Assembly (NCBI GenBank): GCA_902517865.1
Contig: CABYDT010000002.1
Location: forward strand, 62,001 to 126,000
DNA length: 64,000 nt
Direction: 5' to 3'
From: an uncultured Pelagibacteraceae bacterium
Lineage (GTDB): Bacteria; Pseudomonadota; Alphaproteobacteria; Pelagibacterales; Pelagibacteraceae
In this document: piece by piece, positions 1-64,000 of the stretch
Numbering within the stretch: position 1 is the stretch's first letter
Layout: the number at the start of each line of letters is the position of its first letter
Made by a program: the position numbers and the translations under genes
The notes under the pieces: generated by a model
What the model was told of the DNA's origin: nothing
The model's database searches: none
The model's input: the letters and a program-made list of their open reading frames with translations, nothing else

Positions 1-408
1 AGATTGCTCAATTGTTTCAATTATAATTTTTTTTAACCTTGGTATGTTAAGATCTCTGTTGATAGTTCTGTTTGATATTAATGGATGAAAAGATTTAATA
101 CCTAACTCTGTTGCCTTTTGCATGAGAACATCAAGTTTAATTTTTTTAGGAGGGCAAAATGCTAATGACAATTTATAGTTATTAGTTATGTTTTTTGTTT
201 TATCTAGAATTTTTATCTCAATATTGTCTTTTGTAATTTTCACAATCTGACAATTATATTCTCCATCATTTTCGTTAAAAAGTGATAAAAAATTTCCTTC
301 ATCGAGCCTCATTACATTTTTTATGTAATGAGACTGTTTTTTTTCTAATAAAATTTGTGAAGATATTATTAATTTTTGAGAACAATATATTCTTGTATTT
401 TTCTTCAT
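1..408 (-). CDS. rsmE: 16S rRNA (uracil1498-N3)-methyltransferase RsmE, N-terminal part
   Basis: This is the first 136 codons of a minus-strand gene that leaves the window at base 1. I translated it directly: it starts MKKNTRIYCSQKL, carries the PUA-like part (KKQSHYIKNVMRL), then LAFCPPKKIKLDVLMQKATE and the start of the SPOUT methyltransferase domain. These stretches are typical of RsmE, which methylates U1498 of 16S rRNA in the assembled 30S subunit. The SAM-binding knot lies outside the window. The start at 408 is 23 nt from the divergent start of the HAD gene, so both promoters must share very little space. Confidence 0.85.
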   Translation of the reverse strand, partial: MKKNTRIYCSQKLIISSQILLEKKQSHYIKNVMRLDEGNFLSLFNENDGEYNCQIVKITKDNIEIKILDKTKNITNNYKLSLAFCPPKKIKLDVLMQKATELGIKSFHPLISNRTINRDLNIPRLKKIIIETIEQS

Positions 409-431
409 ATGAGTGTTTTATCATTAATCAT

Positions 432-1100
432 ATGAAAATTAAAAATATTAAAGTATGTGCTTTTGATGCATATGGGACTTGTTTTGATGTGAATTCAGCT
501 GCCGAGAACGTTGCACCAAAGATTGGAGAAAATTGGCTTTCATTCTCAAATACCTGGAGAACTTCGCAGTTAGAATATACATGGCTTAGATCTTTAATGA
601 AAAAGCATGTTGATTTTTGGAAGATTACAGAAGACTCTCTTGATTATGCTATGACGATACACAAAATTGATAAATCTTTAAGAGATGAATTGCTAAATCT
701 TTATAAGACCTTAAACCCTTATCCCGAATTAAAAGATTGTTTAGAAAAATTAAAACAAAAAAATATTAAAACCTGTATATTATCAAATGGTACACCCGAC
801 CTAATAAATCACCTGGTATCAAACGCCAATGTTAAAAATTTATTTGATGAAATATTGTCGATAGAACAAGTTAAAATTTATAAACCTGATCCAAAGGTTT
901 ATGAAATGACCACTAAAAAATTTAACTGTAAACCATCTGAAGTTTGTTTTATGAGTGCAAATAATTGGGACATTGTTGGTGGCGGAGTTTTTGGTTATCA
1001 ATGTGTTTGGGTAAATAGAAATAACAGAGTATTTGACGAATTGGGATTTCATCCTACGAACACAATAAAAAACTTAACAGAGCTAAATAATTTAGTTTAA
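432..1100 (+). CDS. HAD-superfamily hydrolase, haloacid dehalogenase type II-like
   Basis: A 222-residue protein of the HAD hydrolase superfamily. Motif I is CAFDAYGTCFD close to the N-terminus (nucleophile Asp in FDAYGT), motif II is ILSNGTPD, the motif III lysine lies in IYKPDPKVYE, and FMSANNWDIVGG takes the motif IV place. The FDAYGT and SANNWD signatures are those of type II (S)-2-haloacid dehalogenases. True dehalogenase activity is not certain, because many members are general phosphatases. An upstream in-frame extension to 282 exists but would run through rsmE, so I use the ATG at 432. It overlaps the ubiA start by one base, suggesting co-translation. Confidence 0.8.
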   Translation: MKIKNIKVCAFDAYGTCFDVNSAAENVAPKIGENWLSFSNTWRTSQLEYTWLRSLMKKHVDFWKITEDSLDYAMTIHKIDKSLRDELLNLYKTLNPYPELKDCLEKLKQKNIKTCILSNGTPDLINHLVSNANVKNLFDEILSIEQVKIYKPDPKVYEMTTKKFNCKPSEVCFMSANNWDIVGGGVFGYQCVWVNRNNRVFDELGFHPTNTIKNLTELNNLV

Positions 1101-1951
1101 TGAAAAATTATATTTATCTAATGAGGCTTGATAAGCCTACTGGTTTTTTATTGCTATTTTGGCCATGTAGCTGGGGTATGGCTTATAATTTAAATTATTT
1201 ACAAATTAGTTATCAGTGGTTTTACTTTTTATTTTTATTTTTTATAGGATCGATATTAATGAGAAGTGCGGGATGTATATATAATGACATTGTTGATAAA
1301 GAAATTGATAAAAAAGTTGAGCGTACTAAAAATAGACCATTAGCTAGTGGTAAAGTTAGTTTAAGAAATGCTTGGATTTTGATTTTAACATTATGTTTTT
1401 TATCCCTGATAATTTTATTTCAATTTAATATCAAAACTATATTTTTTAGTTTATCTATAATTTTTATAGTTTTACTATATCCATTCGCGAAAAGATTTAC
1501 ATATTGGCCGCAATTAATTTTAGGGGTAGTATTTAATTTTGGAATTCTTTTATCTTGGTTAAGTTTAAATGAGAGTTTTATAACTGGTATCATATTACTA
1601 TATTTATCTGGAATTTTTTGGACTGTTGGATACGACACAATATACGCGCTTCAAGATATCGTTGATGATAAAAAAATTGGAGTAAAATCCTTAGCGCTTT
1701 TGCTTGATAAAAAAATATATCAATTCTTGTATTTAATTTATACAGTGCAAATACTTCTGGTAATTTCTTCTTTATTGCTAGCAAATAATTTTAGTGAAAT
1801 TCTATTTCTTTTATCGATACCGTATTTGCTAATATTGAGAAAGATATACCTTATGAGAAATTCGAAAAATTATCTCGAAGTATTTCAATATAACAATTAT
1901 TTTGGCTTTTTAATTCTTTTGATCTTATTATCAGTCGGAATTTTTAATTAA
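1100..1951 (+). CDS. ubiA: 4-hydroxybenzoate polyprenyltransferase UbiA
   Basis: A 283-residue integral membrane prenyltransferase of the UbiA family. It attaches the polyprenyl tail to 4-hydroxybenzoate in ubiquinone synthesis. Both Asp-rich Mg/diphosphate motifs are present: NDIVDKEID near residue 65 and ALQDIVDDKKIG near residue 187, with hydrophobic helices in between and after. The length is usual for the family. It shares one base with the HAD gene. The 95 bases after it hold no gene; they contain only AT-rich sequence before the ABC transporter. Confidence 0.9.
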   Translation: MKNYIYLMRLDKPTGFLLLFWPCSWGMAYNLNYLQISYQWFYFLFLFFIGSILMRSAGCIYNDIVDKEIDKKVERTKNRPLASGKVSLRNAWILILTLCFLSLIILFQFNIKTIFFSLSIIFIVLLYPFAKRFTYWPQLILGVVFNFGILLSWLSLNESFITGIILLYLSGIFWTVGYDTIYALQDIVDDKKIGVKSLALLLDKKIYQFLYLIYTVQILLVISSLLLANNFSEILFLLSIPYLLILRKIYLMRNSKNYLEVFQYNNYFGFLILLILLSVGIFN

Positions 1952-2046
1952 AATAGGCTATTTATTTAATTATTTTTTTGGTAAGAAATAATTATTGTTA
2001 AATCAAAAAACAGCCATTTTTATATTCGAATTAGTCAAAAACAAAT

Positions 2047-3780
2047 ATGAATAAAATAGATTTATTAAAAAGAATATTTAGAACACAAATAAGAAAGTAT
2101 TTTAAACAAATTGTAATTATATTCCTATTTATTATTTTAAGTGCAATGGCTACAACTGCCGTTGCATGGTTACTAGATCCAGCAATCAAAAAAATATTTA
2201 TAGAAAAGGACAAGGTAATGCTTTATGTCATACCAGTTGCAATAATTTGTGCATTCGCGATTAAATCATTGTCTGTATTTGTGGTTAGGATTAAAACAAT
2301 TAAAATTGCTTATAGTGTAATCAAAAATATACAAATTTTGTTAGGTGAAAAAATACTCCAAGCCGATACCTCTTTTTTGACTAGTAAACATTCTGGTAAA
2401 TTTATATCTAATTTCATTACTGATACATTAACTTTATCAAATGTATTAAACGGCATAGCTGTAAATGCAGTGAAGGAAGGGGTTACCTTAATATTTCTTT
2501 TAGGTTTAATGTTTTATCAAAATTGGAAATTAAGTTTGCTTGCAATTACACTAATACCGCTAGCAGCTTTATTTTCCAGAAAAATAGGCAAGAGGATGGG
2601 GAAAGCCGTGACTACCTATTTGTCAATGAGTGAAGTCTTTATGAAATATTTGTCAGAAATTTTAAAAGCCACACAAGTTATTAAAATTTTTCAAAAGGAG
2701 AAAGATGAGCTTAAAAATCTGTCGAGTGTTATCAGTTCAAGAACTGATACAATAATAAAGATGGAGAGAACACGTCTAGGAGCTGGACCAATTATGGAAA
2801 CAATAACGGGTTTTGCAATTGCTATTGTTGTTTTTACGGGTGGACTTCAAAGTATTGCTGGCCAAATAGAAATAGGTCAATTTTTTTCTTTTCTTACAGC
2901 TTTGATGCTTGCATATCAACCTGTAAGAGCTCTAGCTAGCGTGAATATCGGTATACAAGAAGGCTTAACAGCTGCTGATAGGATCTACAAATTACTTGAT
3001 AACAAAGATTTTATTACCAACAAAGAGGGATCGAAAGAATTTATTATTAACAAAGCAAATGTGAGTTTTAAAAACTTAAGTTTTAAATACTCGGACGGCA
3101 CACAAGCGCTTAAAAATATTAACGCTAACATTGAAGGAGGCACAAAAGTGGCATTGGTCGGTCCAAGTGGAGGAGGGAAAAGTACTTTTATCAATTTAAT
3201 ACCAAGATTTTATGACCCTCAACAAGGGTGTATAGAAATAGACTCGCAAAATATAAAGGATGTCACCATACAATCTTTGAGAAAACACATGGCCATGGTA
3301 TCTCAAGATGTAATTTTATTCGACGATACTGTAAAAGCAAATATTGCTTATGGAAATATTGAAGCAACAGACGAAGAGATACTAGAGGCAAGTAAGCAAG
3401 CTAATTGCCATGAGTTTATTGAGGAATTGCAAAATAAATACGAAACACTAATAGGCGAGAATGGCGTAAAACTTTCTGGTGGGCAGAAACAAAGAATATC
3501 TATAGCTAGAGCTATTTTGAAAAAAAGTTCAATAATTCTTTTAGATGAAGCGACTTCTTCGTTAGACACTGAATCAGAAAAGAGGGTTCAAGATGCCATA
3601 AATAAATTAACAGAGTCAAAAACAACAATCATAATTGCACACCGACTCTCAACTATCAGTGAAGTTGATAAAATATTTGTTATCAAAGATGGAGAATTAA
3701 TAGAAGAAGGAACCCATAAGAATTTAATAAATAATTCAATTATGTACAAAAAACTGTATGAACAACAGCAACTCCTTTAA
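2047..3780 (+). CDS. msbA: ABC transporter ATP-binding/permease, MsbA-like lipid A flippase
   Basis: A 577-residue half-transporter with an N-terminal six-helix exporter domain (about residues 1-320) and a C-terminal ATPase. Visible motifs are Walker A GPSGGGKST (about 371-379), Q-loop VSQDV, signature LSGGQKQR (about 475), Walker B ILLDEATSSLD (about 494) and the H-loop IIAHRLST (about 530). Such proteins flip lipid A-core or other lipids as homodimers. The adjacent waaA, lpxK and lpxL-like genes, starting from its last base, support the lipid A role over a drug exporter. No periplasmic partner gene is visible. Confidence 0.85.
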   Translation: MNKIDLLKRIFRTQIRKYFKQIVIIFLFIILSAMATTAVAWLLDPAIKKIFIEKDKVMLYVIPVAIICAFAIKSLSVFVVRIKTIKIAYSVIKNIQILLGEKILQADTSFLTSKHSGKFISNFITDTLTLSNVLNGIAVNAVKEGVTLIFLLGLMFYQNWKLSLLAITLIPLAALFSRKIGKRMGKAVTTYLSMSEVFMKYLSEILKATQVIKIFQKEKDELKNLSSVISSRTDTIIKMERTRLGAGPIMETITGFAIAIVVFTGGLQSIAGQIEIGQFFSFLTALMLAYQPVRALASVNIGIQEGLTAADRIYKLLDNKDFITNKEGSKEFIINKANVSFKNLSFKYSDGTQALKNINANIEGGTKVALVGPSGGGKSTFINLIPRFYDPQQGCIEIDSQNIKDVTIQSLRKHMAMVSQDVILFDDTVKANIAYGNIEATDEEILEASKQANCHEFIEELQNKYETLIGENGVKLSGGQKQRISIARAILKKSSIILLDEATSSLDTESEKRVQDAINKLTESKTTIIIAHRLSTISEVDKIFVIKDGELIEEGTHKNLINNSIMYKKLYEQQQLL

Positions 3781-5003
3781 TGCTTAAAGTTTATTACCTC
3801 ATCACTTTTTTAATTAATTATTTAGTTCCTCTTATCTTAAAATTCAGATTATTAAAAAAAAAAGAAGATCCAGATAGATACAAAGAGAAATTAGGAAAAT
3901 ACATAAAAAATACACCTGATGAATACATATGGTTTCATGCTTCGAGTTTAGGGGAATTAAAATCTATAGAAAAACTTATTAAACCACTAATGTCTAATTT
4001 TTCTAGTAATTATAAAGCATTAATAACAACTTCTACTAAAAGTTCAGGTGATTATGCAAAAAATATCTCAAATGACCAAATTATTCATCAGTATGCCCCA
4101 ATTGATACACCTCAAATAATTATAAGATTTTTAAATCATTGGAAGCCAACAATTGGAATATTTATTGAAGCAGAAATTTGGCCGAATTTAATAATTGAAT
4201 GTGAAAATAAAAATATTCCATTAATATTACTTAACGCAAGATTTTCCCCTTCAAGTTTAAGAAAATGGGGATTAATTCAAAATGTTTTTGTTACTATTAT
4301 GAGAAATTTTAAAATTATTACAACTATGAGCAAAACTATTAAAGAAAAATTAACACTAATGGGTTTAAATAACGCTGAATTTATTGGAAATTTAAAATTT
4401 TATAATTCAGCTAATCAAATAAAAAGTAAAAAAAACGCAAATAATTTTGTAGGTATGTCTATACATCCAGGCGAGCTAAAGTTTTTAATTTCTGCTCACC
4501 AAAAAATATTGCAAACTCAAAAAAACTTTACATCAATTATAATACCAAGACACATAAATAAAATATATAAATTTGAACAATTACTAAAAGATTTAAATTG
4601 TACTTATACTAAGTATTCTGAAAATAATAAGGTAACATCAGGTATTATCTTAGTAGATAAATATAATATAGCTGAAAAGTTTTTTAATTATTCAAATGTT
4701 GTTTTTATGGGCGGTTCTTTCATAAAGCATGGCGGACAGAATCCATTAGAGCCAGCAAGAAAAAATTGTAAAGTTCTACATGGTCCATCAATATATAATT
4801 TTGATGAAATTTATGAATTCCTTAAAAAAAATAACGTATCATCACTGGTAAAAAATGAAGATGATTTGGCAAAACAAATACAATTAAATTTGAATAATTC
4901 CTCTGTAGAAAACTTTAATAATATTATTGACTCGTATGGGTTAGAAATTTTTAATAATACACTTAATAAAGTGAAAAATTTTATAGATAATGAAATTAAG
5001 TAA
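3780..5003 (+). CDS. waaA: 3-deoxy-D-manno-octulosonic acid (Kdo) transferase WaaA
   Basis: A 407-residue GT30 enzyme that transfers Kdo from CMP-Kdo to lipid IVA on the cytoplasmic side of the inner membrane. An N-terminal hydrophobic stretch is followed by HASSLGE (about residue 54), the EAEIWPN motif, and GGSFIKHGGQNPLEPA near the C-terminus, which are hallmarks of KdtA/WaaA. The gene begins at the stop of the ABC transporter and overlaps lpxK by 14 bases, so the LPS genes form one translationally coupled operon. Whether it adds one or two Kdo residues cannot be read from the sequence. Confidence 0.92.
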   Translation: MLKVYYLITFLINYLVPLILKFRLLKKKEDPDRYKEKLGKYIKNTPDEYIWFHASSLGELKSIEKLIKPLMSNFSSNYKALITTSTKSSGDYAKNISNDQIIHQYAPIDTPQIIIRFLNHWKPTIGIFIEAEIWPNLIIECENKNIPLILLNARFSPSSLRKWGLIQNVFVTIMRNFKIITTMSKTIKEKLTLMGLNNAEFIGNLKFYNSANQIKSKKNANNFVGMSIHPGELKFLISAHQKILQTQKNFTSIIIPRHINKIYKFEQLLKDLNCTYTKYSENNKVTSGIILVDKYNIAEKFFNYSNVVFMGGSFIKHGGQNPLEPARKNCKVLHGPSIYNFDEIYEFLKKNNVSSLVKNEDDLAKQIQLNLNNSSVENFNNIIDSYGLEIFNNTLNKVKNFIDNEIK

Positions 5004-5916
5004 ACCTAAATTTTGGGATAGAAAAGGTTTTTCCATACTCTCTATACTGTTAATTCCTTTAACAATGCTTTACTATCTCTTATTTATCATTAATAAATAC
5101 TTAAGAAAAATTTTTAGTATAAAATTTCGTGACATAAAAATCATTTGTATTGGCAATATCTATTTGGGTGGAACCGGGAAGACACCCTTAGCTATTGAAA
5201 TTTATAAGGAGTTATCGACTAAATACAAAGTATCAGTTCTAAAAAAATTTAATAAAAATCATTTAGATGAAATTAATTTACTAAAAAAAACCACTAATTT
5301 AATATGTACTAATAAGCGTGTGCAAGGAGTTGAAAAATCTTTGGATAATAAAGACAACTTTTTAATACTCGATGATGGATATCAAGATCACTCTTTTAAA
5401 AAAGATTTTTCAATTGTCTGTATTAATTCAGATTTAGAATTTGGTAATAAAATGCTCCTTCCGTCTGGCCCGCTTCGAGAGAGCATAGACCAAATTAAAA
5501 ATTTTAAAGCTGCTGTAATAAACGGTGAGAAAAATCTTAATCTCGAAGAGTTTCTTTTGATGTATAATGAAAACTTAAAGATTTTTTACAGTAATTACAA
5601 ACTAAGTAATTTAGAAAAATTGAGTAACAAAGACATTTTAGCATTTTCGGGAATTGCTAATAATTATAAATTTTTTGATCTTTTAAAATCAAAGCTAAAT
5701 GTAAAAAAAACTATTTCTTTCCCTGACCATTATAATTACTCTGAAGATGAGCTAACGAGAATTGTCGAAACTAGTAAAAAACAAAATATGACTGTAGTTA
5801 CAACGGCTAAAGATTTTTGCAGGATAGATCGTTTTAAAGACCAAATAACATGTATAGATGCTGAACTTTACATTGAAAATAAGCATGAATTAATAAATTG
5901 TATAATAAATGATTAA
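4990..5916 (+). CDS. lpxK: tetraacyldisaccharide 4'-kinase LpxK
   Basis: A 308-residue kinase that phosphorylates the 4' position of the lipid A disaccharide. It has a hydrophobic N-terminal segment, the P-loop GGTGKTP (about residue 59) after GNIYLGG, and the DDGYQDHSF motif (about residue 127) that is diagnostic of LpxK. The length is close to that of well-studied homologues. It overlaps waaA upstream by 14 and the acyltransferase downstream by 8 bases. Confidence 0.92.
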   Translation: MKLSKPKFWDRKGFSILSILLIPLTMLYYLLFIINKYLRKIFSIKFRDIKIICIGNIYLGGTGKTPLAIEIYKELSTKYKVSVLKKFNKNHLDEINLLKKTTNLICTNKRVQGVEKSLDNKDNFLILDDGYQDHSFKKDFSIVCINSDLEFGNKMLLPSGPLRESIDQIKNFKAAVINGEKNLNLEEFLLMYNENLKIFYSNYKLSNLEKLSNKDILAFSGIANNYKFFDLLKSKLNVKKTISFPDHYNYSEDELTRIVETSKKQNMTVVTTAKDFCRIDRFKDQITCIDAELYIENKHELINCIIND

Positions 5917-6784
5917 GTCTATAAAATATTTTATTCAATTCATTATAGTAATATTTTTATTCATTATTTTTTTTCTAATAGGTAGAAAATTAGCATCAAA
6001 TCTGTCTTCATATATATTTAAAACATTTGGTAAATTTTTTAGATCAAGTGAGATTATTCGAGGTAATTTAAAAATATGTTTTCCTGAAAATTCAGATATT
6101 CAAAACGATGAAATAATAAATAAAATGTGGGACAACTACGGTAGGACTTTAGCTGAATATATAAATCTCAGATTTTTTCAAAATAATAATGATCATATTA
6201 AAATATTAAATTTAGATAAACTTGAAAAACTAAAAAGTTCAAAAGATCCAGTACTTTTTTTTTCCGGACATTTTGGAAATTTTGAATTAATGGCAATGGA
6301 ATTAGAAAAGCAAAACCTTCAAATTTCAGCACTTTACAGAAAGCTAAATAATTTTTTTTTAAATCCTATTATGGAATTTCTGAGAACATCCTATATCTGC
6401 AAGGATCAAATTGCGAAACCACTTCCAGGGGAGGACAAGGGCGGCACCAGAGAATTGTTGTCTAGAGTTAAAGATAGAAGAAATATCGCACTAATGGTTG
6501 ACCAAAAATTAACCGAAGGGATTGTTACAAAACTTTTTAATAAAGATTGTTACACAACAAGAATTCCAGCTCAGTTTGCAAAAAAATACAACTATAAATT
6601 AGTTCCTATTTCTTTAAAAAGGAAAGATAAATATTTCTTTGAGATGAATATTTTAGATGAAATTAGTTTTTCAAAAGAAGAGTCTGAATTGCAAATTACA
6701 AATAGAATTAACAATGTTATTGAAAAGATGATTAAAGAAAATCCAGGCCAGTGGATCTGGACACATAAAAGGTGGAAAATATAA
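5909..6784 (+). CDS. lpxL: lauroyl/myristoyl lipid A acyltransferase (LpxL/HtrB family)
   Basis: A 291-residue late acyltransferase of the LpxL/LpxM family, which adds a secondary acyl chain to Kdo2-lipid IVA. An N-terminal membrane helix precedes the catalytic HFGNFE (H-x4-E) motif around residue 119, and MVDQK and WIWTHKRW occur in the C-terminal half as in the family. It is the last gene of the LPS block. Its stop abuts the stop of the convergent M23 peptidase gene with no spacer. Which acyl chain it uses cannot be told. Confidence 0.87.
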   Translation: MIKSIKYFIQFIIVIFLFIIFFLIGRKLASNLSSYIFKTFGKFFRSSEIIRGNLKICFPENSDIQNDEIINKMWDNYGRTLAEYINLRFFQNNNDHIKILNLDKLEKLKSSKDPVLFFSGHFGNFELMAMELEKQNLQISALYRKLNNFFLNPIMEFLRTSYICKDQIAKPLPGEDKGGTRELLSRVKDRRNIALMVDQKLTEGIVTKLFNKDCYTTRIPAQFAKKYNYKLVPISLKRKDKYFFEMNILDEISFSKEESELQITNRINNVIEKMIKENPGQWIWTHKRWKI

Positions 6785-7573
6785 TTAATTAAAAACTAAA
6801 TCAGGGTCAACTGCAATATTATTCCAGTACAATCTAAAATCCAAGTGTGGTCCTGTTGAACGACCCGTAGAACCAACAGTACCAATAATTTGCCCCTTTT
6901 TAATTTGTTGGTTACGTTCTACCTTTAAATTTTCAAGATGAGAATAAATTGAGATAAGTCCATGACCGTGATCAATCATTAATGTTCCTCCAGTAAAAAA
7001 TAAGTCTCTTTCAGCTAATACAACTTTACCATCGTTTGGACTTTTAATTGGTGTGCCTTTTGGAGATGCTATATCAATTCCGTAGTGAGGACGTCTTTTT
7101 TTTCCATTTAAAATTCTTTGGCTACCATATACGCCAGTTGTAATTCCTTTTAAAGGTCTTATAAAGCCATTAGAAAAAAAATCAAAATTACTATTTATAT
7201 TTTTGGCTTTAACTATCAGCCTTCCTTCTTTCCTAATTCTTTTCATATCTTCCTCGTTTGGTGTTACTTTTCTTTTTGGTAAACCATCGATCCTTTGTAT
7301 TCTAAATTTACGTTTAGTTATTTTTTTTGTTAATATCTTTGATGAAGATTTGCTCTTAATTTCGATTTTTAAGTCTTTGGACCTTTCTCTAGAAATTCCA
7401 AAAACAAAATTACCAGAGGGTGAAATTTTAAGAGGTTTCTCATCAAGAAAAATCTTATCTGAAGGATTAGTTTTGCCAATAATCAATCCACCTTGAGTAA
7501 ATTTTCCGTTAAATTCCAGCCCGTAGGCCTGCGAACAAAACAGAAAAATTATTAAAATTTTAAGCTTTTTCAT
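6785..7573 (-). CDS. M23-family peptidase with a variant metal motif
   Basis: A 262-residue secreted protein with a signal peptide (first 18 residues, ending SQAYG) and a C-terminal M23/LytM domain. M23 enzymes cut peptidoglycan cross-bridges in the periplasm. HYGID supplies the HxxxD zinc motif and HGHGLISIYSH the next histidines, but the final HxH is GPHLDF, with Asp at the usual third zinc ligand. The protein may therefore be an altered enzyme or a non-catalytic amidase activator. It overlaps DUF2093 by 14 bases and follows xseA in the same direction. Confidence 0.82.
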   Translation of the reverse strand: MKKLKILIIFLFCSQAYGLEFNGKFTQGGLIIGKTNPSDKIFLDEKPLKISPSGNFVFGISRERSKDLKIEIKSKSSSKILTKKITKRKFRIQRIDGLPKRKVTPNEEDMKRIRKEGRLIVKAKNINSNFDFFSNGFIRPLKGITTGVYGSQRILNGKKRRPHYGIDIASPKGTPIKSPNDGKVVLAERDLFFTGGTLMIDHGHGLISIYSHLENLKVERNQQIKKGQIIGTVGSTGRSTGPHLDFRLYWNNIAVDPDLVFN

Positions 7574-7745
7574 TTAATTTCTTTTCAACTTCTATCGGAG
7601 AAAAATAAGCCTCCTGCAAATCAACATTCCAATATCTCAGCTCATTAAGTGGAATTTTTCTTTTTGAAACCGCACAAAATACGTAGTCTCCATCTTCTAC
7701 TATTTCAAATGAACCTTGTTTATATTTTAACTTAGCCTCTGTCAT
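7560..7745 (-). CDS. DUF2093 family small protein
   Basis: A 61-residue protein matching the alphaproteobacterial DUF2093 family. Diagnostic stretches are YKQGSFEIVEDGDYVFCAV and IPLNELRYWNVDLQEAY. Its function is unknown. In alphaproteobacteria it is commonly found next to xseA, as here, where it overlaps xseA by 14 bases upstream and the M23 gene by 14 bases downstream. It probably depends on translational coupling. Confidence 0.85.
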   Translation of the reverse strand: MTEAKLKYKQGSFEIVEDGDYVFCAVSKRKIPLNELRYWNVDLQEAYFSPIEVEKKLNEKA

Positions 7746-8928
7746 TTTTAATATTTAATATTATTTCTTCATCAAAAAATTCAGCTTTAATTTTGTCTTT
7801 ACCTTTTAAATTTTTAGAATTTTTAATTACTTTGTTATTAGCATCTCTAATTATTGAAAATCCTCTTTTGAGTGTATTCTTTATATCTAATCCAAGAAAT
7901 CTTTTACCAAGATTAGTAAGATCACTTTTTTTTATTTTTAAATCATTTAAAAATGAAGAAGAAAATACTCTAAAGACGTTGTCCAAATTTTTATGATTTT
8001 GGTTTAAAAATTTTTTCAGATTGTTTGTATTTAGCAACTTATTAATATATGAAAATTCTTTGTTTATTTTTTTAAAATAATGCTTAATGGACGTATCCAA
8101 ATTTTCGTAAACATTTTTAAGAGTGTTAAGTAATGTTAGACGTTCAGGAACAACGATTTCTGCCGCTGCAGTTGGGGTAGCCGCCCTTACATCTGCAACA
8201 TAATCAAGCAAAGTAAAATCTGTTTCATGTCCAATTGCTGATATTATCGGTATTTTGCAAGCAAACACTTCTCTAACTAAATCCTCTTCATTAAAACCTA
8301 TAAAATCTTCTGGTCCCCCGCCTCCTCTAGCAATAATTAATACATCAATGGACTTACTATCATTAAAATATTTTATTCCATTAATAATTTCCTTCGATGA
8401 ATTAATACCCTGCACAGATGCAGGATAAAGTTCAATTGGTGTTGGAAATCTATTTTCAATCCTATCAATAATATCCATAATAACTGCCCCAGTTGACGAT
8501 GTAATAACTCCTATTTTTTTTGGCAAGTAGGGTAAGTTTTTTTTATGATCCTGATCAAACAAACCCTCTTTTTGTAATTTTTTCTGTCTTTCCTTAAATA
8601 ATTTTAATAACGCACCCTCTCCCTGAACATTTATTTGATTTACGTGTAAAGAATAAGTTGAGATGCTGCCTTTTGCATATGTAGATAATTTACCTTCTGC
8701 GAAAACCTCCATGCCTTCTTCCGGCTTGAAATTCAAATAAGGAACTTTGCTCGACCAACAAACAGCATTTAATACAAAATCTTCATCCTTTAGGGTAAAA
8801 TAGCAATGACCTTTTTCTTTTACGTTAGTGATTTCTCCTTTAACACGAATTAGAGAAAAATTTTCTTCTAATAAATTTTTTGTTAAAGATGATAATTCAG
8901 ATACAGAAAATTCTGGTATATTGCTCAT
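7732..8928 (-). CDS. xseA: exodeoxyribonuclease VII large subunit
   Basis: A 398-residue catalytic subunit of ExoVII, which degrades single-stranded DNA bidirectionally into oligonucleotides. An OB-fold domain lies in the first 100 residues (VRVKGEITN, GHCYFTLKD), then the catalytic domain with GVITSSTGAVIMDI, ARGGGGPEDF and AIGHETDFTLLDYVAD, then a coiled region. I chose the ATG at 8928 (MSNIPEFSVSEL); a longer reading to 9012 would run into purD. It diverges from purD over a 21-bp gap. The small subunit xseB is not in the window. Confidence 0.92.
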   Translation of the reverse strand: MSNIPEFSVSELSSLTKNLLEENFSLIRVKGEITNVKEKGHCYFTLKDEDFVLNAVCWSSKVPYLNFKPEEGMEVFAEGKLSTYAKGSISTYSLHVNQINVQGEGALLKLFKERQKKLQKEGLFDQDHKKNLPYLPKKIGVITSSTGAVIMDIIDRIENRFPTPIELYPASVQGINSSKEIINGIKYFNDSKSIDVLIIARGGGGPEDFIGFNEEDLVREVFACKIPIISAIGHETDFTLLDYVADVRAATPTAAAEIVVPERLTLLNTLKNVYENLDTSIKHYFKKINKEFSYINKLLNTNNLKKFLNQNHKNLDNVFRVFSSSFLNDLKIKKSDLTNLGKRFLGLDIKNTLKRGFSIIRDANNKVIKNSKNLKGKDKIKAEFFDEEIILNIKNDRG

Positions 8929-8949
8929 AATTATATTTAAAGGTTTTAC

Positions 8950-10212
8950 ATGAAGGTAGCAATAATTGGAAGTGGGGGTAGAGAGCATTCTATTTGCTAT
9001 AAACTTAAACAATCAAAAAATCTCAAAAAACTTGTATGTATACCTGGTAATGCAGGAACAGCTCAAATTTGTGAAAATTTAAATGTTGATATATCAAATT
9101 TTAATCAACTGTATGACGAATTAAAAAAAAACGAGATTGATATAGTTATTGTAGGTCCAGAAGTTCCTCTCGTTGAAGGTATAAAAGATTTTTTAGAGGA
9201 AAAATGTATAAAAGTATTTGGTCCTTCTAAAAAAGCATCTCAACTTGAGGGGTCTAAACTATTTTTAAAGAATTTTTGTTCTGAATTTAAAATTCCATCA
9301 GCTCGGTTTCAAGAAGTAAAAAATTTAAGTGAGGCATCTGACTGTATTAATAAATTTGGTCTTCCAATTGTTGTGAAGTCAGATGGGTTAGCAGCAGGTA
9401 AAGGTGTTACTATTTGTAATAAAAAAGAAGAGGCACTTAATGATGTCAAAGCAATATTTAGTGGAAAATTTAAATCTTCAAAAAAGGTAATTTTAGAAGA
9501 ATTTTTAAAAGGAGAGGAAGCTAGTTATTTCGTTATTACCGATGGAGAAGATTTTTTACCAATAGGCACAGCACAAGATCATAAAAGAATATTTGAAAAT
9601 GATGTTGGTCCAAATACTGGCGGTATGGGTGCATATTCACCTTCCTATTTGATAACAGATGATATTGAGTCAAAAATAATTAATAGAATTATTAAACCTA
9701 CGTTGGCAGGAATGAAAAAGATTGGCTCACCTTTTTCAGGAATTTTATATGCCGGACTTATGATAAATAATGGCGATCCCAAATTAATAGAATACAACAT
9801 TAGATTTGGGGATCCAGAGTGTCAAATACTCATGATGAGAATGAAAAGTGACTTTCTTGAAATAGTAATAAATACGATTGAAAAAAATCTAAAAAACAAA
9901 AAGATAGAATGGTATGATTACCCGGGTATAACAATCGTAGCATCTAATAAAGGTTATCCAGGTGATTACGATAAAAGCACAGTCATAAAAAATTTAAATA
10001 AGATTGATCAGAATGAAAATATTCAAATTTTTCACGCTGGAACATCAAATGTTAATGGAGAAATTATCGCAATAGGTGGACGAGTATTAAATTCAACAGT
10101 CACAAACAAATCTCTGAAAATAGCTCGCGATGAAGCATTACGAGCTCTTGATAAATTAGAATGGGAAAATAAATATTATAGACGTGATATAGGATGGAGA
10201 GTAATAAAATAA
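8950..10212 (+). CDS. purD: phosphoribosylamine-glycine ligase PurD
   Basis: A 420-residue GAR synthetase, which joins phosphoribosylamine and glycine with ATP in purine synthesis. The N-terminus has the GSGGREHS motif, the ATP-grasp core has SDGLAAGKGV and GPNTGGMGAYSP, and IRFGDPECQ supplies metal-binding residues. The length is usual. Its stop directly abuts the stop of tadA on the other strand. The region upstream is only 21 bp, so its promoter must overlap xseA. Confidence 0.95.
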   Translation: MKVAIIGSGGREHSICYKLKQSKNLKKLVCIPGNAGTAQICENLNVDISNFNQLYDELKKNEIDIVIVGPEVPLVEGIKDFLEEKCIKVFGPSKKASQLEGSKLFLKNFCSEFKIPSARFQEVKNLSEASDCINKFGLPIVVKSDGLAAGKGVTICNKKEEALNDVKAIFSGKFKSSKKVILEEFLKGEEASYFVITDGEDFLPIGTAQDHKRIFENDVGPNTGGMGAYSPSYLITDDIESKIINRIIKPTLAGMKKIGSPFSGILYAGLMINNGDPKLIEYNIRFGDPECQILMMRMKSDFLEIVINTIEKNLKNKKIEWYDYPGITIVASNKGYPGDYDKSTVIKNLNKIDQNENIQIFHAGTSNVNGEIIAIGGRVLNSTVTNKSLKIARDEALRALDKLEWENKYYRRDIGWRVIK

Positions 10213-10674
10213 TTATCTTTTGTTTTTAAAAAAATTTTTAAGCAATTTCTCATACTCTAGAGATTTAAATCCATAGTACAATTTAGGTTTCTTGGAAATT
10301 TTTTTATCATAAATTAATTTATGATTATTAACTAACGCCCCACTTTTTTGGTCTTCAATAAAAAAATATACTCTTTTAAATCTAGCGTTTAATATTATAG
10401 ATGCGCACATTAAACATGGTTCTAGAGTAGTGAATAAATACATATCGTCAAATCGATAATTCTTAACTTTTTTTGCAGCCTTTTTAATTGCAACTATTTC
10501 AGCATGACCCAGCGGATCACTTTTTGACTTGCATACATTGTGGGCTTTACTAATAATTTTATTTTTTTTCGGACAAAATATTATAGCTGATATTGGTATT
10601 TCATTTTCATTGTAAGCTTTTTTTGCTAATTTAATTAAACTATTAAATATTTTATCAAAGTGATTTTGAACCAT
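10213..10674 (-). CDS. tadA: tRNA-specific adenosine deaminase TadA
   Basis: A 153-residue zinc deaminase that converts adenosine 34 of tRNA-Arg(ACG) to inosine. The HAE catalytic/zinc motif (GHAEIVAI) and the PCLMC zinc motif (EPCLMCASIILNAR) are both present. A general cytosine or guanine deaminase is possible, but the ARFKRV region after PCxxC and the length fit TadA. Its ATG overlaps the ATG of the divergent rluB gene in the palindrome CATG at 10672-10675, so each gene's leader lies inside the other. Confidence 0.85.
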   Translation of the reverse strand: MVQNHFDKIFNSLIKLAKKAYNENEIPISAIIFCPKKNKIISKAHNVCKSKSDPLGHAEIVAIKKAAKKVKNYRFDDMYLFTTLEPCLMCASIILNARFKRVYFFIEDQKSGALVNNHKLIYDKKISKKPKLYYGFKSLEYEKLLKNFFKNKR

Positions 10675-11404
10675 GACAAAAGAGAGAATAGCTAAATTTC
10701 TTGCAAATTACAATTGTGGATCTAGAAGAGAGATTGAGAGATTGATTTTAAAAAATAAAATTAGGGTCAATGGAAAAACTATATTATCTCCACTATGCTT
10801 TGTAGATAAAAATGATGAAATTTATATAGATAGTAAGAAAATTTCTTTTCAAAAAAAAATTGAAATTCTGAAACTCTATAAGCCGATTAATTATATTTGT
10901 TCAAAAAGAAAACAAGATAAACGTAAAATAATATACGAATTAATTAGTACTAAATATAAAAATTATATATTTGCAGGCAGACTTGATATTAATAGTGAGG
11001 GGTTAATTATTTTGACCAATTCAAGTAAGGTAACTCAAAACTTAGAAAACCCAAAAAATAAGTTTAAAAGGACTTATCACGTAAAAGTTTACGGAGACTT
11101 AAATCTAAAAAAATTAAAAGAAAAATCAAAAGGATTTATTTATAAAAATATCAGATACAAATCTTTTAATTATAAGATTTTAGGCGATGTAAAAAGAAAT
11201 ACATGGATCGAACTAGATCTATTTGAAGGAAAAAAAAATGAAATAAGACAGATTTTTAGATCTATAAACCTTGCGGTAAATAAATTAAAAAGAATTAGTT
11301 ATGGACCGTTTCGCTTAGATAAATTAAATCCAGCTCAAATTAATATTGCTAGTGCTAAAGAAATAAGTTTTTATGAGAGTCATATCAGGAAAATTCAAAG
11401 GTAA
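10673..11404 (+). CDS. rluB: 23S rRNA pseudouridine synthase (RluB/RsuA family)
   Basis: A 243-residue protein with an N-terminal S4 RNA-binding domain (about residues 1-60, with CGSRREIERLI) and a catalytic domain containing the active-site Asp in GRLDINSEGLIIL (about residue 103). The family includes RluB, RluE, RluF and RsuA. The S4 domain and alphaproteobacterial context favour RluB, which acts on 23S U2605. The C-terminus overlaps rsmD by 32 bases in another frame, so two rRNA-modifying enzymes are made from one transcript. Confidence 0.85.
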   Translation: MTKERIAKFLANYNCGSRREIERLILKNKIRVNGKTILSPLCFVDKNDEIYIDSKKISFQKKIEILKLYKPINYICSKRKQDKRKIIYELISTKYKNYIFAGRLDINSEGLIILTNSSKVTQNLENPKNKFKRTYHVKVYGDLNLKKLKEKSKGFIYKNIRYKSFNYKILGDVKRNTWIELDLFEGKKNEIRQIFRSINLAVNKLKRISYGPFRLDKLNPAQINIASAKEISFYESHIRKIQR

Positions 11405-11924
11405 AAAATTAATATTACCAGATGCTCAAACGACAAGACCACTAAGAGATTTCGTTAAAGAAAATATATTTAATTTAATTATGCATTCTAAAGAGATTAA
11501 ATTTAATTTTCGAAATTCGAATATATGTGATTTATTTGCAGGCTCGGGGTCTTTTGGAATTGAGTATTTATCTCGCGATGCCAAACATGTGACATTCGTA
11601 GAGCAAAATAAAAGTGTCTTAAAAATTCTAAAAAACAACATTTTGAAAATTCAATCCCAGTCAAATTGCGAGATAATAGAAAATGATGTATTGCATTTTT
11701 TAACTACCAGAAAATTGGGAATAAATTTCAATTTGATATTTATTGATCCTCCCTACCAATTTAAAAAAGTGGATGAAATATTTAAATTAATCACCAACAA
11801 TTTTAGAAGTAATATAATAATTTTCCACACACACGTTAAAAATAAATTAATTTTACCTAATAAACTAAATATTTTGATTGATAAAACCTATGGTATTTCA
11901 AGAATAATGTTTTTAAAAAACTAA
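11373..11924 (+). CDS. rsmD: 16S rRNA (guanine966-N2)-methyltransferase RsmD
   Basis: A 183-residue class I methyltransferase. It begins MRVISGKFKGKKL, a classic RsmD start, has TRPLRDFVKENIFN, the SAM loop DLFAGSGSFGIEYLSR and the catalytic FIDPPY motif. It methylates G966 of 16S rRNA. It overlaps rluB by 32 bases, and its stop overlaps that of the convergent pgi by 4 bases. Confidence 0.92.
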   Translation: MRVISGKFKGKKLILPDAQTTRPLRDFVKENIFNLIMHSKEIKFNFRNSNICDLFAGSGSFGIEYLSRDAKHVTFVEQNKSVLKILKNNILKIQSQSNCEIIENDVLHFLTTRKLGINFNLIFIDPPYQFKKVDEIFKLITNNFRSNIIIFHTHVKNKLILPNKLNILIDKTYGISRIMFLKN

Positions 11925-13126
11925 TTTTTAATAGTTTTAATTTTTATTTCTTCTACAGCTGGTTGATCGTAAGGATTTATATTTTGGGCCTCGCCTAATA
12001 TTATTGTTTCAAGAAAATAATATAAAAATAATTGCAAAATATTAAGTTTGTTATTTCCAATTGTTATTGTTCTAAATGGTATATTTTTTTCAATAAAAAC
12101 CTTTTGAATTGCATTGTACTGTGAATTAATTAATTCTTGGGGAGTCTGATTTTCTATATTAGTAAAATTTAATTTATCGAATTTAGAAAAGTGCTTATTT
12201 TCTGCAGGTGGGAAGATTGTGAAATAATTATCCTTTGGTCCGTCAAGGTACAATTGAGCCATACTATGGTGATCTCTAGGACAAATTGAATAAAGAGGTG
12301 TTAAACCTTCATTGTTTTTACCAAGACTTTCAGCATGTAACTGATTAAACCAATCTCCAAAAAAACTTAGTTTTTCATCATAAAATAAATTTATATTTTT
12401 TTTTATCATTTTAGTTTTTGTAATAGTCATAATAATTGCGGAATTGACAATTGCAGAATTAAAATCTTCGCCTAGAAAATCATCAAACTTACATGTCGTC
12501 GCTACATCAGTCTCACTTAAATTTGAAGGTAAAATTCCTGTCTCAGAGAAAAAGGAATATCTCCCTCCAATCTTTTTATTATGAATAATTAATCTAACAT
12601 TATTTTTTTTTGCAAAATTGTATAAATTATTATCACTTTCTTCAGTAATGCACGTCATTTTAGAAAAAAGCTTTTCGAGAGAATTAATTTTTTTTGCGTG
12701 CTGATAGAGTAAATTTAGTGCAGCCAAAGTTTCAAAAGTATTTCCAGATTTTGATATTAAATAAATAGAATAATCTAAAATATCTTTTTTAGATAATAAT
12801 TCGTTAATTTTTGAATAATTTAAATTGTCAATAAATAAATAATTTTGATCAGTATATTCTGTGAAACTTTTAAGACCTGCTGTCGATCCGCCAATTCCTA
12901 TGATAAGTTTTTTTTTTGATTTATCTAGTTGATTTTTTAAAGAGAATATTTTTGATTGGTAAGCTTGAGTTAAAGAATTAAAAATTTCATTTTGGTTACT
13001 ATTTATTTCTTCTTTAATTTTTGCGCCTATGTTTTTGCAAGTTTTCAGATTATTATCGTAATGTATTTTTTGATCTTTATCTAAAAAATTTTTGAAAAAG
13101 CTATTTAAATTAATTTCAATTGTCAT
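11921..13126 (-). CDS. pgi: glucose-6-phosphate isomerase, short form
   Basis: A 401-residue protein with PGI/SIS features: IGIGGSTAGLKSF in the N-terminal sugar-isomerase domain, SKSGNTFET, GGRYSFFSE, and a C-terminal NPYDQPAVEEIK. It interconverts glucose 6-phosphate and fructose 6-phosphate. It is clearly shorter than the roughly 550-residue E. coli enzyme, so it belongs to a compact PGI group; strongly reduced insertions fit genome streamlining. It overlaps the lipoprotein gene upstream by 4 bases (ATGA). Confidence 0.88.
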   Translation of the reverse strand: MTIEINLNSFFKNFLDKDQKIHYDNNLKTCKNIGAKIKEEINSNQNEIFNSLTQAYQSKIFSLKNQLDKSKKKLIIGIGGSTAGLKSFTEYTDQNYLFIDNLNYSKINELLSKKDILDYSIYLISKSGNTFETLAALNLLYQHAKKINSLEKLFSKMTCITEESDNNLYNFAKKNNVRLIIHNKKIGGRYSFFSETGILPSNLSETDVATTCKFDDFLGEDFNSAIVNSAIIMTITKTKMIKKNINLFYDEKLSFFGDWFNQLHAESLGKNNEGLTPLYSICPRDHHSMAQLYLDGPKDNYFTIFPPAENKHFSKFDKLNFTNIENQTPQELINSQYNAIQKVFIEKNIPFRTITIGNNKLNILQLFLYYFLETIILGEAQNINPYDQPAVEEIKIKTIKN

Positions 13127-13440
13127 TTAATTTTTTTCAAAAGATCTTCTTCAAGACTCTTTGTCGTATTAGATACTGGACCCGAATTCTGAACATCTAA
13201 AACCTTATCTGGTGTTAAAGATTTATTTAATATTTGAGTTAGTGTCTCTTTTTTTTTCTTTTTTTTAAAACTACCTGGTTCTATGAGATTATAATCTGGC
13301 GGAAGTTCAAGACTACTCCTTTTTTCGATTAAAAACTCATCTGGTCTTACTTTCTCAAAGCCTAATCCTCTCTTAACTTCCTGACAAGAAGATGTAATAA
13401 TAAAAATAATAATATAAATAAAGATAACAATTTTATTCAT
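13123..13440 (-). CDS. DUF3035 (BamF-like) lipoprotein
   Basis: A 105-residue lipoprotein with a short signal peptide and lipobox (IITSSCQ; lipidated Cys at about residue 19). The DUF3035 region has KVRPDEFLIEKRSSLELPPDYNL. In Caulobacter the family member BamF belongs to the outer-membrane beta-barrel assembly complex, so a role there is likely by family. I chose the ATG at 13440, because the upstream alternative at 13470 would put ten charged residues before the signal peptide. It follows lspA, whose product processes such lipoproteins. Confidence 0.8.
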   Translation of the reverse strand: MNKIVIFIYIIIFIITSSCQEVKRGLGFEKVRPDEFLIEKRSSLELPPDYNLIEPGSFKKKKKKETLTQILNKSLTPDKVLDVQNSGPVSNTTKSLEEDLLKKIK

Positions 13441-13919
13441 CTGTCTTTTCCTTGCCTTTGATAAGTTCATTAATTAACAAAAGAATAATTCCAATTGTTA
13501 TTGAGATATCAGAAACATTAAAAACAAACCAGTGAAAATTATTATAATGTAAATCAATAAAATCTGGTACGGCCTGATAATACAATCTATCGAAAAAATT
13601 ACCTAAAGCTCCCCCAAGCAAAATAGACAAACATATTTTTTCAAAAATCTTGTTAGATGTAATAATCATATAAACTATGAAACCTAATATTATGAAAATT
13701 GCTAAAGATATCATGTGATAAGTTAGGTTTTCACTATCAAAAAAACCAAATGCAATTCCTTTATTCCAAATTAAAATAAAGTTTAGGAAGGGATTTATAT
13801 AATACTCGTTTTGACCACTAGAAAAAAAGTTAATGATCCAAATTTTACTTATACGATCTAACAAAAAATTTATAGTAATAATAAATAAAACTAAAATATT
13901 TTGTTTAAATTTTAATTGG

Positions 13920-16701
<2,782 letters not shown>

Positions 16702-16709
<8 letters not shown>

Positions 16710-17625
16710 TTTTTAAAATTCTTCGTGTTTTATCAATATCATACTTTATTTGTTTTTTGAGCATTTCTATGGACATAAATTTTTTTTCACCTCTAATAAA
16801 CTTGATAAATTGAACCTCTATTACCTTTCCATACAAATTATTTATTTTATTGAAAATAAAACACTCTAATACTAATTTTTTTCTTTTAAAAGTTGGTGCA
16901 TATCCAAAATTTGCAATACCTTTGTATACTTTTTTTTGAAATAAAATTTTGACAGCATACACTCCTACTTTAGGATTTAATCTATTTTTTAATTCAATGT
17001 TGGCAGTTCTGTAACCAATTTTTCTTCCAACTTTCCTGCCTTGCAAAACTTTTTCTTTCACTGACCAAAACCTGTTTAATGATTTCTTTACTTCAAGTAC
17101 TTTGCCCTGCATTATTTTTTTCCTAATTTTAGACGAAGAAATTTTACCATCGTATCGGTTAACAATTTCAGCGCCTGTAACTTTTATATTTAGTGGTTTT
17201 AAAGTTTTTTTTAAAAAATTTACGTTTCCTTTTCTTTTTTTTCCAAATCGGAATTCCTTTCCAACAATTATATGACTCATATTAATTTTCTTTAAAAGGA
17301 TCTTGCTTATAAAATCTTGAGGAGAACTATTCCTTAAGTTTTTATTAAAATTTAGAAAGATAATATAATCTAAACCTAATTTGGCGGCTAAATTTATCTT
17401 TTCATTATTACTAATTAATTTGTAGTTATAATTTTTTGTAAAATACTCGTAAGGAAGAGGATTAAAAGTAAGAATTCCAAATTTCTTTTTATTGTTTTTT
17501 GCAATTTGTTTGCCTGCTTTTATTATAGATTGATGACCTATATGAAAACCATCAAAATTCCCTATGGCTAAAATAGATTTTTTTGTAATTTTATTATTAC
17601 TAATTCCCTGTAAAACTTTTACCAT
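16702..17625 (-). CDS. ribF: bifunctional riboflavin kinase / FAD synthetase
   Basis: A 307-residue RibF that makes FMN and then FAD. The N-terminal nucleotidyltransferase domain has GNFDGFHIGHQSI and GKEFRFGKKRKGN; the C-terminal flavokinase domain has GRKVGRKIGYRTANIEL and GVYAVKI, the variant of the usual GRxLGFPTANI motif. It sits upstream of ileS and overlaps the HAD-IIA gene by 7 bases. Confidence 0.93.
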
Positions 17626-18479
17626 TTTAGATCCTTTTGATAAAAATTTGAATATACATTTTCAACATTGTTTGATTTACATAAATTTGTGAAATCGAAA
17701 TTATTATTATAGTCATAATCTTTATAAATGCCATTTAATATAAGCATGGAGTCGATATTAAAATTATTCGCTCCCTTTATGTCAGTTTTTAAATTATCTC
17801 CGACTGCTAAAATTTTGTGTCTTGTACTGAATTCAATTTTAGGAAATTTATTTTTAATTCTATCTAAAGAAAAGCTGTATATACTTATAAAAGGTTTTCC
17901 AAAAAATAATACTTCTCCACCTAAATTACTATATATTTGAGCAATTTTACCCGCGCAATATTCTAATTTAGTTCCTCTACTAACTACTTCATCAGGGTTT
18001 GCACATATCATTTTTTTCTTATATTTTATATTTTCTTTCAAAAGTCTGTCGTAAATTTCAATTTCCTCTTCAGCATTATTTAATCCTGTACAAATAATTT
18101 CATCGCAATCTTGAATGCTTTTCGACAATTGGTTATTTTGGTTAAAAATATCACGATCTTTATCTGGTCCTAAGTGGTAAAACTTTTTAATTTTATTTTC
18201 TTCGAGATAATTCCTTGTTACGTCACCTGATGTAACAAGCTCATCAATCAAACTAAAGTCAAAGCCCATTTTAAGTAAAAAACTTTTCACAGTAGTAGAA
18301 GGTCTAGGTGCATTGGAAATTAACACGATAACTTTACCATGATTTTTAATATTTTTTAAAACCTCTATCGCGTTTTCAAAAATTTTTTTACCATTATGAA
18401 TAACGCCCCAAAGATCTATAAAAAATATGTCATACTTAACTATCAATTCTCTAACGCCAACTAGTTTTGAAGGATTCAT
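17619..18479 (-). CDS. HAD-superfamily class IIA hydrolase, TIGR01459-like
   Basis: A 286-residue HAD protein of class IIA (NagD-like cap). Motif I is FIDLWGVIHNG (nucleophile Asp; the usual second Asp of DxD is replaced by Trp), LISNAPRPST is motif II, and AVGDNLKTDIKGAN is motif IV. The DLWGVxHNG signature is that of the alphaproteobacterial TIGR01459 group, of unknown substrate. It is the first gene of the run leading to ribF, and it diverges from groES across a 177-bp spacer. Confidence 0.83.
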   Translation of the reverse strand: MNPSKLVGVRELIVKYDIFFIDLWGVIHNGKKIFENAIEVLKNIKNHGKVIVLISNAPRPSTTVKSFLLKMGFDFSLIDELVTSGDVTRNYLEENKIKKFYHLGPDKDRDIFNQNNQLSKSIQDCDEIICTGLNNAEEEIEIYDRLLKENIKYKKKMICANPDEVVSRGTKLEYCAGKIAQIYSNLGGEVLFFGKPFISIYSFSLDRIKNKFPKIEFSTRHKILAVGDNLKTDIKGANNFNIDSMLILNGIYKDYDYNNNFDFTNLCKSNNVENVYSNFYQKDLKW

Positions 18480-18601
18480 CTAATTTCTCCAATTATAATT
18501 ATTCTTTAGAAAGCTTTTATACTTTTATGAGAAATTATGAATTATTTAAAAAAACCGTAAAATTAGGTAAAAATTGCCTTATTTTTTCTTAATTTTAACC
18601 C

Positions 18602-18629
18602 CTTGAAATTCTTTAAAAAATAGTCATAT
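18602..18629 (+). promoter_or_regulatory. sigma-32 (RpoH)-type heat-shock promoter of groESL
   Basis: CTTGAAA at 18602-18608 is a perfect heat-shock -35 element. GTCATAT at 18623-18629, 14 bases further on, resembles the CCCATNT -10. The position, 28 bases before the groES start, fits. No CIRCE inverted repeat is seen. The rest of the 18480-18656 spacer is AT-rich. A strong Shine-Dalgarno (GGAGGAG, 18646-18652) precedes the ATG. Confidence 0.75.
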
Positions 18630-18656
18630 CAGCATCATTATTAATGGAGGAGATAT

Positions 18657-18950
18657 ATGAAATTCAGACCTTTACACGATAGAGTTCTAATACAGTCTCT
18701 AGACAGTGAAGAGAAAACGTCAGGTGGTATTATAATCCCAGATACAGCTAAGGAAAAGCCTCAAGAGGGTAAAGTTATAGCAGTTGGTCCAGGAGCAAAA
18801 TCTGATGATGGCAAAACTACCCCAATGGATGTCAAAGTTGGTGACCATGTTTTATTTGGTAAATGGTCAGGAACAGAAGTTAAAATTGACGGAAAAGAAT
18901 ACTCAATTATGAAAGAGTCGGACATAATGGGTGTTATAAATAAAAAATAA
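18657..18950 (+). CDS. groES: co-chaperonin GroES
   Basis: A 97-residue Gro[14 protein letters not shown] at the start, the mobile loop [19 protein letters not shown], and [17 protein letters not shown]. It forms the heptameric lid on GroEL. It is preceded by a strong ribosome-binding site and a heat-shock promoter and followed after 12 bases by groEL, whose own GGAGGAG lies in that gap. Confidence 0.97.
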
Positions 18951-20633
<1,683 letters not shown>

Positions 20634-20660
20634 CCCCCCATTAATCTTAAACAAAAATTC

Positions 20661-20690
20661 AAAAAGGGCAGTTTTTACTGCCCTTTTTTT
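20661..20690 (+). terminator. Rho-independent terminator after groEL
   Basis: GGGCAGT (20666-20672), loop TTTT, ACTGCCC (20677-20683), followed by a run of T and preceded by a run of A, so the stem extends by A-T pairs. It is the clearest intrinsic terminator in the window and may act in both directions. Confidence 0.92.
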
Positions 20691-20736
20691 TATCTTAACG
20701 AAAATCATTAGTGATGAAGGAATGATGAGAGATTGT

Positions 20737-21135
20737 TTATTTTTTTGGTAATAATTTATTCACCTTAGACATAAATTTTTTATGTTCTTCTAAAATAATA
20801 TTTTTTGCTTCATCAAAAGTAATTCTGGACATCCATTCTCTTGTAACAGTTTTAGATTCCTCTTGAAATTGCTTAATATGCTTAACAAATACTTTTTTTA
20901 AAATATTTTCAAATTCTTGGATTTGATTATCTGGGATATTAACAACAACTCTGACATCAACATCACCAACAAGTCTTTCATATCTATCTTTTAAATCTGA
21001 ATAATTAGAAAGGTGTTTGCCAAATTTAACATTTGAATTGTTACAATTTGCTGGTTTCTTTCTATCTTTTGGTTTTAGTCTATCAATAGACCTAACTCTA
21101 TTTCCAATTGGTTGTACTAAATATATTATTCCCAT
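20737..21135 (-). CDS. uncharacterised protein, possibly GIY-YIG-like
   Basis: A 132-residue protein that I do not recognise with certainty. The N-terminus GIIYLVQP, then VKFGKHLSNYSDLKDRYERL and a later EFENILKKVF, resemble the layout of GIY-YIG/T5orf172-type nuclease domains (GxIYL, then K-x-G-x-S, then a helix with a conserved Glu). An Asn- and Lys-rich insertion lies between the first strand and the KFGK segment, and the second YIG-like motif is not clear. It stands alone between groESL (convergent) and the his run, so context gives no role. Confidence 0.5.
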   Translation of the reverse strand: MGIIYLVQPIGNRVRSIDRLKPKDRKKPANCNNSNVKFGKHLSNYSDLKDRYERLVGDVDVRVVVNIPDNQIQEFENILKKVFVKHIKQFQEESKTVTREWMSRITFDEAKNIILEEHKKFMSKVNKLLPKK

Positions 21136-21161
21136 CTTTGATTTTTTACAATAATTGCAAA

Positions 21162-21905
21162 TTACACTCTTTGAAAAATCATATTACCATTCCAAAAGGA
21201 TGGGTGATTTAAATTTTTTGTTTTATTTTGTTTTAATATCTTAAATTGATTTGGATATTTTGAAATAAAATCCATGGTCGCTTGCTCTACTTGTTCACCA
21301 TTAAAATCATCGATTAAAATGATTGTATCTTTTGAAAAAAAATTATGTGCAATCTCTAAATTCTCAAGTTGATCTTTATAATAATGCGCACCGTCATAGA
21401 AATAAAAATTTATAGGTACCTTTCTACTTTCAAATTCCTTAAGATAAATTTTATAATCCATCTCGTAAAATTTGTGTTTGGTAGTATTTTTATACTTATT
21501 AAAATTTGTTAAAAATTCCTCCTTGGGATTAGTTTCTTTAAACTCAGAAAAATTATCTATACCATCTACATGACAATTAGTGTTAACCATCCCGGCAACT
21601 AAAGAAAAGCCTTTCCAAACTCCTATGTTTACATAAATTTGATCATCTTTTAAATTTTTACATATTCTATTAATTATGTAACCATTGGCGTAAGAAGCCA
21701 TCGCTTTGATATTTAATAAAGCATTCTTTAATTCGTGATCTAATTTATCATTAGGTATTATAAGATTTTTAAAGATAAATTTTTTTTCTAATCCAGCTAG
21801 TTTATAAAATCTTTTTATAATACGATATAAATACTCTTTTCTAATATTTTTTTCTGGTCCAATCTTAAAGCTAATATCGTCAAAAATTTCGTCAATTATT
21901 TTCAT
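21162..21905 (-). CDS. class I SAM-dependent methyltransferase-like protein
   Basis: A 247-residue protein with a Rossmann methyltransferase look: YVNIGVWKGFSLVAGM replaces the glycine-rich SAM loop, HVDGIDNF is the acidic end of strand 2, and INFYFYDGAHYYKDQLENL and TIILIDDFNG resemble the Methyltransf_24 group. The substrate is unknown; the group includes sugar and cell-surface modifying enzymes. It overlaps hisG by 4 bases (ATGA) and is the last gene of the his run. Confidence 0.68.
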   Translation of the reverse strand: MKIIDEIFDDISFKIGPEKNIRKEYLYRIIKRFYKLAGLEKKFIFKNLIIPNDKLDHELKNALLNIKAMASYANGYIINRICKNLKDDQIYVNIGVWKGFSLVAGMVNTNCHVDGIDNFSEFKETNPKEEFLTNFNKYKNTTKHKFYEMDYKIYLKEFESRKVPINFYFYDGAHYYKDQLENLEIAHNFFSKDTIILIDDFNGEQVEQATMDFISKYPNQFKILKQNKTKNLNHPSFWNGNMIFQRV

Positions 21906-22564
21906 TTTAAATCTTTTAAATTTATATTTTTAATCTTATTAGTTGTAAATAAACACGCAGAACTTTCTAGTATTTGTCCGTCGGAGATAACCCTTAAGTT
22001 ATTTTCTTTTAATGTGGTTCCACTTGAAGTTATGTCTGTAATTAATTCCGAGGAGCCTGTAAATGGATATGATTCTGTAGCTCCCAAACTAGAAACAAGT
22101 TGATACTCTGAAACTCCTCTAGATAGAAAAAATTTTTCAGTTAAGTTTGGATATTTTGTTGCAACTCTTAATCTTCTATTATTCTTCTCTCTAAATTCAA
22201 AACTTATCTCCTCTAAATCCGCCATATTTTGTACATCAAGCCAATCATTTGGAACAGCTACAACTAGTGTTGCAAAACCAAAATCGAGTTTTTTGTTAAG
22301 ACTGATTCTTTTTTTGTAATCATCAGAATTCTCATTTAACAAATCTAAACCAGAAATTCCCATATCAATAGTACCATCATTTAATCTCTCGATTATTTCA
22401 CGGGCATGCAAATAAATACCTTCTATGATTGTATTATTCTTAAATTTAAAAAAATAATTTCTAGAATTTGGATCCATTATTTCAAATCCATTTTCTTTAA
22501 AAAATTCGATACTTTTATCTTTTAATCTGCCTTTACTTGGCAAACCTAATTTAATTTTTTTCAT
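21902..22564 (-). CDS. hisG: ATP phosphoribosyltransferase, short form HisG
   Basis: A 220-residue catalytic subunit of the first step of histidine synthesis (ATP + PRPP to phosphoribosyl-ATP). It starts KLGLPSKGRLKDKS, has GISGLDLLNEN and ITSSGTTLKENNLR, the PRPP-binding signature. It lacks the C-terminal ACT-like regulatory domain, as expected for HisG-S, which needs HisZ; hisZ lies two bases upstream. Confidence 0.93.
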   Translation of the reverse strand: MKKIKLGLPSKGRLKDKSIEFFKENGFEIMDPNSRNYFFKFKNNTIIEGIYLHAREIIERLNDGTIDMGISGLDLLNENSDDYKKRISLNKKLDFGFATLVVAVPNDWLDVQNMADLEEISFEFREKNNRRLRVATKYPNLTEKFFLSRGVSEYQLVSSLGATESYPFTGSSELITDITSSGTTLKENNLRVISDGQILESSACLFTTNKIKNINLKDLK

Positions 22565-22566
22565 AA

Positions 22567-23637
22567 CTAATTTAATAATTGGTTTAAATCGATTGCACCT
22601 CCAAATGCATTTATTTGTTTTTTGTATCCTAGTGTTTTCATTAAATTGTTGTATTCACCACCTCTAGAAATTTCTTTATTATTTAATTCAATAGAAAAAA
22701 CTATTCCTGTATAGTATTGAATTTCTCTTCCCAAATTAGATTGATAAAAACAATTATATTGTTTACTTATTTTGCTATCTAATTTTTTAATTTTTTTTAA
22801 TGCTTTAATTAATAATTTTGTTCTAAGATAATGTTTTGTAAAGAAATTTACTAATTTTTTTTCCGTCTGATGCGCAGGAACTTTAATTTTTAAAAAATCC
22901 TTTATAATTTTTGCACTTTTTGCTCCTATAAAATTATCACGTGGATCTTTTTTCTTTTTTTCAAATCTAGAGATTATTTCTTGTATTTTTCTTCCAGCAA
23001 TTACTTTGTTTCCGTTGATTTTTTTCAGTTCTTCAAGCCTATTATAATCATAGTCAATTTTTTTTTGATCTAAGTCGTAATTAGTTTCTAATCTTTTAAT
23101 TAATTCATTAAAGTAGGGTGTTCGAGGGTAGTGTCGTTTTAGTCTGAGTTTCCATCTTTCAGGTAAATCTAAACTATCTATTAGACTGTTGTAAATTCCA
23201 ATGTCGCCAAGATAAACCTTTTTCTTTTTATATTTTTTTAGTGATTTTAAGAATGTTTGGATCACTTTGTCTTCTTGTCCTTGTTTGGAGTTAATTAACT
23301 CGCAGCCAATTTGATTAAAAACTTTGAGTTTACCATTTAATGATAATTTAAAGGCCGATCCGAAATAAGAGTATTTTTTAGTTTTGGTGTTTTTGTCTTG
23401 GATATATTTTATTGCAGTAGAGATTGTTAGATCTGGTCTTAGACTAATCTCTTTACCAGAGAGATCCTTATAAGTAATTGTACTTTTCTTAAATTCCTCC
23501 CCTGATCTTTTGGTAAGTAAATCCGTATCGATTATTAAATCTAAATCAACAAATTCAAAACCTTCACGCTTAAAATACTTTAAAAAAAATTTAGAAATAT
23601 CTTCAATTTTACGCTTTTTATCTATTGGATTTAACAT
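22567..23637 (-). CDS. hisZ: ATP phosphoribosyltransferase regulatory subunit HisZ
   Basis: A 356-residue HisRS-like paralogue. It shows motif 2-like SLRPDLTISTA, YSYFGSAFK and a C-terminal ISRGGEYNNLMKTLGY, resembling histidyl-tRNA synthetase motifs but without the anticodon-binding domain. HisZ has no charging activity; it assembles with short HisG and conveys histidine feedback. Position between hisS and hisG confirms the call. The protein is rich in Lys, as are its neighbours. Confidence 0.85.
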   Translation of the reverse strand: MLNPIDKKRKIEDISKFFLKYFKREGFEFVDLDLIIDTDLLTKRSGEEFKKSTITYKDLSGKEISLRPDLTISTAIKYIQDKNTKTKKYSYFGSAFKLSLNGKLKVFNQIGCELINSKQGQEDKVIQTFLKSLKKYKKKKVYLGDIGIYNSLIDSLDLPERWKLRLKRHYPRTPYFNELIKRLETNYDLDQKKIDYDYNRLEELKKINGNKVIAGRKIQEIISRFEKKKKDPRDNFIGAKSAKIIKDFLKIKVPAHQTEKKLVNFFTKHYLRTKLLIKALKKIKKLDSKISKQYNCFYQSNLGREIQYYTGIVFSIELNNKEISRGGEYNNLMKTLGYKKQINAFGGAIDLNQLLN

Positions 23638-23638
23638 G

Positions 23639-25060
23639 TTAATTCCTAAAAAAATTAATTAATTCAGAAAACTCAATTGTTTTCTGATTTTTATTTTCTT
23701 TCCATTCTTCACGTGAAGATGTTTTTTCAGACAAATTTCTTCCTATGTCTAAGTCTTTTATTGTGATTTTGTTACTTTTAATTTCATCCTCTCCACAAAT
23801 TATGACAAATCTACACCCTTTTTTATCCGCATATTTCATTTGAGATTTAAAATTTGAAGAGCCAGAGTAAATTTCAGAATTTATACTATTTCTTCTAAGA
23901 TCATTTAAAACTTTGAAATAATAATCATTATATTTTTTATCTAAAACTAAAATTAATACAGGTTTTTTTTGTTTAAAATTAAAAATATTTTTTTGCCTTA
24001 AAGCATAAAGTAATCTATCTAATCCAAAAGAAATACCAGTTGAGGGGCATTCCTGGTTTTTAAATCTTTTTACAAGGTTATCATATCTTCCTCCTCCTCC
24101 GACTGCACCAAATTCTACAGTTTCTTTTTTTTCATTTTTTACTTTGAAAGTTAAAAGAACTTCAAAAATTATTCCTGTGTAATATTCAAGACCTCTAACA
24201 ACAGTTGCGTCGAATTTAAAATTTTCAAAATTCATTAATTTAAAATTTTCAATCACTTCCTTAAGCTCATTTAATCCAGATTGAAAATCTTTATCGTCAC
24301 ATTCAAAATTATTTAATTCTTCCAAATTTTTAATACTTAAGAAATCTATAATTTTGCTTATTTGTTTTTCAGTTAATAACGCGCCTTTTGTAAAATCACC
24401 TGACTTATCTTTTCTTCCTTTACCTAAAAGCAATTTAACACCATTCATCCCTACTCGATCAAGCTTATCGATGGCTCTTAATGTTATGGATTTTTGTTCT
24501 TCTCGATTTATTCTCAGAAAGTTTAGCAAGCCAATAGATAATTTTCTATTTGATATTTTTATTTTATAATCTTCCTTTTCTAATCCACATTTGTTTAATA
24601 TTTCAGACGCTAAAACACATAATTCAGAGTCAGCTAATAAATTGCTAGTTCCGATAAAATCGGCATCAAATTGTAAAAACTCTCTAAAACGTCCTGGACC
24701 CGGCTTTTCATTTCGCCATACCGTTCCGATTTGATACCTCTTAAATGGCTTTGGTATTTCTTCAAAGTTTTTAGCAGAATAGCGTGCTAAGGGAGCTGTA
24801 AGATCATACCTTAATGATAGCCAATTCTTTCCGTCTTCAAATGAGAATACTCCATCTGAAGGACGATCTTTATCAGGTAAAAATTTTCCCAATGACTCAG
24901 AGTACTCAAAGCTTGGTGTCTCAAGATACTCAAAACCATATTTTGTCATTGTCTCACGTATTTGCTTAATGAGAAAATCTCTAATGACTAAGTCTTTTTC
25001 TTTTCTATCTACAAAACCAGCTGGTAATTCTACCGGGGGTCTTGAAATCTTTTTTTTCAT
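23639..25060 (-). CDS. hisS: histidine-tRNA ligase
   Basis: A 473-residue class IIa synthetase. Motif 2 is seen in WRNEKPGPGRFREFLQFDAD, the histidine-specific motif in VVRGLEYYTG and the GGGRYDNLV plus STGISFGLDRLL region forms motif 3. A C-terminal anticodon-binding domain follows. The ATG at 25060 is only 5 bases after the CCA end of tRNA-His; a longer frame would run through the tRNA. Alphaproteobacterial HisRS is known to have co-evolved with the unusual tRNA-His, which is encoded right here. Confidence 0.95.
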   Translation of the reverse strand: MKKKISRPPVELPAGFVDRKEKDLVIRDFLIKQIRETMTKYGFEYLETPSFEYSESLGKFLPDKDRPSDGVFSFEDGKNWLSLRYDLTAPLARYSAKNFEEIPKPFKRYQIGTVWRNEKPGPGRFREFLQFDADFIGTSNLLADSELCVLASEILNKCGLEKEDYKIKISNRKLSIGLLNFLRINREEQKSITLRAIDKLDRVGMNGVKLLLGKGRKDKSGDFTKGALLTEKQISKIIDFLSIKNLEELNNFECDDKDFQSGLNELKEVIENFKLMNFENFKFDATVVRGLEYYTGIIFEVLLTFKVKNEKKETVEFGAVGGGGRYDNLVKRFKNQECPSTGISFGLDRLLYALRQKNIFNFKQKKPVLILVLDKKYNDYYFKVLNDLRRNSINSEIYSGSSNFKSQMKYADKKGCRFVIICGEDEIKSNKITIKDLDIGRNLSEKTSSREEWKENKNQKTIEFSELINFFRN

Positions 25061-25065
25061 TATTT

Positions 25066-25142
25066 TGGTACAGCCGGGTGGATTCGAACCACCGACATCT
25101 AGTTCCACAAACTAGCGCTCTAACCAACTGAGCTACGGCTGC
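25066..25142 (-). tRNA. tRNA-His (GTG), without encoded G-1 and with A73
   Basis: Cloverleaf on the minus strand: acceptor GCAGCCG pairs with CGGCTGT (G1-U72 wobble), anticodon loop TTGTGGA gives anticodon GTG, T arm GGTTCGAATCC, and a genomic CCA. The discriminator is A73 and the base before G1 is T, so the usual G-1:C73 pair of tRNA-His is missing. This is a documented feature of a group of alphaproteobacteria. The hisS ATG follows 5 bases after CCA. Confidence 0.93.
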
Positions 25143-25190
25143 ATATCCTTTTGTTTATATAGTTATTTTAATTTTAGTTAAATAAATAGT

Positions 25191-25253
25191 TTAGCCAAGC
25201 ATATGCTTAGCATGCATTAAATGGTGAGAATGTCTAAAAACTATTTTTTTCAT
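25191..25253 (-). CDS. candidate histidine-rich leader peptide
   Basis: A 20-codon open frame ATG...TAA encoding MKKIVFRHSHHLMHAKHMLG, with five His in ten residues. It lies 48 bases upstream of tRNA-His and the hisS-hisZ-hisG genes on the same strand, where a his leader would be expected. A hairpin (GCTAAGC-ATAT-GCTTGGC, 25194-25211) overlaps its last codons. I see no U-rich terminator and only a weak ribosome-binding site (AAAGAG), so classical attenuation is not complete. The rest of the 25143-25292 spacer is AT-rich. Confidence 0.42.
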   Translation of the reverse strand: MKKIVFRHSHHLMHAKHMLG

Positions 25254-25292
25254 TTGTATACTCTTTACTTAATTTATCATTTTTTTGCAAGT

Positions 25293-26135
25293 TTATTTTT
25301 TTTTTATAAAAGCTATCTCTGATATATTTACGCCTCTATGAGAATATGCTCCTTTATTTATCTCTATGTTTTGGACATTTTCAAAAAAATTGAAAATTTC
25401 TAAACCATATTTTGCCTTTAAATCTTTTTCACTATATTTAGAAGTATCTAATAATAAATTTCTTAGAAAATTTTTTTCCGCATCATCTTTACCACTTTCT
25501 GCTTGAAAAGCATTAAATTCTTCTATTATAAAAATTCCTCCACTTCTTAAATTTTTGAACATTGAAAAAAAGGTTAATTTTTGATGAATTGGATCATGAC
25601 TTGCGTCGTCAATAATATAATCGTAATCATTATTAAGATAGCTAGATAAATTTTCTAGATTTCTAATTGAAGAGACATCACAATATAAATTTCTAATTCT
25701 TTTTGATTTATAGTTTGAAGAAAAAGGGTTTCTGTCTACGCCAATTATATTGGAGTTTGGAAAATAGCAATGTAATGCAGCAAGTGAGTCGCCATTGTGA
25801 ATACCAAACTCAAGTATATTAATTTTTTTATCTCTATTTACTTTAAAATATTTCTCATAAAAAATATCATACCCATGACCTTGGTGTTTCACATTGTCAA
25901 TGAACAAATGAGAACCTTTATTAGTTCCAAAATATACAAATATTTCATTCAGTTGTTTACTAGTGCTCGAAAAGTTTTGAATGTTCTTATTAATAAAAAA
26001 TCTTTTAAAAATAAAAATAATTAATTTATAAAAGAAATTTAAAGATCTTCTAATGGCTGTAAATAAACTTTTTTTATGAAGTGAAAAAATTATAATATTC
26101 TTGTAATTAAATATTTGGTCTCTTAAACTAATCAT
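25293..26135 (-). CDS. class I SAM-dependent methyltransferase-like protein
   Basis: A 280-residue protein. The first 60 residues are hydrophobic and basic; the rest looks like a Rossmann methyltransferase, with NILEFGIHNGDSLAAL as SAM loop, IGVDRNPFSS as strand 2, YDYIIDDASHDP and GGIFIIEEF. The pattern resembles enzymes of sugar O-methylation or the CmcI/TylF group, but the substrate is unknown. The ATG at 26135 lies 7 bases after the CCA of tRNA-Phe. An upstream in-frame extension would run into the tRNA and is rejected. Confidence 0.72.
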   Translation of the reverse strand: MISLRDQIFNYKNIIIFSLHKKSLFTAIRRSLNFFYKLIIFIFKRFFINKNIQNFSSTSKQLNEIFVYFGTNKGSHLFIDNVKHQGHGYDIFYEKYFKVNRDKKINILEFGIHNGDSLAALHCYFPNSNIIGVDRNPFSSNYKSKRIRNLYCDVSSIRNLENLSSYLNNDYDYIIDDASHDPIHQKLTFFSMFKNLRSGGIFIIEEFNAFQAESGKDDAEKNFLRNLLLDTSKYSEKDLKAKYGLEIFNFFENVQNIEINKGAYSHRGVNISEIAFIKKK

Positions 26136-26142
26136 TTTTTTA

Positions 26143-26218
26143 TGGTGGTCATGGCTGGAATTGAACCAGCGACACAAGCCTTTTCAGGGCTCTGCTCTAC
26201 CAACTGAGCTACATGACC
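26143..26218 (-). tRNA. tRNA-Phe (GAA)
   Basis: Acceptor GGTCATG pairs with CATGACC, discriminator A and encoded CCA; D arm GCTCAGTTGGTAGAGC; anticodon loop CTGAAAA with GAA; T arm CTGGTTCAATTCCAG. It follows infA by 53 bases on the same strand and directly precedes a methyltransferase gene. Confidence 0.95.
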
Positions 26219-26271
26219 AGATGAAGCTTTTTTTTCATAAAATGGAAAAATAATCAATTTAAATTCTTGGT

Positions 26272-26490
26272 TTATTTTAACCTAAATGTAATTCTTCCTT
26301 TAGTTAAATCGTAAGGCGTGACCTCTACCATTACATTGTCTCCAGCTAAAACACGAATTCTATTTTTTCTAAGTTTCCCAGAAGTGTGAGCTAAAATTTC
26401 ATGATCGTTTTCTAATTTTACACGGAATGTTGCGTTTGGTAAAAGCTCGGTAACTTTACCTTTAAATTCTAACATTTCTTCTTTTGGCAT
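26272..26490 (-). CDS. infA: translation initiation factor IF-1
   Basis: A 72-residue S1/OB-fold protein: [20 protein letters not shown], then [28 protein letters not shown] split by typical loops, ending [17 protein letters not shown]-1 binds the 30S A site during initiation. Its ATG overlaps the stop of hisD by one base, the usual alphaproteobacterial neighbourhood for infA. Confidence 0.97.
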
Positions 26491-27779
26491 TAATCTCCTA
26501 ATCTCTTTCTAACTGATAATGCGTGTGCATGAAGTCCTTCATACTCAGCAAGATTTATAGCTGATCGGCCAATCTTTTCAATACCTGATTTGCTACACTT
26601 AATTACAGAGGTCTTTTTATAAAAATCTGCTACAGATAAGCCTGAAGAAAATCTTGCCGATCCTGATGTTGGAAGTACATGATTAGGTCCAGCAATATAA
26701 TCACCAATAGCTTCTGGACTATATTTTCCTAAAAATACAGATCCTGCATTCGAAATTTTTTTTTCAATACTCTCAGGATTTTTTACTTTGATCTCTAAAT
26801 GCTCTGGAGCAATACGATCTACGATATCTACAATCTCTTCATTGTTTCTTACAACAATTATAGCTCCATAATTTTTAATACTTTGTGATGCAATTTTATT
26901 TCTTGGTAAAGTTTTTAAAAGCAAATTAACTTTGCTTTTGACTTTGTGCCCAAATTTTTTATCTTTAGTAATTAAAATACTTTGTGACAAAACATCGTGC
27001 TCAGCTTGTGACAGAAGATCAATAGCTGTCCATTCAGGATTGCAACTATTATCAGCTATTACAGTTATTTCCGAGGGTCCCGCGACCATATCAATACCGA
27101 CTGATCCAAAAACCTCTTTTTTAGCGGTAGCAACGTATATATTTCCTGGTCCTACAATTTTATCAACACGAGGTATACTTTCTGTTCCATATGCTAATGC
27201 TGCAATAGCCTGTGCTCCACCAATTCTAAATATAGATTTAATTTTGCATTTTTTTGCAGCGTATAAAACACCAGCATTAATATTTCCATTAGGACAAGGT
27301 ATTACTGCATATATATTTTTAACATTAGCTACAATGGCAGGTATAGCATTCATTAGCAAGGTACTAGGATAACTTGCAGTTCCCCCTGGCACATAAATAC
27401 CGACGCTTTTTAAACTTCTAAATTTATAGGATAATTGATTACCAACCTTATCATTAAATTTAAAACTAGAAGAAGTTTGGTTTTTGTGAAATTTATATAT
27501 TCTTCGGTAAGCAACATCTATTGCTTTTTTGACATTTTTATCTAAATTTTTTATTAATTTTGAAGACTCTTTATTTGTTATTTTAATACTTTTTTTATTG
27601 ATACTAATTTTGTCAAACTTTTTAGTATATTTAAATAATGATCTATCACCTTTTTTTTGAACGTTTTTAATAATTTGATTAACCAATTTAAGCTTTGGTA
27701 TTGATTGAGATCTCTTTGATGAAATCAAATTTTTGAAAATTTTTTCAAACTGTTTATTTTTTGTTTCAACTATTTTCAT
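26490..27779 (-). CDS. hisD: histidinol dehydrogenase
   Basis: A 429-residue zinc enzyme that oxidises histidinol to histidine, the last step of the pathway. Visible are [51 protein letters not shown], the zinc-ligand region LSQAEHD and [14 protein letters not shown]. It overlaps DUF2948 and infA by one base each. Confidence 0.96.
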
Positions 27780-28222
27780 TAAATCTTATGTTTTGGTTTA
27801 TATTTTGTAGTCCAACTATCAGAAAAATCCTCTAAAGTTGAGTCAATTACCTCAGTTTTTAGCATAATTGTACTTCCACCGGAAAATATTAATTTTATTG
27901 ATATATTTTGTTCATTATTATCAGTATCTATAGTCAAAAATTCCAAAAATTTGTCTGTTTCAGTTTTATCGATGTTTTTAGATTTGACTTCATCAACATT
28001 ATTAAACCTTAATGCCGAACGTATTCTCCTATTGTCTCGAAATAATCCTTTCTCTGCATCTTCCCACATAAATCTACTGAAGATACATATTAAAATTTTG
28101 TTTTTAGCCAAATATTTTATATCTCGCGAGGATACTAAAGAGTCCTGAAGATATGCAGCAAATACCTTAAGGTCATTACCATCTTGAGCTTTAAGTTTTA
28201 GAAATCCTTCTTTATCAAACAT
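27779..28222 (-). CDS. DUF2948 family protein
   Basis: A 147-residue protein of the alphaproteobacterial DUF2948 family: FLKLKAQDGNDLKVFAAYLQ near the start, ICIFSRFMWEDAE, RRIRSALRFNNV in the middle and a C-terminal SDSWTTKYKPKH. Function unknown. It lies between murA and hisD, its standard position, overlapping murA by 8 bases and hisD by one. Confidence 0.85.
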   Translation of the reverse strand: MFDKEGFLKLKAQDGNDLKVFAAYLQDSLVSSRDIKYLAKNKILICIFSRFMWEDAEKGLFRDNRRIRSALRFNNVDEVKSKNIDKTETDKFLEFLTIDTDNNEQNISIKLIFSGGSTIMLKTEVIDSTLEDFSDSWTTKYKPKHKI

Positions 28223-29477
28223 TTATTTTTTTTATTTTAGCGCCACAGTTTTTTAACTTATAAACTAAGTTTTCATATCCTCTCTCAAGGTGATATATTC
28301 TATTAATAACAGTTTTACCCCTAGTAGCTAATCCAGCCAATACTAATGATACTGATGCCCGCAAATCGGTTGCCATAACTTCTGCTGCCTTTAACTTTTG
28401 TATTCCTTTAATTGTAGCAACATTTTTCATAATACTGATATCAGCCCCCATTCTATTTAATTCAGAAACATGTAAAAATCTATTTTCAAAAATTTCCTCC
28501 TTAATCTTAGATGTGCCGTTGGCAAAATTCATTAAAGACATAAATTGAGCCTGCATATCACTCGCGAAGCCTGGGTAAGGGCTGGTTTTAAAGCTTACCG
28601 ATTTTATTTTACCTGGAATAATTTGTACTGAGTTCTTATTAATTTTTTTTACTTTAATATTAGCTTTTAATAAATAATTTATAGTATTTTGGACATGATT
28701 TATGTTTAGCTTTTTGATAGTTAACTTGCTATTAGTTACAGCCGAAGCTATCATATATGTACCCGCTTCTATTCTATCAGGCATTATATCGTAAGATATT
28801 TGATTTAAATTTTTTTTACCCTGAATTTCTATTTTTCTTTTACCTAGGAATTTTATTTTTAATCCGGCTTTCTTCAAGAATTTTATTAAATCAATAATTT
28901 CTGGCTCTATAGCAATGTTACTTAAAATAATTTTGTTTGAAATTAAACAACTAGCTAAAATACTATTTACTGTAGCTCCCACTGATATCTTTTTAAATCT
29001 GTATATGTTTTTTTTTTTAATATTATTTAATTTTGAAATAACATATCCTTTATCTATATATGTTTTTACCCCTATAGATTGAAGAAATTTTAAATGCAAA
29101 TCTATAGGACGAGCTCCAATCGCGCAGCCACCTGGTAGAGAAACTTTTGCTTTTTTAAATTTAGATATTAAAGGTCCCAGGACCAGTATACCGGCACGCA
29201 TGGTTTTTACTAAATCATAAGGCGCAATAAATGATTTGCCAAATTTTTTAGAATTAGTTATCTCAATTATATTTCGTTTTATTTTAATATTTTTACCTAG
29301 ATAAATTAGTAATTTTATCATGGTCTTTATGTCTTCAACTATAGGAACGTTTTTTAAAACTACTTTTTTTTCAAACAATATTGATGAAGCCAAAATAGCT
29401 AGGGATGAATTTTTTGAACCAGATACATTTATGTTGCCATGGAGTTTTTTGCCTCCATAAATGATTATTTTTTTCAT
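28215..29477 (-). CDS. murA: UDP-N-acetylglucosamine 1-carboxyvinyltransferase
   Basis: A 420-residue EPSP-synthase-fold enzyme that starts peptidoglycan synthesis by adding enolpyruvate to UDP-GlcNAc. The N-terminus GNINVSGSKNSSLAIL carries the catalytic Lys-Asn pair; the PEP-binding Cys is in LPGGCAIGARPIDLHL; ATDLRASVSLVLAGL is the family's C-terminal signature. Having Cys, it should be fosfomycin-sensitive. One base separates it from dcd. Confidence 0.95.
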   Translation of the reverse strand: MKKIIIYGGKKLHGNINVSGSKNSSLAILASSILFEKKVVLKNVPIVEDIKTMIKLLIYLGKNIKIKRNIIEITNSKKFGKSFIAPYDLVKTMRAGILVLGPLISKFKKAKVSLPGGCAIGARPIDLHLKFLQSIGVKTYIDKGYVISKLNNIKKKNIYRFKKISVGATVNSILASCLISNKIILSNIAIEPEIIDLIKFLKKAGLKIKFLGKRKIEIQGKKNLNQISYDIMPDRIEAGTYMIASAVTNSKLTIKKLNINHVQNTINYLLKANIKVKKINKNSVQIIPGKIKSVSFKTSPYPGFASDMQAQFMSLMNFANGTSKIKEEIFENRFLHVSELNRMGADISIMKNVATIKGIQKLKAAEVMATDLRASVSLVLAGLATRGKTVINRIYHLERGYENLVYKLKNCGAKIKKINV

Positions 29478-29478
29478 T

Positions 29479-30033
29479 TTAAACTTTTGGTAACGTTACA
29501 CCTTTTTGATTCATGTATTTACCTTTTCTATCTGCATAAGATACCTCCGGGGACTCATTGCCTTGTAAAAATATAAATTGACATGCACCTTCATTGGCAT
29601 AAATTTTTGCCGGTAAAGGCGTGGTATTTGAAAATTCAAGAGTTACGTGGCCCTCCCACTCAGGCTCTAACGGTGTAACATTAACTATTATTCCACACCT
29701 TGCATAGGTACTTTTGCCCAAACAAATAACCAAAACATTCTTTGGTACTTTAAAAAATTCAACCGTTGAAGCTAAGCAAAATGAATTTGGTGGAATAATA
29801 CAAACGTCCTCTTTTTTTGTTATAAAATTTGAACTAGAAAAATTTTTTGGATCGACAAAAGATGAATTTACATTTGTAAAAATTTTAAATTCATTTGATA
29901 CTCTAGCATCATAACCATAAGAGGATAATCCGTAAGAAATTACATTTTTTTTTTGCTGTTTTTCTTCAAATGGTGATATCATACCTTTTTCTTTTGACAT
30001 TTTTTTAATCCACTTGTCTGAAAGTACAGTCAT
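29479..30033 (-). CDS. dcd: dCTP deaminase
   Basis: A 184-residue trimeric deaminase converting dCTP to dUTP. It has [15 protein letters not shown], the [12 protein letters not shown] motif with Ser and Arg, and [20 protein letters not shown] with the catalytic Glu; the C-terminus is [12 protein letters not shown]. It is the usual neighbour of murA in alphaproteobacteria. The ATG overlaps the stop of a 38-residue gene (TAATG). Confidence 0.95.
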
Positions 30034-30149
30034 TACTTATTATTTTTGCTTTGAATTTTTTTAAATTTTTTTCTTTTCTTAAGATTCTGTTTTAATGCTT
30101 CTGCTAATTTTAACTTTCGATCATTATCCTTGTTTAAGGGTAATGGCAT
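30033..30149 (-). CDS. small basic protein upstream of dcd
   Basis: A 38-residue frame that I translated by hand: [20 protein letters not shown] followed by [18 protein letters not shown]. It starts 2 bases after the stop of the 63-residue gene and its TAA shares a base with the ATG of dcd, so it sits tightly inside the operon. The [13 protein letters not shown] pattern resembles short basic proteins of alphaproteobacteria near this locus; the role is unknown. The gene is easily missed because of its size. Confidence 0.68.
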
Positions 30150-30151
30150 GA

Positions 30152-30343
30152 CTATTTTTCAGGATTGGTAAGATCATCTAAAGTTATAGGCTTATTGATA
30201 TCGTGCATCTTACTTTCTTCATCTTCACCTAAATTAGTCGAGGCTCTTTTGGCCCTTCTTAAAGCTTGTCTTTCTTTTCTTTTAGCTTCTTTAAGCATAG
30301 CTCTTTCACCACGTTTTGACTTATAATCATAATGTATTCCCAT
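30152..30343 (-). CDS. small charged protein of unknown function
   Basis: A 63-residue protein with a strongly basic helical first half (ERAMLKEAKRKERQALRRAKRA) shortened here to its key RAK/RER repeats, and an acidic second half (GEDEESK) ending LDDLTNPEK. A good Shine-Dalgarno AGGAGG stands 9 bases before the ATG. It heads the run into dcd-murA-hisD-infA. The basic/acidic split suggests nucleic acid or ribosome contact, but this is a guess. Confidence 0.7.
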   Translation of the reverse strand: MGIHYDYKSKRGERAMLKEAKRKERQALRRAKRASTNLGEDEESKMHDINKPITLDDLTNPEK

Positions 30344-30376
30344 GGTTGAGCCTCCTTAACTAATTTTAACAAACTG

Positions 30377-30583
30377 CTATTCCTTCTTTAGGTTAACAGC
30401 TGAAGGACCTTTTTTGCCTTCTTCGATTTCAAAGGTTAAGACATCACCTTCGTCTAAATATCCTACGCCAGAGTCTTTGACAGCTGACATATGTACGAAA
30501 ACATCTTTTTCTTTGTCATCACGTTCAATGAAGCCATAACCTTTGGTTCCATTAAACCACTTTACTTTACCTTTTATACTCAT
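30377..30583 (-). CDS. cold-shock domain protein
   Basis: A 68-residue CspA-family protein with [20 protein letters not shown] (RNP1 is KGYGFI) and VFVHMSAV (RNP2). Such proteins bind single-stranded RNA and melt structure, in cold and in normal growth. A promoter-like TTGACA with a downstream TTTAAA lies upstream. It is likely a single-gene unit. Confidence 0.93.
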
Positions 30584-30633
30584 TTTTTACTTTCTCTTAT
30601 TAAATTTTGCCATTTATATTAAATGACAAAGGC

Positions 30634-30662
30634 TTTAAATAGGTATCCGAACAGTTTGTCAA
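30634..30662 (-). promoter_or_regulatory. probable promoter of the cold-shock gene
   Basis: On the minus strand TTGACA (30657-30662) is followed after 17 bases by TTTAAA (30634-30639), 50-odd bases before the csp ATG. The -35 is perfect, the -10 is weak. This is a pattern match only. Confidence 0.4.
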
Positions 30663-30699
30663 GAACCCTTAAGTAGATCAAACGAGAAATATAAGGTTA

Positions 30700-30918
30700 T
30701 TATAAAGTTCCTTCTATTTTATCGCAGTTTTCTTTGGTGATTTTAGTCTCAAATTCATTTTTTGAGTTTTTATCTACAAACCATACATACGATTTTTCGT
30801 AAGTATCATTAGCAGACAATTGAGTACATCTTTTGCCAAATTTAACTGAATGTTGGGCACAATTTGCTAATGCAAAAAACATTAACAAACAAAATGTTGT
30901 TTTTTTAAATTTAATCAT
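30700..30918 (-). CDS. small lipoprotein of unknown function
   Basis: A 72-residue protein beginning MIKFKKTTFCLLMFFALANC, a clear lipoprotein signal with lipobox LANC. The mature part is about 50 residues with two more Cys (KRCTQL and KENCDK) that could form a disulfide. An upstream ATG at 30936 gives six extra residues. No family is recognised. It stands alone between the csp gene and tRNA-Thr. Confidence 0.65.
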   Translation of the reverse strand: MIKFKKTTFCLLMFFALANCAQHSVKFGKRCTQLSANDTYEKSYVWFVDKNSKNEFETKITKENCDKIEGTL

Positions 30919-31037
30919 AATGATCTTAAATCTCATATGATTTTGATAAATATTTGATTTAATCTAGCCAATATTTTGGCATGCTGTAAATTAATCATAT
31001 TGAAATTATTGATAATTAATTTTAGTGTCATAAAAAT

Positions 31038-31113
31038 GCCCACATAGCTCAGTTGGTAGAGCACGTCCATGGTAAGGACGGGGTCGTCAGTTCAATTCTG
31101 GCTGTGGGCACCA
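31038..31113 (+). tRNA. tRNA-Thr (GGT)
   Basis: Acceptor GCCCACA pairs with TGTGGGC, discriminator A and encoded CCA; D arm GCTCAGTTGGTAGAGC; anticodon stem CGTCC/GGACG around ATGGTAA with anticodon GGT; T arm GTCAGTTCAATTCTGGC. It faces the convergent dehydrogenase gene 4 bases downstream. Confidence 0.95.
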
Positions 31114-31117
31114 ATTA

Positions 31118-31972
31118 TTATTGTTTCGAGATTACCTTGTATATAGAAGAATGATCGTAATTTGATAAATTGCGATCACAAAGATTTTTGAACATTTTTT
31201 TTATAACTCTCGACAATGGAAGTTCTATATTACTTTTTTTTGACAATTCTAATATATTTTGCATGTCTTTGAGATGTGTAGAATTTTTTCCTCTAGCTTT
31301 AAAATCCCTTTTTATCATTCTTAGACCGTGATTTTTCAAAATTAGACTATCTGCTAAACCTCCTCTGAGTGCTTCAATAAGTTTAGTAGGTTTTGCGCCA
31401 TTTTTTTCAAAAAGAATTATCGCTTCTGCTACTGCTCCAATTGTTACTCCAACTATTATTTGATTGCATAATTTTGCTATTTGACCTGAGCCATTCTTTC
31501 CTACTAAAGTTGGGTTTCCCATTGTTCGAAGTAACTTCTTTGATTTTTCGTAAATCTTTGTATCTCCACCAACCATTATCGCAAGTGACCCCTTTTTAGC
31601 TCCTTCAGGACCGCCAGAAACTGGGGCATCTAAAAAGTTTATATTATTTTTTTTTAATAAAGTGTAAACCTTTTGCGCAGTAGTAACTTTTGTTGAACTC
31701 ATGTCTATGATAGTTGAGTTTTTTTTCATATGTACTAATAATTTTTTAGAAATATCTAACACTTCTTTGTCACCTGGTAGCATTGTAATTAAAAAATCAC
31801 AATTTTCGCATACTTGCTCAATTGTTCGGCAAATATATATATTATATTTTTTTAAGTTTTTTGATTTAATAGAAGACCTATTGTACGCCTTAAGTTTATA
31901 AAATTTGGATATATTTTGAGCCATAGGATAACCCATAATTCCTGTGCCAATGATTGAAATATTTTTGCTCAA
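31118..31972 (-). CDS. NAD-dependent 3-hydroxyacid dehydrogenase (3-hydroxyisobutyrate / tartronate semialdehyde reductase family)
   Basis: A 284-residue beta-hydroxyacid dehydrogenase. The Rossmann motif is IIGTGIMGYPMAQN, the substrate-binding signature is DAPVSGGPEGAKKG, and the catalytic Lys sits in GQIAKLCNQ. Members oxidise 3-hydroxyisobutyrate, reduce tartronate semialdehyde, or act on related acids; the substrate cannot be fixed. It is 57 bases beyond the SDR gene and may be the last gene of the GntR-linked operon. Confidence 0.85.
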   Translation of the reverse strand: MSKNISIIGTGIMGYPMAQNISKFYKLKAYNRSSIKSKNLKKYNIYICRTIEQVCENCDFLITMLPGDKEVLDISKKLLVHMKKNSTIIDMSSTKVTTAQKVYTLLKKNNINFLDAPVSGGPEGAKKGSLAIMVGGDTKIYEKSKKLLRTMGNPTLVGKNGSGQIAKLCNQIIVGVTIGAVAEAIILFEKNGAKPTKLIEALRGGLADSLILKNHGLRMIKRDFKARGKNSTHLKDMQNILELSKKSNIELPLSRVIKKMFKNLCDRNLSNYDHSSIYKVISKQ

Positions 31973-32029
31973 ATTAAATTGATAAATATAAATGATAAAA
32001 TGTATTTGATTATCATTTAAAATTTATTT

Positions 32030-32836
32030 TTACATAAATTTATCAGCACCACCAGATGCCTCTATAACAGATCCTGTTACAAAACCATTGCACTCAGAAC
32101 ATAGAAAGCAAGCAATTTGGGCAATCTCAATAGGTTTTCCAAATCTGCCAACTGGCGTATGCTCTTTGCCTATGGACTTTATGATTTCTTCATCATTTAA
32201 ACTTGCTAAATCTTTTCTGGTTTGCCTAACCTTTGGTAACATATTTTCTTCCCAGTTCTTTGTTCTAACCGCTCCAATTCCAATTGCATTTACTATAATA
32301 TTATAAGGAGCAAGATCTAACGATAAGCTTTTTGTTAAATTGTTTATCGCTGCACTCAAACCATGAGATATTGTTAATTTTGGGTTTGGGTAAATTCCGC
32401 CGATTGATGACATGTTTACAATTCTACCCCAATTATTTTTTTTCATTATTGGAGCAATAGTTTTACAAGTATTAATTAAACTGTAAATTTTCACATCGAT
32501 CATTGATTTCCAAGCTTCATCTGGTGCATCTACCACCCCACCTGCTTGTGCCTTACCCGCGTTATTTATTAAAATATCAATTTTTTTATATTTCTCTACT
32601 ATTTTGCTTACTACTTTCTCCACATGATCAAACTTTGATGTATCACAGGAAAAAAAGTCAACTTCATGTCCAGTTGATTTTTTTATTTCATCTTTTGCTT
32701 TTTTTAAATTCGCCTCATTTCTTCCGCAAATAACTACTTTAGCTCCCTCTTTTGCAAATAACTCAGCTGTTGCAAGCCCAATTCCAGAGCTGGCGCCCGT
32801 AATAAATGCAATTTTATTTTTTATTCCTAAATCCAT
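32030..32836 (-). CDS. short-chain dehydrogenase/reductase
   Basis: A 268-residue classical SDR. It has the cofactor motif TGASSGIGLATAE, NNAGKAQ, a Ser in NMSSIGGIY, and the C-terminal GSVIEASGGADKF. The usual catalytic Tyr-x-x-x-Lys is not plain: the segment after the Ser reads LTISHGLSAAINNLTKS, with His-Gly where Tyr is expected, so catalytic competence is uncertain. It starts directly at the stop of the GntR regulator and belongs to the operon 35369-32030. Confidence 0.82.
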   Translation of the reverse strand: MDLGIKNKIAFITGASSGIGLATAELFAKEGAKVVICGRNEANLKKAKDEIKKSTGHEVDFFSCDTSKFDHVEKVVSKIVEKYKKIDILINNAGKAQAGGVVDAPDEAWKSMIDVKIYSLINTCKTIAPIMKKNNWGRIVNMSSIGGIYPNPKLTISHGLSAAINNLTKSLSLDLAPYNIIVNAIGIGAVRTKNWEENMLPKVRQTRKDLASLNDEEIIKSIGKEHTPVGRFGKPIEIAQIACFLCSECNGFVTGSVIEASGGADKFM

Positions 32837-33604
32837 TTACTTAACTCTTAACAAAATATTTCGGTCTCTCCTAGGTAAAATCATTTCAAATTTAGCCTTT
32901 TCTGGAGGATAATAAAAAATCGTAAGTTCAAGTGGTTTTTTCCTGTCTGAATATGTAATCCTTGAATTTTTTAAACAATAAGAGTCTTTTTTTAGGTTTA
33001 ATATTTTTAAAATATCATTAGTTGCTCTATCGATACTAATATCATATTTGGCCTCTTTTATTTGAAAATCAAATTCTTCTTCGAAAATTTCATAAGTTGT
33101 TTTTACATTTTTCGCTTGTGATATTATATCAGCTACTCCTTTAAATACTTCAGGTAAGAACGTATCTAAAACTGCATAAGGTTGATTATTTAAATAAACA
33201 ATTCGTCTTATATGTACTACTTGAGAATTGCCCTTAATGTTTAGTATATCTTTTAAATAATCATCAGGACGCTTTTTATAATTAAATAATACTTTAATTT
33301 TTGGTTGTAAATTTTTTTCTCTTAAGGCGTCTATAATAGTTTTTGCAGTTGAAAAGGTCTGTTTAATTTTTTTACTTTTTATAAAAGTACCAACCCCTTG
33401 CTTTCTAATAATTAAATTTTTGTTCTCTAATTTGTCTAAAGCAAGTCTTACAGTAACGCGACTGACACCGTATTTTTTTCTTATTTCATCTTCGCTTGGT
33501 ATCATTTGGCCTATTTTAAGAATTTTCTTTTCAATTTTCTTTTGGATATCAGATACAATTATATCCTGAAGTGATAACTGTGATTTTTTTTTTAAAACGG
33601 ACAC
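32837..33604 (-). CDS. GntR-family transcriptional regulator with UTRA domain (HutC type)
   Basis: A 255-residue regulator: N-terminal winged helix (about residues 10-75, with MIPSEDEIRKKYGVSRVTV and GVGTFI) and a C-terminal UTRA ligand domain. HutC-type members bind a catabolic effector and release DNA palindromes. It lies in the middle of the operon it probably controls, between the aldehyde dehydrogenase and the SDR. A 20-bp palindrome in the divergent promoter region 35437-35456 is a good candidate operator. Confidence 0.9.
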   Translation of the reverse strand: MSVLKKKSQLSLQDIIVSDIQKKIEKKILKIGQMIPSEDEIRKKYGVSRVTVRLALDKLENKNLIIRKQGVGTFIKSKKIKQTFSTAKTIIDALREKNLQPKIKVLFNYKKRPDDYLKDILNIKGNSQVVHIRRIVYLNNQPYAVLDTFLPEVFKGVADIISQAKNVKTTYEIFEEEFDFQIKEAKYDISIDRATNDILKILNLKKDSYCLKNSRITYSDRKKPLELTIFYYPPEKAKFEMILPRRDRNILLRVK

Positions 33605-35079
33605 TAATTTAAGTTAAATCTAGACTGAAATCTTCCCATCCCAACAGTGATACTTTTCGACTGTGTATATTCTAGCATTGCCTCAGAACCGTGTTCTCTT
33701 CCAACGCCGCTTTTTTTATATCCTCCGAATGGTATTTCTGATTGATATCCGTAAGAGTTAATAAAAACATTTCCAGACTCTATTCTGTGCGCGAGATCAT
33801 GAGCCTCTCTAATGTCGTTTGACCAAACATATGATGCTAAACCAAAGTCACTATCGTTAGATTTTTCAACTGCATCATTAAGATCATCGTATTTAAAAAC
33901 TGACAGTACTGGTCCAAATATCTCCTCTTGGGCCATATGTGAATTATGACTTATATTGGTTGCAATTGTTGGAGCATAAAAATTCCCTTTAGACAAATTT
34001 TTATCAGTCGGTTTAAATCCACCGCAAACAATATTAACTCCTTCTTTTTTAGACTGCTCAACAATTTTTGATATATCTTGAACCCTTTTTTTTGTCATTA
34101 AAGGTCCGAGCTGCGTACTTTCATCAAGAGGATTTCCCATTGGAATTTTATTCGCTTGCTCACTCAATCTACTGACAAATTTGTCGTGCATTTTATTAGA
34201 TAAATACAATCTGGTTCCAGCGAAACAAACTTCAGCTTTTCTTGCAAATGCAGCTGTTAAAACACCATCAATAGTTTCATCAAAGTCGATGTTTTCAGTT
34301 ACAATTATCGGCCCTTTTCCACCTAGCTCTAAAACTGATGGAGTTACATTCCTAGCTGTTTGTTGAAGAATTTCATAACCCCCTTCTCCACCTCCAGTAA
34401 AAATGACTTTTTTAATTAAGTTATGTTCTACAATTTGCTTTCCTGTAATTCTTCCCGAACCAGTAATAATATTTACTGATCCTTTTGGAAACCCAGCTTC
34501 TTCAAGTGCTTCAGATAGAGCAAGTATACTTAATGGTGCAACAATTGATGGTTTTATTACCATTGTGTTACCACATGCAAAAGCTGCTGCAAAACCTCTA
34601 GCCATCAATTTGAAAGGAGTGTTCCATGGAACAATCTGTCCAATAACACCATATGGTTCTCTAATCATGTAATTAAATCTTGGTCCTAAATCCTGAAAAG
34701 ATCCTTCTATTTTTCCTGCATGTCCTGCAAAGTATTCAAAATGCAATGCAGAAGTAGTAATCTCCATTCTCGTTTCTCTTATAGGTATACCTGTGTCTAT
34801 ACTTTCAAGGTAGGCAAATTTCTCAACATCCCTTTTGACTATTCTAGCTAAATTACTAAGGAGCTCACCGCGTTCTCTACCTAACATTTTTTTCCACTTA
34901 TCACTTTTGAATGTGGCATGAGCATTTTCAATTGCGAAATTAACTTCTTCTTTTGAAGCTGATTTTAGTTTACAAATTAAGCTATTATCAAATGGATTTG
35001 TGATTTCGTGTTCTTGGCCATTTCCATGTCCTGATTTTCCGTCTATATATTGAGTTAAAATTAGTGGATGTTTTGTCAT
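33604..35079 (-). CDS. NAD(P)-dependent aldehyde dehydrogenase
   Basis: A 491-residue ALDH-superfamily enzyme oxidising an aldehyde to an acid. NAD-binding IVPWNTPFKLMARG, FTGGGEGGYEIL, the catalytic Glu in LELGGKGP, and the nucleophile Cys in AEVCFAGTRLYL are visible; the usual GQxC is EVC here. C-terminal PFGGYKKSGVGREHG is typical. It overlaps the ABM gene by 4 bases and the regulator by one. Confidence 0.92.
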   Translation of the reverse strand: MTKHPLILTQYIDGKSGHGNGQEHEITNPFDNSLICKLKSASKEEVNFAIENAHATFKSDKWKKMLGRERGELLSNLARIVKRDVEKFAYLESIDTGIPIRETRMEITTSALHFEYFAGHAGKIEGSFQDLGPRFNYMIREPYGVIGQIVPWNTPFKLMARGFAAAFACGNTMVIKPSIVAPLSILALSEALEEAGFPKGSVNIITGSGRITGKQIVEHNLIKKVIFTGGGEGGYEILQQTARNVTPSVLELGGKGPIIVTENIDFDETIDGVLTAAFARKAEVCFAGTRLYLSNKMHDKFVSRLSEQANKIPMGNPLDESTQLGPLMTKKRVQDISKIVEQSKKEGVNIVCGGFKPTDKNLSKGNFYAPTIATNISHNSHMAQEEIFGPVLSVFKYDDLNDAVEKSNDSDFGLASYVWSNDIREAHDLAHRIESGNVFINSYGYQSEIPFGGYKKSGVGREHGSEAMLEYTQSKSITVGMGRFQSRFNLN

Positions 35080-35369
35080 TTTATTTGATTTAATACCTTT
35101 ACTTCAATTGGTTTGATTAAATGCTGAACAATATTTGCTCTGTAATTTTTGTAATGTTCAGTGCCCCTATGAAATTCAAGTGCCTCCTTGCCATCATAAA
35201 TTTCGAATAGATGGAAAGTTTCTTCATTGCTCTCGCTTTTCATACTAAACAAGTCATAAGTCTTATTTCCGGACTCAGCTCTCGTAGGTTCAACCATTGC
35301 GCTAAGTATGTTTCTTACTTCGTCTATTTTATCTTTTTTTGGGTAAAAGCTCGCAAAGACTGTAACCAT
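35076..35369 (-). CDS. antibiotic biosynthesis monooxygenase (ABM)-domain protein
   Basis: A 97-residue single-domain ABM/YgiN-like protein, with FYPKKDKIDEVRNIL, TRAESGNKTYDLF, FHLFEIYDGKEALEFHRGTEHYK. Such dimeric ferredoxin-like proteins include cofactor-free quinol monooxygenases. It is the first gene of the minus-strand operon. A minus-strand TATAAT-like hexamer (35380-35385) lies close upstream. The reaction is unknown. Confidence 0.82.
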   Translation of the reverse strand: MVTVFASFYPKKDKIDEVRNILSAMVEPTRAESGNKTYDLFSMKSESNEETFHLFEIYDGKEALEFHRGTEHYKNYRANIVQHLIKPIEVKVLNQIK

Positions 35370-35419
35370 AAATGCTGTAATTATACTTAAAAGTTAAATA
35401 TGGCAAGGATAATATGGAG

Positions 35420-35448
35420 TTGACACCCATATTTTTAACACGTATTAA
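35420..35448 (+). promoter_or_regulatory. strong sigma-70-type promoter of the amidase-TctCBA operon
   Basis: TTGACA (35420-35425) and TATTAA (35443-35448) with a 17-base spacer. Transcription would start some 20 bases before the GGAG ribosome-binding site (35471-35474) and the ATG at 35479. The -10 lies within the palindrome 35437-35456. Confidence 0.68.
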
Positions 35449-35456
35449 TACATGTT
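35437..35456. promoter_or_regulatory. candidate operator for the GntR regulator
   Basis: AACACGTATTAATACATGTT is a 20-base palindrome with one mismatched pair, containing GTATTAATAC, like the GT-N-TA-N-AC core of HutC/FarR-type GntR operators. It covers the -10 of the amidase promoter, so binding should repress it. It lies in the only divergent spacer of the cluster. Confidence 0.6.
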
Positions 35457-35478
35457 ATAATATTATATAGGAGAATTT

Positions 35479-36489
35479 ATGCCGGCAATGAACCCAAGCA
35501 AAGATGCAATGAGCGTCGTAATGGTTCAGTTCTCACCAGAGGCTGCTACCACTAAAGAAACTGTAGATAGAAACATTAAAAAAATTGAAGAGTATGTTGT
35601 AAGAGCAACTAATGGTTTTCCAGGAGTTGATCTAATAGTTTTTCCTGAATACAGCACTCATGGCTTTGGATTTGACCCGTATGCAACTCACTTAAAATTA
35701 GCAGAGAGTATTCCAGGTGAATCTACTGAAAAATTTGGTGAAATAGCTAAAAAATATAAAACTTGGTTATGTGTATCAATTGTAGAAAAAAATGCTGACC
35801 CTGAAAAGAAGCCATATAATTCTATGGTTTTAGTTAATTCAGAAGGTAAAGTTGCAATGAAATATAGAAAGATGATGCCTTGGTGTCCAAAAGAACCATG
35901 GACTCCAGGAGAAACAATGAATGTGTGCGAAGGACCAAAAAATTCAAAAATCGCCATGATGTTATGTTCGGATATGGACTATCCTGAAACTGGAAGAGAA
36001 GCTGCATGGAAAGGTGCAAACGTCATACTAAGACCTGCAAAATACATGTACCCTTGGGATCATATTTGGGACATTACAAATCAAGTCAGAGCATATGAAA
36101 ACATGTGTTACGTTGTGTCTGTAAATCATACAGGCCAAGATAATTCATATTCTTATTTTGGAAGATCAATGGTGTGTGACTACGATGGTAACATTCTTTG
36201 TAAAATGGGTGACAACGAGGGAATGACAAAAGTAGATATATTGCCGAAAGAAGTCGAGGCTATAAGAAAAGACAGAATATCAAACAATTATCTTTACGGC
36301 TTAAAACACAGGGGTTTCACAGGCGTTCCGCCACATGGAGTTAGAGAAAATCCATTTACTGTCTACAGTGAATGGGACAAGATTCCAAAAGAGTGGGATC
36401 GTGCTCCAACAAAAGATGCTGAGAATATCGCTCAGCAAGGCAGAGAAAGTCTGGCGAAAGCAAAAACTAAGCTTAAACAAGTAAGTTAA
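35479..36489 (+). CDS. formamidase / aliphatic amidase of the nitrilase superfamily
   Basis: A 336-residue CN-hydrolase. The triad is visible: Glu in VFPEYSTHGFG, Lys in MKYRKMMPW, Cys in MMLCSDMDYPE. Length and sequence character match formamidase AmiF and aliphatic amidase AmiE, which release ammonia from formamide or short amides. It leads an operon with a tripartite transporter and an aldehyde dehydrogenase, suggesting use of an imported nitrogen-containing carboxylate as N and C source; the substrate is not known. Confidence 0.87.
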   Translation: MPAMNPSKDAMSVVMVQFSPEAATTKETVDRNIKKIEEYVVRATNGFPGVDLIVFPEYSTHGFGFDPYATHLKLAESIPGESTEKFGEIAKKYKTWLCVSIVEKNADPEKKPYNSMVLVNSEGKVAMKYRKMMPWCPKEPWTPGETMNVCEGPKNSKIAMMLCSDMDYPETGREAAWKGANVILRPAKYMYPWDHIWDITNQVRAYENMCYVVSVNHTGQDNSYSYFGRSMVCDYDGNILCKMGDNEGMTKVDILPKEVEAIRKDRISNNYLYGLKHRGFTGVPPHGVRENPFTVYSEWDKIPKEWDRAPTKDAENIAQQGRESLAKAKTKLKQVS

Positions 36490-36520
36490 AGTTTAGTTAA
36501 ATTTAAAGAAGGGGGACAAC

Positions 36521-37456
36521 ATGAGACAATTGAAAAATATTTTAAAAATATTTTCAATATTAGTATTAAGTACTGTTCTAGCTTCAGCATATCCAAATAA
36601 ACCAATTGAAAAAACAATTACTTTCAAAGCTGGTGGAGCTGCTGATATAGCTGGAAGATTATCTGCAAAAGCTGCTGAAAAGGTTCTTAAACAACCAATT
36701 TCAGTGGTAAACCGTTTAGGAGCTGGTGGCTCTGTAGGTTTTGACTTTGTAGGTAAACAAAAAAATAACGGATACAACATTGGTTGGTTATCCGCATCAA
36801 TATTAACAACAACGATTTTAGGCAAACTGCCTTATGATTACACTCATTGGGATTTTGTTTGTGGAGTAACTGTTGATGCAACAACAATAGCAGTTAGATC
36901 AGACTCACCATATAAAACATTACCTGAATTAATTGCAGCATCAAAAAAGAATCCTGGAAAAATTAAAATCGGTCACGCTGGTGTAGGAAGTTTCACTTAT
37001 ACAACTGGCGCTGTTTTGATGAAACAGCAAGGTGCAAAAGTAGTTTTCGTTCCTGTTGGAAAAAGAAGAACTCCAGCATTACTTGCAGGTGAAGTAGATG
37101 CGATTTCAGTTCATCCGCCAGAATTAATGGCTAATGTAAGAGCTGGAAAAATTAGAATGTTAGCGGTTTCGACTCCTGTCAAAATGGCGGCATATCCTAA
37201 AGTTCCTACTTTCAAATCACTAGGAATGGATCTTGGTTTTTATCAGTTCCGAGGAGTTTTTGTTCCCAAGGGAACGCCAAAGTCAGTGATAAAGAAGTTA
37301 TCGAATGCCTATAAAGCGGCTGCTAAAGATAAAGCATTAGCAGATGCTGCTTTAAAAAAAGGTTTTGGAATTAACTTTATCCCTCACAATAAATTCCCTA
37401 AGTATGTAGCTAAACAAGATGCTTTATTACGTAAAGCAATGGCTAGCATAAAATAA
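36521..37456 (+). CDS. tctC: tripartite tricarboxylate transporter substrate-binding protein (TctC/BugD family)
   Basis: A 311-residue periplasmic protein. A signal peptide (first 22 residues, ending LASAYP) is followed by NKPIEKTITFKAGGAADIAGR, a Bug-type N-terminus, then NRLGAGGSVGF and GHAGVGSFTY. TctC binds organic acids and delivers them to the TctAB membrane proteins encoded next. A purine-rich ribosome-binding site (AAGGGGGA) precedes the ATG. Confidence 0.9.
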   Translation: MRQLKNILKIFSILVLSTVLASAYPNKPIEKTITFKAGGAADIAGRLSAKAAEKVLKQPISVVNRLGAGGSVGFDFVGKQKNNGYNIGWLSASILTTTILGKLPYDYTHWDFVCGVTVDATTIAVRSDSPYKTLPELIAASKKNPGKIKIGHAGVGSFTYTTGAVLMKQQGAKVVFVPVGKRRTPALLAGEVDAISVHPPELMANVRAGKIRMLAVSTPVKMAAYPKVPTFKSLGMDLGFYQFRGVFVPKGTPKSVIKKLSNAYKAAAKDKALADAALKKGFGINFIPHNKFPKYVAKQDALLRKAMASIK

Positions 37457-37469
37457 ATAGTTAAATTAT

Positions 37470-37497
37470 CTAGCCCCATGTAAAAATATGGGGCTAG
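37470..37497 (+). repeat. intercistronic hairpin between tctC and tctB
   Basis: CTAGCCCCAT (37470-37479), an 8-base loop GTAAAAAT, and ATGGGGCTAG (37488-37497) form a perfect 10-bp stem. There is no T-run after it, so it is less a terminator than an mRNA stabiliser or processing site, as often found after highly expressed binding-protein genes. Confidence 0.8.
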
Positions 37498-37505
37498 TTA
37501 AATCC

Positions 37506-37943
37506 ATGTTTAAAATTACCGAAGAATTATTATTTAAAATACTCATATTAACAGCTTTTGGTATTTATTTTTATTTATCATTGCAGTTTCCATCAATACC
37601 TATGCAAGAAGGATATGGAGCAGGGCTTTTTCCCTTAATAATATCTGTTAGTTTTTTCTTATTTGCGATTAAGGATTTTTTTACAAAAAATAAAGAAGAA
37701 TTTAATAAAAATGAAAACTTAGTTTTAGTTGGATTTTTAATTATAATTTTCATCCCAATGTTTTTTATAAATTTATTAGGAATGTATTTAGTTTTAGCGC
37801 TGTTTTTATTTTATTTAAATTATGTATTAAAAATACCTATAGTTAAAAATATAATTATAACTCTATCTACGATTATTACTGTGCATTTAGTTTTTGTTAA
37901 AATATTCAAATTGAGCTTCCCAGAAATATGGTTTGTTGAATGA
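37506..37943 (+). CDS. tctB: tripartite tricarboxylate transporter small subunit TctB
   Basis: A 145-residue membrane protein with four hydrophobic segments and the TctB-like FPSIPMQEGYGAGLFPLIIS motif. It forms the membrane channel with TctA. An ATG at 37488 would add six residues but lies inside the right arm of a hairpin, so I prefer the ATG at 37506. It overlaps tctA by 4 bases. Confidence 0.82.
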   Translation: MFKITEELLFKILILTAFGIYFYLSLQFPSIPMQEGYGAGLFPLIISVSFFLFAIKDFFTKNKEEFNKNENLVLVGFLIIIFIPMFFINLLGMYLVLALFLFYLNYVLKIPIVKNIIITLSTIITVHLVFVKIFKLSFPEIWFVE

Positions 37944-39436
37944 TCGATTTACTTTTTTCAAATCTTAATATTTTAACAATCTCACTGATTTTTTTTGGTG
38001 TTGCATTTGGTATTTTGGTATCGGCAATACCTGGTCTTACAACTACAATAGGAGTTGTGCTTTTGCTTCCTTTTTCTTTCTATTTAGATAGCGCTTCATC
38101 TCTTGGTATGCTGATGGGCGTATTTGTAGGGGGTATGGCCGGCGGGGCAATACCAGCGATATTAATAAATATTCCTGGAAATCCAGCATCAATTGTAACA
38201 AATGTTAACGGATATCCTTTAGCCCAAAGTGGCAAAGGAGACTTCGCATTAGGATTAGCAATGATATCAAGTACTATCGGAGCATTGATAGGTCTTATAA
38301 TTCTTTTTTTAATTTCACCTGAGCTTTCAGATTTTGCTCTTAAATTTGGTGCTGTTGAGCAATGCGCGCTTGTTTTATTAGGACTTTCATTAGTATCGGC
38401 ACTATCAGAGAAATCTGTAATGAAAGGTTATATAAGTATGTGTTTTGGTTTAATGATCGCAACTATTGGTCTTGACCCAATTACTGCAACGCCAAGGTAT
38501 AATTTTAATACAGTAGCCTTGCAACAAGGAATATCTTTTATACCTGTAATGATAGGTATGTTTGCATTACCTACTATTATTGAAAGTTTAATTATAAGTA
38601 AGGATTTTAAGTTTCCAACATTAGATAAGAATTTTAAGCAATGCCTTGTAGGAGTATACGATGCATTTAAAGAAATTATTCAATCAAAATTTAATTTAAT
38701 TAGATCATCAGTAATTGGTTCAATAATTGGTGCGATACCTGGTACAGGAAGCGCAATAGCAGCAACATTAAGTTATCAATTAACAAAAAAAATTGAAAAA
38801 TCAGATAACAACGAAAGATTCAGCTCGCAAGGTATTATCTCTCCTGAGGCCGCTAATAGCTCAATGAGTGGAGGTGCTTTAATACCAATGTTGACTCTAG
38901 GTATTCCAGGTGATCCTGTTACAGCAGTGATGCTTGGTGCTTTAACAATTCACGGATTAGAACCTGGGCCACTTATGATATCATCATTTCCAGAGGCTTA
39001 TTATGGATTGTTAGGATCTTTTGCAGTTTCTGTGTTATTTTTAATTATCCTTACTTTGATTGGCATCCCTTTCTTTTTAAAAGCAATAAGAGTTAAAACA
39101 AAATATTTAATGCCAATAATATTTGTTCTTTGTATTATTGGTTCTTTTGCATTAAGAAATTCAATGCTGGATGTATGGATCATGATTATATTTGGTGTAA
39201 TTGCATTTTATATGAATAGGAATGGGTATCCAATTTTACCAATGATACTTGCCCTAATTCTTGGAAAAATACTAGAGGAACAATTTAGGATGTCTCTAAT
39301 TATTTCTTTAGGAGACCCTTTTATTTTTTTTAAGAAGCCAATAAGTCTCACATTATTAATAATTTTAGGATGTTTTTTATCTTATATTTTTGTTAAGTTC
39401 GTAAAAAATATAATTACTCAAAATAAAAATGTATAA
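37940..39436 (+). CDS. tctA: tripartite tricarboxylate transporter large subunit TctA
   Basis: A 498-residue permease with about twelve membrane segments. The conserved TctA loops PGLTTTIGVVLLLPF, GGAIPAILINIPG, GAIPGTGSAIAATLSY and MLTLGIPGDPVTAVMLGAL are present. It drives proton- or sodium-coupled uptake of a carboxylate given by TctC. It overlaps tctB by 4 and the aldehyde dehydrogenase by 8 bases. Confidence 0.94.
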   Translation: MIDLLFSNLNILTISLIFFGVAFGILVSAIPGLTTTIGVVLLLPFSFYLDSASSLGMLMGVFVGGMAGGAIPAILINIPGNPASIVTNVNGYPLAQSGKGDFALGLAMISSTIGALIGLIILFLISPELSDFALKFGAVEQCALVLLGLSLVSALSEKSVMKGYISMCFGLMIATIGLDPITATPRYNFNTVALQQGISFIPVMIGMFALPTIIESLIISKDFKFPTLDKNFKQCLVGVYDAFKEIIQSKFNLIRSSVIGSIIGAIPGTGSAIAATLSYQLTKKIEKSDNNERFSSQGIISPEAANSSMSGGALIPMLTLGIPGDPVTAVMLGALTIHGLEPGPLMISSFPEAYYGLLGSFAVSVLFLIILTLIGIPFFLKAIRVKTKYLMPIIFVLCIIGSFALRNSMLDVWIMIIFGVIAFYMNRNGYPILPMILALILGKILEEQFRMSLIISLGDPFIFFKKPISLTLLIILGCFLSYIFVKFVKNIITQNKNV

Positions 39437-40868
39437 TAAATTTGGACAATTTTATAATGGAAGCTGGCATCAATCATCTGATAAATCTACTTACGAAGTA
39501 ATTAATCCTGCAAATGAAGAAGTAATAGGTGAAGCTTCTAATGCAAAACCTGATGACGTAAACAAAGCTTTAAAAAGTGCAGATAATGGATTTAAAAAAT
39601 GGAAAAATTTTCCAGCTTGGGAGAGAAGTAAAATAATAAGAAAAGCAGCAGATCTTATTAGAGAAAATAGAGAAGAGATTGCGAAGTGGATTACGCTTGA
39701 AGTTGGAAAACCGTTAAAAGAGTCTTTGACTGAAGTTGACGGATCTGCAGATATTTTTGAGTGGAATGCTGAAGAAACTAAAAGAATTTTTGGAAGGACA
39801 GTCGAGAGTAGGTTTGTAGATACTAGAGTAAATGTTTACTACCAACCTGTTGGGGTAGTCGCAGCTCTGGTACCTTGGAACTTTCCATGTATTTTAGCTT
39901 CAAGAAAAATATCAACTGCCTTAGCTGCAGGATGTTCAGTAGTTTGTAAGCCTGATGTTATTACTCCTGGAAGTGTAATGTCGCTAGTAGATATAATTAG
40001 TAAAGCTGGTTTTCCTGAAGGCGCTATTAATTTATTATCAGGTGATCCAGCAAAAGTTTCAGAGCAACTAATTTCTTCAGATATTATTAAAAAAGTTTCA
40101 ATCACAGGGTCAACTAGAGTGGGTAAACTAATTTTAAAACAAGCAGCAGACAAAGTTCAAAGAGTAACTATGGAATTAAGTGGTCATGCTCCATTTATTG
40201 TTTATGAAGATGCTAATATTGATAAAGCTGTAGATACTGCAATGGCTGCTAAATACAGAAATAATGGGCAAGTCTGTATTTCCCCAAGCCGTTTTTTTAT
40301 ACATGAAAAAGTTAAAAACAAATTTCAAAATTTATTTGTTGAAAAAACAAAAAAATTAAAAATCGGTGATGGTTTTGGCGATGCAGATTTGGGCCCAATC
40401 ACAACAAAAAAAAGATTAGAGGATGTTGAAAAACTTGTCGGTACTACAATTAAAGAGGGTGGTAAAGTCTTGTGCGGCGGCAAAAGACCGTCTGAATTTA
40501 ATAAAGGATATTATTTCGAACCGACAATTTTTGATAATATAAAAGATAATTTTACTATTATGACTGAGGAACCTTTTGCTCCTCTATCCCCTATTTTATC
40601 CTTTAAGAATTTTGATGAGGTAATTGAGAGGGCTAATAATTCAGATGTAGGTTTAGCTGCATATGTTTGTACGTCGTCCATGTCAAAAGCTCATCAAACA
40701 TCTGATGCGTTGGAAACTGGGATGGTATCGGTAAATACCCCAGTGGTTGCTGTTGCTGAAGCTCCTTTTGGAGGTGTTAAGCAAACAGGTTACGGACGAG
40801 AGGGTGGTTCTGAAGCTATCAAAGATTATTTAAATACGAAGTATACTCACTTAGGTTTAAACGGTTAA
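39429..40868 (+). CDS. NAD(P)-dependent aldehyde dehydrogenase (succinate-semialdehyde dehydrogenase-like)
   Basis: A 479-residue ALDH. Motifs: ALVPWNFPCILASRK, SITGSTRVGKL, catalytic Glu in MELSGHAPFIVYEDANID, catalytic Cys in NNGQVCISPSR, and APFGGVKQTGYGREGG. The sequence is closest in style to GabD-type succinate-semialdehyde dehydrogenases, but the context does not show a GABA pathway. It closes the amidase-transporter operon and ends 3 bases from the convergent gene. It is distinct from the ALDH at 33604-35079. Confidence 0.9.
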   Translation: MYNKFGQFYNGSWHQSSDKSTYEVINPANEEVIGEASNAKPDDVNKALKSADNGFKKWKNFPAWERSKIIRKAADLIRENREEIAKWITLEVGKPLKESLTEVDGSADIFEWNAEETKRIFGRTVESRFVDTRVNVYYQPVGVVAALVPWNFPCILASRKISTALAAGCSVVCKPDVITPGSVMSLVDIISKAGFPEGAINLLSGDPAKVSEQLISSDIIKKVSITGSTRVGKLILKQAADKVQRVTMELSGHAPFIVYEDANIDKAVDTAMAAKYRNNGQVCISPSRFFIHEKVKNKFQNLFVEKTKKLKIGDGFGDADLGPITTKKRLEDVEKLVGTTIKEGGKVLCGGKRPSEFNKGYYFEPTIFDNIKDNFTIMTEEPFAPLSPILSFKNFDEVIERANNSDVGLAAYVCTSSMSKAHQTSDALETGMVSVNTPVVAVAEAPFGGVKQTGYGREGGSEAIKDYLNTKYTHLGLNG

Positions 40869-40871
40869 ATC

Positions 40872-41477
40872 CTAATAACAAATAACATTTAAATTTGTAT
40901 CTTTAATTTTAAATATTTTTTCAAATTTTAAATCAATTATATTTTTATTTTTTTTAATATCTTTGGTAATCAAAATGCAAATTTGATTTTTAGATTTAAT
41001 TAAACTAAATATATTTTTAAGATTATTTTGTTCATAGTCTTTATCTAGATTTATAATATTAAGTTTTAAAGTTTTAATTTTACTTTTTGCAAGAGGTGTA
41101 AAATCTACTTTCTTTCTATAATCATCTACGTTTATTGCATCAAAATATATATCTTCAGTGTTAGAGTTCCTTAAAGTTATCTCTGTTTCTTGATAATTAT
41201 ATTGTAATGATCTGTTTATTATTTCTTCACTATCCGTTATAAAATTAATGTGTGAAGCTTCCGATGAATTCATAACACAAAGCAAAGGTAACTTTAGACT
41301 AGAAAAACCGTAGATTAGAATATCCGAATTTATACTACTTAAACTTGCAATTATTTGACTTTCTCGGTCATTAATATTTTCAATAAAATTCACTGATTTG
41401 ATTAACTTTTCTGATTTTAAATTAAATAGTTCGCCAAATGCGTCATCATTTTCAATATCTAAAATTTTTATTTTCAT
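40872..41477 (-). CDS. protein of unknown function, 201 residues
   Basis: I recognise no family. The protein begins MKIKILDIENDDAFGEL, is mainly hydrophilic with alternating Ile/Lys/Asn, has no signal peptide or clear membrane segment and only three Cys. Predicted beta-strands followed by a helix-rich C-terminus is the most that can be said. It sits alone on the minus strand between two plus-strand operons and diverges from aceE by 55 bases. Confidence 0.6.
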   Translation of the reverse strand: MKIKILDIENDDAFGELFNLKSEKLIKSVNFIENINDRESQIIASLSSINSDILIYGFSSLKLPLLCVMNSSEASHINFITDSEEIINRSLQYNYQETEITLRNSNTEDIYFDAINVDDYRKKVDFTPLAKSKIKTLKLNIINLDKDYEQNNLKNIFSLIKSKNQICILITKDIKKNKNIIDLKFEKIFKIKDTNLNVICY

Positions 41478-41532
41478 AAATTATGATATTATATATAAGT
41501 GAGTTTTTTAATAACTAAATTAGGAATATATA

Positions 41533-44500
41533 TTGTCTACAGAAATTAAGGTCCCTGATATTGGTGACTTCAAAAATGTTGAAATTATTGAGGTTCTTGT
41601 AAAAGAAGGTCAAACAATATCAAAAAATGATCCTCTTATTACATTGGAGAGTGACAAATCTAGTGTTGAGGTTCCATCGCCATTTGAAGGGAAAATATCT
41701 AAATTAAAAGTAAAAATCGGAGATAAAGTTTCTAAAGGTAGTTTAATCGGGCTTATTGACTCAGAAGCTAACGAACAACTGTCCAGTAAAAAATTAGATG
41801 ACAAAGTGACTGAAAAAATTATTAGTCAAGCAGAGGAAAATAAAATTTCCCCAAATGGAAATATTACAAAACCTAGAATAGAAGTTATTAAAAATCAAAA
41901 AGTTTTGTTTAATAATAAATTCAATGATATTGATCCAGAAGAAACAAACGAGTGGATTGACTCGCTAAATTCAGTTGTTAAGAGAGATGGTGCAGAAAGA
42001 GCACATTTCTTACTAAGTCAATTAATTGATCAAGCTTATGTTGCTGGTTCAAATTTGCCCTTTACTCAAAACACTCCTTACATAAATACCATCCCAGCGG
42101 ACCTAGAGGTAAGTTCCCCTGGTGACCAAAATATTGAAAGAAAAATTAGGTCATTAGTTAGATGGAACGCTGCTGCAATGGTTGTAAGAGCAAATAAGAT
42201 ATCCTCAGAATTAGGAGGCCATATAGCTACTTTCGCATCTGCTGCAACTTTATATGATGTAGGTTGCAATCATTTTTGGAGAGCAAAAAATAAAGATTTC
42301 TTAGGTGATATGATTTATTTTCAGGGCCATGCTGCACCCGGTATGTACGCACGCTCTTTTCTTGAAGGAAGAATTACAAAAGAGCAACTAAAAAACTTTC
42401 GACAAGAAGTTGATGGTAAAGGATTATCATCATACCCCCATCCATGGTTGATGCCAGATTATTGGCAATTCCCAAGTGTGTCGATGGGACTAGGTCCTAT
42501 TATGTCAATTTATCAAGCAAGATTTACAAAATATTTAATTAATAGAGGCTTAATAAAAAACCAAGATAGAAAAATTTGGACATTCATTGGGGATGGAGAG
42601 ACGGACGAACCAGAAACCTTGGGTGCAATCGGTTTAGCAGCAAGAGAAAAATTAGATAATTTAATATTTGTCATTAATTGCAATCTTCAAAGATTAGACG
42701 GCCCTGTAAGAGGAAATGGTAAGATAATTCAAGAATTAGAGGGAACCTTTAGAGGAGCTGGATGGAATGTTATAAAAGTAATTTGGGGATCTTATTGGGA
42801 CCCTTTATTAAAAGCGGATAAAACTGGATTATTAATGAAAAGAATGGATGAATGCGTTGATGGAGAGTATCAAGCTTTCAAAGCAAAAGGAGGGGCGTAT
42901 GTTAGAGAAAAATTCTTTGGCAAATATCCTGAATTGGTAAAATTAGTATCAAATATGACCGACGCTGATATTTGGAGATTAAATAGAGGTGGGCATGATC
43001 CTCACAAAGTTTATGCTGCTTACGATGCAGCTACAAAACATAAAGGGCAACCAACCGTAATACTAACAAAAACTATAAAAGGATATGGAATGGGTCAATC
43101 TGGTGAGAGTATTAACACTACGCATCAAGCCAAAAAATTAGACTTAAAAGACATGTACTACTTTAGAGACAGGTTTGATTTGCCATTAAAAGATAAGCAA
43201 GTTGAGGATTTAGAATTCTATAAACCAAATGAAAAATCTGAAGAAATTCAATATTTGAAAGAAAGAAGAGAAAAATTAGGAGGTTACATCCCATCTAGAT
43301 CATCAAAAGCCCATCCAGTTAAATTACCAAAAGAAGACATATTTGAAACTTTTTATAAAGACTCAGGTGATAGAGAATTTTCAACAACCATGGCCTTAGT
43401 AAACATTTTAACAAAAATTTTTAGAGAGAAAACAATTTCTCCACGATTAGTTCCCATTATTCCCGATGAAGCAAGAACTTTTGGTATGGATGGTTTTTTT
43501 CAAAAAATTGGAATTTATGCTCATGAAGGACAAAAGTATGAGCCAGTAGACTCTGAGCAATTGAGCTCATATAGAGAGGATAAAAAAGGTCAGGTGCTTG
43601 AGGAGGGAATCACTGAAGCTGGAGCAATGTCTTCGTTTATAGCTGCGGGTACTAGTTATTCAAATCATGATATTGAAATGATTCCTTTTTATATATTTTA
43701 TTCAATGTTTGGTTTTCAAAGAGTGATGGATTTGTGTTGGGCTGCTGGAGACTCTAGGACTAGAGGTTTTCTAATTGGAGCTACATCTGGAAGAACAACA
43801 CTTGCAGGTGAAGGTCTACAACATCAAGATGGTCACGGCCTTTTAATGGCAGCTACTATTCCAAATTGTAAATCTTATGATCCAACGTTTGCTTATGAAA
43901 TGTCAGCAATAATTGAAGATGGTTTAAAAAGAATGCATCAAAAACAAGAAAATATGTTTTACTATGTGACAGCTTTAAATGAAAATTATAAGCATCCTGC
44001 ATTACCGAAACACGTAGATAAAAAAGATATTTTAAAAGGGATGTACTTATATAAAGAATTTCATAATAAAGGAAAAGCGACTGTTCAGTTGTTAGGTTCA
44101 GGCGCAATTTTAAATGAAATTATCAAAGCAGCTGACATATTAAGTAAGGAATTTTCTATTGATTGTGATGTTTGGAGTGTAACTAGCTTTAGCGAATTAC
44201 AGCGAGATGGAATTGAAGTTGAGAGAAATAATATGCTTAATCCTGATAAAGGTAGGAAATTAACTTATCTAGAAAAATGTCTAAAAGGTAGGTCGGGACC
44301 AATTATTGCAGCAACCGACTATGTTAGAGTTCATGCAGATCAAATTAGACCATATATAAAATCTAATTTTTACTCACTTGGAACTGACGGTTATGGTAGA
44401 AGCGATACAAGAAAAAAATTGCGTGAATTTTTTGAGGTAAATAAAGAGTCTATTGTAGTAAATACCTTAAGTGCTCTTTCTAGCGAGCAGAAGATTTCAT

Positions 44501-44571
44501 CTAAAGTTGTCAAGCAAGCAATGAGTAAGTATAAAATAAAAGTTGATAAGCCGATTCCTACTAAAGTTTAA
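41533..44571 (+). CDS. aceE: pyruvate dehydrogenase E1 component (homodimeric AceE) with N-terminal lipoyl domain
   Basis: A 1012-residue protein. Residues 1-78 are a lipoyl domain with lipoyl-Lys 42 in ESDKSSVEVP; a linker follows (about 80-130), then the AceE core starting near DPEETNEWIDSL, with the ThDP motif GDGETDEPETLG (about residue 352) and INCNLQRLDGPVRGN. Ordinary AceE has about 885 residues and no lipoyl domain. The start is a TTG at 41533, with AGGAA 6 bases upstream. It decarboxylates pyruvate and feeds the acetyl group to E2, encoded next with a one-base overlap. Confidence 0.92.
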   Translation: MSTEIKVPDIGDFKNVEIIEVLVKEGQTISKNDPLITLESDKSSVEVPSPFEGKISKLKVKIGDKVSKGSLIGLIDSEANEQLSSKKLDDKVTEKIISQAEENKISPNGNITKPRIEVIKNQKVLFNNKFNDIDPEETNEWIDSLNSVVKRDGAERAHFLLSQLIDQAYVAGSNLPFTQNTPYINTIPADLEVSSPGDQNIERKIRSLVRWNAAAMVVRANKISSELGGHIATFASAATLYDVGCNHFWRAKNKDFLGDMIYFQGHAAPGMYARSFLEGRITKEQLKNFRQEVDGKGLSSYPHPWLMPDYWQFPSVSMGLGPIMSIYQARFTKYLINRGLIKNQDRKIWTFIGDGETDEPETLGAIGLAAREKLDNLIFVINCNLQRLDGPVRGNGKIIQELEGTFRGAGWNVIKVIWGSYWDPLLKADKTGLLMKRMDECVDGEYQAFKAKGGAYVREKFFGKYPELVKLVSNMTDADIWRLNRGGHDPHKVYAAYDAATKHKGQPTVILTKTIKGYGMGQSGESINTTHQAKKLDLKDMYYFRDRFDLPLKDKQVEDLEFYKPNEKSEEIQYLKERREKLGGYIPSRSSKAHPVKLPKEDIFETFYKDSGDREFSTTMALVNILTKIFREKTISPRLVPIIPDEARTFGMDGFFQKIGIYAHEGQKYEPVDSEQLSSYREDKKGQVLEEGITEAGAMSSFIAAGTSYSNHDIEMIPFYIFYSMFGFQRVMDLCWAAGDSRTRGFLIGATSGRTTLAGEGLQHQDGHGLLMAATIPNCKSYDPTFAYEMSAIIEDGLKRMHQKQENMFYYVTALNENYKHPALPKHVDKKDILKGMYLYKEFHNKGKATVQLLGSGAILNEIIKAADILSKEFSIDCDVWSVTSFSELQRDGIEVERNNMLNPDKGRKLTYLEKCLKGRSGPIIAATDYVRVHADQIRPYIKSNFYSLGTDGYGRSDTRKKLREFFEVNKESIVVNTLSALSSEQKISSKVVKQAMSKYKIKVDKPIPTKV

Positions 44572-45809
44572 TGACTGAAAAAATATTAGTACCAAATATT
44601 GGGGACTTCAAGAATGTAGAAATTATAGAAGTTTTAGTCAAAGAAGGAGATAAAATTAATAAAGGTGACCCTATCATTACACTAGAGAGTGACAAATCTA
44701 GTGTGGAAGTTCCATCAACAATAAACGGATCCATAGAAAAAGTAAAAATAAAGATTGGAGACAAAGTTTCTGAGGGAGATTTAATTTTAACAATAAACCC
44801 CGAAAATAAACAGGTAGAAAAAAAGAAAGAAAAGACCATAAAAGAAGTTAAGACCAGTAAATCAGTTAAAAAAACTACGGCAACACCAATCATTACGCAA
44901 GTTGCCTCATCAGGAATTGTGGGAGCGAGTCCAAATGTAATGCGCTTTGCAAGAGAGCTTGGAGTAGATCTTTCTCAAGTACACGGCACTGGAAGAGATG
45001 GAAGAGTCTTAGAAGTAGATATTAAAGAGCACGTCAAGAATATAGGCTCTGCTTCATCATCTAAGAAAAACATTGTCGAAGATATGCCTTATGCCCACAG
45101 CGAGTTTGGTGCTATTAAAGTAGAAAAAATTCCTAGAATAAAAAGACTATCAGGTCCTCATTTAGTAAATGCGTGGTCTACTATACCTCACGTGACTCAA
45201 CATGATGAAATTGATGTTACTGAAATGGAAACATTTAGAAAAAATCTTACTGATTTAAACACCAAGGAGAAAATACCAATTACACCTATAGCATTTATAA
45301 TCAGAGCATTAGTAAATGCTATGAAAAGATACCCAAATTTTAATTCATCTATTGATCCTATTAAAGAAGAGATAACTTTTAAAAAATACTTTCATATAGG
45401 TATTGCTGTTGATACCCCTCATGGATTAATGGTTCCGAAAATTAGAGATGTAAATAACAAAGATCTATCTACAATTAGTAAAGAGTTAAGAAAAATTAGT
45501 AAAGCATGTAAAGAGTTAAAAATTGATAAAAAGGAATTTTTTGGTGGATCAATGACGATTTCATCTTTAGGTGGGATTGGAGGAAGTTTTTTTACACCAA
45601 TTATTAATCCGCCCGAGGTTTGTATATTAGGAGTTGGCAGAACTGAGAGTAAACAAATTTTTTTGAACGGAAAGTTTCAAAGAAGAATGATGATGCCAAT
45701 CTCTCTATCATATGATCACAGAATTATCGACGGTGCTGAAGCGGCAAGATTCTGTCAGGATTTAAAAATAAGTCTCGGAAGGAATTTTGCGTTTAAATTA
45801 GCTATTTAA
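44571..45809 (+). CDS. aceF: dihydrolipoamide acetyltransferase, PDH E2
   Basis: A 412-residue E2: a single lipoyl domain (Lys 42 in ESDKSSVEVP), Lys/Thr-rich linker, a peripheral subunit-binding domain (about residues 120-155, SPNVMRFARELGVDL and GTGRDGRV), and a catalytic core with SYDHRIIDGAEAARF (about residue 380). It forms the PDH core and passes acetyl to CoA. The lipoyl domain is nearly the same as that of the upstream E1. The E3 gene is not in the window. Confidence 0.94.
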   Translation: MTEKILVPNIGDFKNVEIIEVLVKEGDKINKGDPIITLESDKSSVEVPSTINGSIEKVKIKIGDKVSEGDLILTINPENKQVEKKKEKTIKEVKTSKSVKKTTATPIITQVASSGIVGASPNVMRFARELGVDLSQVHGTGRDGRVLEVDIKEHVKNIGSASSSKKNIVEDMPYAHSEFGAIKVEKIPRIKRLSGPHLVNAWSTIPHVTQHDEIDVTEMETFRKNLTDLNTKEKIPITPIAFIIRALVNAMKRYPNFNSSIDPIKEEITFKKYFHIGIAVDTPHGLMVPKIRDVNNKDLSTISKELRKISKACKELKIDKKEFFGGSMTISSLGGIGGSFFTPIINPPEVCILGVGRTESKQIFLNGKFQRRMMMPISLSYDHRIIDGAEAARFCQDLKISLGRNFAFKLAI

Positions 45810-46906
45810 TGGATGTTCAAGGTAGTTGTACTGATAATTTTTTTCCAATTAAAGATTTATTTAAAAAATACTTAGAAGAAGTCGATGAGGGTGCGGGATT
45901 TTCTGTAGTTAAAAATAATAAGATACTAATTAATATATTTGGAAAATCTAAGAACCTTAAAGAAGATTGGGATAATAATACTTTGGTAAATACTTTCTCG
46001 CTTAGTAAAGGTATTTATTGTGGTTGTTTATTAAAACTAATAGATCAAAATGAAATAAATCTTGATAAGGAGATATCTTTTTATTGGAAGAATTTTGGAA
46101 AATCTAACAAAAAAAATATTACTGTAAAACATGTATTGTCTCACCAGTCCGGGGTGCACCGTTTTAAAACAAAACTTAAAAGTGAAGATCTTTTAGATTG
46201 GGAAAAGATTATTACACTTATAGAGAGTCAAGAACCCGATCATGAACCTGGTAAATTTAATTTTTATCATGCAAAAACCCATGGATATATAATTTGTAAT
46301 ATAATAAAATTAATCACAGGATTAGATATTGAGGATTATTTACATAAAGAAGTTATTAGAGATAAAAAAGTAAATTTTCACTTCAAAAATAATGATAGTC
46401 GAAATTGTTATGATTTAATTTATTCTAAACAGAACACTCAAATTCAGGAAGATAACTTAACTGCTTTTAATAATCCTCCTCATGACTTGCATTTTTTTAA
46501 CTCAAGCAAATTTAGAAAGGCAATAATTCCATCACTAGGAGGACATGGCTCATCACTATCTGTGGCAAAATTTTTTGATTTTTTAGCAAACGATTTAAAA
46601 TACGATACAAACAACATAATTAAAAAAGAAACCTTAGACAAATTAATCCAAATAACAAATAATGAGATTGATAATAATCTTAAAATGAAAGTTAAGTGGA
46701 CTAATTGTGGTTTAATTCTTCGAGGTGGCTGGATGTTTGGAAAAAATAAAGAGTCCTTTGGACATAATGGGTGGGGCGGATCTTTAGGTTTTGCGGATCC
46801 AAAAGAAGGAATGGGTGTATCTTTTATCTCTAGAAAAATAAATCCTTCAATGGGTTCTGATCCTAGAGGAGTTAATTTAATTAAAAAACTTTATGAATTA
46901 TTGTAA
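45809..46906 (+). CDS. serine hydrolase, beta-lactamase class C / esterase EstB family
   Basis: A 365-residue protein with the class C fold: SxxK in FSLSKGIYCG (about residue 66), a Tyr loop FYHAKTHGY in place of YxN, and HNGWGGSLGF in place of KTG. There is no signal peptide, so it is likely a cytoplasmic esterase, not a beta-lactamase. Its ATG overlaps the last base of aceF. The 3' end overlaps the convergent FAD gene by 16 bases. Confidence 0.85.
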   Translation: MDVQGSCTDNFFPIKDLFKKYLEEVDEGAGFSVVKNNKILINIFGKSKNLKEDWDNNTLVNTFSLSKGIYCGCLLKLIDQNEINLDKEISFYWKNFGKSNKKNITVKHVLSHQSGVHRFKTKLKSEDLLDWEKIITLIESQEPDHEPGKFNFYHAKTHGYIICNIIKLITGLDIEDYLHKEVIRDKKVNFHFKNNDSRNCYDLIYSKQNTQIQEDNLTAFNNPPHDLHFFNSSKFRKAIIPSLGGHGSSLSVAKFFDFLANDLKYDTNNIIKKETLDKLIQITNNEIDNNLKMKVKWTNCGLILRGGWMFGKNKESFGHNGWGGSLGFADPKEGMGVSFISRKINPSMGSDPRGVNLIKKLYELL

Positions 46907-47853
46907 ATATCAGAGAATTTTTTTGAATTTTCCCAACTATTTTCTAACTTAGGCCCTGAAATCCAGTCACCACAAATTCCTAATCCCTTTTTCTGATCCC
47001 AAATTACCTTATTTGAAAAATTGTTTTTTTTGTAAGCTAATCTCCAACTATGAATACTACAATATTTAACTTCTGCATTTTCTATATGTAAAATATTTAA
47101 AAACCTACTTAACATCTCTTTCATTATAATTTCTTTATTACTATAGTATTTTGAACAATTTTTTTCTGCAAATTTTTCAGTTGATTGCACAGTGTACAAA
47201 CTTAAAGAGCTATTGTTGAGATCTCTATTTTTTGAATTCTCATTTGCTATCCATGAAATAACATCTTCTTTATCTTTAATTTTTTTACCGGAAAAAGTGT
47301 TTTTGTTATTTTTGATTGCAACCATTAATGTAAGATTTGATATTGTTTGATTTTTATAATGAATATCGTAGACATCCTTGAGCAAATCACAACATTGCTC
47401 CTCAGGTATCGTTACTATAACCTTTTTGGTATCAATCGACTTGTTACCATTTAAAATGACTTGCCAATGATTATTTTTAAAAATTAGTTTTTCTACTTTT
47501 GTTTTATATATTTGATTTTTTGATTTTAAAATTTTTTTAACAAATTCGTTATTTCCATTTTTACCTATAAATTTTTCACTTTTATTTAATTCGTTTTTTT
47601 CATTATAAAATTCACCATTCCATGACAATAAATTTTCTTTTAATCCATCTTTTAAAAATTCTATAAAATCATTATTTTTACTACTTACATATTGGAGACC
47701 ATGATCAAAAACTCCGATATCTTCTACTCTTCTTGATGAACATCTTCCACCTGCTCCTCTGCCTTTATCAATTATTAGGGGGTCTTTCTCATTTAAAAAT
47801 CTGGTTAAAGCTGCCGCTGTGAAACCAGCTCCAATTATAATTAAATTTTCCAA
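46891..47853 (-). CDS. FAD-dependent amine oxidoreductase (renalase-like)
   Basis: A 320-residue flavoprotein. The dinucleotide motif is IIIGAGFTAAALTRFL, then DKGRGAGGRCSSRR, which is typical of the renalase-like NAD(P)/FAD family, and FDHGLQYVS. C-terminal GICGDWISGPKLENSW is the second FAD contact. The substrate is unknown. It overlaps the GT9 gene by 13 bases. Confidence 0.85.
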   Translation of the reverse strand: MENLIIIGAGFTAAALTRFLNEKDPLIIDKGRGAGGRCSSRRVEDIGVFDHGLQYVSSKNNDFIEFLKDGLKENLLSWNGEFYNEKNELNKSEKFIGKNGNNEFVKKILKSKNQIYKTKVEKLIFKNNHWQVILNGNKSIDTKKVIVTIPEEQCCDLLKDVYDIHYKNQTISNLTLMVAIKNNKNTFSGKKIKDKEDVISWIANENSKNRDLNNSSLSLYTVQSTEKFAEKNCSKYYSNKEIIMKEMLSRFLNILHIENAEVKYCSIHSWRLAYKKNNFSNKVIWDQKKGLGICGDWISGPKLENSWENSKKFSDIYNNS

Positions 47854-48875
47854 TTTTGTTTCTCCTTCATAGTATTGAAAACTTGATCAACAGAAATCTC
47901 TCTCATTAACTCACGATCTTTTATAAAGTTGTCACCGATCTTTTGTTTTCCTATATCTATTTCATAATTATAATTTTTTGACTTAATTATTTCTACATTA
48001 CTAAATTCTAATTGTTTTAAACTCGTATTAGAGACTAATCCGAAACTTTTTACACCCAGGGCGGCACTAAGATTAAGTGGACCACTATCATTACCTAAAA
48101 AGCATATTGAATGTTTCAAACATTTTATTATTTGTAGGAGATTCATGCTGCTGCAATTTATAAAATTTTTATTAGAAGATAATTTAATAATTTTCTCTGC
48201 GTATGAACTGTTAGAATTAGAACAAATCAAAAAAATTTGATCAACTAAATTATTACTAAAAAGCTTATCTGCTAGTCGTGCAAAATACTCTTCATACCAA
48301 ATCTTCCAGGGGTCAAATGCATCAACCCCAAATGAAAATATTCTATTCTTTAAATTTGCTTCAATCTTAATACTTTTTAAACTTTCTTTTGAAAAGTTAA
48401 TTTTTGGTGTTTTAATTTTTGTCTCTATACCCTGCATTTCTAGAAATTTTTGTGTCTGTTGAGAAAAATTAAATCGAAAATCCTCATTGCTTAAATATTT
48501 TTTATTTGTTATCCACTTGCTCTGATTTCCAATTCCGACCCCGATAATATTTTTTACTCCGGCTAGCCTTGCTGCTATAGCTGGTCTTGAAATTTTGTCT
48601 AACAGATATATATGTGTAAATTTCTCTTTTTTGAAAAAAAATAGCAAAGAGACTAAATCTAAAATGAAACATATTTTCTTTCTGAAGAGGTTATAATGAA
48701 TTTTCTCGATATAAACTTCATCTTTCAAAATATCTTTTGCCTGTGTTTTAGGTCTTGTGACCAAAGTAATTTTACATGAGTGATAGTCGCTTATAGATTT
48801 TATATAAGGTAGCTGCCAAATTAAATCCCCTAATTTATGATGCGAATATACAATACAAATTTTTTTATTTATCAT
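47841..48875 (-). CDS. glycosyltransferase family 9 (heptosyltransferase-like)
   Basis: A 344-residue GT-B enzyme resembling ADP-heptose:LPS heptosyltransferases. The N-terminal HKLGDLIWQLPYIKSI corresponds to the GDxxxxxP family motif and FLGNDSGPLNLSAALG to the nucleotide-sugar loop (GNDSGPxHLAAA). It may add a heptose-like sugar to core LPS. It starts within the previous glycosyltransferase gene (11-base overlap). Confidence 0.83.
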   Translation of the reverse strand: MINKKICIVYSHHKLGDLIWQLPYIKSISDYHSCKITLVTRPKTQAKDILKDEVYIEKIHYNLFRKKICFILDLVSLLFFFKKEKFTHIYLLDKISRPAIAARLAGVKNIIGVGIGNQSKWITNKKYLSNEDFRFNFSQQTQKFLEMQGIETKIKTPKINFSKESLKSIKIEANLKNRIFSFGVDAFDPWKIWYEEYFARLADKLFSNNLVDQIFLICSNSNSSYAEKIIKLSSNKNFINCSSMNLLQIIKCLKHSICFLGNDSGPLNLSAALGVKSFGLVSNTSLKQLEFSNVEIIKSKNYNYEIDIGKQKIGDNFIKDRELMREISVDQVFNTMKEKQNWKI

Positions 48876-49692
48876 TAAGCAATTTTTGGAAAAATAGTTT
48901 ATCGTAATGAGTCCAGTTGTGACACCCGAAAGGTTTTTGATTATTATTTAATTTAAAAGCTAATTGTGGGGAACTTTCAAATCCAAAATTGATAGCTTTT
49001 TCAGGTGGACAAACTTTGTAATTTCGACTTAAATTTGGTCCAAACATACACCAAAATATATCTTCAGGATAAATCGAATTTTTTATAAAACTTTCTCTAA
49101 AAGTGTATCCATCTTTAATTCTTTTTTTTTTGTTATAAATCATGAAAGTTTTAAAAATCGTGAATATGAAATATTTTAACCTTTTGATCCCTAATAAATA
49201 TTTTAAAGTTTGTTTTTTTGTATTCATAAAATATATTTCTTTATTATTTAAAGCTTCCAAATGATCACTAACTTTTCTTAATGAAAAACCACCATTACCA
49301 ACAAAACCTAATTTTTCTTTTTTTAAGTTAATCTGTGGTGGTCCAATAAAACTATAATCTAATTTTAACCACTCTTCTATGTTTGACTTAAATACTAGGC
49401 AGTCTGTTTGATATATTAATATAAAGTCATAATTTTTAAATTTATCCCAAAAAGTATTTGTTTTTAATAATGAATTATAATTTGGCCAAGTTTCAAAATG
49501 ATTATTATCAAATTTGATAATTTTAGAATTTTTAAGTAAAATTTTAGGTTCTATGTTTTCCGGACAAATAATATATTTATTAAAATCACCTAATTTATTA
49601 TCAAGACATTGCAAGGAAATTTCTTCATTATTATCAGGTTGTGACTTATGCGTAGGTATCACAATTGCAACTTTTTTATGAATTTCTTTCAT
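48865..49692 (-). CDS. DUF5672 glycosyltransferase-like protein
   Basis: A 275-residue protein of the DUF5672 type: VAIVIPTHKS at the N-terminus, IYQTDCLVFK and WLKLDYSFIGPP, GNGGFSLRKVSDHLEAL, YPEDIFWCMF and PFGCHNW. Members are taken as GT-A glycosyltransferases of surface polysaccharide; QTDC would be the DxD-like part. It heads a three-gene minus-strand unit and diverges from the epimerase gene over 95 bases that hold no other gene. Confidence 0.78.
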   Translation of the reverse strand: MKEIHKKVAIVIPTHKSQPDNNEEISLQCLDNKLGDFNKYIICPENIEPKILLKNSKIIKFDNNHFETWPNYNSLLKTNTFWDKFKNYDFILIYQTDCLVFKSNIEEWLKLDYSFIGPPQINLKKEKLGFVGNGGFSLRKVSDHLEALNNKEIYFMNTKKQTLKYLLGIKRLKYFIFTIFKTFMIYNKKKRIKDGYTFRESFIKNSIYPEDIFWCMFGPNLSRNYKVCPPEKAINFGFESSPQLAFKLNNNQKPFGCHNWTHYDKLFFQKLLNDK

Positions 49693-49787
49693 TCAATTAC
49701 AATACTAAGATATTTGTTAATTATGTGTTTATATTTTTGTTTTTATACCCTATAGAGTCTGTTATCAAATTAATTGTCCAATAGATT

Positions 49788-50729
49788 ATGATAAAAATAT
49801 TAATAACGGGTGGTACAGGTTTTTTAGGCATTAATTTAGCTAAAAAACTCAAAACTAAATTTAAGGTGGTTTTAGGAGCTAGAAATAACAAGCAAAACTT
49901 TTATGCAAAAAAAATCACAAATTGCCAAATTGTTCCTTTGGATGTATCAAACATAAATTCAGTAAGAGATGCAATTAATGTTGTAAAACCAAAAATAATA
50001 ATTCATGCTGCAGCTACAAAATTTGTAGATCTTTCAGAAAAATTTCCATTTGAATGTATTGATTGTAATATTCTTGGTTCTAGCAATATTGCAAGAGTAG
50101 CAATTGATAAAAATGTAGAGACAGTAATTGGAATTTCTACTGATAAAGCATCCCCGCCAATCAAAAATATTTACGGTTTAAGCAAATCAATTATGGAAAA
50201 AACTTTTATTGCTTCATCAAAAAATTCTAAAACAAATTTTTTATGCGTTAGATATGGAAATGTTGCTTGGTCAACTGGTTCAGTATTACCAATCTGGAAA
50301 GAAATGTTTAATAAAAATAAAATTATCTATACCACCGGACCCTATATGCGAAGATTTTTTTTTAGTGTAGATGAAGCTGTAGATTTAGTCATTAAATCAA
50401 TTAAATTAAGAAAAAAACTAAGAGGGAAGATTCTTTCCGTAGAGATGAAATCAGCAAGAATGATAGATATTTTAAAAAGATGGATAAGCAATTTTGGAGG
50501 AAAATATATAATAACTGATAAGCGTCATGGGGATAGATTAGATGAATATTTGATTGGGGAAGATGAGTTAAAAAATTCTTATTTAATAAAAGAGAAGAAA
50601 AAAAATTACTTTGTAATAGACTTTAGTAAAATTTCTAAAAAACCTATTAAAAAAATTATATCTTCTTCAAATTCAAAAAAGCTAAGTAAATCTGATATAG
50701 ATAAAATATTAAGTTTTGGCATCAAATGA
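49788..50729 (+). CDS. polysaccharide biosynthesis SDR (UDP-GlcNAc 4,6-dehydratase-like, CapD/PseB type)
   Basis: A 313-residue extended SDR. The N-terminus is ILITGGTGFLGINLAKKL; the active-site region GISTDKASPPIKNIYGLSKSIMEK (Ser/Asp-Lys, Tyr-x-x-x-Lys) matches UDP-sugar 4,6-dehydratases, and RMIDILKRW and GDRLDEYLIGEDE agree. It probably makes the keto-sugar precursor of a modified amino sugar. It overlaps the nucleotidyltransferase gene by 4 bases. Confidence 0.85.
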   Translation: MIKILITGGTGFLGINLAKKLKTKFKVVLGARNNKQNFYAKKITNCQIVPLDVSNINSVRDAINVVKPKIIIHAAATKFVDLSEKFPFECIDCNILGSSNIARVAIDKNVETVIGISTDKASPPIKNIYGLSKSIMEKTFIASSKNSKTNFLCVRYGNVAWSTGSVLPIWKEMFNKNKIIYTTGPYMRRFFFSVDEAVDLVIKSIKLRKKLRGKILSVEMKSARMIDILKRWISNFGGKYIITDKRHGDRLDEYLIGEDELKNSYLIKEKKKNYFVIDFSKISKKPIKKIISSSNSKKLSKSDIDKILSFGIK

Positions 50730-51403
50730 AAAAAAAATTGCAAATTAATGATGCATTTATAATGGCCGCTGGTAGAGGAGTAAGATTAAGACCAATAACT
50801 TTAAAAATACCTAAGGGTATGGTCAAATATAAACAAAGTACATTAATTTCAAATGGTATAAAAAAAATAAAAAAGAAAATAAAAAATATTCATGTTTCAG
50901 TAGGATATAAAGGTCCAATTTTGGCAAAACACGTTATTGAAAACAAAGTATCTTCAATAATTAATACCGAAGGAAAAGGTAATTCTTGGTGGATTTATAA
51001 TTCAATATTTAAGTTGTTAAATAAACCGATGTATGTACTCACATGTGATAATGTCACGAATTTAGATTTTAATAAAATTTCAAAAGATTATGAGAAACTT
51101 GGTTCCCCTCCCTGTATGCTAATACCTGTAAAACCTATTAAAGGTTTAGATGGCGATTATATATTTCATAAAAATAATAAAGTTAAAAAACTTAGTAGAT
51201 CTAAAATCGCAGATATATACTGTTCAGGTGTACAAATTATTAATCCAATGGCCATAAATAATTTAACAAAACCTTCAAATGATTTTAAGCAATTATGGTT
51301 TCAACTTATAAAAAAAAATAAGCTATTTGTTTCAAATGTTAAACCTAAAAAATGGTTTACAGTAGATAAGGTTAATGATTTGAAAAGGCTTAGGAATTTA
51401 TAA
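50726..51403 (+). CDS. sugar nucleotidyltransferase
   Basis: A 225-residue NTP-transferase: AAGRGVRLRPITLKIPKGMVKYKQ is the nucleotide-binding signature (GxGxRLxPxT), with TCDNVTNLDF giving a metal-binding Asp. It activates a sugar phosphate with NTP; the sugar is unknown. It is co-translated with the CapD-like dehydratase, pointing to one biosynthetic path. Convergent with a methyltransferase by a 14-base overlap. Confidence 0.83.
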   Translation: MKKKLQINDAFIMAAGRGVRLRPITLKIPKGMVKYKQSTLISNGIKKIKKKIKNIHVSVGYKGPILAKHVIENKVSSIINTEGKGNSWWIYNSIFKLLNKPMYVLTCDNVTNLDFNKISKDYEKLGSPPCMLIPVKPIKGLDGDYIFHKNNKVKKLSRSKIADIYCSGVQIINPMAINNLTKPSNDFKQLWFQLIKKNKLFVSNVKPKKWFTVDKVNDLKRLRNL

Positions 51404-52070
51404 ATTTTAAGATATTCTCAAAAGTAGTTATTCTCATAAACTCTTTATAATTTTTATAATATTCTTCAAATTTTAATTTTGAGAAATTTACATTTGACAA
51501 ATTAAGTCTATCAGAGTTTTTCCTTTTTTTTATAACACCTACTCCAAGATCTATTTCGCAAACACAAACGTCTAAGTTTTGAAATGTTCTTAGTTCAACA
51601 ATAGATCTCCAAACATCTCCTGTCCAAAGAACTTTACATCTTGGGACTGCTTGCTGATAAAAATTTACCGGCAAACAATCGTGAACAAAAATTGTGCCGC
51701 CATCATTTAAGGCATCTACAGAATTTAATATGTCTAATTTAACTTGGTTGTACGTATGCAAACCATCAATAAAAATACAGTCAAACCGCTCTTTATTCTG
51801 AAAAAAAAATTTGTCAGATGTGCCTCTAAAATTACCACCCGATACCGGATCAACACCTATTTTTTTATCTATATTTTTAATTTTTGAGAAAAGGAGATCC
51901 TTGTCGCATCCAATTTCTAAATAACTTTTATAATTTTTTTTCTCTATAACTAAATTGACAAGATCCCAACGCATTATATCTTTCGGAAAGTCGTAATTTA
52001 TTTTTTTTCCAAAGTAATCATTGAATAAACGATTGTATATTTTATTTAAAAAAAGAGAATATTTATTCAT
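51390..52070 (-). CDS. class I SAM-dependent methyltransferase
   Basis: A 226-residue protein with YLEIGCDKDLLFSKIK as SAM loop, IGVDPVSGGNFRGTSDKFF and RFDCIFIDGLHTYNQV, GGTIFVHDCLP. The IDGLHTY and HDCLP motifs mark the Methyltransf_24/CmcI-like group common in glycan clusters. The substrate is unknown. It overlaps the GT2 gene by 8 bases. Confidence 0.78.
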   Translation of the reverse strand: MNKYSLFLNKIYNRLFNDYFGKKINYDFPKDIMRWDLVNLVIEKKNYKSYLEIGCDKDLLFSKIKNIDKKIGVDPVSGGNFRGTSDKFFFQNKERFDCIFIDGLHTYNQVKLDILNSVDALNDGGTIFVHDCLPVNFYQQAVPRCKVLWTGDVWRSIVELRTFQNLDVCVCEIDLGVGVIKKRKNSDRLNLSNVNFSKLKFEEYYKNYKEFMRITTFENILKFINS

Positions 52071-52920
52071 TATCTAATTTTGACCTATAAAAAGATTTTT
52101 TTCCAAAATAACCACTTAAAATACCAGAGAACCTTAGCCAATGTATTTTGCTCTTAAAATGATTAAAAATCAGAAAATACAAAATTGATTTTAAAAAAGA
52201 TAATAAAAAATTTAAAAAAGTTTTCTTTAAAGCTGAGAGAAATCCAAAATGTTTTTTGTTATAATAGACTATAGACCACATCCAATGCCAATTTCTTGCA
52301 AATTCCATTTCTTTTCTAAAACTTTCATCTGCAGACTTTCCCCCATAATGTGATATTGTTGAATCTCTAATTATAAATATTCTTTCATTATTATTTCTCA
52401 TTCGCCTACATAAATCTATCTCTTCTAAATATAAAAAAAAATTTTCATCAAAATAATTGTCATTAAATTTTGTTTTATTAAAAAACATTGCAAATCCATT
52501 TATATAATCAACTTCACAATAATTATTATCTTTATTTGTTAGTTTTGATTTTTCGAAATATCCAAAATTTTTATTTTTTCCTACAATAATTGGTGATAAT
52601 AAACAGAAATCTTCAATTTGGTTTGATGCTGTCAATAAATTTGAAATTGTGTCTTTATTTAAGATGGTATCTGGATTTAGAGTAAGAACATATTTAGTAT
52701 CTATCATTCTTAATCCAAGGTTCATTGCTCTGCCAAAGCCCAGATTTTTATTTGTAAGTATGCATTTTAAATTTTGATATTTTTTTTCAATTTTTTGCTT
52801 AAACTCATTTCTAGCTGAATTTTCTATAACTAATATTGGATAGTTCCCTTTTATAGAATTAAGACATTCCTCTAAAGCATTATCGCTATTGTAAGTTAAT
52901 ATCATAATTGTTAGGTTCAT
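52063..52920 (-). CDS. glycosyltransferase family 2 (rhamnosyltransferase-like)
   Basis: A 285-residue GT-A enzyme. It has TIMILTYNSDNALEECLNS, NKNLGFGRAMNLGLR, VLTLNPDTIL with the DxD-like motif, and FLYLEEIDLCRR, the classic WbbL/rhamnosyltransferase signature. A hydrophobic stretch near the C-terminus may bind membrane. It probably extends an O-antigen or capsule unit. Confidence 0.87.
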   Translation of the reverse strand: MNLTIMILTYNSDNALEECLNSIKGNYPILVIENSARNEFKQKIEKKYQNLKCILTNKNLGFGRAMNLGLRMIDTKYVLTLNPDTILNKDTISNLLTASNQIEDFCLLSPIIVGKNKNFGYFEKSKLTNKDNNYCEVDYINGFAMFFNKTKFNDNYFDENFFLYLEEIDLCRRMRNNNERIFIIRDSTISHYGGKSADESFRKEMEFARNWHWMWSIVYYNKKHFGFLSALKKTFLNFLLSFLKSILYFLIFNHFKSKIHWLRFSGILSGYFGKKSFYRSKLDNE

Positions 52921-52946
52921 ATTTTTAAAAAATAATAAAAAAATTT

Positions 52947-53981
52947 ATGTCAAAAAGAATACTCATTACTGGTGGTGCTGGATTTATAGCTCATCATGCA
53001 ATCAAATACTATCTTGAAAATACCGATTGGGAGATTGTATCTCTGGATAGATTGGATTACTCCGGCAATTTAAATAGAATTTCAGATTTAATGAATGATA
53101 TGGAGATAAAACAAAAGAAGAGGTTAAAAATTGTATTTCATGATTTAAGGAGCGAAATAAATGAAATGTTAATAGCAGATTTAGGAGAATTTAATTATAT
53201 TCTTCATATGGCTGCCTCTTCTCACGTGGATAGGTCGATTCAAGATCCCTTGACTTTTGTTTATGATAACGTCGTCGCCACATGTAATATTCTTAACTTC
53301 TCTAGAAAACAAAAAAAACTTGAACTATTTATTTACTTTAGTACTGATGAAGTTTTTGGACCTGCACCAAACAATGTAAAATACAAAGAAAACGACCGCT
53401 ATAATTCTACAAATCCTTATAGTGCAACAAAAGCAGGTGGTGAGGAATTAAGTGTAGCTTTTCAAAATAGTTATAATATGCCTATATTTATAACACATAC
53501 TATGAATGTGTTTGGAGAAAGACAACATCCAGAAAAGTTCATACCACTTTGTATAAAAAATATAAAAGAAGATAAGAAAGTTTTTATACATAGTGATAGT
53601 TCGAAAAAAATTCCAGGGAGTAGACATTACATTCATGCGGCAGATGTAGCTGATGGAACTTTTTTCCTAATAAAAAATTATGAAAAATTGAAAAAAGTTG
53701 AAAAAGATTTTGGAGGAGCCAAATGTCCTAAATTTAATTTAGTTGGCCCAATAGAATGGTCTAATCTCGAATTAGCCTCAAATATAGCAAAATGTATAAA
53801 TAAAAAATTAAACTACGAACTAGTTGATTTTCACTCATCTAGACCCGGGCACGATTTAAGATATGCTCTAGATGGTGATTTGTTAAAGAAGGCTGGCTGG
53901 ACACCCAAAATTTCAATCGAGGAACGTATAAAACAGGTAGTTGATTGGACACTTAAAAACGATCGGTGGCTTAAGTCGTAA
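52947..53981 (+). CDS. dTDP-glucose 4,6-dehydratase-like NAD-dependent SDR
   Basis: A 344-residue extended SDR. NAD motif ILITGGAGFIAHHAIKYY (third Gly of GxxGxxG is Ala), MAASSHVDRSIQDPLTF, FSTDEVFGP with Thr-Asp-Glu of 4,6-dehydratases, and NPYSATKAGGEEL with Tyr-x-x-x-Lys. The DEV triad supports sugar 4,6-dehydration. It is a divergent relative of the second rfbB-type gene at 60947-61912. It ends 1 base from the convergent 172-residue gene. Confidence 0.85.
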   Translation: MSKRILITGGAGFIAHHAIKYYLENTDWEIVSLDRLDYSGNLNRISDLMNDMEIKQKKRLKIVFHDLRSEINEMLIADLGEFNYILHMAASSHVDRSIQDPLTFVYDNVVATCNILNFSRKQKKLELFIYFSTDEVFGPAPNNVKYKENDRYNSTNPYSATKAGGEELSVAFQNSYNMPIFITHTMNVFGERQHPEKFIPLCIKNIKEDKKVFIHSDSSKKIPGSRHYIHAADVADGTFFLIKNYEKLKKVEKDFGGAKCPKFNLVGPIEWSNLELASNIAKCINKKLNYELVDFHSSRPGHDLRYALDGDLLKKAGWTPKISIEERIKQVVDWTLKNDRWLKS

Positions 53982-53982
53982 A

Positions 53983-54501
53983 TTATTTAATTATTCTTCT
54001 TATTTGATCGGAATTAAATTTAATATTTATTAGCTTCCATCGATACGTATCTCTTTTAAAAACTAATGGAATTTGCTCATTATTTTTTTCATAATTTATA
54101 TATATTTGATTAAAGTTTTCGAAATTTAATTTTATAATTACAAAAAAAGTTTTTGCTAAATTTGGTTCAGGAACTTTGTCATTATTAATTTTATTTAGTA
54201 ATAATGTTATATCCTTTGGGTTAATGTAGTTACTTATTAAAATTTCACTAAAATTTGAGGCCAGAGCAAACGTTAAAAGTTTTGTAGCTGGATCAAGGGT
54301 CTTATCTTTTTCAATTTCAGATTTAATAGTTTTATCTATATTTTTTTTAAGGTTTAATTTTAAAGTTTTAAATTCTATATATTCTTCTATTAAATTTTGA
54401 TTTTTAAAAAATACCGCTTTATGGAGATTGTACAAAGAAATTACAATGCTAGAATAATAAGCAAAAAGTAAAGTAAAGCTAATATATATAATTTTTTTCA
54501 T
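53983..54501 (-). CDS. DUF2939-like small membrane-anchored protein
   Basis: A 172-residue protein with an N-terminal membrane anchor or signal (IIYISFTLLFAYYSSIVISLYNL, 20-odd residues) and a soluble domain. It contains LHKAVFFKNQNLIEEYIEFKTLK and a final FKRDTYRWKLINIKF; this pattern (sum over a chain of small helices, then a Trp near the end) recalls DUF2939 proteins. This call is tentative. Its ATG lies 8 bases after the CCA end of tRNA-Ser, so it may be translated from a mRNA freed by tRNA processing. Confidence 0.6.
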   Translation of the reverse strand: MKKIIYISFTLLFAYYSSIVISLYNLHKAVFFKNQNLIEEYIEFKTLKLNLKKNIDKTIKSEIEKDKTLDPATKLLTFALASNFSEILISNYINPKDITLLLNKINNDKVPEPNLAKTFFVIIKLNFENFNQIYINYEKNNEQIPLVFKRDTYRWKLINIKFNSDQIRRIIK

Positions 54502-54509
54502 TTTAATTT

Positions 54510-54599
54510 TGGCGGAGAGAGCGGGATTCGAACCCGCGAAAGAGTTGCCCCTTTACACACTTTCCAAGCGCGCGCCTTCAACCACTCGGCCATCTCTCC
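54510..54599 (-). tRNA. tRNA-Ser (GGA), 5' half supplied by the integrated element
   Basis: A 90-base type II tRNA: acceptor GGAGAGA with TCTCTCC, G73 and encoded CCA; anticodon loop TTGGAAA with GGA; long variable arm; T arm GGGTTCGAATCCC. The 5' half is repeated at 59927-59975, so it was replaced on insertion. Position 28 is now G, giving a G-U pair with U42, whereas the displaced copy has A and would form a normal A-U pair. The gene should still be functional. Confidence 0.93.
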
Positions 54600-54606
54600 A
54601 TCATCT
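54558..54606 (-). repeat. left attachment repeat, inside the intact tRNA-Ser
   Basis: From the anticodon stem-loop to the tRNA 5' end plus 7 flanking bases. It differs from the right copy at 54571 (C versus T at 59940) and 54579 (C versus A at 59948). Crossover was presumably near the anticodon loop, since the rest of this copy came from the element. Confidence 0.9.
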
Positions 54607-54893
54607 GGATAGAGATTAGCAGGAGGATAAAGCTACGATTATCGAACCTTTCTCTAACATTCTAATTACAGTTTATATCTTATAATAACCTAGATGTTAA
54701 TTACAAAGTAACGTCTGTTGACGTCCATGTGGAGTCACACAACGGCCGTAAAAGATTCGCGCGCTGTTGCGCGCTCAGCTTTTGTTCCTGGGGAGGTAAA
54801 AAGATACTAAGACCTTTTGTAAATTTGAAGTTCTTAAAATAGTCGATCCGGGTAAATACAATTATGTATAGATTATATTACGTATATTACTAA
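54607..54893. other. non-coding left end of the element
   Basis: No convincing gene. It holds TAACATTCTAA (54655-54665), whose exact reverse complement occurs at 59856-59866 near the other end, and TTGACGTCCA (54718-54727), matching TTGACGCCCA (59826-59835). It also has a GC-rich hairpin (GCGCGC TGTT GCGCGC, 54759-54774). The tRNA-Ser promoter must now lie here, since its natural upstream region was displaced. Integrase arm sites, a packaging site or a terminator are the candidates. Confidence 0.65.
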
Positions 54894-55157
54894 CTAATGG
54901 ACAATCTCTCGTTCTTTTTTGATATAATTTATTAGCTTATCATTACGTCTAATAAACTCTTTTGCAATTCGATGAAGTTCTCTCATCTCCTTTTGTTTTT
55001 TTTTAATAATGCCTAGTAGCTGTTTTATATCTTTGTCTTTCTCTAGTAATTCTTTTTGTTGTTTCTTGCATAACTTCTCTAATGCTTTGTAATCGACTCG
55101 ATTATGCTCACAAGGATATACGTAGACTCCGTTACTATTTATTCTCTTCTTTAGCAT
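54894..55157 (-). CDS. small coiled-coil protein of the satellite
   Basis: An 87-residue, strongly charged protein. The central part KQQKELLEKDKDIKQLLGII and the following KKKQKEMRELHRIAKE have heptad spacing of a coiled coil. I chose the ATG at 55157, which has GGAG about 10 bases upstream; an ATG at 55172 adds five residues. It overlaps the terminase-like gene by 23 bases. It is the last gene of the operon. No family is recognised; a capsid-scaffold or adaptor role is only a guess. Confidence 0.65.
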   Translation of the reverse strand: MLKKRINSNGVYVYPCEHNRVDYKALEKLCKKQQKELLEKDKDIKQLLGIIKKKQKEMRELHRIAKEFIRRNDKLINYIKKEREIVH

Positions 55158-55605
55158 TAATCCAATCTCCATAATCTTCGATTATTTTTTTCATCTTACC
55201 TTCTAACTCCTCTTCTGATGCATCAAGGATAGAGTGTCTATTCATCGTCATTAACTTATCAATATAAAATCCTGCACATTTACCACGTAACTCTTCTGCT
55301 CTAACCGCAACACCAATCATACCTTTTCTACGTGCCTCATCACGTAACTTACCTAAAAAAGAAATATGGTTAGGTTCTGATATTTTGTATTTCTCCAAAT
55401 ATTCAGATTTATATTTTGATATTTCATTTACTACGTTTGGGCATATTTTAGGGTTAGTTAATTCATATGCCCGTTGATATGCTGATCCATCTTCATATCC
55501 TGCACGTTTTGCACATTCTGTTTTTGTAAGTTCACCGTCAGACTCCACTAACAGACGTACAAATTCCTTTTGTTTATCTGTTAGTGGTTTATCAATCTTT
55601 TTCAT
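55135..55605 (-). CDS. terS: terminase small subunit-like protein
   Basis: A 156-residue protein. LTDKQKEFVRLLVESDG and TKTECAKRAGYEDGSAYQRA form a helix-turn-helix with the look of the Terminase_2 family, followed by LTNPKICPNVVNEI and AVRAEELRGKCAGFYIDK, the usual C-terminal oligomer helices. Phage TerS recognises the packaging site and hands DNA to TerL. There is no TerL here, so it may redirect a helper phage's packaging motor. It overlaps both neighbours by a few bases. Confidence 0.72.
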   Translation of the reverse strand: MKKIDKPLTDKQKEFVRLLVESDGELTKTECAKRAGYEDGSAYQRAYELTNPKICPNVVNEISKYKSEYLEKYKISEPNHISFLGKLRDEARRKGMIGVAVRAEELRGKCAGFYIDKLMTMNRHSILDASEEELEGKMKKIIEDYGDWINAKEENK

Positions 55606-55976
55606 CGTGACCTCTTATTCAATGCATTAATAATTACAGTTCCTATTCCAGATTGTAACTGACGTTGGAAATCATCTTGCATTGGCTGCATTGGTGGCAG
55701 CGTTTGTATGTTTTGTGCATCTATTCTCTTTTGCAAATCAATTAACATTTCAGCGACAGTGTTAGAAACAGGGGGTACGTTAGATACCTGTTTTGATTTT
55801 GATCGACCTCTACGTGGATCGTAGTAGCTTTTTTTTGAATCGTTTCTTGTCAAATAAGCCATTACGTTCTTATTGTAATAATCTGACGTTATATCATCAG
55901 GCACTTGTTTTACTTTATCTGCTCCATATTCTAGATCATCTATTGTAAAGTCTTTCATTCCTTTTTCTTTTTTCAT
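55602..55976 (-). CDS. satellite protein of unknown function, 124 residues
   Basis: Not recognised. The first third is acidic (DDLEYGADKVKQVPDDITSD), the middle has a basic YYDPRRGRSKSKQ stretch, then a Pro-rich linker (TLPPMQPMQDDF) and a C-terminal helix. The mix of disordered linker and basic patch could suit a DNA- or capsid-binding adaptor, but that is speculation. It overlaps the unknown gene upstream by one base and terS by 4. Confidence 0.6.
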   Translation of the reverse strand: MKKEKGMKDFTIDDLEYGADKVKQVPDDITSDYYNKNVMAYLTRNDSKKSYYDPRRGRSKSKQVSNVPPVSNTVAEMLIDLQKRIDAQNIQTLPPMQPMQDDFQRQLQSGIGTVIINALNKRSR

Positions 55977-56365
55977 TACTCTAACTCCGCTTTTAATTTA
56001 GCTAACTCGTCTCTTGCACTTTCAATAATGTATGCCTCGTAACTATTGGTCGGGGACAAAGAGGCAAGGAACTCGAGCTGACCAATTTGTGTATCCAGAT
56101 CGAATGGTTTTCCACCACCTTGCATTTCCTGTCTACGTTTATATTCCGCAAACATCTTCATAGATAAACCTAAACCTGGGTTCTCTTTTTCTATTAAAGA
56201 ATCTGCTCCGATAATCCCGCCATCAGCTTTTTTTATCTTTGGTTTGTCTTTTTGAAGTCTTCTATACTTTGCATCTTCAGCGACCATGCGCATAAAGTCC
56301 TCCATTATCTTGTTCAAACGTCTTGCACTTTCTGACATTGGAACAATAGGTTTCTTATCTGTCAT
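55976..56365 (-). CDS. satellite protein of unknown function, 129 residues
   Basis: Not recognised. It starts MTDKKPIVPMSESARRLNKI and has a basic stretch KDKPKIKKADGG, of the kind common in pelagic phage proteins, and a Gly/Pro-rich loop before LGQL-type helices (IGQLEFLASLSPTNSYEAY). Its start shares ATGA with the primase-helicase stop, so it is co-translated. Confidence 0.6.
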   Translation of the reverse strand: MTDKKPIVPMSESARRLNKIMEDFMRMVAEDAKYRRLQKDKPKIKKADGGIIGADSLIEKENPGLGLSMKMFAEYKRRQEMQGGGKPFDLDTQIGQLEFLASLSPTNSYEAYIIESARDELAKLKAELE

Positions 56366-58140
56366 ATTATATTCTCCTTATCTTTTTCTTTTTGTTTGTT
56401 TTGTATTTTGTAAAATTGTGATTTGGATATTGAGTGTTCTTCATGTTTCTTCATATCTTCAGTCCAGGAAGTATGACCCTCGTCTATCCAATACTGATAC
56501 GCTAATTCTTTCTTTGGTTTTGCTTTCTCTATTTCATAGTACGTCCACTCCGCATTATCTTCGCTAATACATGCAACGTAGTCTTTCTTATATTTTGCTA
56601 TTGCTTTACCTCTCAACTTCTCAACTGTAACAACCATCAAATGAACACGGCTCAAGGTGCACTGATCCTCTTCATTCTTTTCCGGTCTTCTCATTCTAAT
56701 ACTGCAATTAATCGGTCGCTCTTTCATATTAGAACCTGATGAGGTTCCAGTAGATTTAGTTTCGTGATGGAGGAAGATAATTGTATATCCATCACTTCGT
56801 AAATTAATTAACCATTGCATAAACGGTTTAACCTGAGCACCTTCTTTTTCATCAAGGGACGTTAAGTAAGTTAAGTTATCGAGTATGATAACGGGTTTAT
56901 CATTCCAACGTTCTTCTATTTGTTTAATGTTAGCCTCAAGTCTTTTTTGACCTGACTCAAAGTTAAGTGGATCAATACCACCGTTCATTTGCAAACCTAA
57001 CGTTATTAATTTTATTCTATCTGTATCGATAACGATTTTGCGATCTGAATAACTGGAAATAAATTCACACATACGTTCTTGTAAATCTGTTTCAGTCATC
57101 TCGCCGTCCACTATTAAAACTGGAGTTTTAGATTTGTTATGATTTTGGTATTTTAAGAAATCCAGGCCACTTGCTATGGATAACGTTAAACCCGCAGTAA
57201 ATAAGGTCTTTCCAACGCCTGTCTTGCCATATATCTGTGTGATGCTGCCTTTCTCAATTATTGGATATAATAGATATTCTTTTGGTGGAAATTCCTTTGC
57301 TATGAAATCAGTTAACGACAAAGCAGTGTATGGATCAACCTTATCAACCTTAACTTCGTTAATATAATTAAATATATTTCCAACGATACTTTTATCTACA
57401 TTAATAAATGATCCTAGTTCAGTTATTCCATATGTAGGTTTTTTATTATCGTAACCTTGTTTGATACGTTTAACTTTATCTTTCCTGTTTTTTATTTCTC
57501 CATCATTATTGTCGATGCATAGACGTTCAATAAAGTCTTCCATTTCATCAATACTTAATTTGGAATGACGAACCAAGCAGCCAGCAACACGCATAATATA
57601 ATCGTCTCTTTGACCTGCACCACTTTCAGGATAGTATTTTGATAGATACGTTAATGCACCAATCTTACCGACATTAAACAACAATGATTTATATTCGTTT
57701 TCATCATTTAATTTATATGGTTCAACGTCTTTAATAACTTTCCTACTATCAGCCAGGAACACGCTTTGAGTATTATGCAATACTTCAATTATCTTTTTAC
57801 CTTTACCTGGTGACCTATCTGCCTTGAATGCAAATAACTTTGTGTCTCCATCGTAAGAGTAAAATTGCTGATAACCCTTAACTGTTTTTATAGTTAACGT
57901 ATTATTCGGCAGCAAGCTGCGAAAGTTCCAAGCAGCAGCGTCATCGTAATCTACCGCAATGATATTAGATTCTTTGTGCATGATTCCTGCAGCACGGGCC
58001 ACGGCAAAATCATCATCTGTCCAATCAACGCCTTTCCAATGACCATTCTTTTCATGTGGTTTTTTTGTATCAGGATTAACCGGTACGAATTTAAGATTAT
58101 ACGTTTTATATTTATTTATTTGTTCGAGAAGATTATTCAT
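56362..58140 (-). CDS. primase-helicase replication protein
   Basis: A 592-residue protein. The first 270 residues look like a prim-pol/bifunctional primase domain (FVPVNPDTKKPHEKNG, the acidic IIAVDYDDAAAW near residue 60). The C-terminal half is a RecA-type ATPase: IYGKTGVGKTLFTAG (Walker A, about 304-311), IVDGEMTETD, VIILDNLTYL (Walker B, about 415) and FLHHETKS. The layout matches RepA/AAA_25-type helicases of satellites and phages. The element can thus probably start its own replication. The ATG at 58140 overlaps the upstream gene by 8 bases; one at 58155 is also possible. Confidence 0.82.
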   Translation of the reverse strand: MNNLLEQINKYKTYNLKFVPVNPDTKKPHEKNGHWKGVDWTDDDFAVARAAGIMHKESNIIAVDYDDAAAWNFRSLLPNNTLTIKTVKGYQQFYSYDGDTKLFAFKADRSPGKGKKIIEVLHNTQSVFLADSRKVIKDVEPYKLNDENEYKSLLFNVGKIGALTYLSKYYPESGAGQRDDYIMRVAGCLVRHSKLSIDEMEDFIERLCIDNNDGEIKNRKDKVKRIKQGYDNKKPTYGITELGSFINVDKSIVGNIFNYINEVKVDKVDPYTALSLTDFIAKEFPPKEYLLYPIIEKGSITQIYGKTGVGKTLFTAGLTLSIASGLDFLKYQNHNKSKTPVLIVDGEMTETDLQERMCEFISSYSDRKIVIDTDRIKLITLGLQMNGGIDPLNFESGQKRLEANIKQIEERWNDKPVIILDNLTYLTSLDEKEGAQVKPFMQWLINLRSDGYTIIFLHHETKSTGTSSGSNMKERPINCSIRMRRPEKNEEDQCTLSRVHLMVVTVEKLRGKAIAKYKKDYVACISEDNAEWTYYEIEKAKPKKELAYQYWIDEGHTSWTEDMKKHEEHSISKSQFYKIQNKQKEKDKENII

Positions 58141-58330
58141 CTGAATTCTCCTCAACTTCTTTTTCTAATTTTATTGTACTTTTAATTAGTCTTTCTTTGG
58201 TGTAGCCAGGCGCAACTGCTTGCATCATAGCCAGTGTTTGATCTTCGTCAAACATACCAAACGCAAGTGCTCTAGTGCCATGGGTTGGTATATCGGGTTT
58301 GATTAATACGTTGTAGTATCTTTTTGTCAT
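58133..58330 (-). CDS. small protein at the head of the satellite operon
   Basis: A 65-residue protein, MTKRYYNVLIKPDIPTHGTR at the start, then an acidic C-terminus (LEKEVEENSDE). The ATG at 58330 has a good AGGAG 8 bases upstream; a longer frame to 58366 lacks one. No helix-turn-helix is obvious. Being first after the repeat-rich spacer, it might be a regulator or replication accessory. Confidence 0.65.
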   Translation of the reverse strand: MTKRYYNVLIKPDIPTHGTRALAFGMFDEDQTLAMMQAVAPGYTKERLIKSTIKLEKEVEENSDE

Positions 58331-58366
58331 TAGTTTTCTCCTAAAATTAAATTTAAGAGCGGGCAA

Positions 58367-58822
58367 TAAAGGTGGGTATTATGTTGTTAACTCATATATG
58401 GACGCCACGAATAACACCCGCTCAATGAGATACTTACTAATGATGTAATGAGATATAACAGTTAACAGACCGTTTTACAAATTTATCATTATTAAATATC
58501 TGATTTTATTTTTGAGGAGTGTCTGTTCTGACCTCGCATGGTTTTGAGTTCCAAGAAACTTGATTCAGTTTTAATCTTTTTTGATTTGTTTTGCAAGTGA
58601 ACTCACTAATTTATTTTCAGAGTGATATGTCGAACAGTGTGCGCTAAGTCACTGTTTATTTATGTTTCTTGTTTCATGGCACAAGCAGCAAGGTGCACGG
58701 ATCAGTGATTTAACAGGCCCTCTTTGGCAGCATTTTGAGTCTCATAATATAGAACCCTATATAGATGAGACTATGAGACTATATATATAATTAAAGTCTT
58801 ACCGTCTCATTTACGTAGGTAT
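58367..58822. other. repeat-rich spacer upstream of the satellite operon (possible origin/operators)
   Basis: No gene over about 15 codons is found. GTCTCAT or its complement ATGAGAC occurs four times in 72 bases (58739-58745, 58765-58771, 58773-58779, 58804-58810), with AT-rich stretches between. An inverted repeat AACAGTG-10 bases-CACTGTT lies at 58633-58656, and AATGAGATA occurs twice around 58424-58455. Iterons for the replication protein, or operators for phage-dependent induction, are the likely meanings. Confidence 0.55.
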
Positions 58823-59809
58823 TTACTTTTGAGACCTCAATTTATTAGACAAATGTTTAGCTGATATGTTTGCATATTTTTTAACCATCTCAGCTGATGA
58901 CCACCCACCCTGTGCCATTAGTTCAACTGTACTCCAACCAGACTCAGCCAGGAATGTAGCCCCTGAATGTCGAATATCATGAAATCGAAAGTTACTAATA
59001 TTGGCCCTTTTAACTGCCCTTCTAAATTCCTTATCAATTATAGATATGGATATTTTAGGGAATATGCTGCCATCAATATTTCTAGGTAGATTTCTAATTA
59101 TCTCACAAGCTCTAACAGATAAACCAATACGTCTCTTTTTATTATTCTTAGTTACCATTAGCTGCGCTGTACCATCATTTAAATTACAGTCATTTATAGA
59201 TAAGTTAAGAACCTCACCTCTTCTGCATATAGTTTCAAATGCAAGTTCAACAATATACTTTAAATAGTACAAACTACTTTTTGAACATTCATGCAGTAAT
59301 CTTTTATATTCATCTGCTGTAAGTACCCTGTCTCTATGTTCTGGGTCTCTAGGTAATGATACAAGTTTAACTGGGTTGTTATTGATTGGAATACCCAACT
59401 CACGTTGTCCAATATTAAATACTCTACCAAGTAGCAGCAACTTCTTGCGTACAGTGGCAGGTGCATTATCTTTTGCTAATTCATTTTTTAATTTAGCAAT
59501 CTTAACTGGTGTTATTTGTGCTAGTGGTAGCTTAGCAATATCCAATCGACACATTGAGTCTATTTCATAAGTAAAGTTCTTTAGACGTCTAGAACTATCC
59601 TTAGTGTGATCGTAGTATAACTTGAGTAAATCTCTCAAGGTAATAGAAAACAATTTATCTCTATCTTGATATGATCCAGTCTCTAACTCAGTTAACGTTT
59701 TATGCCCCCAGGCGATGGCGCTGCTTTTTTTATGAAACGACTTTTGTAAACGGCTGCCTTTGTATCTCAAGCAACATTGATACAGGTTACCTCTTTTTCT
59801 AACATACAT
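58823..59809 (-). CDS. int: tyrosine-family site-specific integrase
   Basis: A 328-residue recombinase. The N-terminus MYVRKRGNLYQCCLRYKG is an arm-binding-type beta fold, then a SAM-like core-binding domain. Catalytic residues are Arg in ICRRGEVLNL (about 195), His-x-x-Arg in HDIRHSGATF (about 277-280), Trp in GGWSSAEM and the nucleophile Tyr in MVKKYANIS (about 311). The ATG at 59809 with AAGGAAA upstream is preferred to one at 59836. It lies next to the right repeat, as usual for tRNA integrases. Confidence 0.92.
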   Translation of the reverse strand: MYVRKRGNLYQCCLRYKGSRLQKSFHKKSSAIAWGHKTLTELETGSYQDRDKLFSITLRDLLKLYYDHTKDSSRRLKNFTYEIDSMCRLDIAKLPLAQITPVKIAKLKNELAKDNAPATVRKKLLLLGRVFNIGQRELGIPINNNPVKLVSLPRDPEHRDRVLTADEYKRLLHECSKSSLYYLKYIVELAFETICRRGEVLNLSINDCNLNDGTAQLMVTKNNKKRRIGLSVRACEIIRNLPRNIDGSIFPKISISIIDKEFRRAVKRANISNFRFHDIRHSGATFLAESGWSTVELMAQGGWSSAEMVKKYANISAKHLSNKLRSQK

Positions 59810-59926
59810 AACTTTTTCCTTTCTATTGACGCCCACACGACGTCCAGCTGTATTGTTAGAATGTTAATGTTTGATAAAAGCTAGAAAAGACGGGACAAAA
59901 ACGACAGAACACTTTGCAGGTTTCTC
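59810..59926. promoter_or_regulatory. integrase arm-site region at the right end
   Basis: Contains TTGACGCCCA (59826-59835) and GACGTCCA (59839-59846), and TTAGAATGTTA (59856-59866), the exact inverse of the left-end element. Their symmetric position 49 and 60 bases inside the two repeats suggests binding sites for the integrase N-terminus or an excisionase. Confidence 0.5.
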
Positions 59927-59975
59927 CACTTTCCAAGCGTGCGCCTTAAACCACTCGGCCATCTCTCCATCATCT
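59927..59975 (-). repeat. right attachment repeat: displaced native 5' half of tRNA-Ser
   Basis: The 5' half of tRNA-Ser with A28 and U in the D loop, and the last codons of the glycosyltransferase gene that flanked the tRNA before insertion (stop codon one base from the tRNA 5' end). It is not a functional tRNA. Confidence 0.9.
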
Positions 59976-60863
59976 AAATAACCTCAATATTGATCTAAAA
60001 TAAAATTTAGTTTTAAGTGCTAAAATTTTACTTTTGCTTTCTCCCTTATATTCTGAAATACTTTTACTAAACAAGTTATCTTTTTTATATTTGCACAAAT
60101 ATCTACCAGATAATTTCATTTTTTCTTTTCTATAAAAATAATTATTAGTAGCATGAATAGTAAAACAGCCAGGATGTAAATTGTTCTTTATTTTTGGAAT
60201 AACGGTCGCAGTATATCGGTCCATGTTTAGTCCATGCCAACCAGTAGCAGACATTTCAGTAATTCCATAAAAAGTTCTAAAATTTTTACCTTTCCATTTA
60301 AATTTCCACCACTTGGTTTTGATGAAATTTTTAAAGTCCTTTTGATCATATATCCAAAGACAATAATATGGAAATCCCACAATAAAATACTTAGTATTTT
60401 TAAAATCTATATATTCTTTTAGTTTATTCTGTAAGTGAAATGAATAATAATCTTTGATACCCTTTTCTAATACTAGAAAGCCAACATTTAACTTCTGATT
60501 TTTAAGAACTGAATTATATTTTAACCAATAATTAAAATTGTTTTTATTAAATAAAATATCATACTCTATATACATAAAAAAATTGTATTTATTTTTTTGC
60601 TGCTCCATTACATCTCTAACAGCCCAAGTTAAATAGCCTTTGCTAAGTTGATCTTTAGACAAGTTATGATGAACTAATTTACAATTTAATTTTTTATTTT
60701 TAAGAAAAGAGTCATGACAATGCACATAGATATCTTTTTTGATTGGTAATGTTTGAAGTGAATTTAGACTTTTCTTTAAAAAAAATAATTTTGTTTTATT
60801 AAGTGGCTTAATTTTTTCGTCAGGTTTCTCATTAAAAAAGGGAATGTGAATAGAAATTTTCAT
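59970..60863 (-). CDS. glycosyltransferase-like protein
   Basis: A 297-residue protein. It starts MKISIHIPFFNE, a GT-A type N-terminus, has KKDIYVHCHDS, FMYIEYDILFNKNNFNYWL with an Asp-containing DxD-like position, and GWHGLNMDRYTATVIPK. It resembles putative glycosyltransferases of unassigned family. The stop codon lies inside the attachment repeat, so its last codons belong to the repeat. Before insertion it was one base upstream of tRNA-Ser. Confidence 0.7.
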   Translation of the reverse strand: MKISIHIPFFNEKPDEKIKPLNKTKLFFLKKSLNSLQTLPIKKDIYVHCHDSFLKNKKLNCKLVHHNLSKDQLSKGYLTWAVRDVMEQQKNKYNFFMYIEYDILFNKNNFNYWLKYNSVLKNQKLNVGFLVLEKGIKDYYSFHLQNKLKEYIDFKNTKYFIVGFPYYCLWIYDQKDFKNFIKTKWWKFKWKGKNFRTFYGITEMSATGWHGLNMDRYTATVIPKIKNNLHPGCFTIHATNNYFYRKEKMKLSGRYLCKYKKDNLFSKSISEYKGESKSKILALKTKFYFRSILRLFR

Positions 60864-60946
60864 TTCGGATCTTATATTATAAATATATAACCAAATATAT
60901 GATTATATTAATTGATAAAATTAGCGAAAAATATTATTAAAAATTG

Positions 60947-61912
60947 ATGAAAATATTTATTACAGGAGGCGCTGGTTTTATTGGGTCACATATATGTGAA
61001 AAACTATATGAGAGTATACCAAAATCAAAACTTTTAATTTTAGATAAATTGACATATGCAGCTAATAAAAGTTTTTTGTCAAAAATTTTAATAGATAAAA
61101 AAAGAGTTAAATTTTTACAGGCCGATATTATAAATAGTAATAAGTATACAAATCTCATAAAAAATTTTGATTTGGCAATAAACGTTGCTGCCGAAAGTCA
61201 TGTGGATAGATCTTTTACAAACTCAACATTATTTACAAAGACAAATACTTTTGGAGCGCATATTTTTTTTCAAAATTGTTTAAACGCAAAAGTTAAAAAA
61301 ATTATTCATGTAAGTACAGATGAAGTTTACGGTGAAAAATTATCCGGAAGTTTTAAGGAAAATGATAAACTGAATCCAACAAATCCTTACTCTGCTTCCA
61401 AAGCGGCTGCAGAAATAATAATAAATTCTTACAAGTATCACCTTAAATCAAATATTTTAATTGTTCGAGGAAATAACATTTTTGGCAATCGACAATACCC
61501 CGAAAAGTTAATTCCTTCGTGTATTTATAACGTATTAAAAAACAAGCCAATTAAACTTCATGGAAATGGTAAAAATATAAGGTGTTACTTGTCTGTTTAT
61601 GATTTTGCTGATGCGATTTATTTACTAATTAAAAAAAATAAGATTGGAACCTACAATATTGGTAATAATAAATATTTTAAAAATATAGAAATTGCAAAGT
61701 TAATTTGTAAAGCTTTAAATGTTAACCCAAGAAAATACATTAAATTTGTCAAAGATAGGCCCTTTAATGACAAAAGATATTCCATTAATATTTCTAAAAT
61801 AAAAAGTATAGGTTGGAAACCTAAAAGAGATTTAAGAAATGAGATAGAAAATATTATTAGTTGGTATTCAAAAAATTATAAAATCTTCAAGCTTAAGATA
61901 TCCAATCTTTAA
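60947..61912 (+). CDS. rfbB: dTDP-glucose 4,6-dehydratase
   Basis: A 321-residue SDR. FITGGAGFIGSHICEKL (intact GxxGxxG), DKLTYAANKSFLSK, AAESHVDRSF, HVSTDEVYGE (Thr-Asp-Glu), NPYSASKAAAEI (Tyr-x-x-x-Lys) and RGNNIFGNRQYPEKLIP follow the RmlB pattern. It makes dTDP-4-keto-6-deoxyglucose for rhamnose and related sugars. The ATG at 60947 is chosen; a TTG one codon earlier is also in frame. It ends with a 20-base overlap with the convergent GT17 gene. Confidence 0.9.
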   Translation: MKIFITGGAGFIGSHICEKLYESIPKSKLLILDKLTYAANKSFLSKILIDKKRVKFLQADIINSNKYTNLIKNFDLAINVAAESHVDRSFTNSTLFTKTNTFGAHIFFQNCLNAKVKKIIHVSTDEVYGEKLSGSFKENDKLNPTNPYSASKAAAEIIINSYKYHLKSNILIVRGNNIFGNRQYPEKLIPSCIYNVLKNKPIKLHGNGKNIRCYLSVYDFADAIYLLIKKNKIGTYNIGNNKYFKNIEIAKLICKALNVNPRKYIKFVKDRPFNDKRYSINISKIKSIGWKPKRDLRNEIENIISWYSKNYKIFKLKISNL

Positions 61913-62705
61913 ATATATTTTTATTATGTAAAATATACTCTGGTAAATATGTATTGTTCATTGGAATTTTTTTAAATTTCTTGTCCCTCTCATATAAATC
62001 TTCAAGATTATTAATTTTATTCTTTATTTGCTCAATATTTTTATATTTATCTAAATTAAATTCTTGATGAGGAGATGAACTAATTTTATTAGCTATTTCC
62101 TCAGCAGTCATCAAATAGGAAAAATGCCAACCGCCTTGATCAATCTTAAAACTTTTTTTAAATTTATCAAAACGCCAAAACGGTAAAAAAGAATTTTTAA
62201 GAACAACGCTTCGTAATTTCTTGAAACTTTTCAAATTTTTCTTTAATATAACTCTACTTCCTTCCCAGTGATTTTCATATGAAGTAAGAATATTTAATCT
62301 ATAATAATATAAATATTGTAAAAATATTCCTACATATCCATCCTTTAATTTATTTTTATAATGTTCACTAAAACATGATAGGTTAGGAATTTCATCAGCA
62401 TCGGAAAAAATTATAATATCATTGTCATTTGCTTTTGATAGTCCTTTTAATAGAAAATCTCTTTGGTAATCTTGTCTCTGCCAACCTGAAAAATTTTTAG
62501 GAAAATTATCTAATTTAAGATATATTATTTTATTTTTGAATTCCTCAACTGCATCAATATCAAATTTATAATTTTTTCTCCTCCCCATATGATCTTCTCC
62601 GGACTCACATATAACAAAGAAATCAACGTAGTTATTTAAGGTATTTAACCTTATTTTAGTAAGCAAATTTTCATTATTAAAAATAAAACAATCAAATATT
62701 TTCAT
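61893..62705 (-). CDS. glycosyltransferase family 17 protein
   Basis: A 270-residue protein that begins [20 protein letters not shown] and has FFVICESGEDHMGRRKNY, IIIFSDADEIPNLSCF with a DAD metal motif, and GGWHFSYLMTAEEIANKI. These are the signatures of GT17 (beta-1,4-N-acetylglucosaminyltransferase-like) proteins. It likely adds a sugar to LPS or capsule. It shares bases with the lepA stop. Confidence 0.85.
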   Translation of the reverse strand: MKIFDCFIFNNENLLTKIRLNTLNNYVDFFVICESGEDHMGRRKNYKFDIDAVEEFKNKIIYLKLDNFPKNFSGWQRQDYQRDFLLKGLSKANDNDIIIFSDADEIPNLSCFSEHYKNKLKDGYVGIFLQYLYYYRLNILTSYENHWEGSRVILKKNLKSFKKLRSVVLKNSFLPFWRFDKFKKSFKIDQGGWHFSYLMTAEEIANKISSSPHQEFNLDKYKNIEQIKNKINNLEDLYERDKKFKKIPMNNTYLPEYILHNKNIFKDWIS

Positions 62706-64000
62706 TAACTATCTTTATTGATTTTTAACACGCCAATAAAAGCTTCCTGGGGAATTTCAACACTTCCAAATTGCTTCATTCTAGCTTTACCTTTTTTTTG
62801 TTTATCTAAAAGCTTTCTTTTTCTGTCTCTGGCACCCCCACCATGAATTTTGGTAAGTACATCTTTTTTATAGCCTTTTATAGTTTCCCTAGCTACAATT
62901 TTTCCTCCAAGAGCGGCTTGAATTGGTATTTGAAATTGATGTCTTGGTATTAAATCTTTTAATTTTTCACAAACTAATCGACCTTGTTTTGCTGCAAAAT
63001 CTTTATGAATAATCATAGACAAGGCATCTACTGGTTCTGAATTAACTAGTATACTTAACTTTGTTAAATTTCCTGGTTGATAACCTAAAAGTTCATAATC
63101 AAAACTGGCATAACCGCTTGATATTGATTTAATCCTGTCGTAAAAATCAAAAACAACTTCATTTAAAGGCATTTCATATTTTAATACCGCGCGCGATCCT
63201 GAGTAGCTTAAGTTTTTTTGAATACCTCTTTTTTCTTCACATAGCTTTATTATCGAGCCTAAATACTCGTCCGGGGTAATCAATGTTGCACTAATCCAAG
63301 GTTCATTTATCTCTTTTATTAAATTTGGTTCAGGCATATTGGAAGGATTTTGTAAATCAATTGTCTCTCCGTCATTTTTTTCTAGTTTGTAAACTACTCC
63401 AGGTGTAGTTGTGATTAAATTAATACCATACTCTCTGCTTAATCTTTGTACTACAATTTCAAGATGTAATAAGCCCAAAAACCCACATCTAAATCCCAAT
63501 CCTAATGCTGAAGAATTTTCAGGTTCATAAGAGATAGATGAGTCATTTAGTTTTAATTTTGCGATACTATCCTTTAATAAACTATATTCAGAACTATCTA
63601 CCGGAAACAAACCACAAAATACAACAGGTTTACTAGGCTTAAATCCAGGTAACGGCTTATCAGTTGGGAGTTTTGCGTGAGTAATTGTATCTCCAACTTT
63701 TGTGTCTGAGAGATCTTTAATACCAGTTACTATAAAACCAATTTCACCCGGGCCAATTTCATCACAATCTACAGGCTTTGGTGTAAAAAATCCTACTTTT
63801 TCTACTTGGTATTTTGATCCAGAAGACATCATCATAATTTGATCATTTCTTTTTATTTTACCATCTATCACACGTACTAAAGTAACAACACCAAGGTAAC
63901 TATCATACCAACTATCAACTAATAAAGCTGATAATTTATTTTCTAAAATTCCTGAAGGAGATGGAAGTTTATTAATTATAGTAGATAAAATTTTATCAAC
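62705..64000 (-). CDS. lepA: elongation factor 4 (LepA), C-terminal part
   Basis: The 3' 431 codons of a minus-strand gene that runs out of the window at 64000; the GTP-binding domain is missing here. Seen are [18 protein letters not shown] (domain II, translated by hand from bases 64000-63872), [34 protein letters not shown], the C-terminal LepA domain with [17 protein letters not shown], and [19 protein letters not shown]. LepA acts on ribosomes during stalled or stressed translation. A GTG at 63871 is not the start. Confidence 0.95.

Follow-up and report, generated by a model that had tools for sequence, protein, structure and literature searches.

The window analysed here, a 64,000-nucleotide stretch of DNA from an uncultured Pelagibacteraceae bacterium, carries an integrated element of about 5.4 kb that is very probably a minimal phage satellite of SAR11. 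The kind of element is well supported, and its genes and relatives suggest packaging by, and dependence on, a helper phage. It displays several features by which satellites are recognised: attachment repeats, an integrase and an empty site in a related genome, no full virion genes, and a terminase small subunit (TerS) unaccompanied by a large subunit (TerL).

Boundaries and gene content

An earlier note, made from the sequence alone, had placed the element at 54558-59975, and these positions are the exact outer ends of two 49-base direct repeats (47 of 49 positions identical) that bound it (Table 1). Its GC content is 34.9%, against 29.1% in the remainder of the window. All seven genes are on the minus strand; the integrase gene is followed by a 456-bp gap and then by six genes, each overlapping its neighbour (five of the six junctions overlap). 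The integrase gene is intact, and R205, H286, R289 and Y321 are conserved in the alignment.

Open reading frames, Pfam and PHROGs agree with the note on the integrase, TerS, the four small proteins of no assigned function, the overlapping genes and the lack of virion genes, no capsid, portal or TerL gene being found when all genes of the element were annotated. Likewise, the source genome (962,553 bases in 16 contigs, 86% complete) has no match to the TerL or capsid of the pelagiphage HTVC027P.

Table 1. Features of the element and of its integration site (window coordinates)
Feature	Position	Strand	Remarks
tRNA-Ser(GGA)	54510-54599	-	Intact host gene, rebuilt at one boundary of the element; ARAGORN, Rfam
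tRNA-side attachment repeat	54558-54606	-	tRNA-Ser 5' half plus 7-8 bases upstream
GC-rich hairpin	54759-54774	-	GCGCGC-AACA-GCGCGC; candidate packaging site
TAGTATCTTTT motif	54799-54809	-	Just before the hairpin
92-aa charged protein	54894-55172	-	38-nt overlap with TerS
TerS (terminase small subunit)	55135-55605	-	156 aa; PHROG 51, 1.1e-8; Terminase_2, 1.8e-5
124-aa protein	55602-55976	-	No assigned function
129-aa protein	55976-56365	-	No assigned function
Replicative helicase	56362-58155	-	597 aa; AAA_25, 2.4e-24; RepA of RSF1010 by profile
77-aa protein	58133-58366	-	No assigned function
Non-coding gap	58367-58822	-	456 bp between the integrase and 77-aa genes; candidate origin/control region
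Integrase (tyrosine recombinase)	58823-59836	-	337 aa; PF00589, 1.2e-29; phrog_1, 1.1e-59
Far-side attachment repeat	59927-59975	-	Outer flank is the native tRNA-Ser upstream region, by comparison with genome G001

The note had also suggested that the small genes may encode capsid or helper-interference factors. NCBIfam named none of them, PADLOC returned nothing, and there was no sign of capsid remodelling or known defence. Neither capsid-size redirection genes, among the small genes without assignment, nor an excisionase could be recognised in the element. Pfam, PHROGs and NCBIfam likewise disclosed no match to alpA or fis and no Stl/Rpr or AlpA-type regulator in this one-strand gene set with its four unassigned proteins; as no PICI-typical regulator is recognised, PICI is not supported as a formal label. 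The 92-aa protein is probably a coiled coil, judging from its sequence. A KKADGGIIG stretch of the 129-aa protein weakly resembles KKADGGRIG of HTVC027P gp41; a likeness of the same protein to one from locus L019 (E 0.002) was discounted, its partner being a DNA polymerase.

Integration at the 5' side of a tRNA gene

The location of tRNA-Ser on the minus strand (Table 1) implies that the element adjoins the 5' side of the tRNA and that the repeat is its 5' half. In a genome of the same genus, G001 (locus L139), tRNA-Ser is directly adjoined by a homologue of window positions 59927-62706 (80% identity over 2.8 kb), which starts with a homologue of the glycosyltransferase gene at 59970-60863. 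This direct junction therefore represents the empty site and identifies the native flank. Site-specific integration in tRNA-Ser, as the note had claimed, is thus established by the attachment repeats, the intact integrase and the empty site.

Insertion at the 5' side of a tRNA gene is unusual. According to a review, bacterial tRNA genes used as attB keep their original promoter with very few exceptions, and use of the 5' half is seldom met in bacteria (PMC8371274). In the promoter listing, no convincing sigma-70-like promoter lies just upstream of the rebuilt tRNA-Ser. The window element is not alone among its relatives (described below). The attP of the circular L021 contains nt 1-42 of tRNA-Val(UAC), identical to that gene in four SAR11 genomes, and in the type B elements L018 and L016 the first 40-45 nt of tRNA-Met are present; L013 and L014, unlike the window element, use tRNA 3' parts. 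The seldom-seen 5'-half integration is therefore a repeated bacterial case.

Helicase and putative replication region

The element had been described as encoding a primase-helicase. The helicase part stands, since the C-terminal half is of the RepA/KaiC type and the profile matches RepA of RSF1010 (1.8e-7); the primase part is unproven, Pfam detecting no primase domain in any of the five helicases analysed. The N-terminal half matched nothing in profile searches. The AlphaFold model of the helicase is too poor to be informative (mean pLDDT 44).

No relative of the helicase was found among 50,697 phage records. Scanning viral contigs and genome contigs with the single protein also gave nothing, and relatives were found by alignment-based searches. 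Full-length relatives occur in three of the approximately 400 genomes of the family and order (profile searches), the source included; helicase relatives from other Alphaproteobacteria match the C-terminal helicase half only.

Within the gap between the integrase and 77-aa genes, several blocks are shared with related elements: TAGTCTCATAGTCTC; TGCGAGGTCAGA..AGACACTCC; TACATCATTAGTAA. Blocks of 12 to 15 bases are exact between the window element, L014 and L021 despite protein identities of about 30%, and therefore the 456-bp gap is likely to be an origin or control region, a candidate role based on sequence conservation.

TerS and the probable helper phage

Sequence, profile and fold all confirm the identity of TerS. 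In the profile comparison it matches small terminases of solved structure (SF6, 1.2e-7), and small terminases are among the best fold matches of its AlphaFold model (mean pLDDT 82.4), led by the DNA-binding domain of SF6 (Z 9.1; 56 residues superposed with an rmsd of 1.4). Four of the 50,697 phage records match TerS, including the pelagiphages HTVC027P (42% identity, 4e-22), whose TerS is the best annotated match, and HTVC023P (35%); both HTVC023P-type phages in culture are among the four. No sequenced phage has a TerS that reaches 50% identity. In IMG/VR, 80 TerS relatives were kept, which are 41-97% identical to HTVC027P TerS. Most are located on contigs of HTVC027P-type phages, where they have relatives of HTVC027P TerL (30 contigs) or exonuclease (54), or other neighbours. 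In the TerS tree, a branch (99/72) has all eight satellite proteins together on one side, with HTVC023P and L067 as neighbours, although several long branches, flagged by the tool, make the exact placement uncertain.

These comparisons support the view that the protein belongs with the TerS of SAR11 phages, and they point to a phage of the HTVC027P/HTVC023P type as the probable helper. HTVC027P is obligately lytic (PMC12753301), and the mean genome size of the HTVC023P type is 58.8 kb (PMC9599517). A head of that capacity would take about eleven copies of the 5.37-kb unit, a figure that is arithmetic and not evidence.

Related satellites in SAR11

The searches in viromes and related genomes that the note had proposed matched TerS to pelagiphage proteins and to eight SAR11 genomes (8 of the 397 genomes of the family and order by profile search). 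With the integrase and helicase, they recovered from related genomes and IMG/VR a group of elements here called type A and defined by the core order integrase, small gene(s), helicase, TerS, small gene. Besides the window element, type A comprises L013 (genome G055, AG-343-E17), L014 (G243, AG-919-L02), its near copy L102 (AG-905-P17), and L021. The first three of these relatives belong to three other SAR11 genomes and are all integrated at tRNA-Met. L021 is an IMG/VR contig whose ends overlap perfectly over 99 bases; it is therefore a 6,071-bp circle or a head-to-tail repeat. The window element differs from the others: a single small gene precedes its helicase, and two lie between the helicase and TerS. 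Proteins of divergent type A elements are 27-47% identical; identity to the window proteins is 27-34% for the helicases and 27-29% for the integrases.

A second group, type B (L016, L017, L018 and the circular L148 of 9,078 bp), has a different integrase and a family A DNA polymerase in place of the helicase, and has TerS in common with type A. Type B and some type A elements also share a CxxC...CxxC protein and two further small proteins, to none of which the four small proteins of the window element have a match. No capsid, portal or TerL gene was seen in the relatives L013, L014 and L021.

A hairpin as candidate packaging site

In the satellites, the last gene is followed by a hairpin with a fixed AACA loop and a varying stem: GGCCGC-AACA-GCGGCC in L014, GGCTGC-AACA-GCAGCC in L021, GTCATGC-AACA-GCATGAC in L148 and GGCCC-AACA-GGGCC in L018. 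L016 has four copies, L013 has an imperfect hairpin only, and none with this loop was found in the type B element L017. The TAGTATCTTTT motif precedes the hairpin by tens of bases in the window element, L021 and the type B element L018; elsewhere, it occurs six times in 2.25 Mb when both strands are considered.

Covariation was assessed on 13 hairpin sequences (ten satellite, three phage). As these were chosen and registered by the loop, the constancy of the loop is by construction; the stem covariation is not a product of the alignment. In the stems, 89% of cells are paired and six of the seven pairs changed on both sides, whereas sliding the stem partners lowers pairing to at most 44%. Shuffling predicts fewer than 0.01 such hairpins per element.

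The same hairpin is found upstream of TerL in the phage contigs L038, L083 and L046; more generally, one lineage of HTVC027P-type phages has it there, at a distance of about 170-220 nt. A complete scan of IMG/VR for GGAGnnGCGCAACAGCGCnnC gave 34 stretches, 21 of which complete the stem. Fifteen of the 21 are on contigs with an HTVC027P-type TerL, and five of the other six form one family of terminator-like sequences. For GAGnnnnGCAACAGCnnnnCGA, at least eight loci complete the stem among the matches listed in the two scans: seven with an HTVC027P-type TerL and one satellite, L148. Near-identical phages of one lineage account for part of this enrichment. Upstream of TerL, the core sequence of the hairpin is present in 14 of 37 distinct phage contigs, and many of the other regions carry, at a similar position, a GC-rich hairpin that differs in sequence. 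In this comparison, HTVC027P itself and most phages of its type do not have the AACA hairpin.

Since TerS and the hairpin are common to types A and B while the replication genes differ, we infer that the hairpin is a candidate part of the packaging site; possibly, it is a control element of another kind. An intrinsic terminator was considered and rejected, the T tract being weak in the window copy and absent from L014 and L021. The hairpin, with its occurrence in both satellite types and in HTVC027P-type phages, is new here.

Nature of the element and alternative explanations

The reading of the element as satellite-like, advanced in the earlier note, is strengthened: neither a decayed prophage with these genes as its remnant nor, in the relatives, capsid, portal or TerL genes of the same phage were encountered. 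A remnant of a temperate phage that decayed but kept its integrase, helicase and TerS could be imagined, as all three kinds of genes are known in phages and the other small genes have no assignment. However, every gene is open and overlapping, the attachment repeats are intact and the helicase has no relative in the phage records. Furthermore, divergent elements keep the cassette and its non-coding blocks, both at other tRNA genes in the genomes of three further SAR11 bacteria and as a circle in IMG/VR, and a prophage remnant is therefore very unlikely.

The element could also be a self-sufficient, plasmid-like integrative element that spreads by other routes, its TerS being a regulator of replication or transcription. 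The RepA-type helicase is plasmid-like, the helix-turn-helix domain of TerS could bind the hairpin for regulation, and a circular contig does not by itself prove the existence of virions. Nevertheless, TerS is terminase-like beyond this domain and clusters with its pelagiphage counterparts, both it and the hairpin persist where DNA polymerase A replaces the helicase (type B), and the hairpin is also found by TerL in phages, which together make this explanation improbable. A less remote alternative, though still an unlikely one, concerns the helper: the moderate identity to known TerS, the lack of the AACA hairpin in HTVC027P and the many further phage groups of SAR11 would fit a satellite exploiting a phage of another type. 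Against it, the TerS matches include both cultured HTVC023P-type phages, and most of the complete hairpins from the IMG/VR scan for GGAGnnGCGCAACAGCGCnnC are on contigs with an HTVC027P-type TerL.

In the most likely course of events, infection by a lytic HTVC027P/HTVC023P-type pelagiphage would trigger excision of the element. It would then replicate from the conserved gap between the integrase and 77-aa genes, using its own RepA-type helicase and a polymerase of the helper or host. TerS would bind at the AACA hairpin or close to it and load concatemers onto the TerL of the helper, whose particles (genomes near 58.8 kb) would bring about ten to eleven satellite copies to further SAR11 cells. 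Regulation or interference is the likely role of the four small proteins.

More broadly, and tentatively, these elements may form one family of SAR11 satellites that exchange their replication genes and often use the rare 5'-half integration. What unites them would be a TerS lineage and the covarying AACA hairpin, the latter being a packaging signal that a lytic HTVC027P-type lineage also has; we consider this nearly, but not quite, as plausible as its negation. If true, a host tRNA gene with an insertion in its 5' half relies on the element for the sequence upstream of it. Few groups of cells in the ocean are as abundant as SAR11, and the HTVC023P/HTVC027P-type phages are widespread lytic viruses of these bacteria. 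As the probable helper type includes cultivable phages, the satellite reading is testable, and a candidate helper type in culture together with a named candidate packaging site would open phage parasitism in SAR11 to experiment.

Comparison with known satellites

Virion-encapsidated integrative mobile elements (VEIMEs) are defined by their recovery from virions, often as concatemers. Like them, the element, known here from its sequence, is marine, small and satellite-like and encodes a tyrosine recombinase; among its relatives, L021 is represented in IMG/VR by a circular contig. Tycheposons of Prochlorococcus are marine, tRNA-borne elements of streamlined bacteria that also encode a tyrosine recombinase, a likeness drawn by description only. 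Phage satellites known from marine bacteria include VEIMEs, tycheposons and PICMIs (PMC11389934, PMC10803314).

The element resembles SaPI-like PICIs in its integrase, its replication module, its TerS without TerL and its lack of virion genes. It differs from them in its size (5.4 kb), in its SAR11 host, in having no recognised Stl/Rpr/AlpA-type regulator or capsid-size gene, and in having an obligately lytic candidate helper. With the PICMIs of Vibrionaceae, it shares a small number of genes, the absence of a capsid-remodelling gene, concatemers and the exploitation of virulent phages, these last two being putative here. However, the PICMI model requires alpA and fis besides int and a primase, and terS has not been found in PICMIs (PMC10803314); the element, which has TerS and no alpA or fis match, does not fit this model. 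Charybdis elements, 4.6-kb marine circles of an archaeal host that carry no terminase or replication gene (PMC12324425), are like it in being small, circular and marine, and some of them lie next to tRNA genes.

Integration sites and tandem elements

Several SAR11 genomes (G001, G027, G032, G060, G061, G064, G073 and G076) carry partial copies of tRNA-Ser close to the intact gene, which mark an integration hotspot. In G001, of the same genus, a 3' fragment of tRNA-Ser and a gene for a 404-aa protein lie on the opposite side of the same tRNA-Ser. This protein matches the defence models PDC-S36, TmtA and PD-T4-1, and the segment is a further small island at the hotspot, perhaps a defensive one.

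Satellite-like elements of about 9 kb (L016, L017, L018 and L148) carry a family A DNA polymerase, an integrase and TerS, and no virion genes were recognised in these four. At L018, two elements lie in tandem, delimited by three copies of tRNA-Met.

Contig ends, phage hairpins and a weak motif similarity

The circular contigs L148 and L021, the latter a helicase-bearing relative of the window element, open within the TerS gene at an almost identical position, either by chance or as the trace of a packaging cut. In many HTVC027P-type phages, the sequence some 170-250 nt before TerL holds a GC-rich hairpin, whose stem and loop differ from case to case. The satellite 129-aa protein contains KKADGGIIG, which weakly resembles KKADGGRIG in HTVC027P gp41, the product of the gene after TerL; motifs of this kind are also present elsewhere among the proteins of HTVC027P-type phages.

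Coordinates of the features discussed
Feature	Sequence	Position
tRNA-Ser 3' fragment and 404-aa protein gene	L139 (G001)	960-2503
Two tandem elements	L018 (G417)	1715-17700
Second tandem element	L018 (G417)	about 10.67-17.65 kb
Region upstream of TerL with a GC-rich hairpin, example	L083	2840-3190
129-aa protein	window	55976-56365
HTVC027P gp41	L149	21952-23403

Follow-up and report, generated by a model that had tools for sequence, protein, structure and literature searches.

The window analysed here, a stretch of 64,000 nt from an uncultured Pelagibacteraceae bacterium, is part of contig C2 (175 kb) of a 0.96-Mb draft genome, which consists of 16 contigs and is 85.6% complete. An intact tRNA-Ser(GGA) gene is located on the minus strand at positions 54510-54599 (ARAGORN; Rfam tRNA match at 54513-54599, minus strand). 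The region between tRNA position 42 and the seventh nucleotide before G1 (54558-54606, minus strand) is found a second time at 59927-59975 on the same strand. The resulting direct repeat of 49 bases corresponds to tRNA positions -6 to 42 (the first 42 bases of the tRNA and seven upstream bases), and 47 of the 49 bases are identical. One mismatch is in the D-loop near position 20 (G in the intact gene, T in the fragment) and the other at position 28 (G and A, respectively); the block from -7 to 19 is free of mismatches. Since the E-value of the 49-base match in the whole genome is 5.8e-17, a chance repeat can be excluded. The unit from repeat to repeat is 5369 bp long (about 5.4 kb). The intact gene forms its left end, with the 3' end of the gene adjoining the left flank; the truncated 5' half is found at the right end of the unit. 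This is in agreement with a preliminary description of the locus, which had the repeat extending from the anticodon loop to the 5' end of the tRNA and had placed an element on the 5' side of the gene, restoring its 5' half.

The integrated element between the two repeats (54607-59926) has all its assigned genes on the minus strand, reading toward the tRNA. A tyrosine integrase (58823-59836; Pfam Phage_integrase, 1.2e-29; phrog_1, 1.1e-59) is encoded co-directionally with the tRNA, with 91 nt between its start codon and the displaced tRNA fragment. The other assigned genes encode a helicase/primase-like replication protein of the AAA_25/KaiC-type ATPases (56362-58155; Pfam 2.4e-24; phrog_239 and phrog_906) and a protein resembling the terminase small subunit (55135-55605; phrog_51, 1.1e-8; Pfam Terminase_2, 1.8e-5, slightly below the cutoff), which is 42% identical to TerS of the Pelagibacter phage HTVC027P. 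Three small ORFs in the ORF listing (54894-55172, 55602-55976 and 55976-56365, minus strand) are without Pfam match. By eye and by sequence comparison, candidate arm-type sites of the integrase were recognized at the left end (TTGACGTCCATGTGGAGT, 54718-54735, plus strand) and at the right end of the element (TTGACGCCCACACGACGTCC, 59826-59846, plus strand).

The combination of an integrase with a helicase/ATPase and a small terminase of pelagiphage type fits a TerS-carrying phage satellite, which is the likeliest reading of the element. According to the Pfam and PHROG profiles, it combines the integrase with a replication gene of its own and with a small terminase similar to that of a local phage. 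Genes for capsid, tail and large terminase were not detected with Pfam and PHROG among its ORFs, three of which are without assigned function. Related helicase, terminase and integrase genes are present on the IMG/VR contig L190, which is only a hint that such an element might be packaged in helper-phage particles. Scanning of viral contigs singly with the integrase and with the helicase protein revealed no relatives, and the helicase had no match in the phage collection. A pattern for the 5' half of the tRNA retrieved five complete tRNA genes only from the viral contigs, and a free attP of the element was not found in these scans. The integrase alignment was too diverse to yield a scanning pattern.

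The host side of the locus

The right flank starts with an ORF of 297 aa (59970-60863, minus strand), the TGA of which lies one base before the truncated G1. The preliminary description had given this end position correctly, but its designation of the ORF as a glycosyltransferase gene found no confirmation, Pfam giving no match at E 0.5. A GT17-family protein is encoded by the next ORF but one (61893-62705). Further outward, the window contains the 3' part of lepA (62705-63871, minus strand), which is conserved as a host anchor gene on the upstream side of tRNA-Ser across Pelagibacterales. AG-359-E06, the sister genome (G001, locus L140), has an ORF homologous to the 297-aa ORF which stops 3 nt before an intact tRNA-Ser gene; beyond it, the gene order of the window is kept as far as lepA, with amino acid identities between window and sister, from the tRNA outward, of 61, 87, 87 and 99% (lepA). 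In 11 further records of Pelagibacterales, tRNA-Ser follows the stop codon of lepA at a distance of 0-7 nt. Based on the synteny with the sister and on this adjacency of lepA and tRNA-Ser across Pelagibacterales, the right flank corresponds to the original upstream side of the tRNA, and the 297-aa ORF to its original upstream neighbour. Thus the displaced half lies beside the former neighbour gene and the intact tRNA at the opposite, left end, as had been proposed. The decrease in identity from 99% at lepA to 61% beside the tRNA suggests that strains have exchanged DNA along the stretch next to the tRNA.

In most other Pelagibacterales loci, 0.8-5.8 kb of variable genes separate the lepA stop codon from tRNA-Ser, and this interval is a hotspot of gene gain. 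On the 3' side of tRNA-Ser, insertions of approximately 0.7-1.5 kb without integrase, bounded by 3' tRNA fragments, were observed in L140, L179, L180, L181, L182 and L183, those in L179 being in tandem. The insertion of AG-359-E06 (L140:961-2503) encodes a MrcB_N/NO-VEIN-C protein, which is possibly involved in defence. Paired motifs of the GACGCC type are present near the ends of the element (at the two candidate arm-type sites given above) and near those of the L140 insertion (about 1090-1110 and 2350-2370). They could be shared integrase arm sites, in which case the insertion could be mobilised in trans. Elsewhere in the genome, a degenerate 3' half of tRNA-Ser(GGA) (G000:C1:98738-98793, L002) is flanked by an epimerase-like ORF and a further small gene.

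Related elements and the crossover point

A search with the window integrase among 397 genomes of the order revealed 18 with a relative, and 14 elements could be typed by their tRNA repeat. The 5' part is restored by seven of them, namely the element in the window (Ser), L050, L051, L175 and L176 (Met), and L173 and L178 (Gly); the other seven, L045, L046, L048 and L049 (Met), L047 (Lys), L169 (Asn) and L170 (Arg), restore the 3' part. Since L175 and L176 represent almost one and the same element in two hosts, 6 of 13 is the safer count for the 5' type. This count excludes four integrase loci of the 18: L171 contains a tRNA-Met 3' half with the intact partner beyond the contig, L172 gave no repeat, L174 is at a tmRNA near the contig end, and L177 is in a riboswitch and not in a tRNA.

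In L177 (genome G337), the related integrase element is flanked by two copies of a glycine riboswitch aptamer, one partial (9524-9579; 56 nt, 95%) and one intact (13887-13974), just upstream of a gcvT-like ORF, and it is the 5' side of the RNA that is restored. We found no precedent in the literature for a glycine riboswitch as integrase attachment site. L046 (genome G055) contains three tRNA-Met 3' halves, at 4692, 10365 and 11754, suggesting that elements may be arranged in tandem there.

The 5'-type repeats span tRNA position 1 to positions 41-56, and the 3'-type repeats extend from positions 22-33 to the 3' end. A segment of about 33-41, which is the anticodon loop, is common to all 14 repeats, and for this reason we take this loop as the likely place of the crossover, which would account for both kinds of elements. 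The closest integrase relative of the window element, that of L047 (41%), has a 3'-type repeat starting at tRNA position 32. All 5'-type repeats begin at G1 with 0-7 extra bases, as is required for rebuilding the gene; the identity upstream of G1 comprises 7 nt in the window versus 0-3 nt in the other elements of this type.

Elements of both kinds are intermingled in the integrase tree, and at least four changes between them are forced by well-supported branches. The 5' and 3' labels are not more clustered on the tree than shuffled labels, and thus 5' restoration is not the property of one integrase clade. In all 14 typed elements the integrase start codon faces the att site at a distance of 17-129 nt. 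In five of the seven elements of each kind, the integrase is co-directional with the tRNA and located downstream of the original upstream region of the tRNA (exceptions: L175, L176, L045 and L169). The element in the window and L047, and likewise L051, L048 and L049, make up the two closest groups that contain both kinds. Since the direction of the integrase relative to the tRNA is constant within each of them, the switch between the two kinds there would be explained by a change in which arm of attP holds the tRNA half, and not by reversal of the integrase.

Origin of the restored 5' half and of its promoter

We consider it probable that a satellite-like element was integrated at the anticodon loop, on the 5' side of the tRNA, and brought a 5' half along. 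In this scenario, the anticodon loop of the host tRNA-Ser(GGA) would have been the site of recombination with a small tyrosine-integrase element, most likely a TerS-carrying phage satellite, whose attP would have held the 5' half of the tRNA and seven additional bases on the arm pointing away from int. Upon integration, the 3' half of the host gene would have been joined to the 5' half of the element and to the element DNA upstream of it, which would then have to provide the promoter of the tRNA. The 5' half of the host itself would have been left beside the old neighbour at the far end, now just upstream of int. Thus the intact gene most likely consists of a 3' half of the host and a 5' half of the element.

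In the preliminary description, the native copy was to be recognized by base 28, and the alleles are indeed as described there (G28-U42 in the intact tRNA, A28 in the displaced half). A28 was expected in a sister genome without the insertion, and G28 in such a genome was regarded as contrary to the proposal. AG-359-E06, which has nothing inserted on the 5' side of its tRNA, carries G28 and the same D-loop base as the intact copy in the window, and the two tRNAs differ only at position 7. The wobble pair G28-U42 was therefore dropped as a marker of the foreign half. Among approximately 90 pattern-matched tRNA-Ser genes, the sister is the only one in Pelagibacterales to share G28 and the D-loop base of the intact copy, and T20/A28 of the displaced fragment is the allele common in other Pelagibacterales. 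T20/A28 is also present in the 3' tRNA fragment which bounds the insertion of AG-359-E06. Since both alleles occur in the lineage, base 28 cannot decide which half is native. The two versions of the tRNA fold with almost the same energy (-37.4 and -37.8 kcal/mol).

Some points do not favour the anticodon-loop scenario: the identity upstream of G1 is longer than in the other 5'-type elements, and in view of the sister tRNA the 5' half of the intact gene may be native. The element would then have been joined upstream of the tRNA or within its first approximately 19 bases, the intact tRNA would belong wholly to the host, and the 5' half of the truncated copy would be a leftover of homology in attP; the tRNA would still have been parted from its old neighbour. 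The single difference to the sister, the common allele in the fragment and the perfect match of the block from -7 to 19 would all be in line with this possibility. On the other hand, all 14 repeats include the anticodon loop, and an extension of the 5'-type repeats to positions 41-56 would be needless if crossover took place at the 5' end. Further, T20/A28 in the fragment of the sister is joined to the 3' half of this lineage, and the loss of identity between lepA and the tRNA points to exchange between strains. Taken together, we regard a wholly native intact tRNA as unlikely.

Such exchange, as homologous recombination between strains at a later time or as gene conversion between the two copies, could also mean that the present alleles are no record of the integration. 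The steep gradient of divergence toward the tRNA among close relatives and the variability of the site on both sides would fit, but an extra event is required and the geometry is explained without one, which makes this explanation quite improbable. An assembly chimera or a chance repeat, which could be considered for a draft genome of this contig number and completeness, is hardly credible in view of the integrase beside the repeat, the host synteny on the far side, the length of the contig and the occurrence of 5' repeats of this type in six other elements.

We therefore favour an element-borne 5' half of the intact copy with good confidence. Since the base-28 argument fails and the stretch adjacent to the tRNA is divergent, this reading is based on the geometry of the repeat, and it follows from a crossover in the anticodon loop.

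Additional information on the DNA in front of the restored genes came from L175 and L176. The 60 nt before their restored tRNA-Met are identical, whereas the DNA before their fragments is host-specific, which argues that the DNA preceding a restored tRNA belongs to the element. This supports the earlier suggestion that element-side sequence is now in front of the tRNA-Ser gene. A terminator-like hairpin is located between the element genes and the tRNA (54759-54774, minus strand; three found in the hairpin scan versus 0.2 expected), and a candidate element-borne promoter, TTAACA-17-TATAAA, is present at 54672-54700 (minus strand), its hexamers alone being not above chance. About 150 nt flanking this candidate promoter resemble the DNA upstream of tRNA-Ser in SCGC AAA288-G21 (score 64; best of 300 shuffles, 46), including a TTAACA-17-TAAAAT pair. 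Upstream of tRNA-Ser in AAA288-G21 (L098), only these approximately 150 nt of resemblance and no integrase were found. Promoter scores upstream of the restored tRNAs, taken one by one, did not exceed those of shuffled sequences. From the sequence comparisons we infer, on good grounds, that the element supplies the promoter of the tRNA.

Comparison with known elements and implications

Integration with restoration of the 5' part is a known class. In the Islander survey, 159 of 3919 islands (4%) had a 5' tDNA fragment and 3760 a 3' fragment (PMC4383910), which bears out the earlier statement that most tRNA integrations restore the 3' end. As in the 5'-fragment islands of Islander, an integrase lies inside the interval in the window, the 5' fragment precedes the intact tRNA and shares its orientation, and the repeat runs through the anticodon loop. 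The length of 5369 bp falls in the Islander range of 2-200 kb, and the fragment overlaps only the final codons of an ORF in which Pfam detects no domain. Inclusion of the loop in the repeat, as in all 14 typed elements, would be compatible with Islander class A (crossover in the anticodon loop). The Islander islands differ in that the 5' layout is rare among them, while it is found in about half of the typed Pelagibacterales elements, which are only 2.6-8.4 kb long. The case of Sinorhizobium meliloti, in which phage-related sequences occupy the 5' end of tRNA genes, also differs, in host and in frequency (9/88, 10%; PMC11476347). The 5'-type share of 6/13 gave a Fisher p of 6.7e-6 against Islander and of 0.004 against S. 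meliloti, the survey methods being different and the sample small. Thus, the element is ordinary in kind, and its notable aspect is the high 5' share among small Pelagibacterales elements: restoration of the 5' part is rare among published islands and accounts for about half of the small integrase elements typed in SAR11-type genomes.

The closest phage integrases found (28%) are the related ones of the Pseudomonas phages PAJU2, Ab31 and YA3. A tRNA-Ser gene is also the integration site of YA3 and Ab31 (PMC7326022), but YA3 restores the 3' end (attB comprises the last 63 bp of the gene and 1 bp), and all three are full prophages of about 45 kb. L045 (G161) and L046 have integrase, helicase and small terminase genes in the same order as the element, with 46-47% identity of the terminase; they differ in that both are in tRNA-Met and restore the 3' half. 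PICMIs (PMC10803314) and tycheposons (via PMC10872708) are likewise small integrase elements of marine bacteria. The element described here carries a pelagiphage-like small terminase.

Based on the census, it is tempting to propose, although with slightly less than even confidence, that small satellite-like elements of SAR11-type bacteria repeatedly switched between 3' and 5' restoration of host RNA genes. The 5' kind would put essential tRNAs (Ser, Met, Gly) and one gcvT glycine riboswitch behind element DNA, with int usually behind the old upstream region of the host tRNA.

In the usual tRNA integration, the host promoter stays in place and the 3' end alone is replaced. Elements of the 5' kind would make an essential tRNA of the host dependent on upstream sequence that arrived with mobile DNA. 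Should half of the small elements of SAR11 do so, the rule of 3' restoration would be lineage-dependent. SAR11 satellites could then serve as a system to learn how attP acquires tRNA halves and promoters, and whether the retention of the element gains from it.
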